In this document: one piece after another, positions 1 through 64,000 of the stretch
Layout: the number at the start of each line of letters is the position of its first letter
Position numbering within the stretch: the first letter of the stretch is position 1
Source of the DNA: Dryococelus australis
Taxonomy: Eukaryota > Arthropoda > Insecta > Phasmatodea > Phasmatidae
Assembly (NCBI GenBank): GCA_029891345.1
Contig: CM057000.1
Location: 133,598,163-133,662,162, forward strand
Direction: 5' to 3'
Length of the DNA stretch: 64,000 bases
Translations under genes and position numbers: made by a program
Notes under the pieces: model-generated
What the model saw: only the letters and a program-made list of their open reading frames with translations
Databases searched by the model: none
Told to the model about the DNA's origin: nothing

Positions 1-780
1 CCGCGTTCCCTTGCACCGCGGTCATAAATAGGCTCACATCAAAGGGAACCACCAAGACAGTTTAGTTTCTGTACACAGACGTATTCTACAACTGTGCACA
101 GTCGTTACGAACTAATTTACATAAGTTAGTGGGGAAATACATCGCTCGGGCGGGTCGTGGCTGTTGCAGTGAACCAGTGAACTAAAACATTTCATAAACA
201 TGCGGGAAGGCGGTTTACAAAACACCGCGCATATATAGGGGGCCGCCAGGGTGCCCCCTTCCCCCCCCGGACGCATTCTAGACGCCTAGCTATCACGCAG
301 CACTCGAAGGCTGCGATCCAGGGGCGACACCGAGGTAGACTGCACCACTACCGCCTTCCAGACTTCGGGTTAGAGGAGCCCTGCCCGTTCGCCATATTTA
401 AACAGTGGTAAGACGACTTATGACTTATACGCTACGGTGCGGGCCTATGTTGGGAGAATCCAAGACGATACTTAACATCACTAGCCCAACATAACAACAT
501 AAGGCTAGATACGCTATTCAGAAGGTTCAGTAATTGTCAGTAGTAAATACACTGTAGTAAAGTAATTATAGAGTTTCGTATTGTGTTAATTTGATGGTAA
601 ATCCATTAACAAGATTGTTGTTTACCTTGGGGTCAATCAATTCTTTAGTGTTTTATAATAAACTGTGTCGCCTACATTACTTAAACTCTGGGATATAGTA
701 ACACCCACGTAACTGTACCTTAAGTAATATAGTGTATCGTATTCAAGTAGATTAGCATTGTACAGGAGTAAGTATTGTAC
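1..780. other. Gene-free leader, moderately GC-rich then AT-rich
   Basis: No convincing gene is visible. Positions 130-400 are GC-rich with short C and G runs (for example C8 near 261-268). From 420 onward the DNA is AT-rich and stop-dense. The first 21 bases can fold through CCGCG/CGCGG ends. I see no known repeat family here. Confidence 0.5.
225..300 (+). promoter_or_regulatory. TATA-like core promoter candidate
   Basis: A TATA-type string (ATATATAGGG at 231-240) sits after CACCGCGC and is followed by a GC-rich stretch, the spacing expected of a TATA box with initiation near 260. This is composition and motif only. No downstream open frame supports a transcript, so it could be chance. Confidence 0.2.
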
Positions 781-784
781 CCAA

Positions 785-1345
785 GGTAGCAGCGTTAGAC
801 ACCGTGACACCAGCGCGGGGCAAAGGAGCATGCGAGCACACGGGTTCTTGTATCCCCCCCCCCTCTTTGCCACTGAGAACGGGTTTCCAGGTCAGCAGTT
901 GGCGTGCCCTGCTCGTGACAGCTCCATTTGCACCCCCTCACGCCCCCTCCTTGCACTTCTGCAACCCCTCTCGCATTTTCCATCGCCCCTGTTCGGCGTT
1001 CGAAAACCATGGCAACAACACAGCTCTTCGACAAAGACCCCGCACAGTGCGCGTGTAACAGCTCCGGTGGCAAGCGACGCCCCGACAAACGTTTGATGTA
1101 ATGACCCAGCGAGAAGCCCCGATATTGCGCTCAGTCCCGAAAGTTTCCCTGCGGTGAACGCCGCTTGGCGCGTCTCGTTCCACGTAGCAGTGGACACGAC
1201 AGCAAGTTCGCGCCAATGGAACTCGGCGCTCTGGTGCCATTTCAGTATGTTTCCCGGGCGCAAAGTTCTCAGTTCTCCACGGAAGCGAACCTCGCTATTC
1301 ATATCTGACGAAGTACGGCTGCCCCTTCGAGTAATTTCCAGCCAT
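785..1345. other. CpG-rich block, possible promoter or exon-bearing patch
   Basis: About 560 bp of GC- and CpG-rich DNA interrupts AT-rich flanks. Frames of 84-136 codons are open on both strands at once (for example 758-1096 plus and 892-1302 minus), which GC-rich non-coding DNA does by default. None of the translations resembles a family I know. The block ends where MITE A1 begins. A CpG island or a fragment of a 5' exon is possible; I cannot decide which. Confidence 0.35.
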
Positions 1346-1349
1346 TCTG

Positions 1350-1562
1350 TAGACTATTCACAGTAAAGGGAACAGTATTTTAAATCCCTCTGATATGGAA
1401 TAATAGCTAACACTTATATTTTACTGCAGACTTAGATGTTAACTTCCAAGTCCGGTGAAATTTATACACCATGTTCATTACTTTATTAAAAAAACCGGTG
1501 GAAGGATAAAAAATGGTTTTTATACAAAAAAGTAACTAAGGCCTCAAAACGTGAATAGCCTA
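1350..1562 (+). mobile_element. MITE family A, copy A1
   Basis: Left end starts TAGACTATTCACAGTAAAG and the right end closes with GTGAATAGCCTA, so the termini are inverted and flanked by TA. The interior matches the other A copies: a module reading GATGTTAACTTCC then a TTTATACACC string, then GTAACTAAGGCCTC. Length is ~211 bp, equal to copy A2. There is no coding capacity, so it depends on an outside transposase. Confidence 0.75.
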
Positions 1563-1608
1563 TAGTGTGTTCCTCTTGCACTAAATCACCATCTGACTAT
1601 TTACTTGT

Positions 1609-1998
1609 AGGTTGTTCGCGGTGAACTGAGTACTTTCGAAAACCTTGCTTAAGATCTACTTGTATGCATGCGTTGTGTATTCTTCCTCCTTATGTAAAAT
1701 TAACACCATAGTCCTCATCTTTTTATTCATATGTCGGTCAAGTGAAACTGTGAAATTATTAGAAAAGTATATATTTTACAAATCTGGCCAGTTCTTACAA
1801 TTAGAAAGCGAAAGAAATAATTTAAGTTATCACGGATAACTTTAATTCGACGCTAAGACATAAAACTACTTTCCCTCCACGGTTGCCAACTTTACTGGGC
1901 GCGTGCCACTCAGTGCGTCGTTGAAATACATGCGGGTAGGAGAAGTGACATTTTTCTGGGGTTGATTTTAAAAGGTCTCAGTTTATCGTGAGCAGCCT
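1609..1998 (+). mobile_element. MITE family B, copy B1
   Basis: Begins GGTTGTTCGCGGTGA and ends TCGTGAGCAGCC, the same terminal inverted repeat as family A. The interior is different and ~390 bp long. Diagnostic B blocks in order: TTAAGATCTACTTGTATGCA, a GTGTATTCTTCC block, GTGAAACTGTGAAATTATTA, ACTTTCCCTCCA, CCAACTTTACTGGGCGC and a CACTCAGTGCG block. It lies 47 bp after A1 in the same orientation. Confidence 0.75.
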
Positions 1999-1999
1999 T

Positions 2000-2380
2000 T
2001 AACCAACCATTGGGTTCGGTCCCCACTTTGAAATACAGAGACCAAGCTTCATGACGGTGATAGATAATATATTACTTAAGTCATCTACTGCCACTCAGGT
2101 AGGTAAGCAGGTATAGGTAGGGCCCAGGGACGGATCAAGATTTTTTTTTCTGCGGGCGAAGCTAAGATTTTGTGCACCCCCCCCCCTTTTTTTCTCTTCC
2201 TCCCATGCACATTACAAATCATCTTTTTATTTATCTCTCTCACTTCTACAATACTTGTGTTATAGGAATTTATAAAGCAAATCTTGAGTTATTTAATTAT
2301 TAAAATAAAAAAAAGCTAAGGAGAAATTAAAATTTTTCTATGAAAAAAAAAATTTTTGTGGCAGCCATAACATGTTTTGT
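2000..2380. other. Gene-free AT-rich DNA with homopolymers
   Basis: Contains a T9 run and a C10 run (around 2140-2190) and a long poly-A/T stretch to 2360. A GGGACGGATCAAG string at 2128 has a weak inverted echo at 44260 (TTAATCCGTCAC), suggesting an old dispersed repeat end. No gene is visible. Confidence 0.4.
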
Positions 2381-2384
2381 TGGT

Positions 2385-2830
2385 ATGGCGGTTTCTTCAC
2401 ACTTATTGTATTGTATCAAACACACGACAAATTACCACATTCATAACGTGCTTAGTTGGTTCCTAAATATGGCATCTATCACAAGAGTTTTATTCTTGTG
2501 TTAACATAAAACTGCATTGTTTTTAAATAAAATCAGCTTTAAGTTATACTTTATTTATAACTTATAATGTTTCATTAATAATTAATATGAACACAAACAG
2601 GGTGGGTGAGGTTTGGGTGGGGGGGGGGGGAGGTATAGGTGTGTTGGTAACGCCTAGTAAGAAATAGTTCTTATAAAAAATAATTATTACACTGAATGCG
2701 TACGACGCAGTGCGTCGTCCCTTTGGTGTAATTTTCTAGACTCGGTTATGCTTTGTTTCTGTGAGGCGGATGGATATTCAGAAAGTAGACCTTTAGCAGG
2801 GTTTCAGAAAAGTTGGAAGTAATAGTGAAG
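2385..2830 (+). mobile_element. Repeat D, copy D1 (right arm only)
   Basis: Starts GTTTCTTCACACTT, runs through CTAAATATGGCATCTATCAC, CTTGTGTTAACAT and GGTAACGCCTAGTAAG, and ends with GCAGGGTTTCAGAAAAGTTG. The same blocks in the same order occur at 6640, 8400 and 23279, and inverted at 22524-23278. A G12 run near 2620 is inside it. The complete form at 22.5-23.7 kb is head-to-head, so this copy is half of a foldback element. Confidence 0.6.
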
Positions 2831-3098
2831 GAACCACATCCGACTTTCTTGTGGTGAACAAGATATTATTTGTAGTCAACAACAAAACAAATTATTAGTA
2901 GTCACAAAAGATTGGCGGTGACAAGTAGAAAACACAGGCACCGTAATGTCACCTCAATTTTACTTATTGATGAATTTTCAGGAACGTATGCGTTTCAAAT
3001 CACTGCAGTTTTCAGCAGCATTCTGCCAACATTGGAAATAGCCATGAAGTAGGTACCAAGTCTGTCCGTGGGAAATTTGTGGACACGATCTCAGATAT

Positions 3099-3310
3099 AG
3101 GCTGTTTATGGTAAAGTGAGCACTTTTTGAAGCCTTCTGATTTGGAATTGTAGCCTTAGACGGTAATTTTCGAGTCCGGTGAAATATATACACAGTCTTT
3201 ATCATTTACATGGCAATTTTTATTTCAAAAAGTGATGGAAGTAAAAGAAACGGCTGTTAGAAAAAAGTGAATAGGTCCTCAAAAGTACTCACTTTACTGT
3301 GAACAGCCTG
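3099..3310 (+). mobile_element. MITE family A, copy A2
   Basis: Left terminus GGCTGTTTATGGTAAAGTGA; right terminus ACTTTACTGTGAACAGCC. Outer context is TA on the left and TG on the right. The interior carries the family module with CCTTAGACGGTAATTTTCG and GGTGAAATATATACACAG. Length ~210 bp, like A1. The minus-strand frame over 2978-3205 is a by-product of this repeat and is not a gene. Confidence 0.8.
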
Positions 3311-4429
3311 TACCAAAATTGTGATTTGCATTCCATAGCTTAACCCTAGGGCAAACTTAAAATCGATTATATCAACACCTTTAACCATTAGGCCATTGCG
3401 ATACTTGGGATAGGTATTGATCTCGAATATAGCGTTTGTATCTTACAGGATGGATTACCAAATAAAGAGTTAACTAAATAGTGTGCTAAGTCAATGCATT
3501 AAAAATAGACCATATACGGCGACGAACCGATCTTTCGGGAAAAGACCAATCACCGAGCATAAATGTGGCTGCGTATTCTTGGTGTTCTCCAGAGAAAAAA
3601 TAAAGGACGGTACAACTAATATTAAAAAATGACTCGTCAGTGCTACTTATTATTGATATCGCCGGACAACTGCTTCCGTTGAATTCTGCAGACTTTTCTT
3701 TTAATGAGTGTGAATGGGTAACTTCTTTCTTGTCGCCACCCTGTGAGCTGGAACTTTCTTCATTCCCGGAGACGAGGGCGAGCTGCTGGAGAAGGTAGAG
3801 AGTTTCACTAGGAGATGTGGTGCGAAGGGGAAGTGGCGAAAGTAGGTGTCACAAGACAAGGGTTTGATGAGGAAAGGCCTGGAGTTACAGAGGGCGACAG
3901 CCCACCCTTCTTCTTTTCCTTGTGACAGCTCAACTCCATCCCTCTGGCGCCAGCTAACCGGAATCCCGAGAGAACTGCGGTGGATCGGTGAAGCAAAGAT
4001 GTTGTCATTGGTAAGAGGGGGAGTTTTCATAACCTAGAAATAGCTGGCTTAGAAACACATGCGATAGAATTCTCTAAGTTATGCCTGTTCTGAGTTACAT
4101 GATTTCAACATGTGAACTTTCTAACTAGCGTGTTTCTAACTCTCTAAGTTGTGTTTTTCTACTGTGCGACTGTTCTGACAGTGTTTTTCTAAGTTATGAA
4201 TAGTTTATTACCTATATTGAAAAGCGAGCAGGAAGCAAAGAATATTTTGAAAGCTTCGTCTCCATCTAAAAATGCACTTACTCAGAGGAGAAAATATAGC
4301 CCGCTTCTTTCCACTACTCGGTGTACTTCATGATCGTACATTTGTTAAAAATAACGTTAGTAAAATGTCTCGGGTAAGAAAACATCCAAAATATGCATTG
4401 CCATTATTATTATATTGTTAATCGCACAA

Positions 4430-4635
4430 TTGTGCAAATTTTTGTGCAGTGTCCACGTCTGTGTATTTGTGCTTTTTGTGTTGTTTTGGTAATTTTTAAG
4501 TTTCCAATTGTCTGTTTTTTTTTTGTGTAATTGTCTTTTGTTGTCTGTGTTAATGTTTGTATGTGTGTCACCCAGGTAATGGTTAACACTGTCGGGCGGC
4601 GCGTTAAACTTCTAATAAATAAATTAATTATTAGT
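4430..4635 (+). repeat. Possible 3' tail of a non-LTR retrotransposon
   Basis: A T/G-rich stretch (GTGCTTTTTGTGTTGTTTTG and similar) leads into GGGCGGCGCGTTAAACTTC and then an (A)TAAATAAA-type tail. This layout is typical of 3' ends of insect LINE elements. No reverse transcriptase frame is present, so this is inference from texture only. Confidence 0.25.
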
Positions 4636-4848
4636 AATGTGATTCAGTTTGTTATTGTTATACTTCTACATCAAGAGCAAGCCCATGAGTGCTGAAAGAT
4701 GCTGTTAAAATATTTCTTTTTTATTGTAGCGTTAATTGGTAACTCTGAAGTATGGCAAGTTTAGAACGTATGCTTACGTATGTGAATATATATTTAACCG
4801 CTGTACGAAGAAAAATTTTCGTTCTTACGAAAGAACAGTTTTTCGGTA

Positions 4849-4881
4849 TACTGCGACGCCCTTCCCAAAGGCGTCGCAGTA
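4849..4881. repeat. Perfect 12 bp stem, 9 nt loop hairpin
   Basis: TACTGCGACGCC at 4849-4860 is exactly complementary to GGCGTCGCAGTA at 4870-4881, with loop CTTCCCAAA. It is GC-rich against an AT-rich background. It is followed by two near-identical ACTTATACACAGC strings (4881 and 4898). Confidence 0.7.
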
Positions 4882-5744
4882 CTTATACACAGCGGGACTT
4901 ATACACAGCCACAAGAGCATAAGAAAAAGATCAAATCTATTTCAGATTTCTGGTTTACAGACAAACACATGACTTCCTTAGCATTACAGGTATGATTTAT
5001 CTGTATAAATTTTTCAAAGTTTACGCAGGATTATGGAAAATATTCATAATTTATTATTTATCTGTATTCCCAGTCTTCCAAAAAAATTTGACACTGATTA
5101 AATATCAGAAGGGCTCAGAAATTTATACAATGATACCATTTTCATATATAAAATACAAATGCCCATTAAAACTGTGCTAGAATTCCACATACAAGTAATG
5201 CTTGAAACAATTCAAAGTTAAATCTTATGTCTCTCTTGTGTCACTTAACATAAATCCATGAGACTACTGTACTCCTACTCCAGGTTTAAGGGTATTATCA
5301 TAAAATACTAAAGATAAAAAAAAAAAAGCCTGGGTGATATGTCGCTTTCAGAACAAATATAAAAACACGCTTTCAACTCCTTTTAAAAGCCCATACGGCT
5401 ATATTTTCATTTTAAGCATTTTCTTAGCAATTTTCTTAATACTTAAACATTTTTCTTTAATACTGGCTGGATACAAAGTCTAAAATTGGAGTATTTCCTG
5501 ACGCATAATGTAAGCGTACTCTTTAATACTGTACTCACAATACTTACATCGACAATATTTTAGTAAAGTCCAACAAAGACACAAATGACTCTAATTTTCC
5601 CATTTTATTGCACTTTAAGAATTTCCGGCTGTCTTTAAAAACATGGGTGATAACTTTAATCAGCCGATAGTTCATACATAAATTTTCTGTCTTCGAATAC
5701 GGAAATTCCTACGTTTTTCTACCTGCCATGATGCAAAAGTCGTC

Positions 5745-6145
5745 ATCCTGACAATGGCCAGACGGGCCAGAAATATTATTTCTGTTACGACATTATTTTT
5801 GTACTTATCTGGTCTCTGCCCATACGACCAAATTCCTGGTGCCATGCACACAATTTTACCCCTCCCAGGGAGGGAGCAACGAGAGTCCGGCCAATCAGAG
5901 CCCAAGAAACTCTCGGAAAGCTTCTATACAATTCCGGCGCCACAGCTCCATGTCACGTGGTTAAACATCCGGCCACACAACCACCGCGACTGCAGCGCGG
6001 TCTGGCGCGGGCGGATCAAACTATCTCCTACACTCAGTGGCCAGTCTACCTCGGGTGCGCGCCGCAGCTGGAAGCTATGTCTGATTGATTGCTGGGCGAC
6101 ACCTTGCTGTCGCACGTACGTAGGCCTGCTGAGGCGTGTATAATT
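5745..6145 (+). promoter_or_regulatory. GC-rich promoter-like patch with CCAAT and E-box
   Basis: About 400 bp of CpG-containing DNA. It carries a consensus CCAATCA (5891-5897), a CACGTG E-box (5954-5959) and a GAA/TTC cluster (5906-5924) loosely like heat-shock elements. Frames are open on both strands (5754-6143 plus, 5924-6115 minus), which argues against either being coding. A promoter or CpG island is the simplest reading. Confidence 0.35.
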
Positions 6146-6524
6146 TAAGCAAGTAAAGTACCGAAATGAATCCGCGAATCTTTCAGGTCTCTAGTAATTA
6201 CCGACAACGTACTATTATAAATAAAATAAAATTTAAGAGGTGTTTAATATATTTGTGCTTAATTTTAATTGTGCGTTATCTGATAGTTGTAGAAGCCAGT
6301 AACATATTTATATTTTTTAAATAAGTTTCTGCCTGATTGGAAGCAGGGAATATCTCACAGGGAAAACTAAATAGAGAAGTATTAAACAACTAGTAAATTA
6401 CAGATTTTCTTTTTATCGAACATTTGCAATAATACCTCTGAAATTGAAAACATGATACGAAAGCGAAGAATTTTGGCATTATAAGCGAAGCCAAACATTA
6501 AGGCTAACTCCTAGCTGCGCGTTT

Positions 6525-6627
6525 GATGCAGAGAAGTACGGGGGCGATAAGGGCGTCACTGAAATGCGCGCCTAGTGCGCCATCGACACTAAGCGCAAGG
6601 TTCCGAACTGGCGTGCAGTGTTCTAAA
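6525..6627 (+). repeat. GC-rich dispersed repeat E, copy E1
   Basis: Shares with copies at 30101-30220 (minus), 32400-32500 (plus) and 38548-38645 (minus) the blocks GCGATAAGGGCG and GGCGTGCAGTGTT, separated by ~70 bp. This copy also has GATGCAGAGAAGTACGG at its start and AAGCGCAAGGTTCCGAACTG before the last block. An in-frame TAG interrupts the frame that is open in E3. Confidence 0.6.
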
Positions 6628-6639
6628 GCATATAAGCTG

Positions 6640-7050
6640 TTTCTTCACATGGAAAATCTCCCCACGTATTCCATGTTTATTATTTCGTAAATATACCGTG
6701 TATCACAAGCGTTTTACGCTTGTGTTCATAACAGTAACTTTGTTTCGTTAAATTGAAATGTTATTTACATTTATCTATAAATTTTACTACTTTATTTATA
6801 AATAATATTAATAAAAAGTGAGAAAGTATGAGTGTTAGTAACGCCTAGTAAGAAATAGTTCTCACGCAAAATATAATTAAAACTGAGTGCGCATGAATTA
6901 AGTGCATTGGCCTTTGGGGTAATTTTCCAGACTAAGTTAAGTTTAGTTTACACGAGGCGGAGGGATATCCTGGAAGTAGAATTTTAGCATGGCTTCAGAA
7001 AAGTATGCAGAAACCGTGAATGGTTTATAGTGGTGCTGCGTGTACCTATT
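6640..7050 (+). mobile_element. Repeat D, copy D2 (right arm only)
   Basis: Same block order as D1: GTTTCTTCACATGG, CACAAGCGTTTTACGCTTGT (an 8 bp stem hairpin), GTTAGTAACGCCTAGTAAG, then GCTTCAGAAAAGTATG and CCGTGAATGGTTTATAG at the end. It begins directly after E1. No coding capacity. Confidence 0.6.
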
Positions 7051-7244
7051 TGACTTTCAGTAGTGATGCTATCTCTTTATTAGCGCGGAAAGTCTATAAA
7101 AAGATTCAATGCAGACCGCTCAACAGGCCTCGTTTAATGTGTGTGTTCTTTTCGTAGATCAGCACGTTGGACGGATATTTAATATTTTCGTGGATACATG
7201 CGTATTTCAAACATCCTGTATGGTAGTTCAAGAGCCAGGTATTA

Positions 7245-7460
7245 TCTATTCACGGGTTCTTCACGCTTCTGGAATAAAACCTTTGGAAATTCACCCCATT
7301 TACGACTTCTTTAAATTCTTTCCTGAATATGTCGTGTAATATAAGCATTTTGTACACTTGTGTTAACATCAATACAATGTTTTGTAAATTGTTTTTATAC
7401 TAAATTAAAATATTTTAAATAATATCAGATATGTTATTCATTTAATAAACCTCTGGATGG
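7245..7460 (+). mobile_element. Repeat D, copy D7 (partial)
   Basis: Carries the central D blocks in degraded form: GGGTTCTTCACGCTT, a GTGTAATATAAGC block, ACACTTGTGTTAACATC and a TTGTAAATTG block. The distal part is missing here. The block set resumes near 8400 in D3, so D7 and D3 may be one copy split by ~900 bp of AT-rich DNA, or two copies. Confidence 0.4.
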
Positions 7461-8400
7461 GGAATGGATGTACAATTTATTGTGCAATCATTCCTATTCT
7501 TTGGGAATTAATCTATTACGATTACTTTCTTAGTGTATTCAATTATTTTTGTAAGACATTCCTTGCTTTATACGTGTTTAGAGAGCCGATGAGAGTGAAG
7601 TACTTTTGTTGGGAGGGGATCTTTGTTAGGGGAGGGGGGATCTGGAGTAATGTTGAGTTGTAATTCGTTTTATTGTGTTAGCTGGGTGTTTAATTTTTTT
7701 AATAAATTCAGTTAGCATTTGTGGATATAAATAAATATAATTCGCATTATTAAAGTCTTTTGGTTAATGAACACGTTTCTGCTTCTGTCCATTACGTAAT
7801 TATAATGGAGATCAGTTATATTTTAAATATTATATACTTCGTTAGGATATTAATATAAATCGCATGATTAAAGTTAATCGGATTTAAAGTAATTCGTTCG
7901 GTATACTAATTGAATATAAATCATAGTGGGCCAGAACATACCCGCGTGCTCCCGCTCCATCCACACCTCACTTGCCTAGTGTCTCAGAAGTGACACATGT
8001 GGGCTCACTCCATCCACATGTCATTCTACAAGTAGACTAAAACATGCCCGCGTGCGTGAATTCCACTCATAAACAAGAAAAATATAAAATATCCCTTATA
8101 CCAACATTTACTCCTATATGAACAATTGCAACCCACTCCTCTGGTCAATCAATAAACGTTCTTCAATATCAAATATTCCATTAAATTAATCAAATTTTTT
8201 AAATAAAAAATAATCAATCCAGTAATCAATTTAATTAATCAAGCAATTGATTATTCAATTAATTAATCTAATTTGTATATCATGATCCGACATTTAGCCC
8301 ACTCTTGCACTAAATGCAACTTAGGCCACTCTAGCTCTAGGTGGGCCAGAACATACATGGCCCTACAATCGAACCACGGACTTATCTTTTTTACTTTTAA
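7461..8400. other. AT-rich gene-free DNA with a duplicated motif
   Basis: GTGGGCCAGAACATAC occurs at about 7926 and again at 8341. CCCGCGTGC occurs at 7940 and 8047. Between 8160 and 8280 there is a dense run of TTAATTAATC/CAATTGATT strings, which form weak palindromes and resemble homeodomain cores. No gene is visible. Confidence 0.4.
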
Positions 8401-8745
8401 TGATTTTATCAACCAAATATTCATGTTGGAGAATAAATTTTTTCAATTGAAGTTGTGCCTGTATTTTATATACAAATTATAATATTTCATTCATAATTGA
8501 TACGAAAAAATGGGGAGGATATGGATGTGCTGCTAAATGCCTAGTGAGAAAAAGTTTTCATACAAAATATTGCGGAACTGAATGCGCATGAATGCTGTGC
8601 TTTGTCACTTTAGTGTAAGTCTCTAGATTACTTTAAGCTTTCTTTGCACGAGTCGGAGAAATATCTTAAAAGTATAACATTAGCAGGGCTTCAGGAAAGT
8701 TGGCAGTAACGGTGGATTGACTATAAGCGGAGCGGAGCCTCAGGT
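8400..8745 (+). mobile_element. Repeat D, copy D3 (right arm)
   Basis: Contains GATGTGCTGCTAAATGCC then TAGTGAGAAAAAG, ACTGAATGCGCATGAATG, GCACGAGTCGGAG and GCAGGGCTTCAGGAAAGTTG, and ends ACGGTGGATTGACTATA. These match D1, D2 and D5 in order and spacing. Confidence 0.55.
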
Positions 8746-11340
8746 CGGGCGTCTCTGCCCAATCCTTCACAGACGCATGTGCTACACGATAGAAGGCGGT
8801 GGTGTCTACATCATTCACGCCACAAGTGAGTGCAAAGGGGTGCAGGGGCATGCACTTTTAATTTTGTCCGCTGCGAGGGGGAGCAAAGAGAAAGAGACAG
8901 GCTGGGGGAAGAGGTAGTGGCTGGGGTGGGGAATGGTGTATTAATTATTAAAATTGCTCTGAACAAGGGTGCTTCTGAAAAGAGCAAACTTATCCTTTTC
9001 AATTTTTTTTTCGTGTCCTTTGTAAGCGCGGGCACTAGTTCAAATCTAAATTAACTGCGCTTGGTCATCATGCTTCGTAAAAAAAAGTAGAGTTGTTATA
9101 AGTTCGCCATGTAAAAATCAAACAGTTTGCCCACGTTAGTAAGCATCGCTGAGGCTGCTGTGACTGCTTGTAGCTCCATTCTGATAAATAATATTCATGC
9201 TCCCTAAAATACAAGTCGTGCATATATGGAATGCAGTTTGCGTCTTACAAATCAAGTGCATAACAAAAATTTGGTTTTATGTCCTTATTAGCACCGGAAT
9301 TTTCGCGTGTTCCATATGTTTACAAAATTAATTTTTATCACGCTAAATATAGTTATTATATATACATATTAACAAACAACAATTTTTGTATTTTATACGC
9401 ATTTTACGAAATCGTAGATTCCAGTAGGACATCGCGTTTTATTTTTTGTAATTATCTACTCAGGTTGGTTTTAACAATGTTTTACTCTTAAAAAATGAGT
9501 ATAGAATTTCTCCAGCAGTTAATAATTTATTTCATAATGATCATTACACAAAAATCAATAGACTATGAAATTCCCTCATGATACAACACAAAAAAAAAAC
9601 AACTATTCCTTTGAAATATAATTACAGACAAGTATTGTATATGTCAATTTATAAAAAATATTTTTTAAATACTATGCAATTTATTATATATAAAAAGGAC
9701 AACAAAAATAGTCGATGAATTAGGCACACTAGCAAATAATTATTCATGCTCTGTCACTCCGACTGAACGGCTTGGCATTCGATGAAATACTGGAAAGGCA
9801 CAAAAGTTCTTTTTTTTTCGCCCGTAATAACTTACCAACGCATAGGCGTATGATTTCTTTTTTTTTTTTTGCCGAATATAATTTACCCATTTCTGAAGCA
9901 AGTGATATTCACGCTCTACCATTTTATGTTTCATCATTAATGTTATGATAGTTTATTCTAATATAAAATTATAGTTATCCTAGAAATTCGCGATACGTTT
10001 TCGTAAATTAGTCCATTAACCCATTGAGGACGGCGCACATTTATTGCCAGCGGAGACAAAAAATTGAAGTGAGCTGCCTGTATTCTCCACCTCAGCAATA
10101 TCAGTTGCGTTGGTCGCTGTCATTCTACTTACCATCTTCTTATTGGTTCTGGCTGTCTTATTGGTTCTGGCTGTACCAGATACCCTTACTGCATTCTGCA
10201 ACGTTTGTAATAGGTTGGCCGCCGGCCAATGAAGTCGCGCGTTTATTGTGTGCCAATCAATGTGTCGCGACACAATGCGACAGGTTTTACAGTCCATCGT
10301 GATCATTCGGGAAACATTAAAAAAAATAACAGTTTTATTATTACTGGCCTATTTGACACCTTCACTAGTTGTAACTTTTTACTTAGATTCCGATAAAGTT
10401 TAGCGTATCAGTAAAAATATGATAGTTTTAGTATTATTTCCTAGAGCAAAGAGATTTTCTTATAAACGCAGCCCCGAGTATATACGTGCGTACTTCTCAA
10501 ACGGTTAATAACAAATATTCATTAAAAAATACTTATATATACTTTTGCATATGAAATCTTATGGTCAATTCCTAATAAACTAAGCAGAGTAACTGGTGTG
10601 ATAATATCTATGCTAATTATGTATCTTTTGCATTGAAATACCATTTAACATGACACTCAATCCGTATCATTTAAACCACAATTTTGTATACATATAGTTA
10701 CGTTGTACATTAAAGCGATGGAATCGCGCAAGAATCTGACTGTGTGACTTTAACTACCTAAATTTCCTTCATCTGCATTTTGATATTGCTTTAGCTAACG
10801 AACGAACATTATATATTTCTATTTAATTTTATACCACTTTTGTTCGAGTTTTAAACCACAAGCCCTCACGAACGCATCTTCTCTACATTTTTTTTTTTTT
10901 GTAATATCAACATTAATAAATTTGGCATCACCTACACTACCATATAAATTTACTAATGTTCTCTAAGTAATCTCAAGTTTTCTGTTCACAATGCACACGA
11001 TGCTTTATTAATCATTATCACAAGCGCTCTCATTAAACGCGTTCTTTTTTTCAAAAAATGCAAATGATGTTCAATTACGTACCATTTAATCGCCCACGTC
11101 TATAGGCATCATCATCATAACGTGAGCTTTTATGAAAGTGATTTCAGTACCACACAACATAGCCGTTAACCAAGCTACCGAACATATTTTATTTCAGATC
11201 ATATTCCATAACGCCACCTGACCGACTCATCGTTTAAACGGCCACCTCGAATATTTGATTCCATTTACCCCCTCCCTTGCTCTATAGTGCTGTTTCCTGG
11301 CTACCAGGAATAAAGTGAAAACTGGGAATACGAAAAACAA
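8746..11340. other. Gene-free interval
   Basis: A short GC-richer, purine-rich part (8746-8990) gives overlapping frames on both strands with no recognisable product. The rest is AT-rich. At 10141-10174 a 17 bp unit containing TTATTGGTTCTGGCTGT is duplicated in tandem, and CCAAT or its complement occurs four times within 10140-10260, so a small promoter-like cluster is possible. Poly-T runs lie at 9810, 9860 and 10890. Confidence 0.4.
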
Positions 11341-11606
11341 AATATCCTAATAATATTATAAATGAGAAAGTTTGCATGTTTGTTTGTTCCTCAATCACGT
11401 CGACCGATTTTGGATTAAATTTCTTACAGGGGTAGATTATATTCTGTGTTAACACACATGGTACTTTTCATCCCGGAAAAACGAATAGTTTTTTTTTTTG
11501 ATGGAATATATAAAATATGCCACCAACCATTATAAGATGGCGCACTTGGTCATTATAATTAAGGTTTTAATTTCGCACTCACGTGAAGCCGTGGGTAACA
11601 GCTAGT
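11341..11606 (+). mobile_element. Non-autonomous Helitron-like element
   Basis: Starts near TAATATTATAAATGAGAAAG, continues GTTTGTTCCTCAATCACGTC then GACCGATTTTGG, and ends with CACGTGAAGCCGTG (a 4 bp stem) 8 nt before CTAG (11602-11605) followed by T. A short hairpin just before a CTRR-T end is the Helitron 3' signature, and this internal wording is common in insect Helitrons. No Rep/helicase frame is present. The exact 5' end is uncertain. Confidence 0.6.
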
Positions 11607-12658
11607 TTATATATAAAGCATTTCTGTATATGTTTTTGGTGAAATGGCGGTATTTATAATGGCTTTTCGTAGTATTCCAACGTGGTTTATCGTCCCGGAA
11701 AGACTATAATATTCCACGTAATATGCCAATCTGGCAGGTGTACCTACAAGCATATCAAGTTAGTTCAATTAATCAAAACCTGAAAAGAAATTCGAATAAA
11801 ATTTGGTTGGGTGAATTATAATTTAACTGACAATACTGTGCTACAATTCTGTGAGCTTCAGTGCATCCTTTTAATATTTACGTGCCAGTCAGGCAGTCAG
11901 CCAAGCACAAGCCAATAATATACTTGTATGCATAACACTCGTTGTGAACAAATAACTTCGCTAGTTTGCTCGACACTGCATATCGAACTCTCGTGGAGCG
12001 TTAGTAACGTTGTAACAGAGTTTAACCCAATATTAGGGGTAGTTTTGGTCCGTATGACCATTATCAGCGTATCTAACGTGGAGACAAATTTAATTTTGTC
12101 TTGAATACAAGGATGCAACTTTATTATATAGCTGCCTAATCATTTTATAAGGATTTTATTGCTTATGTTCTGGCGAAATCTCGTTATATCGGGTCAATCG
12201 TTGAATATTTTGAAGTGAAAAGTAATTTTGTCGTAAGGAAAACAAGGCAAAATTTTTGTTTCATCAGCTCTATAAACCGTATTTCACGATATGGTTTTAC
12301 GAGACATAAATGCAGGTAGTAAAATCTAACGATTCAGTATGCCGTATATATTGTATCAGTTCACTATAGTCAATAAGTTTTATAAAAAGCGTTTTCCTCA
12401 TTCGTATCTTATGCAGTTGCAGTGCTAGTCACTTGCTTGGAAATATTATGTTTATTACATTATCAGTTTGTAAGGTGTTAGTAGATTAAGGCATGAAGCT
12501 TTTCAGTAGGCTTAAATGAAAGCCATGCTGAAGATCTATATATTTAATCATTTTTTCTCTCTTTTCGCCACAGAACACATTCTCATGGACCTAATTATTA
12601 GTCATACGCCGTTTATGTGAAAACTTGAAATTGCTAGAAACTGAAATGTGTTACTATA
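11607..12658. other. Gene-free AT-rich interval
   Basis: Stop-dense in all frames. The only longer frame (11897-12118, minus) has no recognisable features. No repeats shared with the rest of the window were noticed. It ends at the TA that flanks the large inverted-repeat structure. Confidence 0.45.
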
Positions 12659-13314
12659 AGTAGTAGGGACGTGATGGTTCTAATCCACCTTTTTTTGTCC
12701 TTGAACTTTCAGACGTAGTCCCATATGATTCCCCTAGGGCCGAAATCGTTGGTACTTTCTAACCCACCTGCTCCACAATCTGTCCTCGATGGCTCCTTAC
12801 TTAGCTCCTCAATTCTGGAGCTAATCCTGTGCTGTGATTGGTCCACACCTAGCTACCCCGCCCCCCTTCCGAAAACGCTCCACATCATCATTCACAACAA
12901 GCTAAGTCAGGGTTATCTACACCTGAAGTCTGATACACCATCACCCCTCTCCTCTACCTACACTCCCTCCACTCTTCTTCCTCTCACATCAGATATGGTT
13001 AACACCCTTCCAACACCTTCCGCATATACTCCTTCCCAGTGAGATAGGCTGTATTCAGTCCCAAACTTGACAGATAGGCCATACTGCTGCAGCCATCGGC
13101 CTCCATATTAGTTGTATCTTTCACCACCAGGAGTACTGATGTCTCTTGTTGGCGTCATCGGCCGATAGGTAGCCCACAAGTTTTCGTAATGCCTCCCAGA
13201 GAGCAGGCGAAACGCTCGCGTTCCAAGATTGGCTCTGAGATCGATTGGAAGCTTAAGACCATTCTCTCCATCGTATATGTAATACATTAGTACACTATAA
13301 AAACTTTCCATTTG

Positions 13315-13376
13315 GATCGTTTTGAATCAGGAAACGCCAGCTCTATAGCACAGCACCTTTAACCACTTGGCTGTTG
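13315..13376 (-). repeat. tRNA-like sequence in the left arm
   Basis: Read on the minus strand it has AGCCAAGTGGTTAAAGG (box A-like) followed ~32 nt later by TGATTCAAAACGATCC (box B-like), the spacing of a tRNA gene. Stems are imperfect and no clear anticodon arm can be asserted. The mirror copy is at 21830-21895. Confidence 0.5.
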
Positions 13377-13924
13377 TGACAGTTGCAGAATTAGAATTTT
13401 AAATGTCGTATTTATAAAAAGTAACGTGCAGACTAACTCGAGCATTAAAAATGAATATGCAGTATTTATCATGATTGAAAAATCGATTAGTTAATGGATA
13501 ATTATATAAAAAGTTAAGAATTTAAATATCATTTTGTATGTAAAACTTAAAGAAAAAATGTTAAAAACTACATATATGAAGTGAAATGTTTATGAACACG
13601 TATTTTAAAAGATATTAGTTTAGAGACTCACAACAGCTACATATTCAAAATGTATTATTTTATAAAAAAAAGGTGTCAATTAAAAATGTATTAATTATTA
13701 TTTTTACAAAACAGACAGAGCCAATTGACGTGTCTAAAGAGGACACGTCTAAAGATTTGTATTTATTAGACAGTTAAGAATATGTCGTCAGAAAAAATGG
13801 TTATGTAACTATAACCATCGCCATCTTGAATTTTAGTATGTATTGAAGGAACATTTATTTTTATTTTCAAATTAATTATGTAGCCACTCCGAACATCAAA
13901 TACAGCATATTGTTTACCTTTCAA

Positions 13925-14445
13925 CAGGTCATTTAAGTCCTAAAAGGTTACTGACAAGGTCAGTTTTGAGTTAAGCCCTTCTATAAACATAAGTAATAAT
14001 TTCTGATCCATTGATATGGTCATCAAATTCATAACATAGACATAATACCCGACATACAACAAAATGGTAAGGTCATTTATGCCCTAAATCCTTTCTGACA
14101 AAAGTTTAATTTGAGCTAAGCCCTTTTATAAACATAGTTACTCATAATTTCCCGAAGCATTGAAGATATAGTGATCAAATTCATAACATAGACACCATAC
14201 CCAAAATACACCATAATGATAAGCTTATTTAAGCCCTAAGGCCTTTCTGACAAGGACAAACATACCTCAAACCCTTTTATAAGTATAGTAAGTCATAATT
14301 TCTCATCTACCAAAGCTACAATCATCAAATTCTTAACATGATCATAAAACCCAACAACAAAGAAGGCTACAAGATCAAACACAACTTAAAACCTTTTGTA
14401 AAAATAGTTAAGGATAGACTTAAATGCATACTCATCAAAGACATA
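13925..14445 (-). repeat. Sub-repeat array, ~145 bp unit, about four copies
   Basis: The block CCCTTTTATAAACATAGTTA recurs at about 13977, 14117, 14270 and 14389, each followed by a CATAATTTC block. Each unit also carries ATCAAATTCATAACATAGAC and GACCTTGTCAG-type strings. The mirrored array in the right arm has about eight copies. Confidence 0.7.
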
Positions 14446-14448
14446 TTT

Positions 14449-14848
14449 TCACACATAATATTTATTTTATTTTCGATTTTAAACAGATTTTATATGTGAG
14501 TTGGATACCTGCTTAGACCAATTAATGTAAAAATAGTTTTGGATTATCAAGTTAGAGTCTCTGCCAGAACACCTAATAATATTTTACATCCGAATTTAAC
14601 AAAAATTGAGTGTCACTGTGTATTCCTGCTTATAGTAATTAATGTAATGCTATTTTTGGATTACCGAGATCGATTCCCAAGCAGCGTACTTAATAGCTAT
14701 AAAAAATCTGGGAAATTTAATCTTAAACATTCACTTACACTCGATGTCTATCATAATACCTGGTCGGTGTATATTGCTCAACAAATGAATTACATGTTCG
14801 ATGTCAACTGTTGAAGGTCGAGAATAGTGGATGGGAAGGCAGTCATAT
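14449..14848. repeat. Segment present only in the left arm
   Basis: The mirror arm goes straight from the CATCAAAGACAT block to ATGTAATCATTTAATTAA; here about 400 bp lie between them. It contains a 91-codon open frame (14539-14814) with no recognisable motifs. Either an insertion in this arm or a deletion from the other. No terminal repeats or target duplication were found. Confidence 0.55.
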
Positions 14849-15869
14849 GATGTAATCATTTAATTAACATAATATATAAAATTCCATACTTGCATAATCA
14901 TGCAATGAATATTTACTATGGATGCATGTACACACATAAATAATTAACAAATAAACATTCACCAAATAAATATATCATCTCAGCAAAAAACAGCCAAACT
15001 TCAACTGTCATATATCTTTTCATTTGTTTCAGAATTTGCAATTAGTATTATTATTATTATTATTAAGGGGTAGAAGGTATTACACGCACACTATGCTAAC
15101 ATTCACTACACACACTTATCAAGCATGCACATTATATGCAGGGAGACATATGTCCGCTCCCGAGAAACAACATCTCAAGACTAAAGCTTTACCATAAACA
15201 AACTGTTCATAGGTTATTTTTAAGCGAAAACACTTCATGCTTTATTCATGTCAGTTCAACGTATCCTAACAGGAAAAAACTTCTATACGATTTCATCATA
15301 TACCAATACCCACATACAGAATATCTCCAATTAATTACTTTGATAAACCATTTCATCATGTAATAGCAAAACATGTACACACACAGAGTAACACAAACTC
15401 ACACACACACACAAGACCTACAATATTCCAATTGGCAAATGCGCTCCACCCACGAATTGCTCCTAATGAACCAAATTAACCCAGATCAATCCAGAATTCA
15501 TCCAAAAGACCAAAATCGACTCTAAAAAACACACACACACACTCACACAAGTAATTTGCACATATCATACCGGGCAACTGCAAAACCTCATACCATCAAT
15601 CTTTACAAGCAAAATTAAATGCTTTACAATTATATCAACATATCATACAACTCAAATGAAAAAGCATACATAAACAGACACGATAATATTATGAAACCAC
15701 TTCAAACTATAATACCAAAAACATAACACCCAGTTGCACAACTCCTAACATCAAACTTGACAAGCAAAACTAATTATTTTACAACAATATCAACATATCA
15801 TACAACACAAATGAACAAATCTACGCCATCTGTCTCCCAATACACATTATCACACATATGCCACATTGC

Positions 15870-15967
15870 CTTCAACTTTGAGAATGTCTACAGCAACATC
15901 TGCCATGTTGCTGTAGACATTCTCAACGTTGAAGACAACATGACAGACATTGCTGTAGACATTCTCA
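15870..15967. repeat. 30 bp near-perfect hairpin plus a third copy
   Basis: 15870-15899 (CTTCAACTTTGAGAATGTCT and 10 more bases) pairs with 15905-15934 at 29 of 30 positions, loop CTGCC. A further direct partial copy, ATTGCTGTAGACATTCTCA, follows at 15949-15967. It sits exactly at the inner boundary of the left arm and has no counterpart at the start of the right arm. Confidence 0.8.
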
Positions 15968-15969
15968 TG

Positions 15970-18900
15970 TTTGGGTTTCCTTGGGGTGTTCCCAATCGCA
16001 AAGGTTTCGTTTTTTTTTCTATAAAATTACAATTTTGCTAAAAGTTATGTTTCTTTTTGTTTTATTCAGTATATTTTGAACATTAGTTTAATATTCTATG
16101 TCTTCATTCTACGATATTAACCATGGAAAAGGTTAACACTTTTCATTATAATAAAACATTTTCTGCAAATGTCGGTTAGGATGAGCAGTTTAAGGTGTTA
16201 GATTTAAGCCCTGCATGCCTGTATGGAAGCGTTGGTTCGAGTTATATACCTGATAAATAATTTTTGAAGAAATATATTAAGATAGAGTAAATGTTGGCTC
16301 TTTCTCTGACCGAGTTTCAGTGATACATACACCAATTGTTCTGTTGTGAAAATAGTACATAACCATGTGTTTTGTACGAATGTTTTCACTTCTTCGACGG
16401 TTGTGATGAAATTCAGATTGTTATGAGTGGGATCATGTAGTGATATTTGCACACTTTTGTAATATGAAGATGATTACAATTATTGAAGACTTGCCATCTG
16501 TAACACTTTCAGCAATGGTTTCTGATGAGTCTCTAAAAGCAATACAGAAACAATATTGTTATTATGGAAAATACTTTTAATATAAGTTGTCATGTACATT
16601 GACATGAATGTGGTTATGGTTTGTCCAGTTCAGCATACTAGTTGTTCCACTGTGATAAGTGGGATACTGTGTTTACTGGTATTGATATCCTATATAGATG
16701 TAAGAATAAGTGTAAAGGTAATGTTTGTCAATAATCGGGAAGAGGATGCATGTATTGCAGCAATATATTTGCGACTAGGTTTATAGACAACATTAAAATA
16801 ATAATTGCCCATTTGCAATTAGTTATAAGACCTATACATGTGTTAACTGTAATGTTGTATATGTGAGTAGGGAAACATTGAATGGTTACTACAGGAAATG
16901 TATAAATTTAGAGTAAAGCATAAATACTTTGGTTGAACTGAGAATGTAATTGAGTGTATGCAAGTATTACTATGTATTGTTTTATAATTTTGTGAAATAA
17001 TGATAAATTTTATGAAAGACTAATATTTTGTATAAATTTTATCCCTTCCAACTTTTAAGTATTACTATGAGCAAACACTCATAAAAGTTAAAAGAATGAT
17101 AATAATGACTTCAATATAAAAATGTATGGCTAGTTGACCTTTTGTATAAACATTCATTCTTCCGATATGCATAAATTTTTGAAGACAATAGATGAAACAT
17201 TTTTCTTATATGTATGGATAGATAAGGCTTATGAACCCTTGGATTGGTAAATATTGTTGAAGATTGTTTGAAAGATTGTTAATGATTGCTAAGGGTTGAT
17301 GTAAAGATTGTTAAAGATTCGTGTGTGTGTATTGGAATATCTCAATGTATGTTTTGTTGTATTGCATCAGCTTGTTAGATGTGTTCTTTGCAGGATATGT
17401 AACGATTTTGAGGAATAATGAATGATTTTTGAGGAATAATGAGTGATTTTTGAGGAATAAGGCATGATTTTTGATGGCCGAGGAATGAGGAATGATATGT
17501 AGAGTAGTAATTTCATGCATGCTTGTATGAATTTTTGGGAAAAAAAAACTTTATATGAGTATTCTTCAATTACATATATATGTAATGCAGTTTGTGGTTG
17601 CGTAGCCTTCCTAGATAAAGCACTCACTTGCATCTTTTCCATGAGACCGTTGTTCTCCTTCCAGAGATGATGTTTGACTGATGGAAACCTGTGTGGGTGT
17701 GTATATTGGGTTCTTTGTTGTCGATGAGCTGTGATATATTGGCGAAGAGAGATGATGGATGCTGTATGTGAGTTGACTATAGATTGATATAGTTAATGGA
17801 AAGGCATATTGTTTATGTGTTTGATTTGTAGTGTGTTGGAAGCTGTCATGTATATAAGTTATGCACAGTAACAAAAATATGTTAGTCGCATGTTAGTTTT
17901 GTTTATAGTAATATGCATACTTAAAGTGAAAATAATCATGTTAGTTATTCAATATGTAAATACTAGTACTAAAAAGTGAGTTTGACTTGCAAGGAAGCAA
18001 TGAGTATGTTCTCAGACCTATAGTTCTATTCCTTTATTTTTTTTTCCATTGGTCTATGGGTATTTGGTTTCAACTCGTTACATCAATACTACTTGCAGTT
18101 GGATATTCATTATGCCAATATTTAGGTTAATTTACTTGGTACTCGATTAAAATAATCATCTATTTGCCCTCTATGGTTCTTGAATCGCTATGTATATATT
18201 ACTTATATCTAAATTTCCTCGATAAATATGTATTTTTGCTATGCGAATATATATATATATAACTCATGATGATTGATAATGTGCGTGTGTGTGTTCAACT
18301 CTCCCAACGCAAGCCTAACCTAACATGACCGATACAATTTTTTTGAGTTTCTCAAAACATTAAGCTGTATAGATAGCAATTAAACAAAGCCTTTCAGAAA
18401 CAGTTTTCCTAGAATGATTTTAAATATTAAAATGTTTTTTTTGTTATAATAGGGTATATAAGGTAAGACATCGAATTGCACTATGTAAAATTGATGTTTG
18501 TGGCATGAGTACTTAGCATTTGTGTTATTGCACTATATTTAAAAAAAATGTCTTAAGACACATTAAAATAATGATAATTTTAAAGGATTATTTAATATTT
18601 AATGTTTAAGATGAGTGGGTTTAAACAAATATCGCATACAGTAATTCATATATGCATATTTACTTTGTTGGGAATTGAAATAAAGAATATGTTAGTATAA
18701 CTGTCCATGCCTGTGTTTAGGTTGATGTTTTGACTTAATCAGTATGTATGCTTGAATTTTAATGCTTTACGAAATAAAAAAATTATTAGCATTTAAACAA
18801 TAACTAAGCTTCTTGTACGATGAAAACAGGTTTAATTGTGTAAATACTTGTTTTTCAGATAAGAGCTAAGTATCCTAGAAAGATTGAATCAAGTGTTTAA

Positions 18901-19100
18901 AAGAGCAGATTTTGACAAAATTCTTTCATTAAGGGGTTTTAATGAAATAAACAAATATTGATTCCTCTATGTAGTATGGGATAACACAATTTGAGTGAGT
19001 TGAGTGTTTTATTAGGATCTTACTTTGGTTTTAAATGATATTATATAGTATATTAGAAGAATGGAATCTTTGTAAGGCTTTTTGTTTATGTATATCAGTA
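15970..19100. other. Non-coding centre of the giant inverted repeat
   Basis: AT-rich, T/G-biased DNA with many stops. Short frames of 60-90 codons (for example 17367-17642 minus) are repeat-derived. It contains a short tandem block at 17403-17482, GATTGTTAAAGATTG-type strings at 17255-17320 and a (TA)n run near 18250. There is no sign of transposase, integrase or polymerase. Confidence 0.6.
17403..17482 (+). repeat. ~21-22 bp tandem repeat, 3-4 copies
   Basis: GATTTTTGAGGAATAATGA-type units repeat in tandem with small changes at the end of each unit. This creates the serine/leucine-rich minus-strand frames over the area, which I regard as spurious. Confidence 0.7.
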
Positions 19101-20199
19101 TACTTTAGGTGAAATATGTGTGATAATGTGTATTGAAATAGAGATGATGGATATTTGTTCATTTGTGTTGTATGATATGTTGATATAGTTGTCAAGTAAT
19201 TAGTTTTGCTTGTAAACTTTGATGTTAGAGAATTTTAGACTGGGCTCTATGTTGTTGGTTATATAGTTTGAAGTGGTTTCAAAATATGATCGTGTTGGTT
19301 TTTGTATGCTTTTTCATTTGAGTTGTATGATATGTTGATATAATTGTAAAGTATTTAATTTTGCTTGTAAAGTTTGATGGTATAGGGTTTTGCAGTTGCC
19401 TGGTATGATATTTGCAAATGAGTTGTGTGAGTGTTTGTATGTGTTTTGGAGTAGATTTTGATCGTTTTGGAAGAATTTTGGGTTTATCTGGGTTAATTTG
19501 GTTCATTAGGAGCAATTCGTGGGCGGAGCAGCTTTGCCAATTGAAATATTATAGGTTTATTGTATGTGTGTGTGAGAGAGGGTTTGTGTTATTCTGTACA
19601 TGTGTATGTGCGTGCATGTTTTGCTATTACATGATGAATGGTTTATCAGAGTAATTAATTGGAGATATTCTGTATGTGGGTGTTGGTATATGATGAAATC
19701 ATATAGAAGTTTTTTCCTGTTAGGATACATTGAACTGACATGAATAAAGCATGAAGTGTTTTCGCTTAAAAATAACCTATGAACAGTTTGTTTATGGTAA
19801 AGCTTTAGTCTTGAGATGTTGTTTCTCGGGAGCAGACATATGTCTCCCTACATATAATGTGCATGCTTGATAAGTGTGTATAGTGAATGTTAGCATAGTG
19901 ACAGTGCAATATCTTCCACCCCTAAATAATAATAATAATAATACTAATTGCAAATTCTGAAACAAATGAAAAGTTATATGACAGTTGAAGTTTGGCTGTT
20001 TTTTGCTGAGATGATATATTTATTTGGTGAATGTTTGGTTGTTAATTATTCATGTGTGTACATGCATCCATAGTAAATATTCATTGCATGATTATGCAAG
20101 TATGGATTTTCATTATTATGTTAATTAAATGATTACATCAAATATGTTTAAAAATGTCTTTGATGAGTATGCCTTTGTAGTCTTCTTTTTTGTTGGGGG

Positions 20200-21320
20200 T
20201 TGATGTCTATGTTAATAATTTGATGTTTGTATCTTTGGTACATGAGAAATTATGAGTTACTCTACTTATAAAAGAGCTTTAGATGTGTTTGACTTTGTAG
20301 TCTTGCTTGTCATTGGGGTTGATGTGTGTGTTATGAATTCGATCCATATAGCTCCAAAAGTTCGAAAATTATGAATAACTATGCTTATAAAAGGACTTTA
20401 AGTGTTTTTGACCATGTACTCGTGTTTGTTGTTGGGGTTGATGTGTGTTATGAATTTGATGACTATAGCATCAATGGTTCGGAAATTATGAGTAACTATG
20501 CTTATAAAAGGGTTTTAGGTGTGTTTGACATTTTCAGAAAGAGCTTAGGGAACAAACGACATTATCACTATGGTATATGTCGGGTATGGTATCTATGTTA
20601 AGAATTTGAAGACCCTAAAATTAATGGTTTGGAAATGATGAGGAACTTTCCATATATAAGGATTTTAATCCATAATTGACCCTGCCAGGAAGGTCTTAGG
20701 GTTTAAATAATTTTAGCATTATGGCGCATGTCGAGTATGGTGTCTATGTTAAGAATTAGATCACTATAAACTCAATAGTTCGGAACTTATTACTACATTT
20801 TACAAAAGGCCTTAACTCAAAATTGACCATGTCAGAAAGGTCTTAGGACATAAATGAGCTCAACATTATGGTGCATGTTGGGTATGTTCTGTACATTATG
20901 AGTTCTGTGACCATAACATTAATGGTTCGGAAATTATGAGTAACTATGCTTATAAATGTATTTAGTTGTGTTCGAACTTGTCAGAAAGAGTTTGGGGCTT
21001 AAATGACCTTATCACATAATGGATGTTGGGTATGATGTGTATGTTATGAATTTGATCTCCATAACAGTAATGTTTCGGAAATTATCATTAACTATGCTAA
21101 TAAAAGGTTTTAATTCAAATTAAACTTTTGCCAGAAAGTATTTAGAGTCTAAATGACCTTACCAGCGAATGTCGGATATGGTGTCAATATTATGAATTTG
21201 ATGAAAATAGAATCAATGTATCATAAATTATCACTATGTTTATAAAAGGGCTTAACTGAAAACTGACCTTGTCAGAAAGGGTTTAGGACTTAAATGACCT
21301 GTTGAAAGGTAAACTATGTG
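20200..21320 (+). repeat. Sub-repeat array, about eight copies
   Basis: GGAAATTATGAGTAACTATG followed by CTTATAAAAG recurs at about 20246, 20360, 20481, 20630, 20781, 20929, 21077 and 21213. Early spacings are ~115-120 bp and later ones ~140-150 bp. The 91-codon frame 20326-20601 is a product of this periodicity. Confidence 0.7.
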
Positions 21321-21829
21321 TAGCATTTTATTTTCGGAGTGGCTAAATTATTAATTTAAAATTCAGCTTGCTTCTATGCTTACGAAAATTCAAGATGGCG
21401 ATGGTTAAACTTACATAATCATTTTTTCTGACGATATATTCTTAACTGTCTAATAAATACGGATCTTTAGACATGTCATTCGGTTATGTTTGTTTTGTAA
21501 AAAAACCAATAAATACATTTTTAATTGACAACTTTTTTTTAAATAAAAGAGATACATTTGGAATATTTGGCTGTTATGAATCACTAAACTAATTCTCCCT
21601 TAAAATGCGAGTTCACAAACATTTCACATAATAGATGTATTTTTGACAAATTTTCTAAAGTTTTATATACAAAATAATTTTTAAATTCCTAACCGTTTTA
21701 TATAATTATGCTTTAACTAATCGAGTTTTCAGTCAAAATATATACTACAGATTGGTTTTTAATGCTCGAGTTAGTCTGCACGTTACTTTTTATAAATACG
21801 ACATTTAAAATTCTAATTCTGCAACTGTC

Positions 21830-21895
21830 ACAACAGCCAAGTGGTTAAATGTGCTGTGCTATAGATCTGGCATTTCCTGATTCAAAACCATCCAA
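21830..21895 (+). repeat. tRNA-like sequence in the right arm
   Basis: CAGCCAAGTGGTTAAATGTG (box A-like, from 21834) and TGATTCAAAACCATCC (box B-like, 21878-21893) with tRNA spacing. It matches the minus-strand sequence at 13315-13376 apart from a few substitutions, so both arms carry it. It may supply a pol III promoter, or be an old SINE inherited before the inverted duplication. Confidence 0.5.
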
Positions 21896-22523
21896 ATAGA
21901 AAGTTTTTATAGTGTACTAATGGATTACATATACGATGGAGAGAATGGTCTTAAGCTTCCAACCGATCTCAGAGCCAATCTTGGAACGCGAGCACCTCGC
22001 CTGCTCTCTGGGAGGCATTACGAAAACTTGTGCGCTACCTATCGGCCGATGACGTCAACAAGAGACATCAGTGCTCCTGGTGGTGAAAGATACAACTAAT
22101 ATGGAGGCCGATGGCTACAGCAGTATGGCCTATCTGTCAAGTTTGGGACTGAATACAGCCTATCTCACTGGGAAGGAGTATATGCGGGAGGTGTTGGAAG
22201 GGTGTTAACCATATCTGTTGAGAGGAGGCAGAAGAGTGGAGGGAGTGTAGGTAGAGAAGAGGGGTGATGGTGTATCAGACTTCAGGTGTAGATAACCCTG
22301 ACTTAGCTTGTTGTGAATGATGATGTGGAGCGTTTTTGAAAGGGGGGGGGGTAGCTAGGTGTGGACCAATCACAGCACAGGATGAGCTCCAGAATTGAGG
22401 AGCAGATTGTGAAGCAGGTGGGTTAGAAAGTTCAGCGATTTCGGCCCTAATTTTAATCTTATGGGACTACGTCTGTAAGGTCAAGGTCAAAAAAGGTGGG
22501 TTAGAACCATCTCGTCCCTACTA

Positions 22524-23665
22524 CTTTAGTTCATTCACGGTTACTTCTACCTTTTCTGAAGCCTGCTAAAGTTCTACTTTTAAGATATTCCTCCAACTCG
22601 TGCAGAAACTGACACCAAATGTGCAATGCATCCGCATTCGTGCGAGCTCAGAATAATCATATTTTGTGTAAGAACTATTTCTTACTAGACATTAAATGCT
22701 GTTCGCGCTAAAGAGAGTACTCTTGAAATTAATCTTGAAAAAATGTCACTGCCCCTGTCTGCATATATTATGAAGGGAGCATCGAGTGACATGTGCCCAG
22801 TAAAGTTGGCAATGATGGATGGAAAGTAGTTCCAATTATTAGCGGCGAATAAAATGCGATAGGTAAGCATTTGTGATGACTTAAATTATTTCTTTTGCTT
22901 TCTGTTTTTTCATGCGTTGAAGTATATAAATGAGCAGAACTGTAATATATTTACTTTTCTAATAATTCCAGTGTTTCACCTGGCCGGCGCATAAATAAAG
23001 TGATGAGGCCTATGGCAGTGTTATTTGCACATAAGGCGGAAGACTACACAACATGCATACAAGTAGATCTTAAGCAGCTTTCAAAAGTGCTCAGTGTACC
23101 GTGAACAGTCCTTACCAACACTTACTTCCGCTTTGTTTTGATACATGTTGATTAAATTAAATATTATAATTTATCAATGAAATGTAAGTATAAGTTCAAA
23201 TTAACAAAATATAAGATACTTCAATGTTGACCAAAGTATGAAACGCTTGTAATACATGGTATATTTAGGAAACCAAAGTCTGTCCCCGGTTTCTTCAAAC
23301 TTATTAAATCAATATTTTGAAAAAAGACCCTTGTATGACTTGTCTAGTATTTTCTTTAAATTTAAAAAGTCCTATGTCATAAGCGTTTTATACCTCTGTT
23401 GACATGAGCGTAGCTTATTTTTCGTTAAATTGAAGTCATACCTGTATTTTATTTATAATAAATATGAATAAAAACAGTTGGGAAACCTGTGTATTGGTAG
23501 CGCTTAGTAAGCAATAGTCCTCGCTTGCCGCTGATTGCGTACGAATTCGGCGCATTGTACAGTGGAGAAATTTTCTGCATTTGGTGGAGAAATATCGTAA
23601 AAGTAGAACTTTAGCAGGTCTTCAGAGAAGTCTGAAGTAACCGTGAATGGATTATGGGGGTGATT
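22524..23665. mobile_element. Head-to-head foldback element D (copies D4 and D5), split by MITE B2
   Basis: 22524-22697 plus 23112-23278 is repeat D in reverse; 23279-23665 is D forward. Together they make one inverted pair with the GTTTCTTCA centre near 23301. The outer ends both read CCGTGAATG-type (TTCATTCACGG at 22529 and ACCGTGAATGGATTATG near 23640). The reverse arm is cut by B2. This is the only full-length D here, showing that D1-D3 are single arms. Confidence 0.55.
22698..23111 (-). mobile_element. MITE family B, copy B2
   Basis: Left terminus GCTGTTCGCGCTAAAGAGAG; right terminus TGTACCGTGAACAGTCC. Inside, in reverse, are GTGACATGTGCCCAGTAAAG, GGCGAATAAAATGCGATAGG, GTGATGAGGCC and GTAGATCTTAAGCAG. 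It interrupts repeat D in the GCCTAGTAAGAAATAG block, so B moved after D was in place. Confidence 0.7.
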
Positions 23666-23996
23666 TTTCAATTGTGTGATTCAAAAATTGTGAAGAATCC
23701 GTGAATAAAGTAACGACATTTCGTATTCTGATATGTGTACAGCAAAAGAACAACACATACGTACTCCATTTGCCATAAATTAAAACTTTACACTAGCGAA
23801 ATAACGTGGAGATTTAAAACTGTTTTATCTTATTCGTTTCCAACTTACCTGGGATGCTGCAGCCAGTCTGCACGGTAGCATATGCCGTCAATGGGCAGTG
23901 ATTATTATTTCCAAATATTGATTTCGAAGTACTTGCAATCCTGAGAACTGCCTATACCACTGCGTGTTTTTGTTAAGTGACGGCGTTTTTGTATAT

Positions 23997-24413
23997 GCTG
24001 TGCATAGTAAAATGAGCTCTTTTGAAAGCTCTGCTTAAGATATACTTGTATGCACGTTGTATATTCTCCCACCTCGTGTAAAATTAACATTGCAATGGGC
24101 CTCGTTACTTTATTAATACTTCCGTGAAGTGAAACTGTGAAATTACTAGGGAGTTAAATATTTTATGTATCTGTTCAATTTTGCACTTCCATACATTAAA
24201 AAACCAGAAAGCGAGAGAAGTAATTTAAGTTACCACAAACAGTTACCCAACACTTTTTATTCGACGTAAAGATATGGAACTATTTTCCCTCCATTGTTAC
24301 CAACTTGACTGGGCGCATGACACTGAGTGGGCCGTGTTAAAATATATGCAGGCAGGGGCAATGATTTTTTTCTAAGGTTGATTTCAAAAGCGTTCTCTAT
24401 ATCGTGGACAGAA
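23997..24413 (+). mobile_element. MITE family B, copy B3
   Basis: Left end GCTGTGCATAGTAAAATGAG, right end TATATCGTGGACAGAATC, both degraded. All internal B blocks are present, including CTTAAGATATACTTGTATGC and GTGAAACTGTGAAATTAC. ~417 bp. Confidence 0.7.
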
Positions 24414-24464
24414 TCTTAACTGGTTGGCAAGCTGCTGACCAATGGTACTGCGCTTCGCACGCAC

Positions 24465-24516
24465 GCACTCTCTCTCTCTCTCTCTATCTATCTCTCTCTC
24501 TCTCTCTCTCTCCCTC
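24465..24516. repeat. (CT)n microsatellite
   Basis: Uninterrupted CT dinucleotides except for a CTATCTAT break near 24485. Preceded by GCACGCACGCA. Confidence 0.9.
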
Positions 24517-24622
24517 CCACTATTCGGCCGTTCGCGCATAATGCTGAATTAAACTTATTTCCCAATTTTCTGTAGGTCACAGATAATAAAGATCTTCCCA
24601 CAACAGCAAGTATTGTAACGAG

Positions 24623-24649
24623 AATATATATGTATATATATATATATAA
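24623..24649. repeat. (TA)n microsatellite
   Basis: Alternating TA run with one G interruption, 27 bp. Confidence 0.85.
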
Positions 24650-24954
24650 TTGTAGACACCATTAAAGGGCAGCCATCTGATGGGTTGTGTGTGGCATCTA
24701 AATATTGTTAATATGGATGGTAACAACATAGCTGATTGTTGTGTTCCTGTCTTTGATTGTATTTGTTACTGTTCATATGGTTGCTGCAGCAGATCACAGT
24801 TCCTACTGCGAAACGTATAGTACCTCCAACAGAACAACTTCAACAATATTTGAATTGTTCCGATTAACAACTATAGGATTGTTATCACCTACATAACAGT
24901 ATAACATGTTGCTGCTACTTCCATGCCCTATTACAACATTGCTCAGCATTGCAC

Positions 24955-26125
24955 CGTTAAAAAGAAATTTCCTTCCTTTTTACGGAAAGGTGCTGGTAAA
25001 AATTTATCCGTCAAATTACGGACACATTGATTAAAAAACGGACTTTCCGTAAAATTCACGGAATCTCTCCGTTAATTCCCTAGTTAGTTTTCTGTCCTTC
25101 TAGTTTAAATCATTAAAAATATTTATTTATTTTAGTTGTTATTATGGGGGTGTTTTACTATGTATAAAAATATATTTTAAAAATAAAACTATTTTATACG
25201 TAAGCAAGATTTGAACCCGGATCAAAAAGTTTCATGCTCACGACCCTAACCACTTAACTACAACTCTCACGTGGTAAGTCTAGTACAACTTTTGTATTTT
25301 TATATTAGACATACAAGCGAATTTTTTAGTTTCTATTAAAAATAGTGTATTTTAAGTGTTTCCAAGTGTTACAGACGCCTATTGCTACGTTTTTATGCTT
25401 AAAAGAACAGGTCTTAGCCACATGGATAACCTTAACTGCCGCAGAAACGATAATATCCTGGTCACAGCAGCGAAGAAAGCTTCGTGTAGACTCGGCATTG
25501 TTCGTGCCCGAAACCCGAAGTTATAGGAAATACGGAGATTTTCCGTATTTCGTATTTACGCAATCGAAACCTTTTTTGTCAATGCGGATTGCGTTTCCGT
25601 ATATTTAATGTGCATTTTCGAAAAAATTTCCGTAAATATACGGAAAATTTTAACAGATTAGCAACGAAAAATTCCGTTACGTCATTATAAATCTGATTGT
25701 TGTGGAAACTATCCAAATATTGTTATTGTTGAAGTTGTTCCGTGCATGGCATATAAAAACTTGAAAAGTTCAGTGTTTGGCATTTATAATAAAACGCAGT
25801 GTGTATGCCCAACATTGATACAAGGTTGTGGGTGAGTTATAAATATCACGGACTACACAAAAAATGTTTTAACTTTATCATATTTCTTCATACAACGTAA
25901 GGGAAACGCATAACATTCTTTTTAGATATTTTTTACGGTTACCTGTTTTTATCAACCAAATAACTTAAAAACAATCTAGGAAATTTACCTAGTATCCGTA
26001 AATTTACGGAAAGTTCTGTGAAATTTTTCGGAAAGTCCGTTGTTGAAAAAGTAACGTGTCCATTATTTTACGGAGAGTTCAGGGGAAAAAAAATAAATTG
26101 TCTCCCATCACTTTCCTGTAAAATG
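24955..26125. mobile_element. Foldback element G (~1.17 kb) with CCGTAA-rich ends
   Basis: The left ~135 bp and right ~135 bp are inverted copies: left has TTTTTACGGAAAGGTGCTGG and ACGGACTTTCCGTAAAAT; right holds the complements of TTTTACAGGAAAGTGATGG and ACGGACTTTCCGAAAAAT. Short TCCGTAAATTTACGGA-type palindromes are scattered through it. The interior includes a tRNA-like sequence on the minus strand and an 87-codon frame (25345-25608) without recognisable motifs. A left-end fragment recurs at 59708-59885. Confidence 0.65.
25206..25275 (-). repeat. tRNA-like sequence inside element G
   Basis: On the minus strand: TGTAGTTAAGTGGTTAGGGT (box A-like) then, ~30 nt on, TCCGGGTTCAAATCTTGC (box B-like). 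Both boxes are close to consensus. It could be a SINE head captured in the foldback element or a decayed tRNA gene. Confidence 0.5.
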
Positions 26126-26302
26126 CCGAGAATATTTTTAATGTCCTAACAGTGCTTGCCAACTGCAAACTGGGGAAATGCGATCAGTTGTACCGAGCCA
26201 CGCGAATGTTACGATTTTTAAGGGGAACCTTCCTCTGTAATATTAAATTGTTTACATTTTTAAAATAATATTTCGAAACTGCCCCTGTAGTCATCTAGCT
26301 AT

Positions 26303-26519
26303 AGGCTGTTCACGGTAAAGTGAGCACTTTTGAGGCCCTAGTTACTTTTTCCTTTTAGCCATTTTTTATCCTTCAATCAACATTTTAAATAAATATTGCC
26401 ATGTAAGTAATAAACACAGCGTATATATTTCACCGGATTCGAAAGTTAACGTCTAAGGCTATAATAAAATATATCTATTGACTATTAATCGAAAGTGCTC
26501 ACTTTACCATGCATATCCT
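26303..26519 (-). mobile_element. MITE family A, copy A3
   Basis: TA-GGCTGTTCACGGTAAAGTGA at the left and CTTTACCATGCATATCC-TA at the right. The interior is in reverse relative to A1, with AATAAACACAGCGTATATAT and AAAGTTAACGTCTAAGGC. 217 bp. The left end is a model for the family terminus. Confidence 0.85.
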
Positions 26520-26764
26520 ATAGTGACCTTACACTATAGTACGGACAAGACAAGGGAACTGTGAACTCATAATTACATCGCAATTTTAATTCTGTGAAAA
26601 TTTGACTGGGCCTATATTTTTCTCACCACTGGGTGAGTAACAAATTATATTTAAAAAAAAATAAAAACGGTATAGTGAAAAGCAGTTTGCCTTGGTTGTG
26701 CATTTTTGTCCATTTTGATATATTTAGCTCCTTGCTTATGTGTACCTGTAAAAGTGAGATTATA

Positions 26765-27183
26765 GGCTATTGACGATAAAATGAGCACTTTTGAAAGCCC
26801 TGCTTAAGATCTAATTGCATGCACGTTGTGTATTCTTCCGCCTTATGTAAGATTTAAATTGACATGGGTGTCATCACTTTATTCATGCGTCGATCAAGTG
26901 AAACTGTGATAATATTAGTAAAGTAAATATTGTGCAAATCTGCTCATTTTTACTCTTCGGCACATTAAAAAATACAAAAAGCAATATAAATAATTTCAGT
27001 TGTCACAAATGATTACCTAACTTATTTTATTTGACGTAAATACATGTAACTACTTTCCCCTCCATCGTTACCAACTTTACTGGACACATGTCACTCAATG
27101 CGCCCGTTAAAATGTACGCAGGTAGAGGCAGTGACTTTTTTGTAAGGTTCGTTTCAAAAGTGCTTACTGTATCGTGAACAGCC
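26765..27183 (+). mobile_element. MITE family B, copy B4
   Basis: TA-GGCTATTGACGATAAAATGA at left and TACTGTATCGTGAACAGCC at right. All B blocks in order, including TTAAGATCTAATTGCATGCA, GTGAAACTGTGATAATATTA and ACTGGACACATGTCACTC. 419 bp. Confidence 0.85.
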
Positions 27184-27290
27184 TTTAATTATTATGCAGA
27201 CAGTCTAAATGTAGTTCAACTTCGTTTGCTTGGAGTGAAAATTAGGGACGCGAAATAATTACGGAAACCTAGTAGACATTACAATAAATC

Positions 27291-28060
27291 GATTTCAGTT
27301 TGTAAGGATCGCTTGGTAGGCACATCCGCTTTCTTTCTGTATTCTTCGCCTTGTCTGGAATCTGGAAATCGGGTAAGTCGGTAAGCCACGTATATTAATC
27401 GATTTCAGTTTGTAAGGATCGCTTGGTAGGCACATCCGCTTTCTTTCTGTATTCTTCGCCTTGTCTGGAATCTGGAAATCGGGTAAGTCGGTAAGCCACG
27501 TATATTAATCGATTTCAGTTTGTAAGGATCGCTTGGTAGGCACATCCGCTTTCTTTCTGTATTCTTCGCCTTGTCTGGAATCTGGAAATCGGGTAAGTCG
27601 GTAAGCCACGTATATTAATCGATTTCAGTTTGTAAGGATCGCTTGGTAGGCACATCCGCTTTCTTTCTGTATTCTTCGCCTTGTCTGGAATCTGGAAATC
27701 GGGTAAGTCGGTAAGCCACGTATATTAATCGATTTCAGTTTGTAAGGATCGCTTGGTAGGCACATCCGCTTTCTTTCTGTATTCTTCGCCTTGTCTGGAA
27801 TCTGGAAATCGGGTAAGTCGGTAAGCCACGTATATTAATCGATTTCAGTTTGTAAGGATCGCTTGGTAGGCACATCCGCTTTCGTTCTGTATTCTTTGCC
27901 TTGTCTGGAATCTGGAAATCGGGTAAGTCGGTAAGCCACGTATATTAATCGATTTCAGTTTGTAAGGATCGCTTGGTAGGCACATCCGCTTTCTTTCTGT
28001 ATTCTTCGCCTTGTCTGGAATCTGGAAATCGGGTAAGTCGGTAAGCCACGTATATTTGTA
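27291..28060 (+). repeat. Seven-copy tandem array, 110 bp unit
   Basis: GATTTCAGTTTGTAAGGATC begins at 27291, 27401, 27511, 27621, 27731, 27841 and 27951, an exact 110 bp period. The copies appear identical except the sixth, which has two substitutions (TTCGTTC for TTCTTTC, and TTTGCC for TTCGCC). Near-identity points to recent expansion or homogenisation. No unit boundary motif beyond ATTAATCGATTTC is obvious. The last unit breaks at TATATTTGTACG. Confidence 0.95.
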
Positions 28061-28069
28061 CGTTTGAAG

Positions 28070-28445
28070 TAGATCTCGCGGAAATGCGAGCCTTGGTAAT
28101 CCTCGTGGTTAATTACTATCATTACTATGCAAATCGGAGTCTTCCCGCGCAAACGCCACCTTTCGGCCCGCGATGATCGCAGTCGATGATTATCATCCTC
28201 CTTGGAGGCTTGCCCCGGGCGAAGAAACTCCCACAGGGCGTGCGAGAAAGTGTCGTTAGTGTGGTGAACGCGGACCTAATTACAGCTCGCCGAGTAATGG
28301 GCTTGTTCGAGGGAGCTGGGGCCATCGCCCTTCCTGCTCGCTTTGTGACGTCAGCGGGGATCGATACAGGAGCAGCTTGCCGGGGTAGGAACACAGACAT
28401 GAACCTACGCCACTCCAGTCACGGGAAAAACTTTTTAACCGTTTA
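28070..28445. promoter_or_regulatory. GC-rich block beside the tandem array, regulatory candidate
   Basis: Contains an exact octamer ATGCAAAT (28127-28134) next to GTTAATTACTATCATTAC, and a palindromic TGACGTCA (28346-28353). Frames are open on both strands (28125-28400 minus, 28186-28446 plus). Neither translation is recognisable. The motif pair is typical of promoters or enhancers. A conserved coding exon cannot be excluded. Confidence 0.3.
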
Positions 28446-28507
28446 GTATAAATTCTTTTGGCTTTAAATTCAGTTTATTCTAACTTTACTGTCGCTGGCC
28501 ATCTTAC

Positions 28508-28528
28508 GGGGGGGGGGGGGGGGGGGGG
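28508..28528 (+). repeat. G21 homopolymer
   Basis: Twenty-one consecutive G residues. Length is likely to be uncertain in any assembly. Confidence 0.9.
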
Positions 28529-28529
28529 C

Positions 28530-29395
28530 TAGCGACAACCCCGAAAGTCCTGAATTTCAAAATTTCGCGCCGATAAAGTTCATTTTTAATTTAACTTCGC
28601 CACCTACCTTTACTCCGTAGAGGCAGGGGAAAGGCGGGTACAAATTCAGTCTTGGAAACATTACCCAGGCGCTATCCTGGGAACCCTGTAAAATAATTAT
28701 TGCTTCACAGCATTAAACATTTTTGATGGAAGTGGAGGGGGGAGGGTGTCAGCTTCTCCTTTCCTCCACAATCTAAATGACAACCGTCTGGGTGGCCAAG
28801 GTCCCTCACAAGGGATCGATCCACCCCCGCGCTGAAGGAGTAGCGTCCCAGTGATGTAAAATGGCGGACATAGACATAAAGATGGGGCAGACCGATCTCG
28901 CTGGCTGCGCACTACCAATCTCCGTGTCCCAACACTGAACTGCTTTTCTACCATCAGGTCTAACGAAAACGGCGTGGTTTGGATTGTAGGTTAGAAAACT
29001 GATTTGTAAACAAATGCATAGAGATGAATGTATACTTTCTCTAACCAAAATTGCAATGCAGTTTTATTAAATTAAAACTGTTAAAACTATTTTATTCATA
29101 GAATAGTTATTGTCATGTAAAAATTAAGATACAAACAAACTCGTACATCACTGTTGACCATGTGATTTCGAAAGTAGTTTAGGAGTTTTGTAGGATTGGG
29201 GTAGGTCAATGTTGGGTACATGCGCAGAAGACGAATAAGCGGTCTACCTCATATTTAGTCTAGGGGTAGAAATAAAAAATAACTGTTCCCGTGTGGGGCG
29301 GGTACTCGTGACTTCGTATCGCATCCAACCAGGGAGCTGCTACCGATCACGACCTTCATGTTACTAAAGCCCAGTACACACGGACATCTTTCTTG
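28530..29395. other. Gene-free interval
   Basis: Moderately GC-rich to 29000, then AT-rich. TGTAAAATGGCGGACATAG at 28855 resembles a YY1-type core. Overlapping minus-strand frames (28697-28954, 28806-29048) have no recognisable content. Confidence 0.4.
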
Positions 29396-29399
29396 TAAA

Positions 29400-29815
29400 G
29401 GCTGTTCACGATAAAGTGAGTACATTTAAAATCAACCTTAGAAAAATTTCACTACTCCAACCTGCGTTTACTTCAACGAGCGCACTGAGTGACATGCGCC
29501 CAGTAAAGTTGACCACGATGGAGGGAGAGTAGTTCCATATTACTAAGTCAAATAAAGAGTGTTAGGTAACCTTTTGTGACGACTTGAATTATTTATTTCG
29601 CGTTCTGTGTTTTTTAATGCATCGAAGTGTAAAAATGAGCAGATTTGGAAAATTTTTACTGTCTGATAATTTCACAATTTCACTGGACCTATGCATGAAT
29701 AAAGTGAGGAGGCCCGTGAAACTGTTAATTTTTCGTAAAGCGTAAGACCACACAACGTGCATACAAGTAGATCTTGTCAGGGCTTTCAAAAGTGCTCATT
29801 TTGCTGTGAACAGCC
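29400..29815 (-). mobile_element. MITE family B, copy B5
   Basis: GGCTGTTCACGATAAAGTGA at left; CATTTTGCTGTGAACAGCC-TA at right. Internal blocks in reverse: GTGACATGCGCCCAGTAAAG, GTGTTAGGTAACC, CATGAATAAAGTGAGGAGGC and CATACAAGTAGATCTTG. 416 bp. The minus frame 29589-29789 is part of it. Confidence 0.85.
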
Positions 29816-29819
29816 TATA

Positions 29820-30100
29820 CTTAAACTGCTATGAAGAGTGAAATACTCTATTTCTCACGAAACTATTAAACATGCGTCCAATGTGCTGGTCTACGAAAAA
29901 GACACACACTTCATACGCACGAAGGCTGTCGAGTGCTTGCTAGACCACACATTAGGAATACCTTCTCAGAGCACTCAAATATTGCTAAAACGTCTTTCAC
30001 ATAGCTCTGTAATTATCTCAAAACATACGCGTCAGATACATAGAAAGCTTCCTACAAACTTTCCACCAATATAATCATAGGGTCGCCGCTGAAATTGCTG
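29820..30100. other. Short gene-free interval
   Basis: One 78-codon plus-strand frame (29838-30074) without motifs. No repeats noticed. Confidence 0.35.
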
Positions 30101-30220
30101 TAGTGCGACGAGAACACTGCACGCCTGTTCAGAACCTTGCGTTTAGCGGCGATCGCGTACTTGATGCGCATGGGATTGTCGCCCTTATCGCTTCTGCACT
30201 TCTCGGCGTCAAACGTGGAA
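30101..30220 (-). repeat. GC-rich dispersed repeat E, copy E2
   Basis: On the minus strand: CGAGAAGTGCAGAAGCGATA, then AGGGCGACAATCCC, ACGCAAGGTTCTGAAC and GGCGTGCAGTGTTCTCG. It is the least degraded copy. In one frame it reads EAIRATI and, after a single-base shift, PMRIKYAIAAKRKVLNRRAV, which parallels the continuous frame of E3. Confidence 0.6.
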
Positions 30221-32395
30221 ATAAACTCCATCTATAGCGAGGGTGCACTTGAAAAACTAAAAATGTCGACTTTATTGGCTTATTCTCACACAACTGCAAA
30301 CTGATGTGTGATGAAGTCTGGGAAAAGTGCAGTAACACATAGCAAAAGATTGCATCGATGTTCGCGACGTAATGCCGGGGGATTTGCGATGTAATGCCGT
30401 GTGCATCAGGACGGTACTGGACTCAATGCCTCTTAAATGCATGTCACATGTGGTCCCTGTGCGACTTTTAGTTATATAGTTTCGTGAAAATATGCAAGAG
30501 AACTGCTTTATACTCTTTGACCAACCATGTCGCTAGGACAGGTGCTTCTGTACACCGTACTTACTGCATAACCGTACATAGTCGCCTTAAATTTGTTTCC
30601 TACCACGCGTTTATTGTCCCGCAGCGTGGACTACGCCGGCCTATGCCTTCTAAACCGCAACTAAATGTACCAATCCAAAATAAACATATAAGTGTTTTTT
30701 TTTTTTAATGTATCTTTGTGATGACAGACGCTTCAGCTAAAATTGAAAAGCAAAATTCAAAGGCGTGTGGCCAAGGCAAAGACTAAACAAAACATGAACA
30801 TATTATCTTTACCTTTTATGTTTCCGTATAAATTAATATACTCGTCGAATTAATAGCTTATTATGCAGTCGTCATTGGCGTGAATATAAGGCTATGTACA
30901 CTGTAACTTCCTATACTGTAATGGGTATTTCTAACCTATACATTGCATGGAAACAATACCACATGTCAGACTGCAAATATAGGAACTTTTAGCGTAGTTC
31001 GTATACAAGGTTGGGGACTTCCCTGCGCATTTGACTGTTTCGTGAGCGAATGTAGGAGCGGAGTCATGTATGTATGGGAAAATAGTTTACCATCTGCACT
31101 TTCTCACAATTCGTATACATTTATATGGTAATTTTGCGAATAATTTCTTAGAGGAAAGTGTTTGGTTTCTTGCAAATGCCCCTTAAAATTGAACATACCG
31201 AAACCTCACCTGACAGGATAGAACTGAAGTTTACACATGGGCTTTTCATTTTGGAATTTTTAAACTCTCTCAGGTTACGTAACCGCAGCCAGGAGCCAAG
31301 TCTCCAACTTCGTTCTCTGCTGTCTCAAACTTTTAGTTTTGTTCTCGTAGCTTTCAATTTCACATTTAATTAATGGAATTAATATCAACTGAAAAAGATT
31401 ATTAAATAACTCTGTTAAATGAGGTTGACTTCCCGATATTTAATTTTCTTAGTGACGTCACATCTGGCAGTAAGAAATAAAGGAATCTGAGAAACTATAG
31501 TCTCATATTACGCTTCAACTTCGCATTCAATTCCTTCAATAAAGATGTAATTACTTAAAAAAAAAAAAATAGCGTCTTTTTTTAGTGAGTTACTTTTAAA
31601 TAAAAGTTTATTTAATTCCTCGTGTCTAGTCCAGGCTCTTTTAATATATTTACGGGTATTCTCTTTGAGACTTCTATTAAAAATTGTTTAATTAAAACAT
31701 GTGTGCATGAACATATTAACGTAGGTTCATATTAGTTGTAGGAAAGAGTGTAATTCTATGTTATTGGACTTTTATAGCGGGTCAATCAGATCGGAGGTGT
31801 GGGAAGAGTGGCTTACAAGCTTAACAAAAGAAACCTTACTCATATAAACTTCACACACACATTCATGTCTTACCAGGAATTTTTGAACCAGCAGCCTTTA
31901 CGTCTGAATACAGCGCCTTAGCGATCACTGTCGCTGGTTTATCTGGAGGCAAGTGTTTTCATGAGTGAGATTTGGCAACTCCTTAATAACGACTTAAGAA
32001 CCCGCGTCATCCTTTATATGAAACATTTTATCTATTTCTTCTTGATTCATGTTTAGAATGATTTATTGAAAAATTCGACAATGGAAGTTTAGCTAACTAC
32101 CTTCCCCATCGTTACGGACATGATGTTTGAACTACTAACACATACTTACGGAACAATGAACTTAATACAGAATTTCATATGTTCATTCATTCCTACCTTC
32201 CAATAACAACCAGGAAACACCTATTAATAATAAGGTGCAAAAATTTGAACAGAAACATGAAATGTGATGCTTCTGTAATGAAATATTTTCAGTAATGCTC
32301 CTGGATCTTCTGCAATGACACTAAAACGTATAATTTATGTATAAGGGTGATAAAGCCTCTTAAGGTGATCGCCTGTTTGGAGACATGTTTGCAGT
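30221..32395. other. Gene-free AT-rich interval
   Basis: Contains ACGTAATGCCG twice (30366 and 30390), a T12 run near 30697, an A12 run near 31558 and short stop-bounded frames with no recognisable content. Nothing else noticed. Confidence 0.4.
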
Positions 32396-32399
32396 TGAG

Positions 32400-32505
32400 G
32401 CTCAAACGCAAGGAAGCGATAAGGGCGACATTACCACTCATCAGGTACGTCGTCGCCGCCACTACGCGCAAGGCTCTAAAATGGCGTGCAGTGTTGTCTT
32501 CGTTC
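32400..32505 (+). repeat. GC-rich dispersed repeat E, copy E3
   Basis: GAAGCGATAAGGGCGACATT, CGTCGCCGCCACTACGCGCA and ATGGCGTGCAGTGTTGTC. Unlike the other copies it is open throughout, giving EAIRATLPLIRYVVAATTRK followed by ALKWRAVLSS within the 62-codon frame 32347-32535. This may be a relic of a coding segment of a larger element. Confidence 0.6.
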
Positions 32506-32509
32506 TGCG

Positions 32510-34100
32510 TCCTGCTATGGGACTTTGAGCGATGACGCTGTTATTTTAATGGCGAAAAAATCTGCAGCATAGTTCAGTACAGGCTCCTGTCGTAGTCTCG
32601 TTCGTGTTCGAGGTAGTCTGATTCAAGATAGTTCGAGGTAGTCTGTTTCAAGGGATCTGAATTATTTTTTGTAGTATGAGTGTTATCTTGAAAATACAAA
32701 TTCTTCCGCCTCTCAGGGTATGTATTCTTTTCGTAGGTAAACATATTGGGGACACTGTCATTAACAGTTAATGAGTAACAGCGTCAAATTTTTTTAAATT
32801 GTAGTCGTTTTATTCCGATTATTTAAGTGTCTTAATTTTGTTACGCTATTTAAACTTACAAGGGTTAAGTTAAATAACTCCGTGATACTAACATTTTTGT
32901 GTTACTGTTTCGAAAATATTAGGCTTTTGTCTTTGTTTCATGCGATAGAGGGATTCTTTACGTACAATTTCATACAAATAGCGAGTTTTCCCCCAGTTAT
33001 TGAATAACAAAATTTGGCAATAAAAGTAGTATTCTAGTTACTCCGCGCTTATCTGAAGAGAAAGGGTGTTTGAGTCCTGCAGCTTCAGGAACCCTATACC
33101 CCACGCGTCTGACCTGGTTAACTGTAAGTCCAAAGTCTAACGACTGCATTGTTGTTATGTAGTTCACTACCTTAAGTTCAATTTAAGGCGGCATAACAAA
33201 AGGCTTTCTAAGAGTTGCACTATCTGGATCTGCAAAAAAATTTGGTACTATAATTCTTAAGTGTACTCCACAGGATATTAAAACTTTTACTAGCCACTTA
33301 ATTACCAGGTTTGGAGTACAAGGTGCAATGTTTCAATGCCTTCATCATGATATTCATGAGCTGTCCTATCAATGTAGATGCATATTTTATTACTCCAGCA
33401 AGTATTTATTAACTCGTTATAGTTCTATTACAGAGGCTTTTAACATTCAACTTTATTACAGGTTAGGGGTACAAAGTGCGATGTTTGTATTTCTATGGAA
33501 AAAAAAAAAAAAAAAAGATGGCAAGACAAATTCGAATCTAGGATTCAAAGCAAACGTAACTTCAGTTCATCCTTCACCAATCGCAACGTTTCTTTCAGGC
33601 TTTCAGGCGTGTAGGAGCGTCCTGGTTTATTCCGCTTCGGCGGCATATCAACGCGAAGCGTGAAGGAAACTATCCCAAAACCTTAGAAAAACCCATCACA
33701 TTGCTCAGCTCACACACCTTAAACACGTGACACTACTACATCCATGTCAATTTTTATACGTTAATCATGTGTATCTTACCTTCAGCTGGTGTTAATATGA
33801 AATGTATACATGGACGGAAAAGTTTGTTTTGAGAAATAAAGTTGTCCGCTACTGTTTTCATGGTCAGAAGCCGTCCCTTCTGCGTTCCTCCGCACAGCGA
33901 ATAAATTCGTAGAACTTCGTACAGTTTCCTATGGAGTGCGCGAGCTTAACAGACTCCTGGAAGCTTCTGTCATCTGCCGGAAAAAATTCTATAACCGTTC
34001 GGAGTTCACGCTACGGCGCGACAGAGAGCATTCTACCTTTCACGGAATTTGAGTTACTTGATATCACGGAGTTACCCAACTTTACCCAATACATTCCGTT
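32510..34100. other. Gene-free interval with one duplicated segment
   Basis: 33305-33340 and 33462-33500 are related: GTTTGGAGTACAAGGTGCAA versus GTTAGGGGTACAAAGTGCGA, ~155 bp apart. TAGTCTG/TTCGAGGTAGTC strings repeat at 32600-32650. An A16-A18 run lies at 33499. No gene is recognised. Confidence 0.4.
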
Positions 34101-34104
34101 TTGC

Positions 34105-34345
34105 TCGCAACTACACTTTACATCACCCCCCAGCTTTTTCACGAACGGATATATGCGATTTTACGTTGTTGAGTGTTCGCCGTTTTCCTTGAGCTCGTGG
34201 ATACGCTTCAGTGAAATGCAGACTTTTTTTTAGGTCTATTACAAATATGGCTCTTGTAATTCTACAAACGAGTAATCTTACAAGATAAATTTTTGAACTG
34301 TCACAAACATTTGTAAAATTACAAACCATTCTTAGTAAAAATTAA
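34105..34345. repeat. Dispersed repeat H, copy H1
   Basis: Shares with 59269-59505 the blocks CAACTACACTTTACATCACC, TTGAGCTCGTGGATA, ACGAGTAATCTTACAAG (here) and ACAAACATTTGTAA. Identity is roughly 70-75% by eye. On the minus strand both copies keep one frame containing YPRAQ(G/A)K then RTLN(N/I)VK. Confidence 0.6.
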
Positions 34346-34870
34346 TTATTTTTTACAGTTGACAAAAATAACACATAAGCTATTTTAATGGCGGGTAGAG
34401 ATTTTGTTCACTTGTTTTTACGCATGGAAAAATATAATTTTTCGCTGTAGGAAGTATAATTCCTGTGGCTTCGAAAGGGTTGATATGTGATGGCAGAAAA
34501 TTATGCATTCATTTTCTACGCTAGCTCTTGCGAGGCCTTCACGCCAAATTTGAAGGACATAGCCACATATTGGTGGTGATGAGTGATGCACGGTTATACT
34601 ACCCTATCGGACGAGAACGTAAAAAAAAAAAAAAAAAGCAGGATGCGTGGATCCGAGAAAGAACATTTCAAAAGCATGGGACTGGCCACGTGAGAAATAT
34701 CGAGGGGTCGATCTGCTTGTGGGAGATACGAGATACGTCTGTCGAAGACTGGAATCGCGCACAAAAAAGATACTCCGCGAGATGCGGATAAAGGTCCAGT
34801 GATCTCTGATATTTGTTTTGCCTTCAAAGGCTGGAATGTGAAATACGTATTTTCCACCCAACACAGACTG
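34346..34870. other. Gene-free interval
   Basis: Contains an A17-A18 run at 34620. The plus frame 34528-34791 and the minus frames run through that poly-A/poly-T, so the runs of K or F in them are artefacts. No repeat family recognised. Confidence 0.4.
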
Positions 34871-34876
34871 ATACAC

Positions 34877-35086
34877 CTTAGTTATCACTGAAGTAATTAT
34901 ATTCCCCAGTATACAGTCTAATAGTATTTGTAACTGGGAAATGTCTGAGGTACGAGATCTTTGAAGAAAATTAACTATGTTTTCATTACTCAAGTTAACA
35001 TAAGTGTCGGTTAAAAATTGTTCCGGAACACCCATCAATGTTGGCACGAATATCAGAAATATTACTGTACTAAGATGCAACCTCAC
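34877..35086 (-). CDS. Weak candidate exon for a secreted protein
   Basis: The minus strand encodes a hydrophobic leader (LHLSTVIFLIFVPTLMGV) followed by FLTDTYVNLSNENIVNFLQ and, later, LQILLDCILGN. Signal-like leader, Y-x-N-L and a later Cys-Ile-Leu loosely recall insect chemosensory proteins (OS-D family), but the Y-to-Cys spacing is about eight residues too long and no second exon with the Cys pairs was found. The frame opens at GTG; no in-frame ATG precedes it before a stop, and AAAAAGGTGAGG there could itself be a splice donor. A possible donor AAG|GTGTAT ends the segment at 34877. The remaining frame to 34604 runs into poly-T. It may well be chance. Confidence 0.13.
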
Positions 35087-35116
35087 CTTTTTCTTATTTA
35101 TATGTTAACTGACTAC

Positions 35117-35901
35117 AGGCTGTTCACGGTAAAGTGAGCACTTTTGAAGCCCTAGTTACTTTTTACTTCCAGGCCTTTTTTAAAAATCATTTAACCACCT
35201 TTTTAAATAAATATTGTCGTGTAAGTAATATATGCAATGTTTATATTCCACCGCACACAGAAGTTAACATCTACAGCTGGAGTCGCAATAGCCCGACGAA
35301 CACGACACGACAGACAGATATGACGTCAGAGCTCGACGGAATTTCATATTAGGTAAATGTTACTCAGTGTTCACAATACACCGACGAAATGAGCCCGACA
35401 AGTATGTTAGTTGGCTGTTGGGAAATTCTAAAACGGCAGGTTATCATTACAATGTCCAATATTTACATATTTAACTCGCGATAAAATGGATGATCATTTT
35501 GCTTTTTATAAAACTTGAATTTATACGAGAGATGAAAAGTATTTAGAAATAAATCGGAACGCTATTTAGGCGGCAAGTTAGTTTATTATTTACTACAGTA
35601 TGGAAATACGCACAAAAATTTATTTTCTAATGTATTTAAACTTTTTTTTTTTGCACGTCCAGACGAGTCTGACACGATGGAAAGTAGAAATAGAATCTAC
35701 TTTTTTCGGGCAGTCGGAGCAGCGATTTTGTCTGACTGACCTTGCATCTCATCGGCTGCTACTCAGATTTCGTCGTGTCGGGTTTGTCGTGTCGGGTTTG
35801 TCGGGCACTGTGACTCCAGCTTAAGGCTAAAATAAAATACATTTATTAATATAGCAAGTAAAAGGGCTTTCAAAAGTGTTCACTTTACCGGGAATATCCC
35901 T
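35117..35901 (-). mobile_element. MITE family A, copy A4, interrupted
   Basis: Left GGCTGTTCACGGTAAAGTGA with a perfect continuation GCACTTTTGAAGCCCT; right GTTCACTTTACCGGGAATAT. The family interior is cut within the AACATCTA|AGGCT block by a different 548 bp element. Without the insert the copy is ~235 bp. Confidence 0.8.
35274..35821. mobile_element. Nested TA-flanked element inside A4
   Basis: Inverted ends: CAGCTGGAGTCGCAATAGCC at left and the complement of CTGGAGTCACAGTGCCCGAC at right. TA flanks both sides (35272-35273, 35822-35823), and removing the insert plus one TA restores the family A reading. The right end carries GTCGGGTTTGTCGT in tandem. The 74-codon frame at 35600-35824 is inside it and is not recognisable. 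A second MITE family, younger than A4. Confidence 0.8.
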
Positions 35902-35904
35902 TAT

Positions 35905-36100
35905 AGCATGCTAGCCTTTGTAAACCAAATTCTGTCTGAAGAGAAAATCCCGTTACGTAAACGAAAAGAAATGTTATATAGTTGGCAGTGCAGAGCGTGC
36001 TGTATTTGCCTTTGAATTGTAGGGAATTAATTGCATTTGTCGTACAACTTCACACTGGAATGTTGCACTTCATATATACATACAATGGATGAATGTGTGT
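35905..36100. other. Short gene-free spacer
   Basis: Between A4 and B6. Nothing recognised. Confidence 0.4.
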
Positions 36101-36103
36101 AAA

Positions 36104-36524
36104 TGCTGTTCACTATGAAGTGAGCACTTTATAAATGAACCTTATAAAAATGTCACTGACCCTGCATCCATGTATTTTAATGGACGCACTGAGTGTAATT
36201 CGCCAAGTAAAGGTGGTAACGATGCATAGAAAGTAGTTCTATATCTTAACCTCGAATAAAAAGTGTTAGGTAACCATTTGTGATAACTTAAAATTATTTC
36301 TTCCGCTTTCTGTTTTTTTTTAAATGCGTCGAAGTATAAAAATGTGCAGATTTGTAAAGTATTTACTTTCTTAATAATTACACAGTTTTATTTGATCGAC
36401 GCACGAATAAAGTTACGGAACCCATGGCAATGTTAATTTTACATAGGACGGAGGAATACGCAACGGGTTCACAAGTAGATCTTAAACAGGACTTCCAAAA
36501 GTGCTCATTTTACCGTGAACAGCC
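36104..36524 (-). mobile_element. MITE family B, copy B6
   Basis: Left GCTGTTCACTATGAAGTGAG; right CATTTTACCGTGAACAGCC-TA. Reverse B blocks: CGCACTGAGTG, GTGTTAGGTAACCATTTGTG, CACGAATAAAGTTACGG, AGTAGATCTTAAACAGG. ~421 bp. Confidence 0.85.
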
Positions 36525-36529
36525 TATAG

Positions 36530-37500
36530 AGCGATTTATGTCCTGTCACCGTACGCCGATTTTGCTGTGAATTGTTTTTTTTTATTGTTTATTTTTCAAA
36601 CTTTGAACAAAGCATTTTTTTTTAGCCATTTTAGAGTACTCTTGGAACGTTGTTTGTAGTGTGCGTGACGTCATGAAAGTACCGAACAGTCTTCGTTTGA
36701 AGTGCGCTCCTATCGTAGCTCAGCATATTGGAAACACGTTCAATAGTGAACGTGAACTACCAGCGCTTTTCGACGCAGTTCAGGCATTAGCTATTCGGGG
36801 ACCTTAATGAACTCCGTCGAGAGATCAGAACCAATTCTTTTTCATCATCTCGAAAAGAACCTTACATTAATGGCACTTTACAAATGATCGTGTTTGTCTA
36901 CGAGCAATTAACGCCTGGAGTTACTCTGTGTTCGTATCCTTCTGAGACCCTCCAAAAAAGAACAACATATATACTGTGAATTTAAGTGGTAAAATAAGGG
37001 AATAACAGGCTTGTAACTGGCACCACCTTCATTTGTACAAAATAATTCTAAAAATAATGTATATTATTTACAGCTAAGTGAAAAGCCGATCTGGCGAAGG
37101 CCACATTTCCGGTGTCTCTTGTGGCCCAAATGTGTGCGACATTTCCTTTTTGTCAAACCCACACAGACCTCAAGAAACTAATTCTACAGGTAAAGTGCAT
37201 GGACTCTCATCATTGTTGTGGTTCCTCCATTGTAATGACTGCAGCAAAACTGAAAACTTAAATGAGAAAAGTATTTAAAGAAAATTACTATATTTACAAA
37301 AATGGTTCATGCGTGCACACACAAAGCTGAAAAAAATGTCTTATTAATGTAAGACCAAAACCAGCCCACTATATAGGTATTGTTGACGAAGAATACGATT
37401 TTTCATTGAAAAAAAAAAAAATGAAATACTGCCAGTTGTATTACTCACTCAAATTTTAGGCGGCAAGAACGAACGAAATTTGCCTGTAATGTGAACGAGA
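36530..37500. other. Gene-free interval
   Basis: Contains T8-T9 runs and an A13 run at 37410. TGACGTCA-like GTGACGTCATG occurs at 36665. The 66-codon frame 37078-37278 has no recognisable motif. Confidence 0.4.
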
Positions 37501-37504
37501 CTTC

Positions 37505-38265
37505 TATGTCATCTCGGCGAAATACTTGTCCACGTGTCATATCGTGCCACACCTCTCCAGGGACGCAGACAGTTAGACAAACACCACGGACGACACTCAC
37601 ACAGTGTAAATGTTTGGTGGAAGGTGCGTGAAATTACTCCCAAGGCCACCTATCCGATTCTCCGACTCTTTATTTTTTTTTGTCCCTGGCTGCGCGGTCG
37701 TCGAAGAGGAGGAGGGGGGGGGGGGGTGGACGATAAACAATCGAGCATCGACGCAGTCGGTCGCCGAACTCGGGGACCTTCGGACGAGACGCGGGAAGAT
37801 GTAACGCCAATGAACGAACACTCCTCTCCCCCTCTCCCAAGATGTCTCACCCCCACTCCCAGCAATTGTTGTGCGCGCCCACGCGGCAGCATAGCTTCCT
37901 GTCTCTCTGGCCGGGCGCATCCTTTGCCCGCTAATTGGCTCCACCCGTGTCTTAGATTGCGGGAGGGAAGGGAGGGGAACCTACCTTGGGAGCTCCCCTC
38001 CTTCCCACTAAGGGGCCAGGCAGCTCCGCGGCGGATGTAAGGTTAAGTGAATTTTCCCACAAAAATAATTCAAGGAGCACCGCGCGAACCAGCGGAGAAG
38101 TTCCTGACAATGGCAGTTAAAAAAAAAAAAAAACGCAGCCAGTTTTCTCCCGCCGCGCGGAGAATACGCGAGACTCGTCCTCTGTGCCGGCAGTGTTTGG
38201 GTGAGGGGTTAAACTTTAGAAAAAAGGGGGGGGGGGCACCACAGATGGTTCGCTAGTTACGGGTC
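37505..38265. promoter_or_regulatory. CpG-rich block, possible CpG island or promoter
   Basis: About 750 bp of GC- and CpG-rich DNA in AT-rich surroundings, with a G-rich run (GGAGGGGGGGGGGGG, 37711-37728), an inverted CCAAT (CTAATTGGCTCC, 37931) and an A13-A14 run at 38118. Several frames on both strands are open, the longest 168 codons (37534-38040, GTG start). Their low-complexity Gly/Arg/Pro content and mutual overlap suggest composition rather than coding. Confidence 0.35.
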
Positions 38266-38547
38266 CTATGTACTGAAATGTTTTCTGTGAAATGGTGGTT
38301 TGCGCGTAAACGCTTGTCTCGGTAAATAAGTGTTCTGGAAACACGAAGTTTTGCCAGAAAGGATTAAAAAATATATGTTGTCTATATCGTTTTCGTGAAA
38401 GTTATCAAATATCGCATTTTTAAAGCTTGCCTATGAAGTTTGTTTAAGCGGTAAGAGAGAAGTACGATTATACGCAGGTAGTTTGATCTGTGTACTTTCA
38501 TCGCGTGTAATAACACCCCACAGTTACAGATATAGTTCACGCAGTAA

Positions 38548-38645
38548 AGCGTTAGGACGGAAACACTGCACGCCTTGAGCGCGTAGGAGCGATGAGGCGC
38601 TAGGTTTGCGTGTCAGTATCGCCCGTATCGCTCCCCCTCGCGTCT
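38548..38645 (-). repeat. GC-rich dispersed repeat E, copy E4
   Basis: Reverse complement carries GAGCGATACGGGCGATACTG and AAGGCGTGCAGTGTTTCCG, the same two conserved blocks at similar spacing. It is the most diverged copy. Confidence 0.5.
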
Positions 38646-38649
38646 TGAC

Positions 38650-39190
38650 CTTGAACGAGCAGGTACCCAGGACCTGGGGTAAGTTGTGCTTTTGGACTTC
38701 TCGTTGCGTATCCTTCCGCCACGTGTAAACTACCCAATGAAAATAACGCCAATGTGACAGCGCACTGTATTCGTGCGATTGGCAAGCTGTCAAACTTTAA
38801 TAGTTATTTATTCATAGGTCTAATAGTGAGATGTGTTTCCAACAAAGCTGCTTGAAAACCTGCAAGTTAGCACTGTAAAACATATTTATTTCTAAAAAAC
38901 AATGTAATAATATTTAGTTTAATTATTACTTTACATAATAACGATTCGATAATAGCCTTTTCTATTTGTTTTTAATTTATATTGAATGAATATTTTAATT
39001 GTGAAAAAAATCATTGGAATGTTTTATTTAACAAAAACAAAACGTAACGTGCTTGCGATAGCCTATACAATAGATTTAGAAAACAACAACCAAATAAGGT
39101 GATGCGTGGGCCGATTTTATAAAGGTTTTATTCTAAAAGTGTGAAATATAGTATGAATAGACGTACAGTATCATTTTAATTTATTTAATG
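38650..39190. other. Gene-free AT-rich interval
   Basis: CCAATGAAAATAACGCCAATG at 38734 has two CCAAT strings, otherwise AT-rich with no recognised repeats. Confidence 0.35.
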
Positions 39191-39194
39191 CAGT

Positions 39195-39745
39195 TCATGA
39201 AGCAAGACTCTGGCAAGGTCCCGTTCAACAGTGGCTGCAAACATAACGACACGGATGTGCATCATGGATGACATATTGGCACACGTCTGAACTTTCTGCA
39301 GTGCGAGGAAACGTAACAATTACAGATGTGCAAGCACTGAAAACTAAATTCTGTTTCGCAGACGAGATCAAGTATGGCTGCTCAACGAATTTACAAGAAA
39401 CATGTTTAAACCGATCATTCTGTTACGAGCAGCAACACAGGCATGCTAGTCTGAATGCGACAAACATATTGTGAAGAAGAGGATCGAAGCCTTGAGCGCT
39501 TTTAAACAAACCCCTGCAGGCAGACCGAGTGCGTCAGATATTACGACTGGAAACGCGGCGAACGAGATCTTTGTCGTCGAGACACTGCACCAGCAAGACG
39601 TCCAGAGACGGGGGGCGTGCCGCCCACCGACATGCGTCTATCCTTCAGCCTACAGCATCATGGACAAGGTGAAGTCGGACCACAGTAAACTATTCAGAGT
39701 GGCCTTTTATATATACACAAGTACCTAATATAATAACAAATCATG
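39195..39745 (+). other. Base-balanced patch, two consecutive frames, unidentified
   Basis: Plus-strand frames of 68 and 85 codons (39268-39474 and 39471-39728) follow each other with a 4 bp overlap. Neither contains a domain I recognise. Composition is more coding-like than the flanks. It lies immediately upstream of an LTR-like end, so it might be a remnant of a retroelement 3' region. Confidence 0.25.
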
Positions 39746-39769
39746 AATATCTAACACAATGCAACCAAG

Positions 39770-39928
39770 TAAGCTTAATGAGAGCTCCGCCTCTTTATCG
39801 AGTAACTAACATTCTGTAACGAGTTGTAAAGCATATTGTAACGAGATGTAATATGATATTGATTGTAATACAGAGACGACAGTGAATATATTTGAGTTCA
39901 CATTTGAATACTCCTAACCCCAACATGT
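39770..39928 (+). mobile_element. Possible LTR fragment
   Basis: AACGAGTTGTAAAGC and AACGAGATGTAATATG are followed by TACAGAGACGACAGTGAATA and an end reading CTCCTAACCCCAACA, which resembles the R-U5 part of insect LTR retrotransposons. No primer-binding site follows, and no second LTR is present in the window. Texture-based only. Confidence 0.25.
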
Positions 39929-40193
39929 ACGTTTAATATAAAATATTTAGCCACATTAAACTAACTCGTATATTTTTTTGTGAAAACACCCCTTTTGGAA
40001 TGGGAATAACAGTAATTTCTCTTATTCTTCACAGTTAATTATAGAATGTCACATTCTTTGAAAAGCTTCCAATGTGCAGATTGTAAGGCACAGAAGTACT
40101 ACACTACGTTAGCAATGAGGAAGTAAACTGCCTGCATAAGTGTCTCGGATCTTCGTTTCAATTACCACTTTAGGCTGTTCTCGGTAAATTGCT

Positions 40194-41165
40194 CTCTAAA
40201 TCTGAATCAGTGAGAATTTCACTGTTTTGATTAGTGAACAATACCTAACTGAAGCAATAGGCATTTCGGTGCATTTATCTGATGAATCAGTGGGAAAAGG
40301 CTATATTTCTTCCACTTATTGATTAAGAGACATTTTCCACTGATTCGTAGGTAATATTTTTCACTGTTATTCAGTGGTTTATTTTTGACTGATGGATCAG
40401 TGAAACAGCTTGTAAAAATTGTCGTTAAAGAACGTGTATCAAGAGAAATAATAACGAATAAAATAACAAAACCAATACGAAATACTTTCTAAAATGTGTT
40501 TCGTCTTTCAAAGCACCATTTTACGAGATAATATGAACATCTAGCCTTACATCCTGTTTTTACGTCTTTTATTTCGTTTTCATGTAATCATCACAGCGTT
40601 CTGTTTGAAGGTTTAAAATTCATATAGGCTAATGCGGGGAAGAGAGTGCACTCATATATACTACTCATTTTAACAATCCTAACGGCACCAATTAAACCAA
40701 AAACGAAAAGTAAGAGCCCACAATTTAAATCTTTACAATTTCGATAAGTATTATAAGAGATATATTTTCCTCCAATTTCTTCAACTTGGCATTGGTAGCG
40801 CAGATAAGCAACGGTCTAAAATCGAAGTGGAAAGGCTGTGTAAGTTTTATCCCAGCCACTTCGGAAAAATTGTTTACTTTTTAAATTACGGTAAATTACG
40901 CAAAATTAATAGTTAACTATCGGAAATATGTTTATTTCGCGTAATTATTTAGCCACATTCAATAAAAACAATATTTAATTCGCCACTGCAGTCGGCCGTT
41001 ACTTATTCAATCAGTGAAATTGTTTCACGTCGATAATTGAATTTTTTTCGCTGAAACAATTAGTGGTTTGGCTTTCCATTAATTCTAAGTGGAGCTGTTT
41101 TCACTCATTCGAGTAGTTTAATTTCACTGCGAATCTGTGGTTTCTCACTGATTCGAAATTTAGAG
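40194..41165. mobile_element. Element J, inverted ends rich in AATCAGTG
   Basis: Left end CTCTAAATCTGAATCAGTGA, right end the complement of CTCTAAATTTCGAATCAGTG. The outer ~200 bp on each side carry repeated CACTGATT/AATCAGTG strings in both orientations (about every 20-40 bp). ~970 bp with no coding capacity. The internal CACTG motif clusters recall subterminal transposase sites of hAT-like elements, but no 8 bp duplication is evident. Confidence 0.65.
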
Positions 41166-41193
41166 TGTGAGCACTTCTGAAAGCTCTACTTGA

Positions 41194-41515
41194 ACCTTAA
41201 ACATATCATCCTGAGCATACTTGTTCACGTCTGACATGTCGCAGAATATGTGATATGATGGTTGATGCTTTGCGAGTCGAGGAGATAGCTCCAGCCAATA
41301 CGGACATTGTCTTTCCCTGGCCAATTCTATTGGTTGCTGCTGACACACACACCAATTATTTTTTTAATTGGTTGCATCTGTGTCGTTGATCTGCTGTATC
41401 CCATTCGATACGTTCCAAAGTGTCCGTTGTTATAAGGAACTCGTAAGTACTGTGCCCACCAGAAATTTCCTGTTCTGCAACTCGTTAAACGAAATTGAAC
41501 GTTTTCGCTAAGGGG
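41194..41515. mobile_element. TTAA-flanked element, piggyBac-type candidate
   Basis: 322 bp bounded on the right by TTAA (41516-41519) and on the left by TTGA (41190-41193), where undisturbed family B has one TTAA. Ends read ACCTTAAAC (left) and the complement CCCCTTAGC (right), a short imperfect inverted repeat of the CCYTTA kind seen in piggyBac elements. The minus frame 41160-41348 is chance. Confidence 0.55.
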
Positions 41516-41904
41516 TTAAGATCCACTTGCATAAACGTTGTGTAGTCTTTCGCCTTATGTCCAATTAAAATTACCATGGGCCTCATCACTTTATTCATGC
41601 ATCTGTCAAAATTAAATTGTGAAATTGTTAGAAAAGTCAATATTTTAATAATCTGTTAATTTTTTTACATTTGGATGCATTAAAAAAACAGGAATCGAAA
41701 GAAATGATTCAAGTTATTTCAAATGGTTACCTAACACTTCTTATTCGATGTTAAGATATGGAGCTACTTTCCCTCTATTGTTACCAACTTTATTGGACGC
41801 ATGTCACTCAGTGCGCCCATTAAATTATAATGCAGGTAGGAGGAGTGACAATTTTCTAAGGTTGGTTTCATCAAAAGCGCTCACTTTATCGTGATCAGCC
41901 GTAA

Positions 41905-42685
41905 CATTTCTGGAATCGTAGATCGAACACTGGAGAAAAATAACTAATTTTATAAATACATAAAACAGTATTTTGAGTAGTTAAACAAATCTCGGGACTT
42001 CCACACGTTGGTACAATTTAGTTGTTACATGATACATCGCTATTGGACTCAAACTGGGTACAAGCTATAAAAAGAAAAAATTAAAACTGTGGCCTAGTCG
42101 AGCATTGGGAAAGAAATTTATAAAATGCGTTTTTTTTTTTTTTTTTACCCTGGAGGTCGCAAGTTTTCATTTATTTTAAAGGATTTGGACGAACGAATTT
42201 GGGTATTATAGTTTTTGAGGAGTACGATTATGATTTTTGAAAGTTGTCGTTTACAAACGTGGAACTTCCCATACAGTTTAGTCTGCCGGATAGCGAAGGA
42301 CTGTATGACTAGAATTTCCGTTCCCGAGACAGGTTAAGTATCAGTGGCTCCTCGGGAACTCGTTGAGTGGCGCGAAACGGTGTACATCGACGTAAACGGA
42401 ACGGTAAACGATAAGTTAGTACCGGAAGAAGATAAAATGGTAGACGGGAGAAAGGAAATTATAAAAAAAAAAAAAAACAAAAAAAAAAACACATACGCTA
42501 ATGAAAAGAATACTCCAGGAAAAGCGAGAGCAGGGGGAAAAAAAAAGCGTGGCATGATATCTTCCCCTCTGGTGAAGTTGAAATGAGTTAATTCGCCGAT
42601 AACACGCATACGAAACGAACCATGCACTTGGCGCACGATTTGTAATCACGTGGAAGCTGAGCGTAAAACAATTAACCAAGCGTAT
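41905..42685. other. Gene-free interval with poly-T and poly-A runs
   Basis: T21-T23 near 42130, A14 and A10 runs near 42463-42490. Frames over the A runs encode lysine-rich or phenylalanine-rich strings on the two strands and are not credible genes. Confidence 0.4.
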
Positions 42686-42689
42686 CTCT

Positions 42690-42905
42690 TTAGCTAAGGC
42701 CGTGTCTCTCGATTGGCCCAGAGAGCGCTCTCTCGTGCGCTCGCTCTCGCGACTACGTCATTATGACGTCAGAGAGAACGCTCTCCTGTCGTCTCAAATT
42801 CGTTGGAGAGAGTGTGAAAGAGAAAGAGCACGAAGAGAGAGCACGAAGTTGCATACTCAACTGGCGCTCTCTCGCAGGCGACATACCTGTTTACATTATT
42901 TTCGT
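42690..42905 (+). repeat. GAGA-rich repeat F, copy F1
   Basis: AAGGCCGTGTCTCTCGATTG then many GAGAG/CTCTC strings and a palindromic TGACGTCA (42764-42771). Shares its start and layout with F2. Dense GAGAG is what GAGA-factor sites look like in insects; whether it works that way is unknown. Confidence 0.4.
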
Positions 42906-43244
42906 GTTTGAATAAGATTATAGCAGCTTTCTGAGCCGAAACCCCGTCGCATGTTACCTGTAAGTGAATAATTTCAACTTTTTAAACAACGAAATAACTC
43001 ACGTAACACGTAAAAAAAAAATATATAAATACGGATAACTGACGTAGTTTCGTTTATTTTTTGTCACTTTGTGCAACATAGCGGTAATATGTAAAACAAA
43101 AATAATAGTATTTTATGAGCTAGAAATTATTCTGGTAGTGTTATAATTATTTGCGAATTATTTCGAACACATATATTATTTACAATAGCTTTGATTACGA
43201 TTTTAGCTTGACATGATTTCCCGCCTTTCGGCATCAGCTGTCTG

Positions 43245-43320
43245 CATGACGTCTGAGAGAAACGAGAGAGAACGAGTGCTCTCTCGAAAGAGTGTTCTCT
43301 CGAAAGAGTATGTTTTAAAT
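43245..43320. repeat. GAGA-rich patch related to F
   Basis: GACGTCTGAGAGAAACGAG, then CTCTCGAAAGAGTGTTCTCT, with GAAAGAGT duplicated 17 bp apart. It may be the other edge of F1, ~340 bp away. Confidence 0.35.
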
Positions 43321-43544
43321 TGAAACATGACCCCACGCTTGCCAACTTTATACCGTGCGTACGTCCACTTGAGGCATGAGTGGCCGATACCAACATCGAC
43401 AAGATGTATGCGCAAATAATAATCACCGACGTGTCACGAAGTTTCGTTAACTCTGAATGCATATGTGTAACAAATGTGTTCTTTCTTACTCATCTTGACT
43501 AGTTTCGATTAGTCGTTATCCGACATTTTATGCGGATGATTTCG

Positions 43545-43572
43545 AAAAAAAAAAAAAAAAAAAAAAAAAAAA
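43545..43572 (+). repeat. A28 homopolymer
   Basis: Twenty-eight consecutive A residues. No retroelement body was recognised just upstream. Confidence 0.85.
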
Positions 43573-44490
43573 CCGCGTTAAAATAAATACTATACGAATC
43601 TCAAACCTCTAAGAACTTTCTCGGCAATGTAAGAAGGATCATCACAAATAAATATAATTTACGTGCCTATATGCTTATATGCAGGAACTGATCGAGAAAT
43701 TTTTTTCTACACGCAGAGAATGGTTTTTTGCACTCCCAACTTCTAATGAATAGGCCCCATTCAACACAAATAGTCCTTTTTCGTATCACTATCTCACACT
43801 TACAATGATTTCGCAGTAGAAATTTTGAAAGAGGATAATGCATTATTTAAATATTTTTAAGTACTCGGGTAAAATTTAGAATCCGGTAAGGTACTAATTT
43901 AAGAATAAACTACAATTCGCTTTTATTTTTATTTTTTATATTTAATACATATATTTTGATATGTCCAAACCAAAAGTTAAGAGTACGCATATGCCAAAAG
44001 TTAAAAATTGACGTACAGGTTAATTACATATTGGTGTAGAGTTTCATGTTCAAGAAACTTGATCTCAATTTTCTCGGAGAGATAAAAACTATAGGATGAT
44101 CGACAAAAGCTATTATGTAATGACGAGATATACTTATTTCAGACTAAAAGAATGACTTTAATTACAATAATTTTCCTCGTGTATTGCAAGAAGGCGCAGA
44201 TGTCGTGGCGCCCCCACAGTTTGACGCCTCATGCGGCTGCATGTTTCGCACGAGCCTTAATCCGTCACTGACAGTATGGGATGCAATTACAGCACATGTT
44301 AGGTTAGAAAATTGTCACTAGAAGAATTTTTAATTTAATTAATAAGTGCAGAACACCAGCGAAAGAAAATTCATAACATCAGTTTTTAAACGTTTTGAGT
44401 CGATGTCACACAACCATATTGACCCAGAAGCCTGCTTCAATGTTGGTCAAAGAAAATAGGGCAGTTCTGACGTCACTGACAAAAGCACTA
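43573..44490. other. Gene-free AT-rich interval
   Basis: No repeat families recognised apart from a GACGGATTAAG-type string (minus, ~44262) that echoes 2128. Confidence 0.4.
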
Positions 44491-44497
44491 ACGGAAG

Positions 44498-44576
44498 CAC
44501 GTTTGTCTGAATCGGCTCTCAAGATCTCGCAGTTAAGAGTCCCCCAAATATTTTCACTCACTCACGTTTGTCTGAA
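44498..44576 (+). mobile_element. 5'-truncated SINE copy with exact target-site duplication
   Basis: A 51 bp SINE 3' end (44512-44562: TCGGCTCTCAAGATCTCGC ... CACTCACTC) is bracketed by CACGTTTGTCTGAA at 44498-44511 and 44563-44576. The same 3' end closes the full SINE at 57705-57959. Truncation plus a 14 bp duplication is the mark of target-primed reverse transcription. The 129-codon frame 44395-44784 spans this insertion. Confidence 0.85.
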
Positions 44577-44779
44577 AAGGTTAGACGACTATAGTATCCA
44601 TGAGACATTTTTGTATTATCTAAATAGTGTTATAAAAAGTTCTATATACGGTGCTAAAATTTCTGTATTGCTAACCGAGTTCAACATGTCAGAATCGTGC
44701 ACAAGAAAATTGCCATTTCCCGACTTCAGAAAACCGTATAAGAACTGGGCGCTCAGATACGAAACAGTGAAGCTGTCTT

Positions 44780-44945
44780 TTTAAGCCGTGTTCCAATTCG
44801 CCGAGAGAGTGCTCTCCCACGCACACTTGACATCACAGAGTCCTCTCTGCTGTTCCAACTCGGAGTAGAGAGCGCGAGAAGGAGAGTGAATGACGATGTT
44901 CACTCGCTGCTCACTCTCGCGCCCTCTGTGGCAGTCATGTTGTTT
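44780..44945 (+). repeat. GAGA-rich repeat F, copy F2
   Basis: AAGCCGTGTTCCAATTCGCC opens it, followed by GAGAGAGTGCTCTCCC, a CTGTTCCAACTCGGAGTAG repeat of the opening, and CTCACTCTCGCGCC. Two internal sub-units ~65 bp apart. Confidence 0.4.
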
Positions 44946-44999
44946 TCAGGTCTAAAGTCTAATCTAGAATTTTTTAGGTAAGCCTATTTGAAGCTTACT

Positions 45000-46800
45000 T
45001 CCCGGAGGAAAGAAAGACATGAGATCACTTGCCTGTCTGTTTGTTTGTGTGTGTATGTGTCCCCATTTAAATTTTTGAATGCGTCGACCGAATTTTTACC
45101 TAAATTGGTACACATATAGTACTTAGTAAGGTCACTTGACTTTTATAGTTTTCGACCAAGTCAGGCACTTACTTTCAAAATTGTGGCTGTTTTAATTTTT
45201 GGGGTTTTATGTCATATCCCAAGAACCATTGAAGCGATTTAGAACAAATTTTGTATGCTGGCTGAGAATCAAGTAAGCATTAAACTTTTATCATATCTCG
45301 AAAACTATTTAACCAATTCTCACCCAATTTGGCAGGTAAGAAATACTATGATAGGCGAAGTAAACATAAGTGATTGAAATTGATTAGATAGATACTTTCA
45401 AAATGTCAAAATGGTGGCCGTACTAATATTTTTTTAGTTTTATTTGATATATCTGACATACAATTTAAACAATTTTGACCAAATTTATATACTGAAGGAA
45501 TTGGTCAGAAAAATAATTTATACCAAAATATAGCCACTTTTGTTGGCCATTTTGAAAAATTGTGCCATACGAATAAATAAAGTTATAATGTCATATCTTG
45601 GTAAAAAATTTTAACTAATCCTACCAGATTTGGCAAACAAGCAGTACTGATGTAGCTGATGTTAAGTGATATGTTTTAAGCTTGCAAGACACTTATTTTA
45701 ACTAATCCTACCAGATTTAGCAAACAAGCAGTAATGATGTAGCTGATGTTAAGTGATATGTTTTAAGCTTGCGAGACACTTATTTTAACTAATCCTACCA
45801 GATTTGGCAAACAAGCAGTACTGATGTAGCTGATGTTAAGTGATATGTTTTAAGCTTGCAAGACACTTATTTTAAAAATTGTGGTCATACAGCCATTTAA
45901 GTTTATTATGCCCTATCGTCGAAACCATGTACTCAATTCTAACATAACTTTACATTTTGGCAGTAGATTACATCTATAAACTGTACCTACATGGAGCATA
46001 TTTCCTCCGCCATTTTATAAGATAGCAACATGCAAATATATAAAGTTTTTATTTCATACGTCGGGAAACAATTGACAAATTCCTACCAAATTCTTTAAAC
46101 AGATAGTACTACAGCAGATTTTAATAGACTTGTACGTTTTAAGTAGGTCAGGCATTTATTTTCAAAACGGTGTCTATGTTTTGTGTACTATATCTGGGCA
46201 GTTAAGTAATCTATTTTTACTTAACTTTGTATATTGGCAGTATACAATAATCGAATATGCTACCACATTACTGTTTGTCCCCCATGTATGGAGGTCACCA
46301 TGTGAAAGTTATGGAGGTTTTACTGTCTTATCTCGAGGACCAATCAACCTATTCCCACCAAATATTACACTGGATCATTTCAACTAATTTGTACCAAATT
46401 GTGCACACCACAAATGCTACAGCAGTCCATGTACACTTTCATGATTTAAATGGGTCAGACAACGGTATTCCAAATGGCGGTATCATAAATAATTTAGGTA
46501 AGTTTGCCACATATTTTAAACAATTTGACCAAATCCAACCAAAATTTCTATGTAGACATTATACATTATAAGCTACATATATTGGGCCTTTTTTTTTTTT
46601 TTTGGCAATTTTGTATAGTAGCGTCAAATAAGAAAATAAAGTATTTTACGGCATATCTCAGGGATCAAATAACTGATTTTCACCAAATTCTTGACACAAA
46701 TAGCTCTCAGGTAGGTCATGTAAACTTACAAGTTTTAAGTGGCTCAGTAAATTATTTGCAAAATGACGGCTCTCTAAATATTTTAGGTTAGTAAAACCTA
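45000..46800 (+). repeat. Old, diverged modular array (~10 modules)
   Basis: Modules of ~80-170 bp each contain a TCATATCTCG-type start, then a TTNACCAATTCTCACCAAAT-type middle and TTTGGCAG, usually followed by GTTTTAAG and AATGGTGGCC-type strings. Starts are recognisable near 45210, 45285, 45445, 45590, 45905, 46055, 46190, 46325, 46500 and 46655. The leading part (45030-45120) resembles a Helitron interior (GCGTCGACCGAATTTTTACC). No gene: the 85-104 codon frames are in-phase by-products. Confidence 0.5.
45611..45873 (+). repeat. Three-copy tandem repeat, 87 bp unit
   Basis: TTAACTAATCCTACCAGATT starts at 45611, 45698 and 45785. Copies differ at only a few positions, far less than the modules around them, so this is a recent local amplification of one module. 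Confidence 0.9.
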
Positions 46801-46864
46801 TGATCTGAAACATTGAGCTGATTACATCCGAAGTAGATGCTCCGGATAACGACTTCCGTAATGC

Positions 46865-46925
46865 ATTGCACACTAGCTTATTGTACGAGGTTTCGTGGGT
46901 TCAAGTCCCGGATAAGCCACGTGTG
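46865..46925 (+). repeat. tRNA-like box B at the end of the modular array
   Basis: CGTGGGTTCAAGTCCCGG is an almost consensus box B with a T-arm-like stem. No convincing box A sits upstream, so this is a decayed tRNA-derived piece rather than a tRNA gene. Confidence 0.35.
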
Positions 46926-47565
46926 TATTTGTAATGGTCTGACTAATGTTGCGTAAGTTTCTGGTTTCATTTATAACCATATTGCTTTCAATGAGATGCC
47001 AAGTTGTACCTACCAACTCAGCTTTTAAGAAATTATTTAAAAATTACTTGCGCCCATATAGAGGAAAGTAGGCTTGTTAGTTACATAATTATCTTCTTGT
47101 TTGATTCTACAACCGTGTTAAAAATAATTTATTGACTTAACATAATCATTACGATTGCGAAATGTGTAACACTAACAATATTCAGTGTCATGCGGAACAT
47201 ACAAAATTATGATGTGTTTATGTTCAGTGTCCGTTGAGGTTAGGCATGCACATATTATTAAATAATTTTCTTTGCATATAATAGAAAAGTTTCTGATCAC
47301 TCAAAAATATGTGAATTCAAAATACACATAAGTCGATATTAAAAGAAACTGTAAATTTAGTGAAGGAATGGGAAAGGAAAGCAATATTTATTTTTCATTA
47401 TTTCTTAACTTTCTCGCCAGGGAAATAATGCCGAAGGCTCACAGAGGATACAATTCTCAATTCGCTACTGTGTGCGAGTGTGGCTGTGGGGCGTCTAGAG
47501 CTCAGTATATTCCACAGCTTACAGCCGCCATATCCGTGGCATATGCACCAATAGTAAACAGACTA
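46926..47565. other. Gene-free interval
   Basis: AT-rich. The 109-codon frame 47368-47697 runs into MITE B8 and has no recognised domain. Confidence 0.35.
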
Positions 47566-47567
47566 AA

Positions 47568-47989
47568 GGCTGTTCACGGCAAAATAAGGACTTTTGAAAG
47601 CCATGCTTACGACCTACTTGTATGCACTTTGTGTATTCTTCCGCCTTATGTAAAATTATCATTGCTATGGGCCTCATTACTATTCATACGTCGATAAAGT
47701 AAAACTGTGAAATTATTAGGTAAGAAAAAAAAAAAAAAAATGCTAATTTTTATACTTCGATATATAAAATATATATATAAAGGGAAATAAATAATTTAAG
47801 TAATCACAAATGGTTAACTAACATTTATCAGACGTTAAGATGTGGAACTACATTCCCTCCATCGTTATGGCCTACTAACTTTATTGGGCAAATTTCACTC
47901 AGTGTGCCCCGTTAAAATATATGCAGGCAGGGGGCAGTGACTTTATTCGAAGGTACATTTCAAAAGTGCTCACTTTATCGTGAACAGCC
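47568..47989 (+). mobile_element. MITE family B, copy B8
   Basis: GGCTGTTCACGGCAAAATAA at left; CACTTTATCGTGAACAGCC at right. B blocks in order, with an A17 run near 47727 and a TATA-rich expansion near 47770. ~422 bp. Confidence 0.85.
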
Positions 47990-49425
47990 TTTATATGAAC
48001 AATGAGCTGTTATACCGCTTGTGATGCATTCTGAGAGCAATTAGATCTTTTCCATTTTATGTTTCAAGCCTGTACTGAATATTATCAGGCGTTTCGTTTG
48101 GCATATCATGGAGTAACATTGGCCAGTTAAATGGCGATAGTCGACATAAACTCGGCTTATTTCGTCTCTGGATACTCACTTCTTTTGCGACAAAACTTTT
48201 AAATGGCGATTAAGATTCGAAAACAAAACAAAGTTACAGAGATAACAAGTTCATATTTAAGCTGTTTACGGACATTCATGTTGTCGAAATACTTCAGAAA
48301 ATGCAGAGTCATTAAATTGCAATGCGCAGCAAATATCTTTCATAAATTGCTCAAATTAAATTTTGTTTTTCATTGAGAAGAAGTTCAAAGTACTTAACAC
48401 TTCACTACTGTTTTATGTGAAAACACGACTTCATAAAATTCTTGATATCGTGTTAACGTCGTCATACTAGGCCAGTCGAAAAAAAAAAAAAAAACTTTGA
48501 AAGTGTGAGGGATTTTCAAACGCATTCGAAATAATTTGACTAACATTTTTTTGATTTATACATTTGATATCCTTGTTTTGTCAAACAACAATCTTGAAAC
48601 ATTTTTTGTTGAATATGTATGTCTGAAAGTGCATGTCTGCGACTATAATATACGTTCATTTTCAAAATTTCTTCATACTGAAATGCACGTGTACGTATTG
48701 ATTATGCCGCAAAAGGAAGTATTAATTTCCTCGCAAAGCTTTCCTGTACGCATTAGCACGTCGCTGTTAGCGATGTTGTCAGCACGAAAGGAGACTGACA
48801 TTTGGGAGGAGGGGAAGGGGTCTCTTCTAATCAAACAATGGCTAAGAGATACGAGGGGGGAAATAAAATACTACTTTCCTCGACAATCTTTCATCAGTTC
48901 GGTAGACACTCGCACTAGCACGGAAAAAAAAAAAAAAAAAAAAAAAAAAAACACGGAGCAATTTTATAAATCCAGACACTTGTTTGCAGAAGACTTAAAG
49001 AAATGAATAACAACACTCGAAAACATGTTGTATATCAAAATACATAATTTATTCATCAACAGAAGTATATCAAAATTATAAACTGGAATACAATAAAGTA
49101 AAAAAAAAGTGGTTTGTTTACAGAGTTGGTGAAAACCAATGCTGCTAGTGAGTTCACATTTGAGTAGTTACTTCAGCTCCGATGGCCTGCCGTCGTCCAG
49201 TTGCCGCGATCAAACACACATGTACCCGTCACCCAAGCTCGTTAAGTCATGCTTAGTGACAAACCTACACGCTAATAAATAGGGACTCGCTAGTAGAAAC
49301 AAGATGTTGGGCGACATCGTGACTATGCATCTACACACAAACACACGCACGTGGACGCAGATTACACGATGTGGTTTCACGACAGTGAAACCTAGAATGC
49401 CTGGAAAGCTGAACTAAACGAATGT
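47990..49425. other. Gene-free interval with poly-A runs
   Basis: A14-A15 run at 48480 and A28 at 48924-48951. The 156-codon frame 48536-49006 passes through the second run (lysine string) and shows no motif, so I do not call it a gene. A short purine-rich patch lies at 48780-48860. Confidence 0.4.
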
Positions 49426-49427
49426 AT

Positions 49428-49662
49428 AGGCATTTCACAGTAAAGTGAGCGCTTCAGAAAGCCCTTTCGTTTGGAATAATAGCCAATAGATTTATATATA
49501 TATAGCCTTGGACGTTAATTGACGAGTGCGGTGGAATATGCACACTGTGTATATTACTTGCATTGCTATATTTATTTAAAAAGGTGTTTATAAACGATGA
49601 AAAATGACTGAAAGGAAAAAGTAACCAGGGCCTCAGAAGTGCTCACTTACCGTCAACAACCT
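49428..49662 (+). mobile_element. MITE family A, copy A5
   Basis: GGCATTTCACAGTAAAGTGA at left; a degraded GCTCACTTACCGTCAACAAC at right. Interior: AGCCTTGGACGTTAATTG, GGTGGAATATGCACACTG, GTAACCAGGGCCTC. 235 bp with a TATATA expansion. Confidence 0.75.
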
Positions 49663-49664
49663 TT

Positions 49665-50040
49665 AATTAATTGTGTTGTTCAAAATTTATTTTTTAATAT
49701 TTAAAATTATAATTTGTTACATTTGTCGCAAAAAAAGTTATACGCCTGTAGTGGAAAGTTTTTATTTAGAAACGATAACGAAGTCTTTCTAACAGCGACT
49801 TAACGACATATAAATGGGGAAAAAAATAACCAATAAAAAAAAAAGAGTTTTTTGGTTAAAAGGTAATGATTACGTAATCTGATTCTGCTGAAATTCGAAC
49901 TTGATCTGTATTTGACGCTGAGGATTCGCTCGGCAAAATTTGAAGATCTTCTGTTGAGTTTCAAGGGACTTAGAAGTATTGAAGACGGTCAGACGGACAG
50001 AGATCGTCTTATTATATATGTGTGTGTGTGTATATATATA
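49665..50040. other. Gene-free AT-rich spacer
   Basis: A run of poly-A tracts and a (TG)n/(TA)n patch (50019-50040) just outside the next MITE. No gene. Confidence 0.4.
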
Positions 50041-50041
50041 C

Positions 50042-50277
50042 ACACTATTCACGATAAAATGAGCACTTTTTTAAGGCCCTGCTAAATATTTCCTGCCAGC
50101 CAATATCCATCTTTCCACCACTTTTCAATATAAACATTTCAGTGTTACTAATAAACACTGTGTATACAATTTACCTCTTTCAAAAGTTAATGTCTGAGGC
50201 TGTCATAACATATATTTATTAGTGGTTAATGCCTGTTGGGAAGGCCTTAAAAAGTGCTCACTTTACCGTGAATGGCC
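50042..50277 (-). mobile_element. MITE family A', copy 2
   Basis: Ends: ACTATTCACGATAAAATGAG and CACTTTACCGTGAATGGCC-TA. The interior is a variant of A: TTAAGGCCCTGCTAAATATT at one end, TAATGCCTGTTGGGAAGGCC at the other, with AATAAACACTGTGTATACA between. It matches the two A' copies at 62.4 and 63.3 kb. Confidence 0.75.
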
Positions 50278-50285
50278 TACGATAG

Positions 50286-50357
50286 GATATGCATGCAGGG
50301 GTAGCGACTTGCTCTCTAAGGTTTATTTCTAAAGTGCTCACTTTATCGCGAACAGCA
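50286..50357 (+). mobile_element. Truncated MITE family B right end
   Basis: ATATGCATGCAGGGGTAGCG, then GACTTGC, AAGGTTTATTTC and GCTCACTTTATCGCGAACAG. Only the last ~75 bp of a B copy survive, 8 bp after the A' copy. Confidence 0.65.
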
Positions 50358-50359
50358 TT

Positions 50360-50825
50360 TAACCTCCGTAGCTCGGTCGGGAAGAACACGCCCATTTACA
50401 TTTGGCGGCGTGTTTTCTCTTCAGCGCCGATGCTGAAGTAGCGGGCACGAAACCGACGCCTGTAATTAAATGCGTTGTAAGAACGTGGAGAGAGGACGCA
50501 ACATCACAGGTGGCGCCGCGACAGCCCGGCGCGCGGGGAGCGGCGAGGCAAATAATTATAAGAAGCAAAGACGGGTCGATTCGGAGCTCTTGTACTGGAG
50601 AGGAGGATCGTGGAGGCGGGCGTCGTGAAACGAGAGCACGCCTCGTCGTGTCTTTTGTATCTCTGCAGGAAGACCTCGGGGTCGGCGGCAGCTCTCTCTC
50701 CCAAGGCGCCTCGGGAAAAACCGCGAGATGTTCGCCTCGCCTTTCAATGAGAGCATCCATCCCTCTCTCTCCCTCTCTCTCCCTTCTTGCGCGCCTCTCA
50801 TCCCTCGCTGCCTGTGTGCAGTACC
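50360..50825. promoter_or_regulatory. GC-rich island between MITEs
   Basis: CpG-rich (GCGCCGCGACAGCCCGGCGC and similar), with CT-rich tails (CCCTCTCTCTCCCTCTCTCT at 50760). Frames of 105-154 codons are open on both strands. TTTGTATCTCTGCAG|GAAGAC (50656-50676) looks like a splice acceptor, so an exon is conceivable, but no product is recognisable. Confidence 0.3.
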
Positions 50826-50827
50826 AC

Positions 50828-51447
50828 CGAGACGAACAATTTCGAAAGCCCTCTCGTTTCCAGTAGTAGTCACTGAAGGCTGTTCACGATAAAGTGAACA
50901 CTTTTGAAATCAACCTTAGAAACAAATCACATATTTTTACGGGTGCACTGAGTGACATACACCCGGTAAAGTTGGTAACGCTATATGGAAAGTACGTTCC
51001 ATATCTTAAAGTCGAATAAAAAGTGTAAGGTAACCATTTACATAAATTACATATTTCGCTTCCTGTTTTTTATGTATCAATATTTTAAAAATATGCAGAT
51101 TCGTAAAATATTTATTTTATAATTATTTCACACTTTCACGTGATCGATGCATGAATAAAGTGATGAGGCCCATGGCAATGATAATTTTACATAAGGCGGA
51201 AGAACACACAACGTGCATACAAGTAGATCTTAAGCAGGGCTTTCAAAAGTGATAATTTTACCGTGAACAGCCTAAAAATATATTTTATTTTAGCCTTGCA
51301 TGTTAATTTCTGAGTGCATTGGAATATACACACTGTGTTTATTACTTACGTGGTAATATTTATTTAAAAATGCGGCTGCAGGTTAAAAAATTGCTGAAAT
51401 AAAAGAGTAACGAGGGCCTCGAAAGTGCTCACTTTATGTGAACAGCC
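50828..51447 (+). mobile_element. MITE family A, copy A6, split by B9
   Basis: The left part (TTTCGAAAGCCCTCTCGTTT then CCAGTAGTAG) ends at 50876; the right part (AAAATATATTTTATTTTAGC onward) resumes at 51273 and ends TTATGTGAACAGCC. The left terminus is degraded. The frame and spacing match A5 once B9 is removed. Confidence 0.65.
50877..51272 (-). mobile_element. MITE family B, copy B9, inserted in A6
   Basis: GGCTGTTCACGATAAAGTGA at left; TAATTTTACCGTGAACAGCC at right. Reverse B blocks: CACTGAGTGACATACACCCG, GTGTAAGGTAACC, GCATGAATAAAGTGATGAGG, AGTAGATCTTAAGCAGGGC. 396 bp and well preserved, hence younger than its host. Confidence 0.85.
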
Positions 51448-51449
51448 TG

Positions 51450-51960
51450 AACCATCCAACAAAATGCTTGTTTGTATAAGACCAACTATAAGTTTAATAG
51501 CCTCAACAAAACGTTTTTGTTGAGTAAAGAAAAACTGAAAAGCAACAAAATCGTTTTTCTTCGTCTAACTACATACACGCTTTGGTAAACAAAACCTATG
51601 TGTTGAGCCATAAATAAAATTGACTGCCAACAAAATATTTAGTCGAATCAACTGTATACAAGCTGTTTTTAAACTACATATCGGAATTAAAATCACAGCA
51701 TTTGTGGCCCAATATAAACAAGATATCCGAGTAGCAAATTGTTAAAAATATTCATCTAGTATTTTTTTAATTGAGCACCTACTCATAGGAGAACATGAAC
51801 TCGAGGTACGTGGGTGTTGCTGGCGGGTACTCCCAGTATACATGTGTCAACCCGTGTGGCCTGGGCTGAGGTAAAACTGGAGCATCAGCAAATGGACAAC
51901 TACCTGAGGCTCGAGTACACGAAGGTGTGGAGTACAGCTTGTTGCCACATGAACACGCAA
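51450..51960. other. Gene-free interval
   Basis: AAACG/CAACAAAA strings repeat at 51470-51650. No gene recognised. Confidence 0.35.
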
Positions 51961-51961
51961 C

Positions 51962-52346
51962 ATTTCCGGGTGTCTATGATTGCGTGTTATTTCCAGGTGT
52001 CTATGATTGCGTGTTATTTCCGGGTGTCCCAAATTGCGTGTTATTTCCGGGTGTCTATGATTGCGTATTATTTCCGGGTGTCTGTGATTGCGTGTTATTT
52101 CCGGGTGTCTTTGATTGCGTGATATTTCCGGGTGTCTATGATTGCGTGTTATTTCCGGGTGTCAATGATTGTGTGTTATTTCCGGGTGTCTATGATTGCG
52201 TGTTATTTCCGGGTGTCTATGATTGCGTGTTATTTCCGGGTGTCTATGATTGCGTGTTATTTCCGGGTGTCTATGATTGTTGTGTTATTTCCGGGTGTCT
52301 ATGATTGCGTGTTATTTCCGGGTGTCTATGATTGCGTGTTATTTCC
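51962..52346 (+). repeat. 27 bp minisatellite, ~14 copies
   Basis: The unit ATTTCCGGGTGTCTATGATT-GCGTGTT repeats from 51962, with substitutions in single units (CCCAAAT, CTGTG, CTTTG, CAATG) and one 1 bp insertion near 52279. Because 27 is a multiple of 3, two frames stay open and read as nine-residue repeats (FPGVYDCVL; MIACYFRVS). The single-base insertion breaks both frames, which argues against a protein. Confidence 0.95.
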
Positions 52347-52454
52347 AACACACAAACAGCAGTATTGGCAATGTAAGGTCTGCACGTATAAACTAAATAC
52401 AGTTTATGGGGAAAAATTTAAGGAAAACTTCAACTGAAATAATCAAAATCAAAT

Positions 52455-52585
52455 TTTTTTAAATATTAACAGAAGTATAAAACGCTTGTGATAGATACGT
52501 GCCTTATTTAGGAAATGACCAAACACATCGTTGGGTGATTTTTCAAAGGTTTGATTAAAAAAGTGTGAAGAAACTGCGAGTAGAC
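52455..52585 (-). mobile_element. Repeat D centre fragment, copy D6
   Basis: On the minus strand: GTTTCTTCACACTTTTTTAA, CATTTCCTAAATAAGGCACG, TATCACAAGCGTTTTATAC. Same order as D1 and D2. Only the central part remains. Confidence 0.55.
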
Positions 52586-53186
52586 CACACACAATGAGAA
52601 AAATAAATAGTTTCTGGTACCAAATATATTTACTTGGAGAGTATTTGTTCACGTGAACAATACTTAGTGGACACAACCACACGTCTATTGACCAAAACAC
52701 CCGCATGCGATCCCTTGAACCAAATAATACTGCTGAAAATAATGCACTGGGCCAAACACCTTTCTGGTCGTTTCGGCGTTATCAGCATAGAATTAGTACA
52801 AACAATCATTTTTCGGTAGTTACCGTATGCTTCATGTCACCATGGTAGATTCAAATTAAAAGCTTGTTTCGAACTGAGCAAATATTTAGCTGCCCTGAAC
52901 AGACTGAAACAGCGCATTAAAAAGGTTACAGGACAGGCGTTAATTTGGTTCGCTGCACTGTTTGGAAGTCTTTGCTTTAAATACAGCTCGAACGTTTATA
53001 TATACTGTTTGAATACCATTAGTGCTTTTCAGTACGGCTGGTATAACGTAATGTTAGTATATACAGTTTCACTTGTATAATTTCACGTGAAAACTAAAAT
53101 TACACATTTAAAACCGAGAATACGTATGTAAGAAATTAATGCTAGAAACAATGTAATCATACCGTGTACACTGAAATGTACGTGGT

Positions 53187-53245
53187 CCCGGTAAGTTAGT
53201 AAGTAAAGCGTGACATTTATCAGCCAGCGCTCCGGGTTTCAAGTG
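53187..53245 (+). repeat. tRNA-like sequence
   Basis: GTAAGTTAGTAAGTAAAGCG (box A-like) then GGGTTTCAAGTGTC (box B-like), with CAGCCAGCGCTCC between. The last block also occurs at 53797, so the two pieces are related. Confidence 0.4.
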
Positions 53246-53761
53246 TCTGTAGAGTTACTAACTTTTTAATTAATTTTACTATACTGCGTGTTATGACTCA
53301 ACATAACACCGGCATAAATAAAATTGTATTTTTTTTCATATGTGGTTTATAAAAACGTGTTCTCTAACAACATTAAAAAAAGTTATTTTTTTAAAGATGT
53401 TGCTAGGTATTGAGTCTTAAGGAAAGTAGCATATTCACTCCTGCGAATATTATCCAAATTTAAAAATAATAACTTTACAGAGAGCAATAACAAATATGTC
53501 ACAAACAAATAAACATAAATGAACAATGAGTCCCTTGATAAATAACAATAGCCATGGATTACAAGTAAACAATCACATCTCGCATAGAATATAAACATAG
53601 AAAGTGTATCAGAATGGAATTTATTAAGGTATAAAGAAAAGTGAAAAGAGAAAATGCTTAAACTAATGTAATTTCTCTTTAAAACATTTCCAGTGAAAGC
53701 AAAAAAGAAATATGCAAAACCAAACTTTTGTACCAGTTTGAAATATTTATCATATTCTGGT

Positions 53762-53832
53762 GTTATCAGTAGGTCAGCAGGTAGGGCACCAGATCCCTAA
53801 GCCAGCGCTCCGGTGTAAGGAGTTCCCATACA
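53762..53832 (+). repeat. tRNA-like sequence
   Basis: AGTAGGTCAGCAGGTAGGGC (box A-like), CCTAAGCCAGCGCTCCGG, then GTAAGGAGTTCCCA (weak box B). ~575 bp after the related piece at 53187. Confidence 0.35.
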
Positions 53833-54583
53833 GTTGGCTCTCACTTATCATTTCGCTCAGTATTCATTTGATCATAAAATTGTTCACATGTTAAACTAAA
53901 TCATCATTGAGCGTAATACTAAAATTTCCATATAAAGTATTTTGTTAAATTGTTATAAGATTACTGTTAATCTGTGCAATTTATATTACACGAAGAACAA
54001 TATATATTTTTGAATAAGTGCAGATATCGTGAAGTTAGCCAGGCAGAATTTTTGCTTTTGCTTGGAATGTTTGGTGTGAAAATGAATTGAGAGAGAGAGA
54101 GTAGTATAGAAATGCCGATTCGAGCACAGCCCCCAGTTACCAGAAAAACAACGGTAAATTAAATGCTCGAGCGATCAGTAAACCATCAGAAAAAATCACT
54201 CTTAATTTTCTGATCCAAAACATCAAATGACGATTCGGGGACAACCGCAAAATAAGTGGCTCAAAAAGTTGCGATTGGTCAGATCGCAGTCTTTAGAAAA
54301 AAAAGTAGAACTGCTAACAGTCAGTAGCTTGCGTGGTCCTATGGGAAAACTATGTAGCACATATTAATATTGCTGTATTACTGTTCTCCTTTTACATTAA
54401 TTGATTGCTGACTAATATAGTTACATTCATTCTCTTGAAATTGATGCGAAGTCACTAGAGTACAAGAGTGTAATTTTTTATTTCGACGAACATTTCTAAC
54501 CGTTTGCAAAATACTGTCTTTTTTTTTTTGTTACATAGTAAATTATCCGCATGTAACATTTAGTGATTAAAAAAAATATTTAG

Positions 54584-54815
54584 GTCCGATCGAATTCGAA
54601 CCCACACCCAAGAGTTATTTTTTCTCGTGGGCACGACGCATTTTTTTTCTTTCGTTTCCCTTCATTTGACGTAGCTTTAGTGCTACCAACTTGCTGACAG
54701 ATTCCCAGTGCGACAAGCGAACTGATAATCTGCCTTTCGGAGCCACCGGGGCGCGAAGCCCGCAACCCTCCGACTACAAGTAGGCCACCCTACCCCTGAG
54801 CTAAGAGGGCATTGT
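54584..54815 (-). repeat. tRNA-derived SINE-like sequence
   Basis: On the minus strand: GCCCTCTTAGCTCAGGGGTA (a very good tRNA 5' half with box A), GGCCTACTTGTAGTCGGAG (anticodon-arm-like), GTTGCGGGCTTCGCGCCCC (broken box B). A second GGGTTCGAATTCGATCGG lies ~200 nt downstream. Likely a SINE head with a tRNA-unrelated body. No target duplication was found. Confidence 0.5.
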
Positions 54816-54829
54816 ACTACCACATCACA

Positions 54830-55345
54830 CACGGTTCATTATCTTTATATAGTGGAAATAAGTCAACCGATCGAATTATTATTTTTTATAGAGTGGCTGA
54901 CGTTTTAAGTATTTAGAACGGTTTCAAACAGCTGTCATCGCCAACATTATTCGTCGTTGCCGTATTTTAAATCTGTTTGAAAGAGTTTCAAACTCACGGA
55001 TGTATAATCAAGAAGGAGGCGTCCTTTTCGGTTTCTTCATCAACTCGTTTCAAGTAGTAGCCACGGGGAGCGCCCTACGCTCTGGAACTGCGATCTGATT
55101 GGCCAGGTACGAAATCTTGGTACGGGACCTGCCACGGAAAATAGGACGTGTCTAATTACCAAACCTAGTACGAAATCTGGCCGTGAAAGGCGGGAAATTC
55201 CATGGCGAGTGCCACATTAGCCCGTATACCGGCCGCTATGGTGGCCCTTGCACAAGCTCTTACGGAATATGATATCGTGTAATGCCCTTAAGGACGGCCC
55301 TGGGGCACACGCACTATGGGTGAATATCCCTTGATTTGCTAAGTA
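54830..55345. other. GC-richer patch, promoter-like
   Basis: TGATTGGCC (inverted CCAAT, 55096), TACGAAATCT twice (55107 and 55170) and CpGs in 55010-55300. The 5' part has GTTTGAAAGAGTTTCAAAC (54976), an imperfect palindrome. No open frame of note. Confidence 0.3.
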
Positions 55346-57490
55346 GAGCAAACCAGCCTTGCTGTGTGGATACCGACGCACTGCAGAACTGTCTGCTTCT
55401 TAAATATTTCTTCTTATAAGTATTGTTCTATTCCTCAGCAGTCTGCGATAACCCCAGTTTCACAAAAGTAGGCTATTCCTTACATATTTACGAAGTACGT
55501 ACAAGAATTCGACCTAAGACTTTCGAAAATTATTATTGTCGTGAGAAAAACACACGAGTGGTTAGTAAATTTACTTCATCAGAGTATTATGATGAAGCAC
55601 AATTAGTGTTTGTTTTTACGCATATCCATGTATAAAACACACGGATATGTATTTTACATGCATCCAGGAAGGAGACAAATACGCAGTTAAGTACATGGAT
55701 TCGTATAGTACCGACGCTCAACGTTTCTATAGCTGCAGCTTGATAAATGATTAAATATCTATATCATGTAAACGTTAAAACCGCCCATTACATTTTAGGC
55801 AGTTCGCTAGAAAATTTTTACTGTACACAAACGCTCTGGATAACATTCCTTCTGTATAGGAATTGACACAATATTCATTATTTATTCAAGATATAGAAGA
55901 ATAGCTTTTTAAAGTATATCATCTTGTTTTTACATAATTTCAACAGTAGAAGTGTTTGGTTCTAATACAGCCATGTTCAAAAAGTAGACTATTGTATTTT
56001 ACGATCATATTCCCGAAGGAAACACAACAATTGGAACAGCTTTGCACTACGGTTTTCAATAGAATTTGAACTAGTTAATTTATCGCTGGTTAATGATTAG
56101 GCGCTTTTAACATATACTTTTTCAGTCCGTTTTAATTTGTTATATTTGTTGTACTGTAAGTAAAGCGTTTTGATTGTAATCTGAAGGATTAAAGACACGA
56201 GATTTACAAGTGCAGAAATGGCACTTGGTCTACATAAAATCAATTTTTTACCTGAGATTAAAACATGGAGAAAATTTTTCACGCTTACTCATCTATTAAC
56301 TACCAAAATAGGCCCAATTAAAAATTACGTTTAATTGAAAGACGGTGCGAAATCTGAAAAACGCTCATGGTCTGGACACAAATAGAGATATAAAGTATGT
56401 AAATACGGCCTTCTTCCGTTTGAACTATTTTCAATATTCCGTAAAGTATAAAGTTTTATTTTAACTTCTTTTTTTTACAAAGATATTAATTATTCCAATA
56501 TGCAAAATTAGGATTTAAAAAAAATTGGTTGTTTAAGGGATTTCATTATAAATTAAAATTTATGAAATTTTTTTAAATCAAATGTGTATATCGGAAAAGA
56601 AACCTAGAATCAGAAATATGAGTGGCGTAGAAATGACATTAGATATACTTTTAAAACCCAGAGGCAAATTTCGCACAAAGATGTTAACTATCCAATAGAT
56701 GTAGGCAAAGAAATTATTTTTGCCAGAATCGTTGAACCAATTTCACATGTACGGGTAAAAGAAAAATTCTTTGCACAAAAATTTTTTATAGACCAACATT
56801 TACTAAATGAACATTAACAGAATTAGGTGCGAAACCTATTGATCAGTACCTGCGACGCGTATGAACACGTAGATAACGATAACATTATCATTATGGGCGT
56901 TCGTTAGAACTTCGTACATACAGTATACCCAAGTAACAGATTAAAAAGCCTATCTAGTTATCCAAACTGCGTTAAAATGATACCACCCGAAAAAATTATT
57001 TTGTGGGCTTTTGACATTTGTTTTAAATGAATGTACGCTCGATATGCTGAAGGTAAAGCATTCATCGTAAATAACGAGATAGTTATACAATAAGCTAAGG
57101 GAAATACTTACATATATTGGGTGCACACGTGCATCGACTTGGGTCGAATGAGTTTCTTCGATTAAAGTTTATTAGAGGAGACACCCGCGCAGACACATCA
57201 GCACGACTGATGGTTTTATACACCGACATTCCGGTAAGAACTCCGGTCTTTGGCGGAAAGAAAAGTTGAAAGGAGAAGACTGAATCGTCTGACCCAGCAC
57301 AGGGTCCTCAAGACGCCTTGGATCTTTGGGTTAGAAGGAAAATGGAATGGAAAGATAATCCAGCGCTGCCCTGGATCCATAAGCAGGATGCGGTATCCAT
57401 TGTTGCGGACACTTGCTACGTGGCATACACAATTAGATTACAGACATTAGATTGCATTAGATTGCAGACATTACTTTTAAGTACTCTGTC
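55346..57490. other. Gene-free AT-rich interval
   Basis: Stop-dense; frames of 61-70 codons carry no motif. No repeat shared with the rest of the window was noticed. Confidence 0.45.
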
Positions 57491-57640
57491 CTAGGGATGC
57501 CGATTAAATATAGATTTTTTTTTTAAACTGGTTGAATCGACCTAAAATCGATTTATAGATCGATTTTGAAGACGCCGATCTATTTCAGAATCGATATATC
57601 CCTTGAAGATTCGTTTTTTCGATTCAGCAATAGCGTGTCT
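57491..57640 (+). mobile_element. hAT-like MITE end
   Basis: CTAGGGATGCCGATTAAATA followed by several AATCGAT palindromes (57547, 57573, 57591). TAGGGATGCCGATTAA is a common hAT MITE terminus. The opposite end was not found, so it is a fragment. Confidence 0.45.
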
Positions 57641-57692
57641 TATAACGTTATGAATTTTCTCGACTTTTGGGATTATGGAATTCGATGCGAAA

Positions 57693-57971
57693 ACTTAAAC
57701 AAATGGGGCCAAGTTGGCTGAGTGATTAGCACGCTCGCCTCCCACCAAGGCGAACCGAGATCAATCCCCGGCCAAGTCACCAGATTTTCACAAGTGGGAA
57801 TCGTGCCGGACGATGCCGTTGGCCAGTGGGTTTTTTTTTCGGGGATCTCCCGTTTTCCCCCGCCCTTTCATTCCGGCACCGCTCCATATTCACTTCAATC
57901 ACCCACATCGGCTCTCAAGACCTCGCTGTTAAGAGCCGCCCAAATCTCTTCACTCACTCACTTAAACAAAT
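57693..57971 (+). mobile_element. Full-length tRNA-derived SINE with 12 bp target-site duplication
   Basis: Body 57705-57959. The head carries GTTGGCTGAGTGATTAGC (box A) and CGAGATCAATCCCCGG (box B) at tRNA spacing. The body contains TGGGAATCGTGCCGGACGAT and ends in CACTCACTC rather than poly-A. ACTTAAACAAAT flanks it exactly at 57693-57704 and 57960-57971. The frames 57722-57988 and 57826-58122 are inside or across it and are not genes. Confidence 0.92.
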
Positions 57972-58120
57972 ATGCAGTAATGCCTTAAATTCCCGTTTTT
58001 TACCAGTGTTCTTTTCCGCCAACCACTTAAAATGCACAGAAATTAAGTTTGTACGTAGAGTAGGCACAGCTGGTTACAATGAAATCAACATTACAACTAG
58101 CGAGTACAGAACGCATATTT

Positions 58121-58124
58121 GAGA

Positions 58125-58178
<54 letters not shown>
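58121..58178 (+). repeat. (GA)n microsatellite
   Basis: GAGAAAGAGAAAG then ~20 uninterrupted GA units, ending GTGAGAG. Its minus strand makes the SL-repeat in frame 58027-58272. Confidence 0.92.
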
Positions 58179-58179
58179 G

Positions 58180-58980
58180 AGCTATAAGCTTGTGGAAGCC
58201 GGGAACAGTGATTCGCAAAAAAGAAAAAAAATAATAAAACGTGTACTTACTGAATAGTAATAACATGTACATAGCTGGAAGTTAATACAGAGTAACTAAA
58301 GGCCCTGTAAGGTGGAAATTGTGCTAAAATGGTATCTTATTGGATGCAGAACATGAGAACTGACCTACCATAACTTAGACTAGCACATTCTTAAATATCA
58401 TATGCTTAAATGTCTGCAATGCCTCTCATTAAGTGTTTATTACTTTATATGATTCATTGCCACTGTCATTCATCCATCATCCTTAGCAAGGCGTCTGGAC
58501 CTGTCACGGAATGAATCAATTAGACGGAGGAAATGTTACGTGGGACAGGATACATCTATCATGGTGATAAGCGCCAGGCAAAACCTTTCAATTCCCAACT
58601 TGTCACTCGGCACTTAAGTGAGGCAGCTCGTAGGAAGCTATTGTTTATACTCTGGATGCCTGTAACTGCGCAGGTGCGAATGTGTAAAGTCGACAGAAAG
58701 ATAAGCACGCGCAGCCTAAGACCAGCAGACACTGTACATTTGTTTTGTACATTTACAAGAAATATCTCTGGATACTCAGTTGCCAAGAAAATCATTTGAA
58801 ATACAAATAGTTTTCTTGTAAAATCTGCAAAGAATATATTTGTAATATATTAAATTATAGACTAGTGTTACAACTTACATGATCTAAAAGTGGACATAAA
58901 ATACAAGTTTGAAGATTTAATAGCAGAGAATCTAGAAAAAAGCATTTTAAAACATAATTCTTGAAAAAAATTATCACTAT
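58180..58980. other. Gene-free interval
   Basis: A patch at 58530-58800 is open on both strands (88 codons plus, 78 minus) with no recognised product. Confidence 0.35.
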
Positions 58981-58982
58981 GC

Positions 58983-59045
58983 CAGCGGAAGGATTAGAAT
59001 ACACTACGCTTTCGCTACTAGCCCACGTCCTTAACCAGAAAACCA
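58983..59045 (-). repeat. tRNA-like sequence
   Basis: On the minus strand: TTGGTTTTCTGGTTAAGGAC (box A-like) and GTGTATTCTAATCCTTCCG (box B-like), ~35 nt apart. Degraded. Confidence 0.4.
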
Positions 59046-59268
59046 ATTCCAGGCACGGAATTTATCATTATTTTGTACTAAATATAGCAGTAAATTTCTA
59101 CACAATATTAGTGAAGTTATTCGGTTAAGAAGGCCGCATTAATTTAATTTTAAGATTTCTGTGTGAATATGAAACATAAACATTAGCAGTTAATGTGAAA
59201 CAGCGTCACGTGGTTTTAAAGTTGTTTTGTGTGTTTTACGTTATTCGTATTTGCAATAAATGTCATTT

Positions 59269-59505
59269 TGAATGCAACTACACTTTACATCACCCCTAGT
59301 TTTTGCACAAACTGCTACATACGGTTTAACGATATTGAGTGTCCGCCATTTCGCTTGAGCTCGTGGATAGAGGTCAGTATAGGAAAACGTTTGTTGAGGT
59401 GAACTGCAAACACGGGTCTTGTTCATTAACCTACGAGTAATTTTACAAGAGAAATTTTTGTACTGTTACAAACATTTGTAAGATTACAAACAATTTCTCA
59501 ATAAT
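59269..59505. repeat. Dispersed repeat H, copy H2
   Basis: Same block order as H1 (34105-34345): CAACTACACTTTACATCACC, TTGAGCTCGTGGATAG, ACGAGTAATTTTACAAG, ACAAACATTTGTAAGATTAC. No inverted ends and no target duplication could be fixed. Confidence 0.6.
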
Positions 59506-59707
59506 AATTGCAATTTTTTCTTTTTCAATGAAGGATGGCAGTGAGTGGCCAACATCGGTTGAAAAGCTATCGGCCTAACTTGGAAGCACTGGGGGAACTG
59601 ATTCTGTTGTCAAGAATCTGCGATGCTGGATGGACAATCGCGCCGCTGTGTTGAGACCTCTCCCCTTGTAGCTAAGCGATTAGATGGGGAATTAGAAAAC
59701 AAACACC

Positions 59708-59885
59708 TCCGTTAAAAAAAAAATTTCCCTTCATTTCACGGGAAAGTGCTGGTAAAAATTTATCCAGAAGCGTCCGCAAACTGTCCGTAAAATTACGGAC
59801 ACATTTATTTTCCAAAACGGACCTTCCGTGAATTCATGGAATTATGCCATTAATGCTCTAGTTAGTTTTCTGTACTTCCAGTAAA
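59708..59885 (+). mobile_element. Element G, left-end fragment
   Basis: GTTAAAAAAAAAATTTCCCT, GTGCTGGTAAAAATTTATCC, AAATTACGGACACATTTATT, ACGGACCTTCCGTGAATTC and CTCTAGTTAGTTTTCTGTAC follow the left ~160 bp of G at 24955. It then continues into unrelated AT-rich DNA. Confidence 0.65.
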
Positions 59886-59889
59886 AAAA

Positions 59890-61335
59890 AGTCTTGAATT
59901 TTGTTATGCGAGTGTTCTACTGTGTTTAAAAATAATATTTTAAAACGTAGATAATAATTTTATATTTATATTTCAGGTTTTAACAAGAGTCAAGAAGTCT
60001 GCAACTCGTGATTCTATCCAAACCAAACCACCTACAACTTTCATATGAATTGCCTGGGTATAATGTGCTGCCCATATACCAGTTACTTCCCACACGAAAA
60101 TCGAAACGTCTCTGTTATTTATTGTTCGTACAATAAATATACACAAACTCGTGTTACTATAGTATCTCTTATAATATAGCCGGGACTGTCAGTAATGGTT
60201 GTCAGTAACGTTTGGTTTCAGTAATTACCAATCTCTACAGGCGCACTTGGTGCCGAAATTATATTTGAAGAAGGGACTTATCGACGCAAGTGCTAAACTA
60301 AAAGTACGGTGTATCCAGGACCAAAGATGTCTTACGTGGTACCCGAACGCAGAACCTCTCACACTTCCCCATACGACACAGTTACTTGCCTTAGGTTACT
60401 CACATTGAGTTAACAAAACACAGCGCTATTCTGAACTGCAAGTAAATTTACTTCAGTTTGTATAGAAGACGGCAAACATTTCCACTTGGAGTCGGCGACA
60501 CAACGTAACGACGCCACGAGACTTCAAAGTTGAGCATGTTTAGCCCTTGGGAATAGGAGAGACGGGGTTGGGCAACACATACCACTTGCCGTGCAAAAGC
60601 GACACATGTATTCCCATAAGAATCTGGATCGCCGTAACACTTTCGCGCCACTGGAATATTCAGTGTTTGCCGTGTCTTGTATCAGTGACGTTGAGATATG
60701 CTTTTTACTTTACATTCTTGTAGGGGCCATAAAATGGTACAATGAGCCCTTGGGATACAAGTGTGGTATTACTGACAGTAATATGACTCAAAATATACAT
60801 TTTTATATTGATCGTAGTTGTTTGATGTCAACTTAGCATTTAAAAAAAAATGTTTATGCTGGAGCTCTGCACACCGTTCGGCGGCCTACACAGGCGGCCA
60901 TCTTAATACTTCGCTACTTTGCTTGCTTCGTGCTTGGCCAGGAAGCATTAATAGAGTATTTATAGGCAAATCACATAGGGCGGGGGTACTTAATCCTAAC
61001 ACAAGTGTGCGAGAATATTTCAAAGAAGCGAAAATATAATTGCGACATAAATGCACACGTAACTTGCATTAAACTGTTGACTATCCGTCTAGAGGGAAAT
61101 AACATGAACTAAAATGGCATGCATCGTAGAGGCAAAACAATGAAAACAAAAAAATCTGGATGCGCAAGGTATCCATTCAGACGTCATTTCCGCAACCAGA
61201 AGTTCGTTTCCGTGAAAATGTGGGTGTGCGATACTCGTAAATTTGCAGAATGGGAAAATAAACACGCAGGTGTAATGAGGTATGTAACACCTTGCCAAGG
61301 TGCAGTCGGACAGTAGCACTTAGAGTAGGTAAAGA
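59890..61335. other. Gene-free interval
   Basis: Contains scattered frames of 62-81 codons on both strands without motifs. Nothing else recognised. Confidence 0.4.
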
Positions 61336-61697
61336 TGAATTAAACCAGCATTTCTCAGGAACAGCCCGTACCCGTTCCTGTTCCCAGTGGATACCTGTTA
61401 TTGATACCTGTTATTGAGAATACCTGTAATGGGTAAGCTTAATGCTAGGACGCGTTGTTCCACTCTCTCACCTTGTTCGCGAATACCTGTTATTTGTACT
61501 GGGCTGATATTTGCTGCTACCTCTATATAGCGCGTACTCTCCTGGTAGTTGGCTTCTTTCAACTACCTTCTGAAAATAGTCGGCACTATTGAAAAAAGAA
61601 AATATTTGTGTAAAACACGACTCCAGTGTTCAAGACATTAGCAGCAAGGTGTTCGGAGATTCCCTGCAGAGCAAGTGGGCATTATGATTGTACTATA

Positions 61698-61924
61698 GAC
61701 TATTGGTAAAGTGAGCACTTTTGAAAGCCCTCTCCTTTGGAATAATATTCAATAAATATATTTAATTCTAGCCTCAGATGTTAACTTCCGAGTGCGGTGG
61801 AATATACACATTGTTTATTACTTACATGGCAATATTTATTTAAAAAGGTGGTTAAACAATAAAATATGGCTGAAAGGAAAAAGTAACTAGGACCTCAAAA
61901 GTGCTCACTTTACTGTGCACATCC
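61698..61924 (+). mobile_element. MITE family A, copy A7
   Basis: TA-GACTATTGGTAAAGTGAGC at left and TTTACTGTGCACATCC-TA at right. Interior CTAGCCTCAGATGTTAACTT, GTGCGGTGGAATATACACAT, AAGTAACTAGGACCTC. 227 bp. TA flanks on both sides. Confidence 0.85.
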
Positions 61925-62271
61925 TATAACAGGGAAACCTCACACACGAGGAGGTTAGGTAGAGAAGGTATACTTCCTCGCGTCTCACGTTCTCCTGGTA
62001 GGACAGTGACAAGCAGTTTCCTGGTCGCGTTTAGGGATGGGCCGGAAGAGGAATTAATTATTATCATACCAGATAGTAGGAACAGGTACGAAATGATATC
62101 GCACGAGTGTCGAGTAACAAGCGAGTTCTACTTATGATAGTTCCAGCTTCGTGATACAAGTGTCAGTAACAGGCAGTAGGGATGGCGACAGGTATTTCCA
62201 GAAGCTAGGAACGGGCTATGCCTGGTCCTTCTCAATACATGTTACTGATAACAGGTATTGGAAATACTGCC

Positions 62272-62289
62272 AACCTCTAATTAGAGGTT
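62272..62289. repeat. Perfect 18 bp palindrome
   Basis: AACCTCTAATTAGAGGTT is self-complementary with no loop. It lies just beyond the foldback-like region. Confidence 0.85.
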
Positions 62290-62408
62290 TTGCTTTCTGA
62301 TGCAAGCGACATGACATGCCTGGAACGAGTACGTATGTCCACCACGGTCACCAGACCTTACTCCCCTGGACTTCTTCTTGTAGCCTCGCCTGAAGTCTCC
62401 GGTGTATA

Positions 62409-62642
62409 GGCTATTCACGGTAAAGTGAGCTCTTTTTAAGGCCCATCCAACAGGCATTAAACACTAATAAACATAATTTATTGCAGCTTCAGACATTAGA
62501 TTTTGGGAGTGGTGAAAAGTATACACTGTGTTTGTTAGTTACATTACAATGTTTACATTAAAAAGTGGCAGAATCATAGGAATTGACCAAACGGTAAAAT
62601 TCAGCAGGGCCTTAAAAATTGCTCATTTTACCGGGAATCGCC
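62409..62642 (+). mobile_element. MITE family A', copy 1 (left arm of the foldback)
   Basis: TA-GGCTATTCACGGTAAAGTGA and CATTTTACCGGGAATCGCC-TA ends. Interior AATAAACATAATTTATTGCA, GGAGTGGTGAAAAGTATACA (written here as read near 62506), AATTCAGCAGGGCC. 234 bp. Confidence 0.8.
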
Positions 62643-62804
62643 TATATCAGCCAGACAACCCGCCCCAGCCGCCTGAGGACATCATCGCGCGGCCACATGC
62701 TGCTACCACCACGACGATTACGATTCACGTCCCCATGTTGGGCCGCGTGTAATGCATGCGCCCTGCACGCGGTCCAACATTGAGACATCAATCGTGGTGG
62801 TATA

Positions 62805-63216
62805 GGCTGTTCACAGTAAACCGAGAACTTTTGAAAGCCCCCGCCAAAGGTCTAATTGTAAGCATGTTTTGTATTCTTCCACCATAAGTAAAATTAACGT
62901 TGTCATGTGCCACATCACTTTACTCACGCATCAGCGAAGTGAAACTGTGAAATTATTAGAAAAGTAAACAGTTGACAAATCTGCTCATTTTTACACTCAT
63001 GTGCATTAAAAAAATGAAGGACATAGTTTAAGTTACGACAAATGGTTACCAAACACTTTTTATTAGACGTTAAGATATGGAGCTACTTTCACTCCATAGT
63101 TACCACCTTTACTGGGCGCATGTCACTCAGTGCTCCCGTTAAAATATATGCAGGAAGGAGCACTGACTTTTTCTAATGTTGATTTCATAAGTGCTCACTT
63201 TATTGTGAACAGCTTT
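62805..63216 (+). mobile_element. MITE family B, copy B10
   Basis: TA-GGCTGTTCACAGTAAACCGA at left; CTCACTTTATTGTGAACAGC at right, with TA at 63217-63218. All B blocks are present. It separates the inner hairpin from the outer right arm of the foldback, so it inserted after the palindrome had formed. Confidence 0.85.
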
Positions 63217-63281
63217 TAGCAGCATGTAGCCGCGCGAGGATGTCCTCAGGCGACTCTGGGGCGGTTTGTCTGGCTGATATA

Positions 63282-63515
63282 GGCGATTCACGATAAAGTG
63301 AGCACTTATTAAGGCCCTGCTGAAGTTTTCTTTTTATCAGATTTCTATCTGCCTGTCACTTTTTAAAACAAACATCTCCATCAGACTAATAAACACAGTG
63401 TATACATCTCACCACTCCCAAAAGAGAGCGTCTGGAGCTGCAATATAATCTATTTATTAGTGTTTAATGCCCGTTGAAAGGGCCTTAAGAAGTGTTCACT
63501 TTACGGTGAACAGCC
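63282..63515 (-). mobile_element. MITE family A', copy 3 (right arm of the foldback)
   Basis: TA-GGCGATTCACGATAAAGTGA at left; TTCACTTTACGGTGAACAGCC-TA at right (first 20 bases of the terminus as in the family). It is the inverted partner of copy 1, about 80% identical by eye. Confidence 0.8.
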
Positions 63516-63519
63516 TATA

Positions 63520-64000
63520 CACAAGAGACATCAGTCGAGGCCACAAAAAAGGAGTTGAATGGGAGTGAGGTCTGATGACCGGGATGGCCATGCCACAGGT
63601 CCTCCACAGCCAATCCACTTCCACTGGCCATGCTACGGCTGTTTGCCAACACTGAGTCGAAGCGCTTCCTTCCACCCTAACACTGCTTCGTCACCTACGT
63701 CACAGCGTTCCCACCTCACCACACCCGTCCCATTAACACAAACTTTCTCCTGCTCGTTCCAGACACGTCATGTCGCTTTCCTCACAAACTAAGCCTCAAA
63801 TACAATTTCACGAGAAGGTAGTTTAGCCTTACATGTTGCCATAGAATCGTATACCGCATTCCGTTTTCACGAGTTCCCATCCATCCTGTATGCGTGACGT
63901 AACGGACTTCTTCTGAAATAATAAAATAAAATCTCAGTTTCCATTATTTATGTATACTCAATACGTCCAACTTTCTAAATCAGTTCTTTTTCCGAAAAGT
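63520..64000. other. Gene-free right edge
   Basis: A GC-balanced patch (63540-63800) with a 77-codon plus-strand frame (63559-63792) of low-complexity Pro/Ser/His content, then AT-rich DNA. No repeat or gene is recognised. Confidence 0.35.

Follow-up and report, generated by a model that had tools for sequence, protein, structure and literature searches.

A gene-less palindrome with Polinton ends

The 64,000-nucleotide stretch of Dryococelus australis DNA analyzed here (the window) contains a 9,867-bp structure that is very probably a non-autonomous, palindromic derivative of a Polinton (Maverick) lineage of this genome and was probably mobilized in trans. Its core of 3.2 kb lies between two inverted arms, one of about 3.2 kb and the other of 3.4 kb (Table 1), and the copy in the window is old and defective. 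Because its length falls below the size range of intact vertebrate elements, we class the element as a non-autonomous, Polinton-ended derivative and not as a Polinton.

The original prediction, made from the sequence alone, had placed this structure at positions 12663 to 22521 with TA on both sides. The structure is real, but both of these ends have to be moved outward by 4 bp, and the TA is part of the inverted terminus (AGTAGTAGGG...CCCTACTACT, at 12659 and 22525) and does not flank it. Comparison of the window with its own reverse complement confirmed reverse-matching arms of more than 3 kb each, and the sub-repeat array that had been noticed in the arms is present in both. The terminus carries the (AGT)2//(ACT)2 end motif, which together with 6-bp target duplications is the signature published for vertebrate Mavericks (PMC8097293).

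Table 1. Coordinates of the element and its parts within the window
Feature	Positions	Strand	Basis
Whole element, 9,867 bp, without detectable gene	12659..22525	.	Terminal motif on both sides; relatives
Left inverted arm	12659..15864	+	Window self-matches; pairwise arm alignment
Right inverted arm	19109..22525	-	Window self-matches; pairwise arm alignment
Left Polinton-type terminus AGTAGTAGGGACGTGATGGTTCTA, begins (AGT)2	12659..12682	+	Motif-pattern matches genome-wide; 34-base form too
Right terminus, left motif inverted	22502..22525	-	Genome motif matches; 34-base form too
Outer near-identical tract	12857..13526	+	94-96% to 21681-22351; 95-97.5% portion is 12819-13458
Mirror of outer near-identical tract	21681..22351	-	Window self-match
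Inner near-identical tract	14876..15352	+	96% to 19637-20113
Mirror of inner near-identical tract	19637..20113	-	Window self-match
Left-arm sub-repeat array, units of about 150 bp	13926..14410	+	Self-matches
Right-arm sub-repeat array, longer than the left one	20127..21300	-	Self-matches
Non-inverted core	15865..19108	.	Relatives at other loci
Short tandem/hairpin stretch at left edge of core	15880..15967	.	L038 counterpart, 2583-2990, directly after PolB
Left flanking hexamer ACTATA, unduplicated	12653..12658	.	Flank comparison
Right flanking hexamer TTAGTT, unduplicated	22526..22531	.	Flank comparison

No gene is detectable inside the element, as had been predicted, whether by open frames, by Pfam, or with pieces of Polinton genes as queries. 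The sole stop-to-stop frame of at least 120 amino acids (17367-17792) has no Pfam match. The Polinton gene pieces gave no match at an E value of 1e-3; another search returned one chance-like row of 17 residues (E 0.001). Neither a protein-primed DNA polymerase (PolB) gene nor a double jelly-roll capsid gene was found within the element, and a weak integrase-like piece of a relative (L034) used as a query had no match there. A tRNA-like box, also part of the original prediction, found no support: ARAGORN detects no tRNA anywhere in the window, and Rfam yields none with an E value of 0.5 or less between 12400 and 22800. The only matches to RNA families (Rfam) lie at 15858-15946, far under gathering scores.

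The element resembles Polintons/Mavericks in its (AGT)2//(ACT)2 termini and terminal inverted repeats, and differs from them in having neither detectable genes nor a target duplication of its own. It is also shorter (9,867 bp versus 12.7 to 24.6 kb in intact vertebrate elements), and its arms of 3.2 to 3.4 kb compare with terminal repeats of 46 to 1,447 bp (mean 402) in intact vertebrate Mavericks (PMC8097293).

Dispersed relatives share the ends and 6-bp target duplications

A genome search with the arms and termini, which the original prediction had proposed, revealed that the arms are not unique to this locus. Related copies of varying size are dispersed, and inverted-arm relatives occur at further loci. 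The terminus pattern has 1,643 matches genome-wide (838 + 805), compared to 2 (2 + 0) for the control. Among the first 100 termini listed, neighboring pairs no more than 30 kb apart are convergent in 10 cases and divergent in 1. The core between 16000 and 19000 is matched at full length, with 82-83% identity, at two other loci, one of which (L038) adjoins PolB.

The flanks of the window copy agree at one of six positions and thus form no 6-bp duplication. Ten other copies with both ends read agree at six of six positions (five copies), five of six (three copies), or four of six (two copies). Mean agreement over these ten and the window copy, 11 in all, is 4.9 of 6 versus 1.5 in 110 mismatched pairings, and the duplication length that matches is 6 bp. 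From a set of 20 regions, this count omits L013, L014, L016, L017, L019, L021, L022, L023, and L027, where one end was available, L028, which repeats L010, and L020, L025, and L026, each with one damaged end; L012 and L024 have bounds that were set by hand. The element lacks the TA target duplication of Tc1/mariner: TA adjoins the inner boundary originally drawn, but it lies inside the shared terminus, and the family's duplications are 6 bp. Reciprocal exchange was considered as an explanation for the absent duplication in the window, and no TTAGTT-flanked end was found among 100 of 104 matches listed. The two flanks of the element belong to different dispersed repeats, and they revealed no continuous empty site in the window.

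Several relatives bear on whether gene-less forms have spread. Three short copies (L011, L012, and L024, two of them 360 bp) have no gene matches yet have perfect duplications. In L018, the core and right arm are as in the window copy, the left repeat is just about 0.5 kb, and the ATAATA duplication is perfect. The inner arm segment recurs as an inverted pair at C3:121712166/121718385. Gene pieces do remain in L016, L019, L020, L027, and L038, and vertebrate Mavericks are mostly degraded (PMC8097293), as would suit a Polinton that was stripped of its genes in situ and whose gene-less forms never spread. Against the short copies with perfect duplications, L018, and the inverted pair, we regard such loss in place as improbable. 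The many related copies, with their common ends and with target duplications outside the window copy, support the original suggestion of a non-autonomous element with very long arms. Like miniature inverted-repeat elements (MITEs), the family has ends in common with larger elements, and L011 and L012 are MITE-sized; the window copy differs in its length of 9.9 kb and its long non-inverted core.

PolB in relatives that share the core or arms

Polintons had originally been set aside for want of polymerase and integrase genes. However, the ends are of Polinton type, and PolB is present in relatives that share the element's core or arms. L038 contains PolB pieces at 1213-2536 (tblastn E value of 7.9e-78 to a frame of L043, which itself matches PF03175 at 1.5e-21, above the cut-off), and its core and right arm at 2846-9901 match the window at 74-84%. 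Along L038, PolB is followed by the tandem stretch, then by the core, and last by the right arm. L016 has the terminus and arm at 70-74% and PolB at 7785-8977 (4.5e-86), 5.5 kb into the arm. PolB and arm likely belong to one insertion in both cases; the sequence read stops short of the outer ends in L038 and of the right end in L016. In addition, L019, L020, and L027 have a P-loop piece of L036 next to window-like blocks or between them. We therefore rejected two earlier readings: that the arms share only termini with gene-bearing elements (given PolB with core or arms in L038 and L016) and that every relative is gene-less (given the same PolB genes and the P-loop pieces).

All three of the Polinton-size terminus pairs that were opened contain capsid or PolB pieces. 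The double jelly-roll family PF21738 was matched in L033 and L035 (4.7e-19, 9.8e-13, and 6.8e-25), and PolB in L041 (tblastn, 1e-33); no PolB was found in L033 to L036. Integrase (rve) matches fell below the cut-off, at an E value of 0.059 in L034 and 3e-4 in an L017 frame, and no single element was found to combine capsid, PolB, and integrase. Similarity between the arms and L033 to L036 is weak or absent (one match of 111 bases at 70% and one of 157 bases at 64%), and that of L041/L042 to the element is confined to the terminal 30 bases. The best PolB loci, represented by the flanks of 2 of 54 PolB matches, were rejected as partners: terminal-repeat queries gave one weak match (97 bases, 67%) and the whole element none. 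L029/L030 has inverted repeats of its own of about 1 kb, and its outer end is incomplete in L030.

In Foldback (FB) of Drosophila and in Galileo, too, the inverted arms are very long and contain sub-repeats, coding sequence is scarce or absent, and target duplications are 9 and 7 bp, respectively. The element shares the long sub-repeat-bearing arms and the absence of a detectable gene, and one relative (L026) has a DDE_1 transposase frame (5.1e-9) that could be its own. However, this frame more likely belongs to a nested element, and no other relative has such a transposase among the frames scanned. Moreover, the family has 6-bp duplications, L038 and L016 have PolB together with this core or these arms, and capsid or PolB genes lie between the termini in all three opened pairs. 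We therefore consider it very improbable that the element is a foldback-type cut-and-paste transposon of an unrelated superfamily whose AGT-rich end, long arms, and 6-bp duplication are convergent. By comparison, these relatives share with Polintons the 6-bp target duplication and a PolB located with this core or these arms.

Old arms with two tracts of high identity

Gapped alignment matches 12653-14356 to 22530-20876 at 85% and 14845-15864 to 20143-19109 at 90%, and the arms, aligned pairwise along their full length, are 83.1% identical across 3,139 aligned bases. Identity reaches 94-97% in two tracts only and is 80-92% in most of the remaining sequence. The originally noted identity of about 95% in the outer arms applies to a portion (Table 1) and not to the first 160 bases, which are 90% identical with 25 gap columns. 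Outside the two tracts, the arms are no more similar to each other than are different copies. This pattern suggests that gene conversion acted on old arms in two tracts, and it disfavors a recent inverted duplication. A young copy, as read from the outer arms (94.8%), was rejected on the whole-arm identity profile. In an arm tree that keeps L020, L025, and L026 and excludes L011 and L012 as too short, 10 of 11 copies have a left arm and a right arm that are sisters.

A recent local inverted duplication, which had been the other original suggestion, or an assembly artefact could account for the two tracts and the missing target duplication. Nevertheless, inverted relatives exist at other loci, including the pair on C3, and beyond the tracts the arms have diverged like separate copies, making either origin very improbable.

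Proposed replication and mobilization in trans

Mobilization in trans is probable, given shared ends and genes that are absent. A gene-bearing Polinton would supply polymerase and integrase. Protein-primed replication of the linear element would begin at its terminal AGT repeats and proceed from either end, and the integrase would then make a 6-bp staggered cut for insertion. In the window copy, an inverted copy of the right arm occupies the place where the L038 order has genes. By this block order, copying of the right end onto the left probably produced the long left arm, and gene conversion may later have exchanged sequence between the arms. Adenovirus and other protein-primed DNA viruses have palindromic defective genomes, in which likewise one end, inverted, replaces the other end and the genes. 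The element differs in being integrated, dispersed, and old, its formation being read from block order.

It is possible, though we think it doubtful, that Polinton integrase alone mobilizes these copies, with no protein-primed PolB replication. Ends suffice for an integrase, and the 360-bp copies have six-of-six duplications. The conserved terminal AGT repeats would instead fit protein-primed initiation, and the two arms of a copy are usually sisters, though later gene conversion accounts for this too.

More speculatively, the Polintons here might support a whole guild of satellites that lack genes, range from MITE size up to 10 kb, replicate by protein priming in trans, and are perhaps packaged in the Polinton capsid, much as satellite or defective-interfering viruses use a helper. 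Palindromes would then result from end-copying, and arms and core would be selected cis-acting sequence.

If Polinton machinery acts in trans on DNA that has only the ends, the requirements of the polymerase and integrase can be read from those ends, and the natural 360-bp copies would be compact substrates for testing this action. Polintons are usually detected through their genes, so gene-less derivatives easily remain among unclassified repeats. We found no description of a gene-less Polinton family in the portion of the open-access literature available to us; Repbase and most subscription journals lay outside this search.

Separately, AACCT repeats, which are of arthropod type, occur at the start of C1 (L039), and the start of C17 reads N. 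AACCT is also present in the American cockroach (PMC12774602).

Structure and termini of the element

The window element is one of many copies: it belongs to a group whose ends are of the Polinton type and whose copies are dispersed and of several sizes, with 6-bp target duplications and with PolB beside the same core or arms. Read inward, it gives AGTAGTAGGGACG at its left and right ends alike. The original prediction correctly described inverted termini but placed them 4 bp too far inside, because the terminus itself is repetitive (AGT AGT AGG), and the TA that it took for a target duplication sits within the terminus.

Features of the window element and other repeats in the window
Feature	Window positions	Description
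Whole element	12659-22525	No detectable gene
Left arm	12659-15864	Inverted copy of right arm
Core		Between both arms, 3.2 kb; non-inverted
Right arm	19109-22525	Inverted copy of left arm
tRNA-like box	13340-13400; mirror 21828-21890	A/B-box resemblance
Hairpin	15867-15946	Near-perfect, about 75 bp; at left arm's inner edge
Tandem array	27284-28056	7 x 110 bp; units 99% identical
27-bp repeat	51870-52346	14 copies, most within one open frame; FPGVYDCVL repeats
~430-bp repeat, copies 1-5	1600-2001, 22692-23123, 23992-24411, 26760-27188, 29396-29825
~430-bp repeat, copies 6-10	36100-36528, 41516-41900, 47564-47993, 50876-51283, 62803-63218

Exact matches to the terminus pattern AGTAGTAGGRRCGNNNNNGTYNTA in the genome number 838 forward and 805 reverse, against 2 and 0, respectively, for its reversed control. 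Target duplications were counted in the 11 copies with both ends read. Flanking hexamers are identical at 6/6 positions in five copies (L011, L012, L015, L018, and L024), at 5/6 in three (L010, L033/L034, and L035/L036), at 4/6 in two (L009 and L041/L042), and at 1/6 in the window copy. Mean agreement is 4.9/6, compared with 1.5 in 110 mismatched pairings, among which none reached 6/6 and one reached 5/6. Vertebrate Mavericks are reported to measure 12.7-24.6 kb and to carry (AGT)2//(ACT)2 ends, target duplications of 6 bp, and inverted repeats 46-1,447 bp long (PMC8097293); the arms reported for intact elements are shorter than those of the window element.

The absent duplication at the window copy could reflect exchange with another copy or deletion at one edge; no reciprocal exchange partner appears among the matches listed (100 of 104). 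TTAATT precedes AGTAGTAGGAGCG in many unlinked parts of the genome (e.g., C14:64085263 and C8:10267647), as if the sequence were part of another repeat and did not mark independent insertions.

Copies and gene-bearing relatives

In the genome (3.415 Gb, 646 contigs), we found at least 45 matches to the element's first 301 bases, at least 44 to bases 13000-13530, at least 40 to bases 14876-15500, and at least 131 to core bases 16000-19000, with the window's own counted and 40 of 619, 890, 2,009, and 5,174 candidates scored, respectively. Among the 40 scored for the core, two loci (L037 and L038) match over the full length at 82-83%. These carry the core and inner right arm as a single 4.3 kb block (82% and 84%, respectively); neither was read to both ends, and L037 also has the outer arm (78%) and L038 the right arm (74%). 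Where both ends were read, copy length is about 0.36 kb in L011 and L012, 2.6 kb in L009, 3.9 kb in L024, 5.5 kb in L010, 7.2 kb in L015, and 8.4 kb in L018.

PolB pieces in L038 (1213-2536; tblastn 7.9e-78 to L043, the PolB frame of another locus, which matches PF03175 at 1.5e-21) are followed within about 50 bases by a tandem stretch resembling window 15880-15967, then by the core and right arm. Another relative, L016, has the terminus, the arm (70-74%), and PolB at 7785-8977 (4.5e-86), which lies 5.5 kb beyond the last outer arm block and directly after a reversed arm sub-repeat block. A frame in L017 matches rve at 3e-4, under the cut-off.

Larger elements share the terminus. Among 100 termini listed of 1,643, neighbouring pairs within 30 kb were convergent in 10 cases versus divergent in 1, with sizes of 8.6-26.5 kb. 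Three pairs were opened, two of the 10 convergent ones and one from matches to the window's own 34-base terminus form. Double-jelly-roll pieces occur in L033/L034 (17.4 kb) and L035/L036 (18.0 kb), together with a phospholipase A2 piece in L036 and an integrase-like piece in L034 at E 0.059 only. L041/L042 (15.6 kb) has PolB by tblastn (1e-33 to L043), with Pfam at 2e-4, under the cut-off. The reading frames of all three are broken and were used unmended, and outside the termini these elements show little or no resemblance to the window element. A P-loop piece of L036 (GPSSCGKT, identified by eye, with no Pfam match) recurs in L019, L020, and L027, adjoining or amid window-like blocks.

The open L043 frame lies between inverted repeats that are each about 1 kb long (81-95%; L029 6743-7836 and L030 8899-9901). 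L029 has no AGTAGTAGG terminus, and this locus perhaps represents a second Polinton lineage of the genome.

Gene content of the window copy

We searched 214 frame pieces of at least 60 aa (L033-L036 and L041-L044) at E 1e-3 and obtained no rows in the window element or in L010, L011, L012, L015, L024, L025, L026, and L037, that is, in 9 of 13 tested elements. The rows obtained were two in L009 and one in L018, all short and borderline, the P-loop piece in L020, and PolB in L038. With 346 pieces of L029-L036, the window element gave one row (E 0.001, 17 residues); the same search run between the two gene-bearing elements produced 72 rows at E 1e-5, part of them antisense frames or repeats. Since the window copy showed neither such genes, nor the size reported for intact vertebrate elements, nor a duplication of its own, it is classed as a non-autonomous derivative that has Polinton ends.

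Long frames do occur in two relatives. L015 has a 161-aa frame (3548-4033, minus strand) with zinc-finger-like cysteine/histidine pairs and no Pfam match, and L026 has a 262-aa DDE_1 transposase frame (3541-4329; Pfam 5.1e-9) that is probably a nested transposon.

Block order and arm evolution

The arrangement to the right of the core is alike in L018 and L038 and mirrored in L010, L017, and L037. The left side varies: L038 has PolB there, L018 a terminal repeat of roughly 0.5 kb, L037 the outer arm with the array, and the window copy the full 3.2 kb arm. At C3:121712166/121718385 the inner arm segment is likewise present as an inverted pair, spanning 6.2 kb. On the simplest reading, the long left arm would be a copy of the right end that replaced genes.

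A tree built from the outer 620 bases joins the left arm with the right arm of the same copy as sisters for 10 of 11 copies (local support 0.94-1.0); the exception is L009, whose right arm pairs well only over the outer 200 bases or so. The window arms are 94-97.5% identical at about 12819-13458 and 14899-15378 and 80-92% identical at 13459-14258 and 15379-15864. They align poorly at 14259-14898 because their sub-repeat arrays differ. In alignment windows from 13619 and 15539, arm-to-arm identity does not exceed identity with the closest of four other copies (81-88%). The near-identical tracts look like gene conversion between the arms of an old element, and so read they remove the recent inverted duplication that the original prediction had proposed as an alternative.

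Proposed mechanism

A Polinton polymerase may use a protein primer to initiate at the AGT repeats of the termini; such repeated triplets at the ends suit slide-back initiation, as in adenovirus and phage phi29. The linear copy would then be integrated by a Polinton integrase, and the arms might convert each other afterwards. DNA transposons commonly give rise to non-autonomous derivatives; for Polintons, phrase searches found none in the portion of the open-access literature covered. The number of termini, the size span (360 bp to 10 kb), an arm length beyond that reported for intact vertebrate Mavericks, and the palindromic order are unusual.

Other sequence features

The tRNA-like box predicted from the sequence is recognizable by eye in both arms but yields no tRNA call. 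The hairpin matches microRNA families only far below gathering scores. The element's right flank starts a few bases from the end of another dispersed repeat. The repeat of about 430 bp occurs ten times in the 64 kb, its copies being about 71-79% alike, and one copy comes after the right flank of the element.
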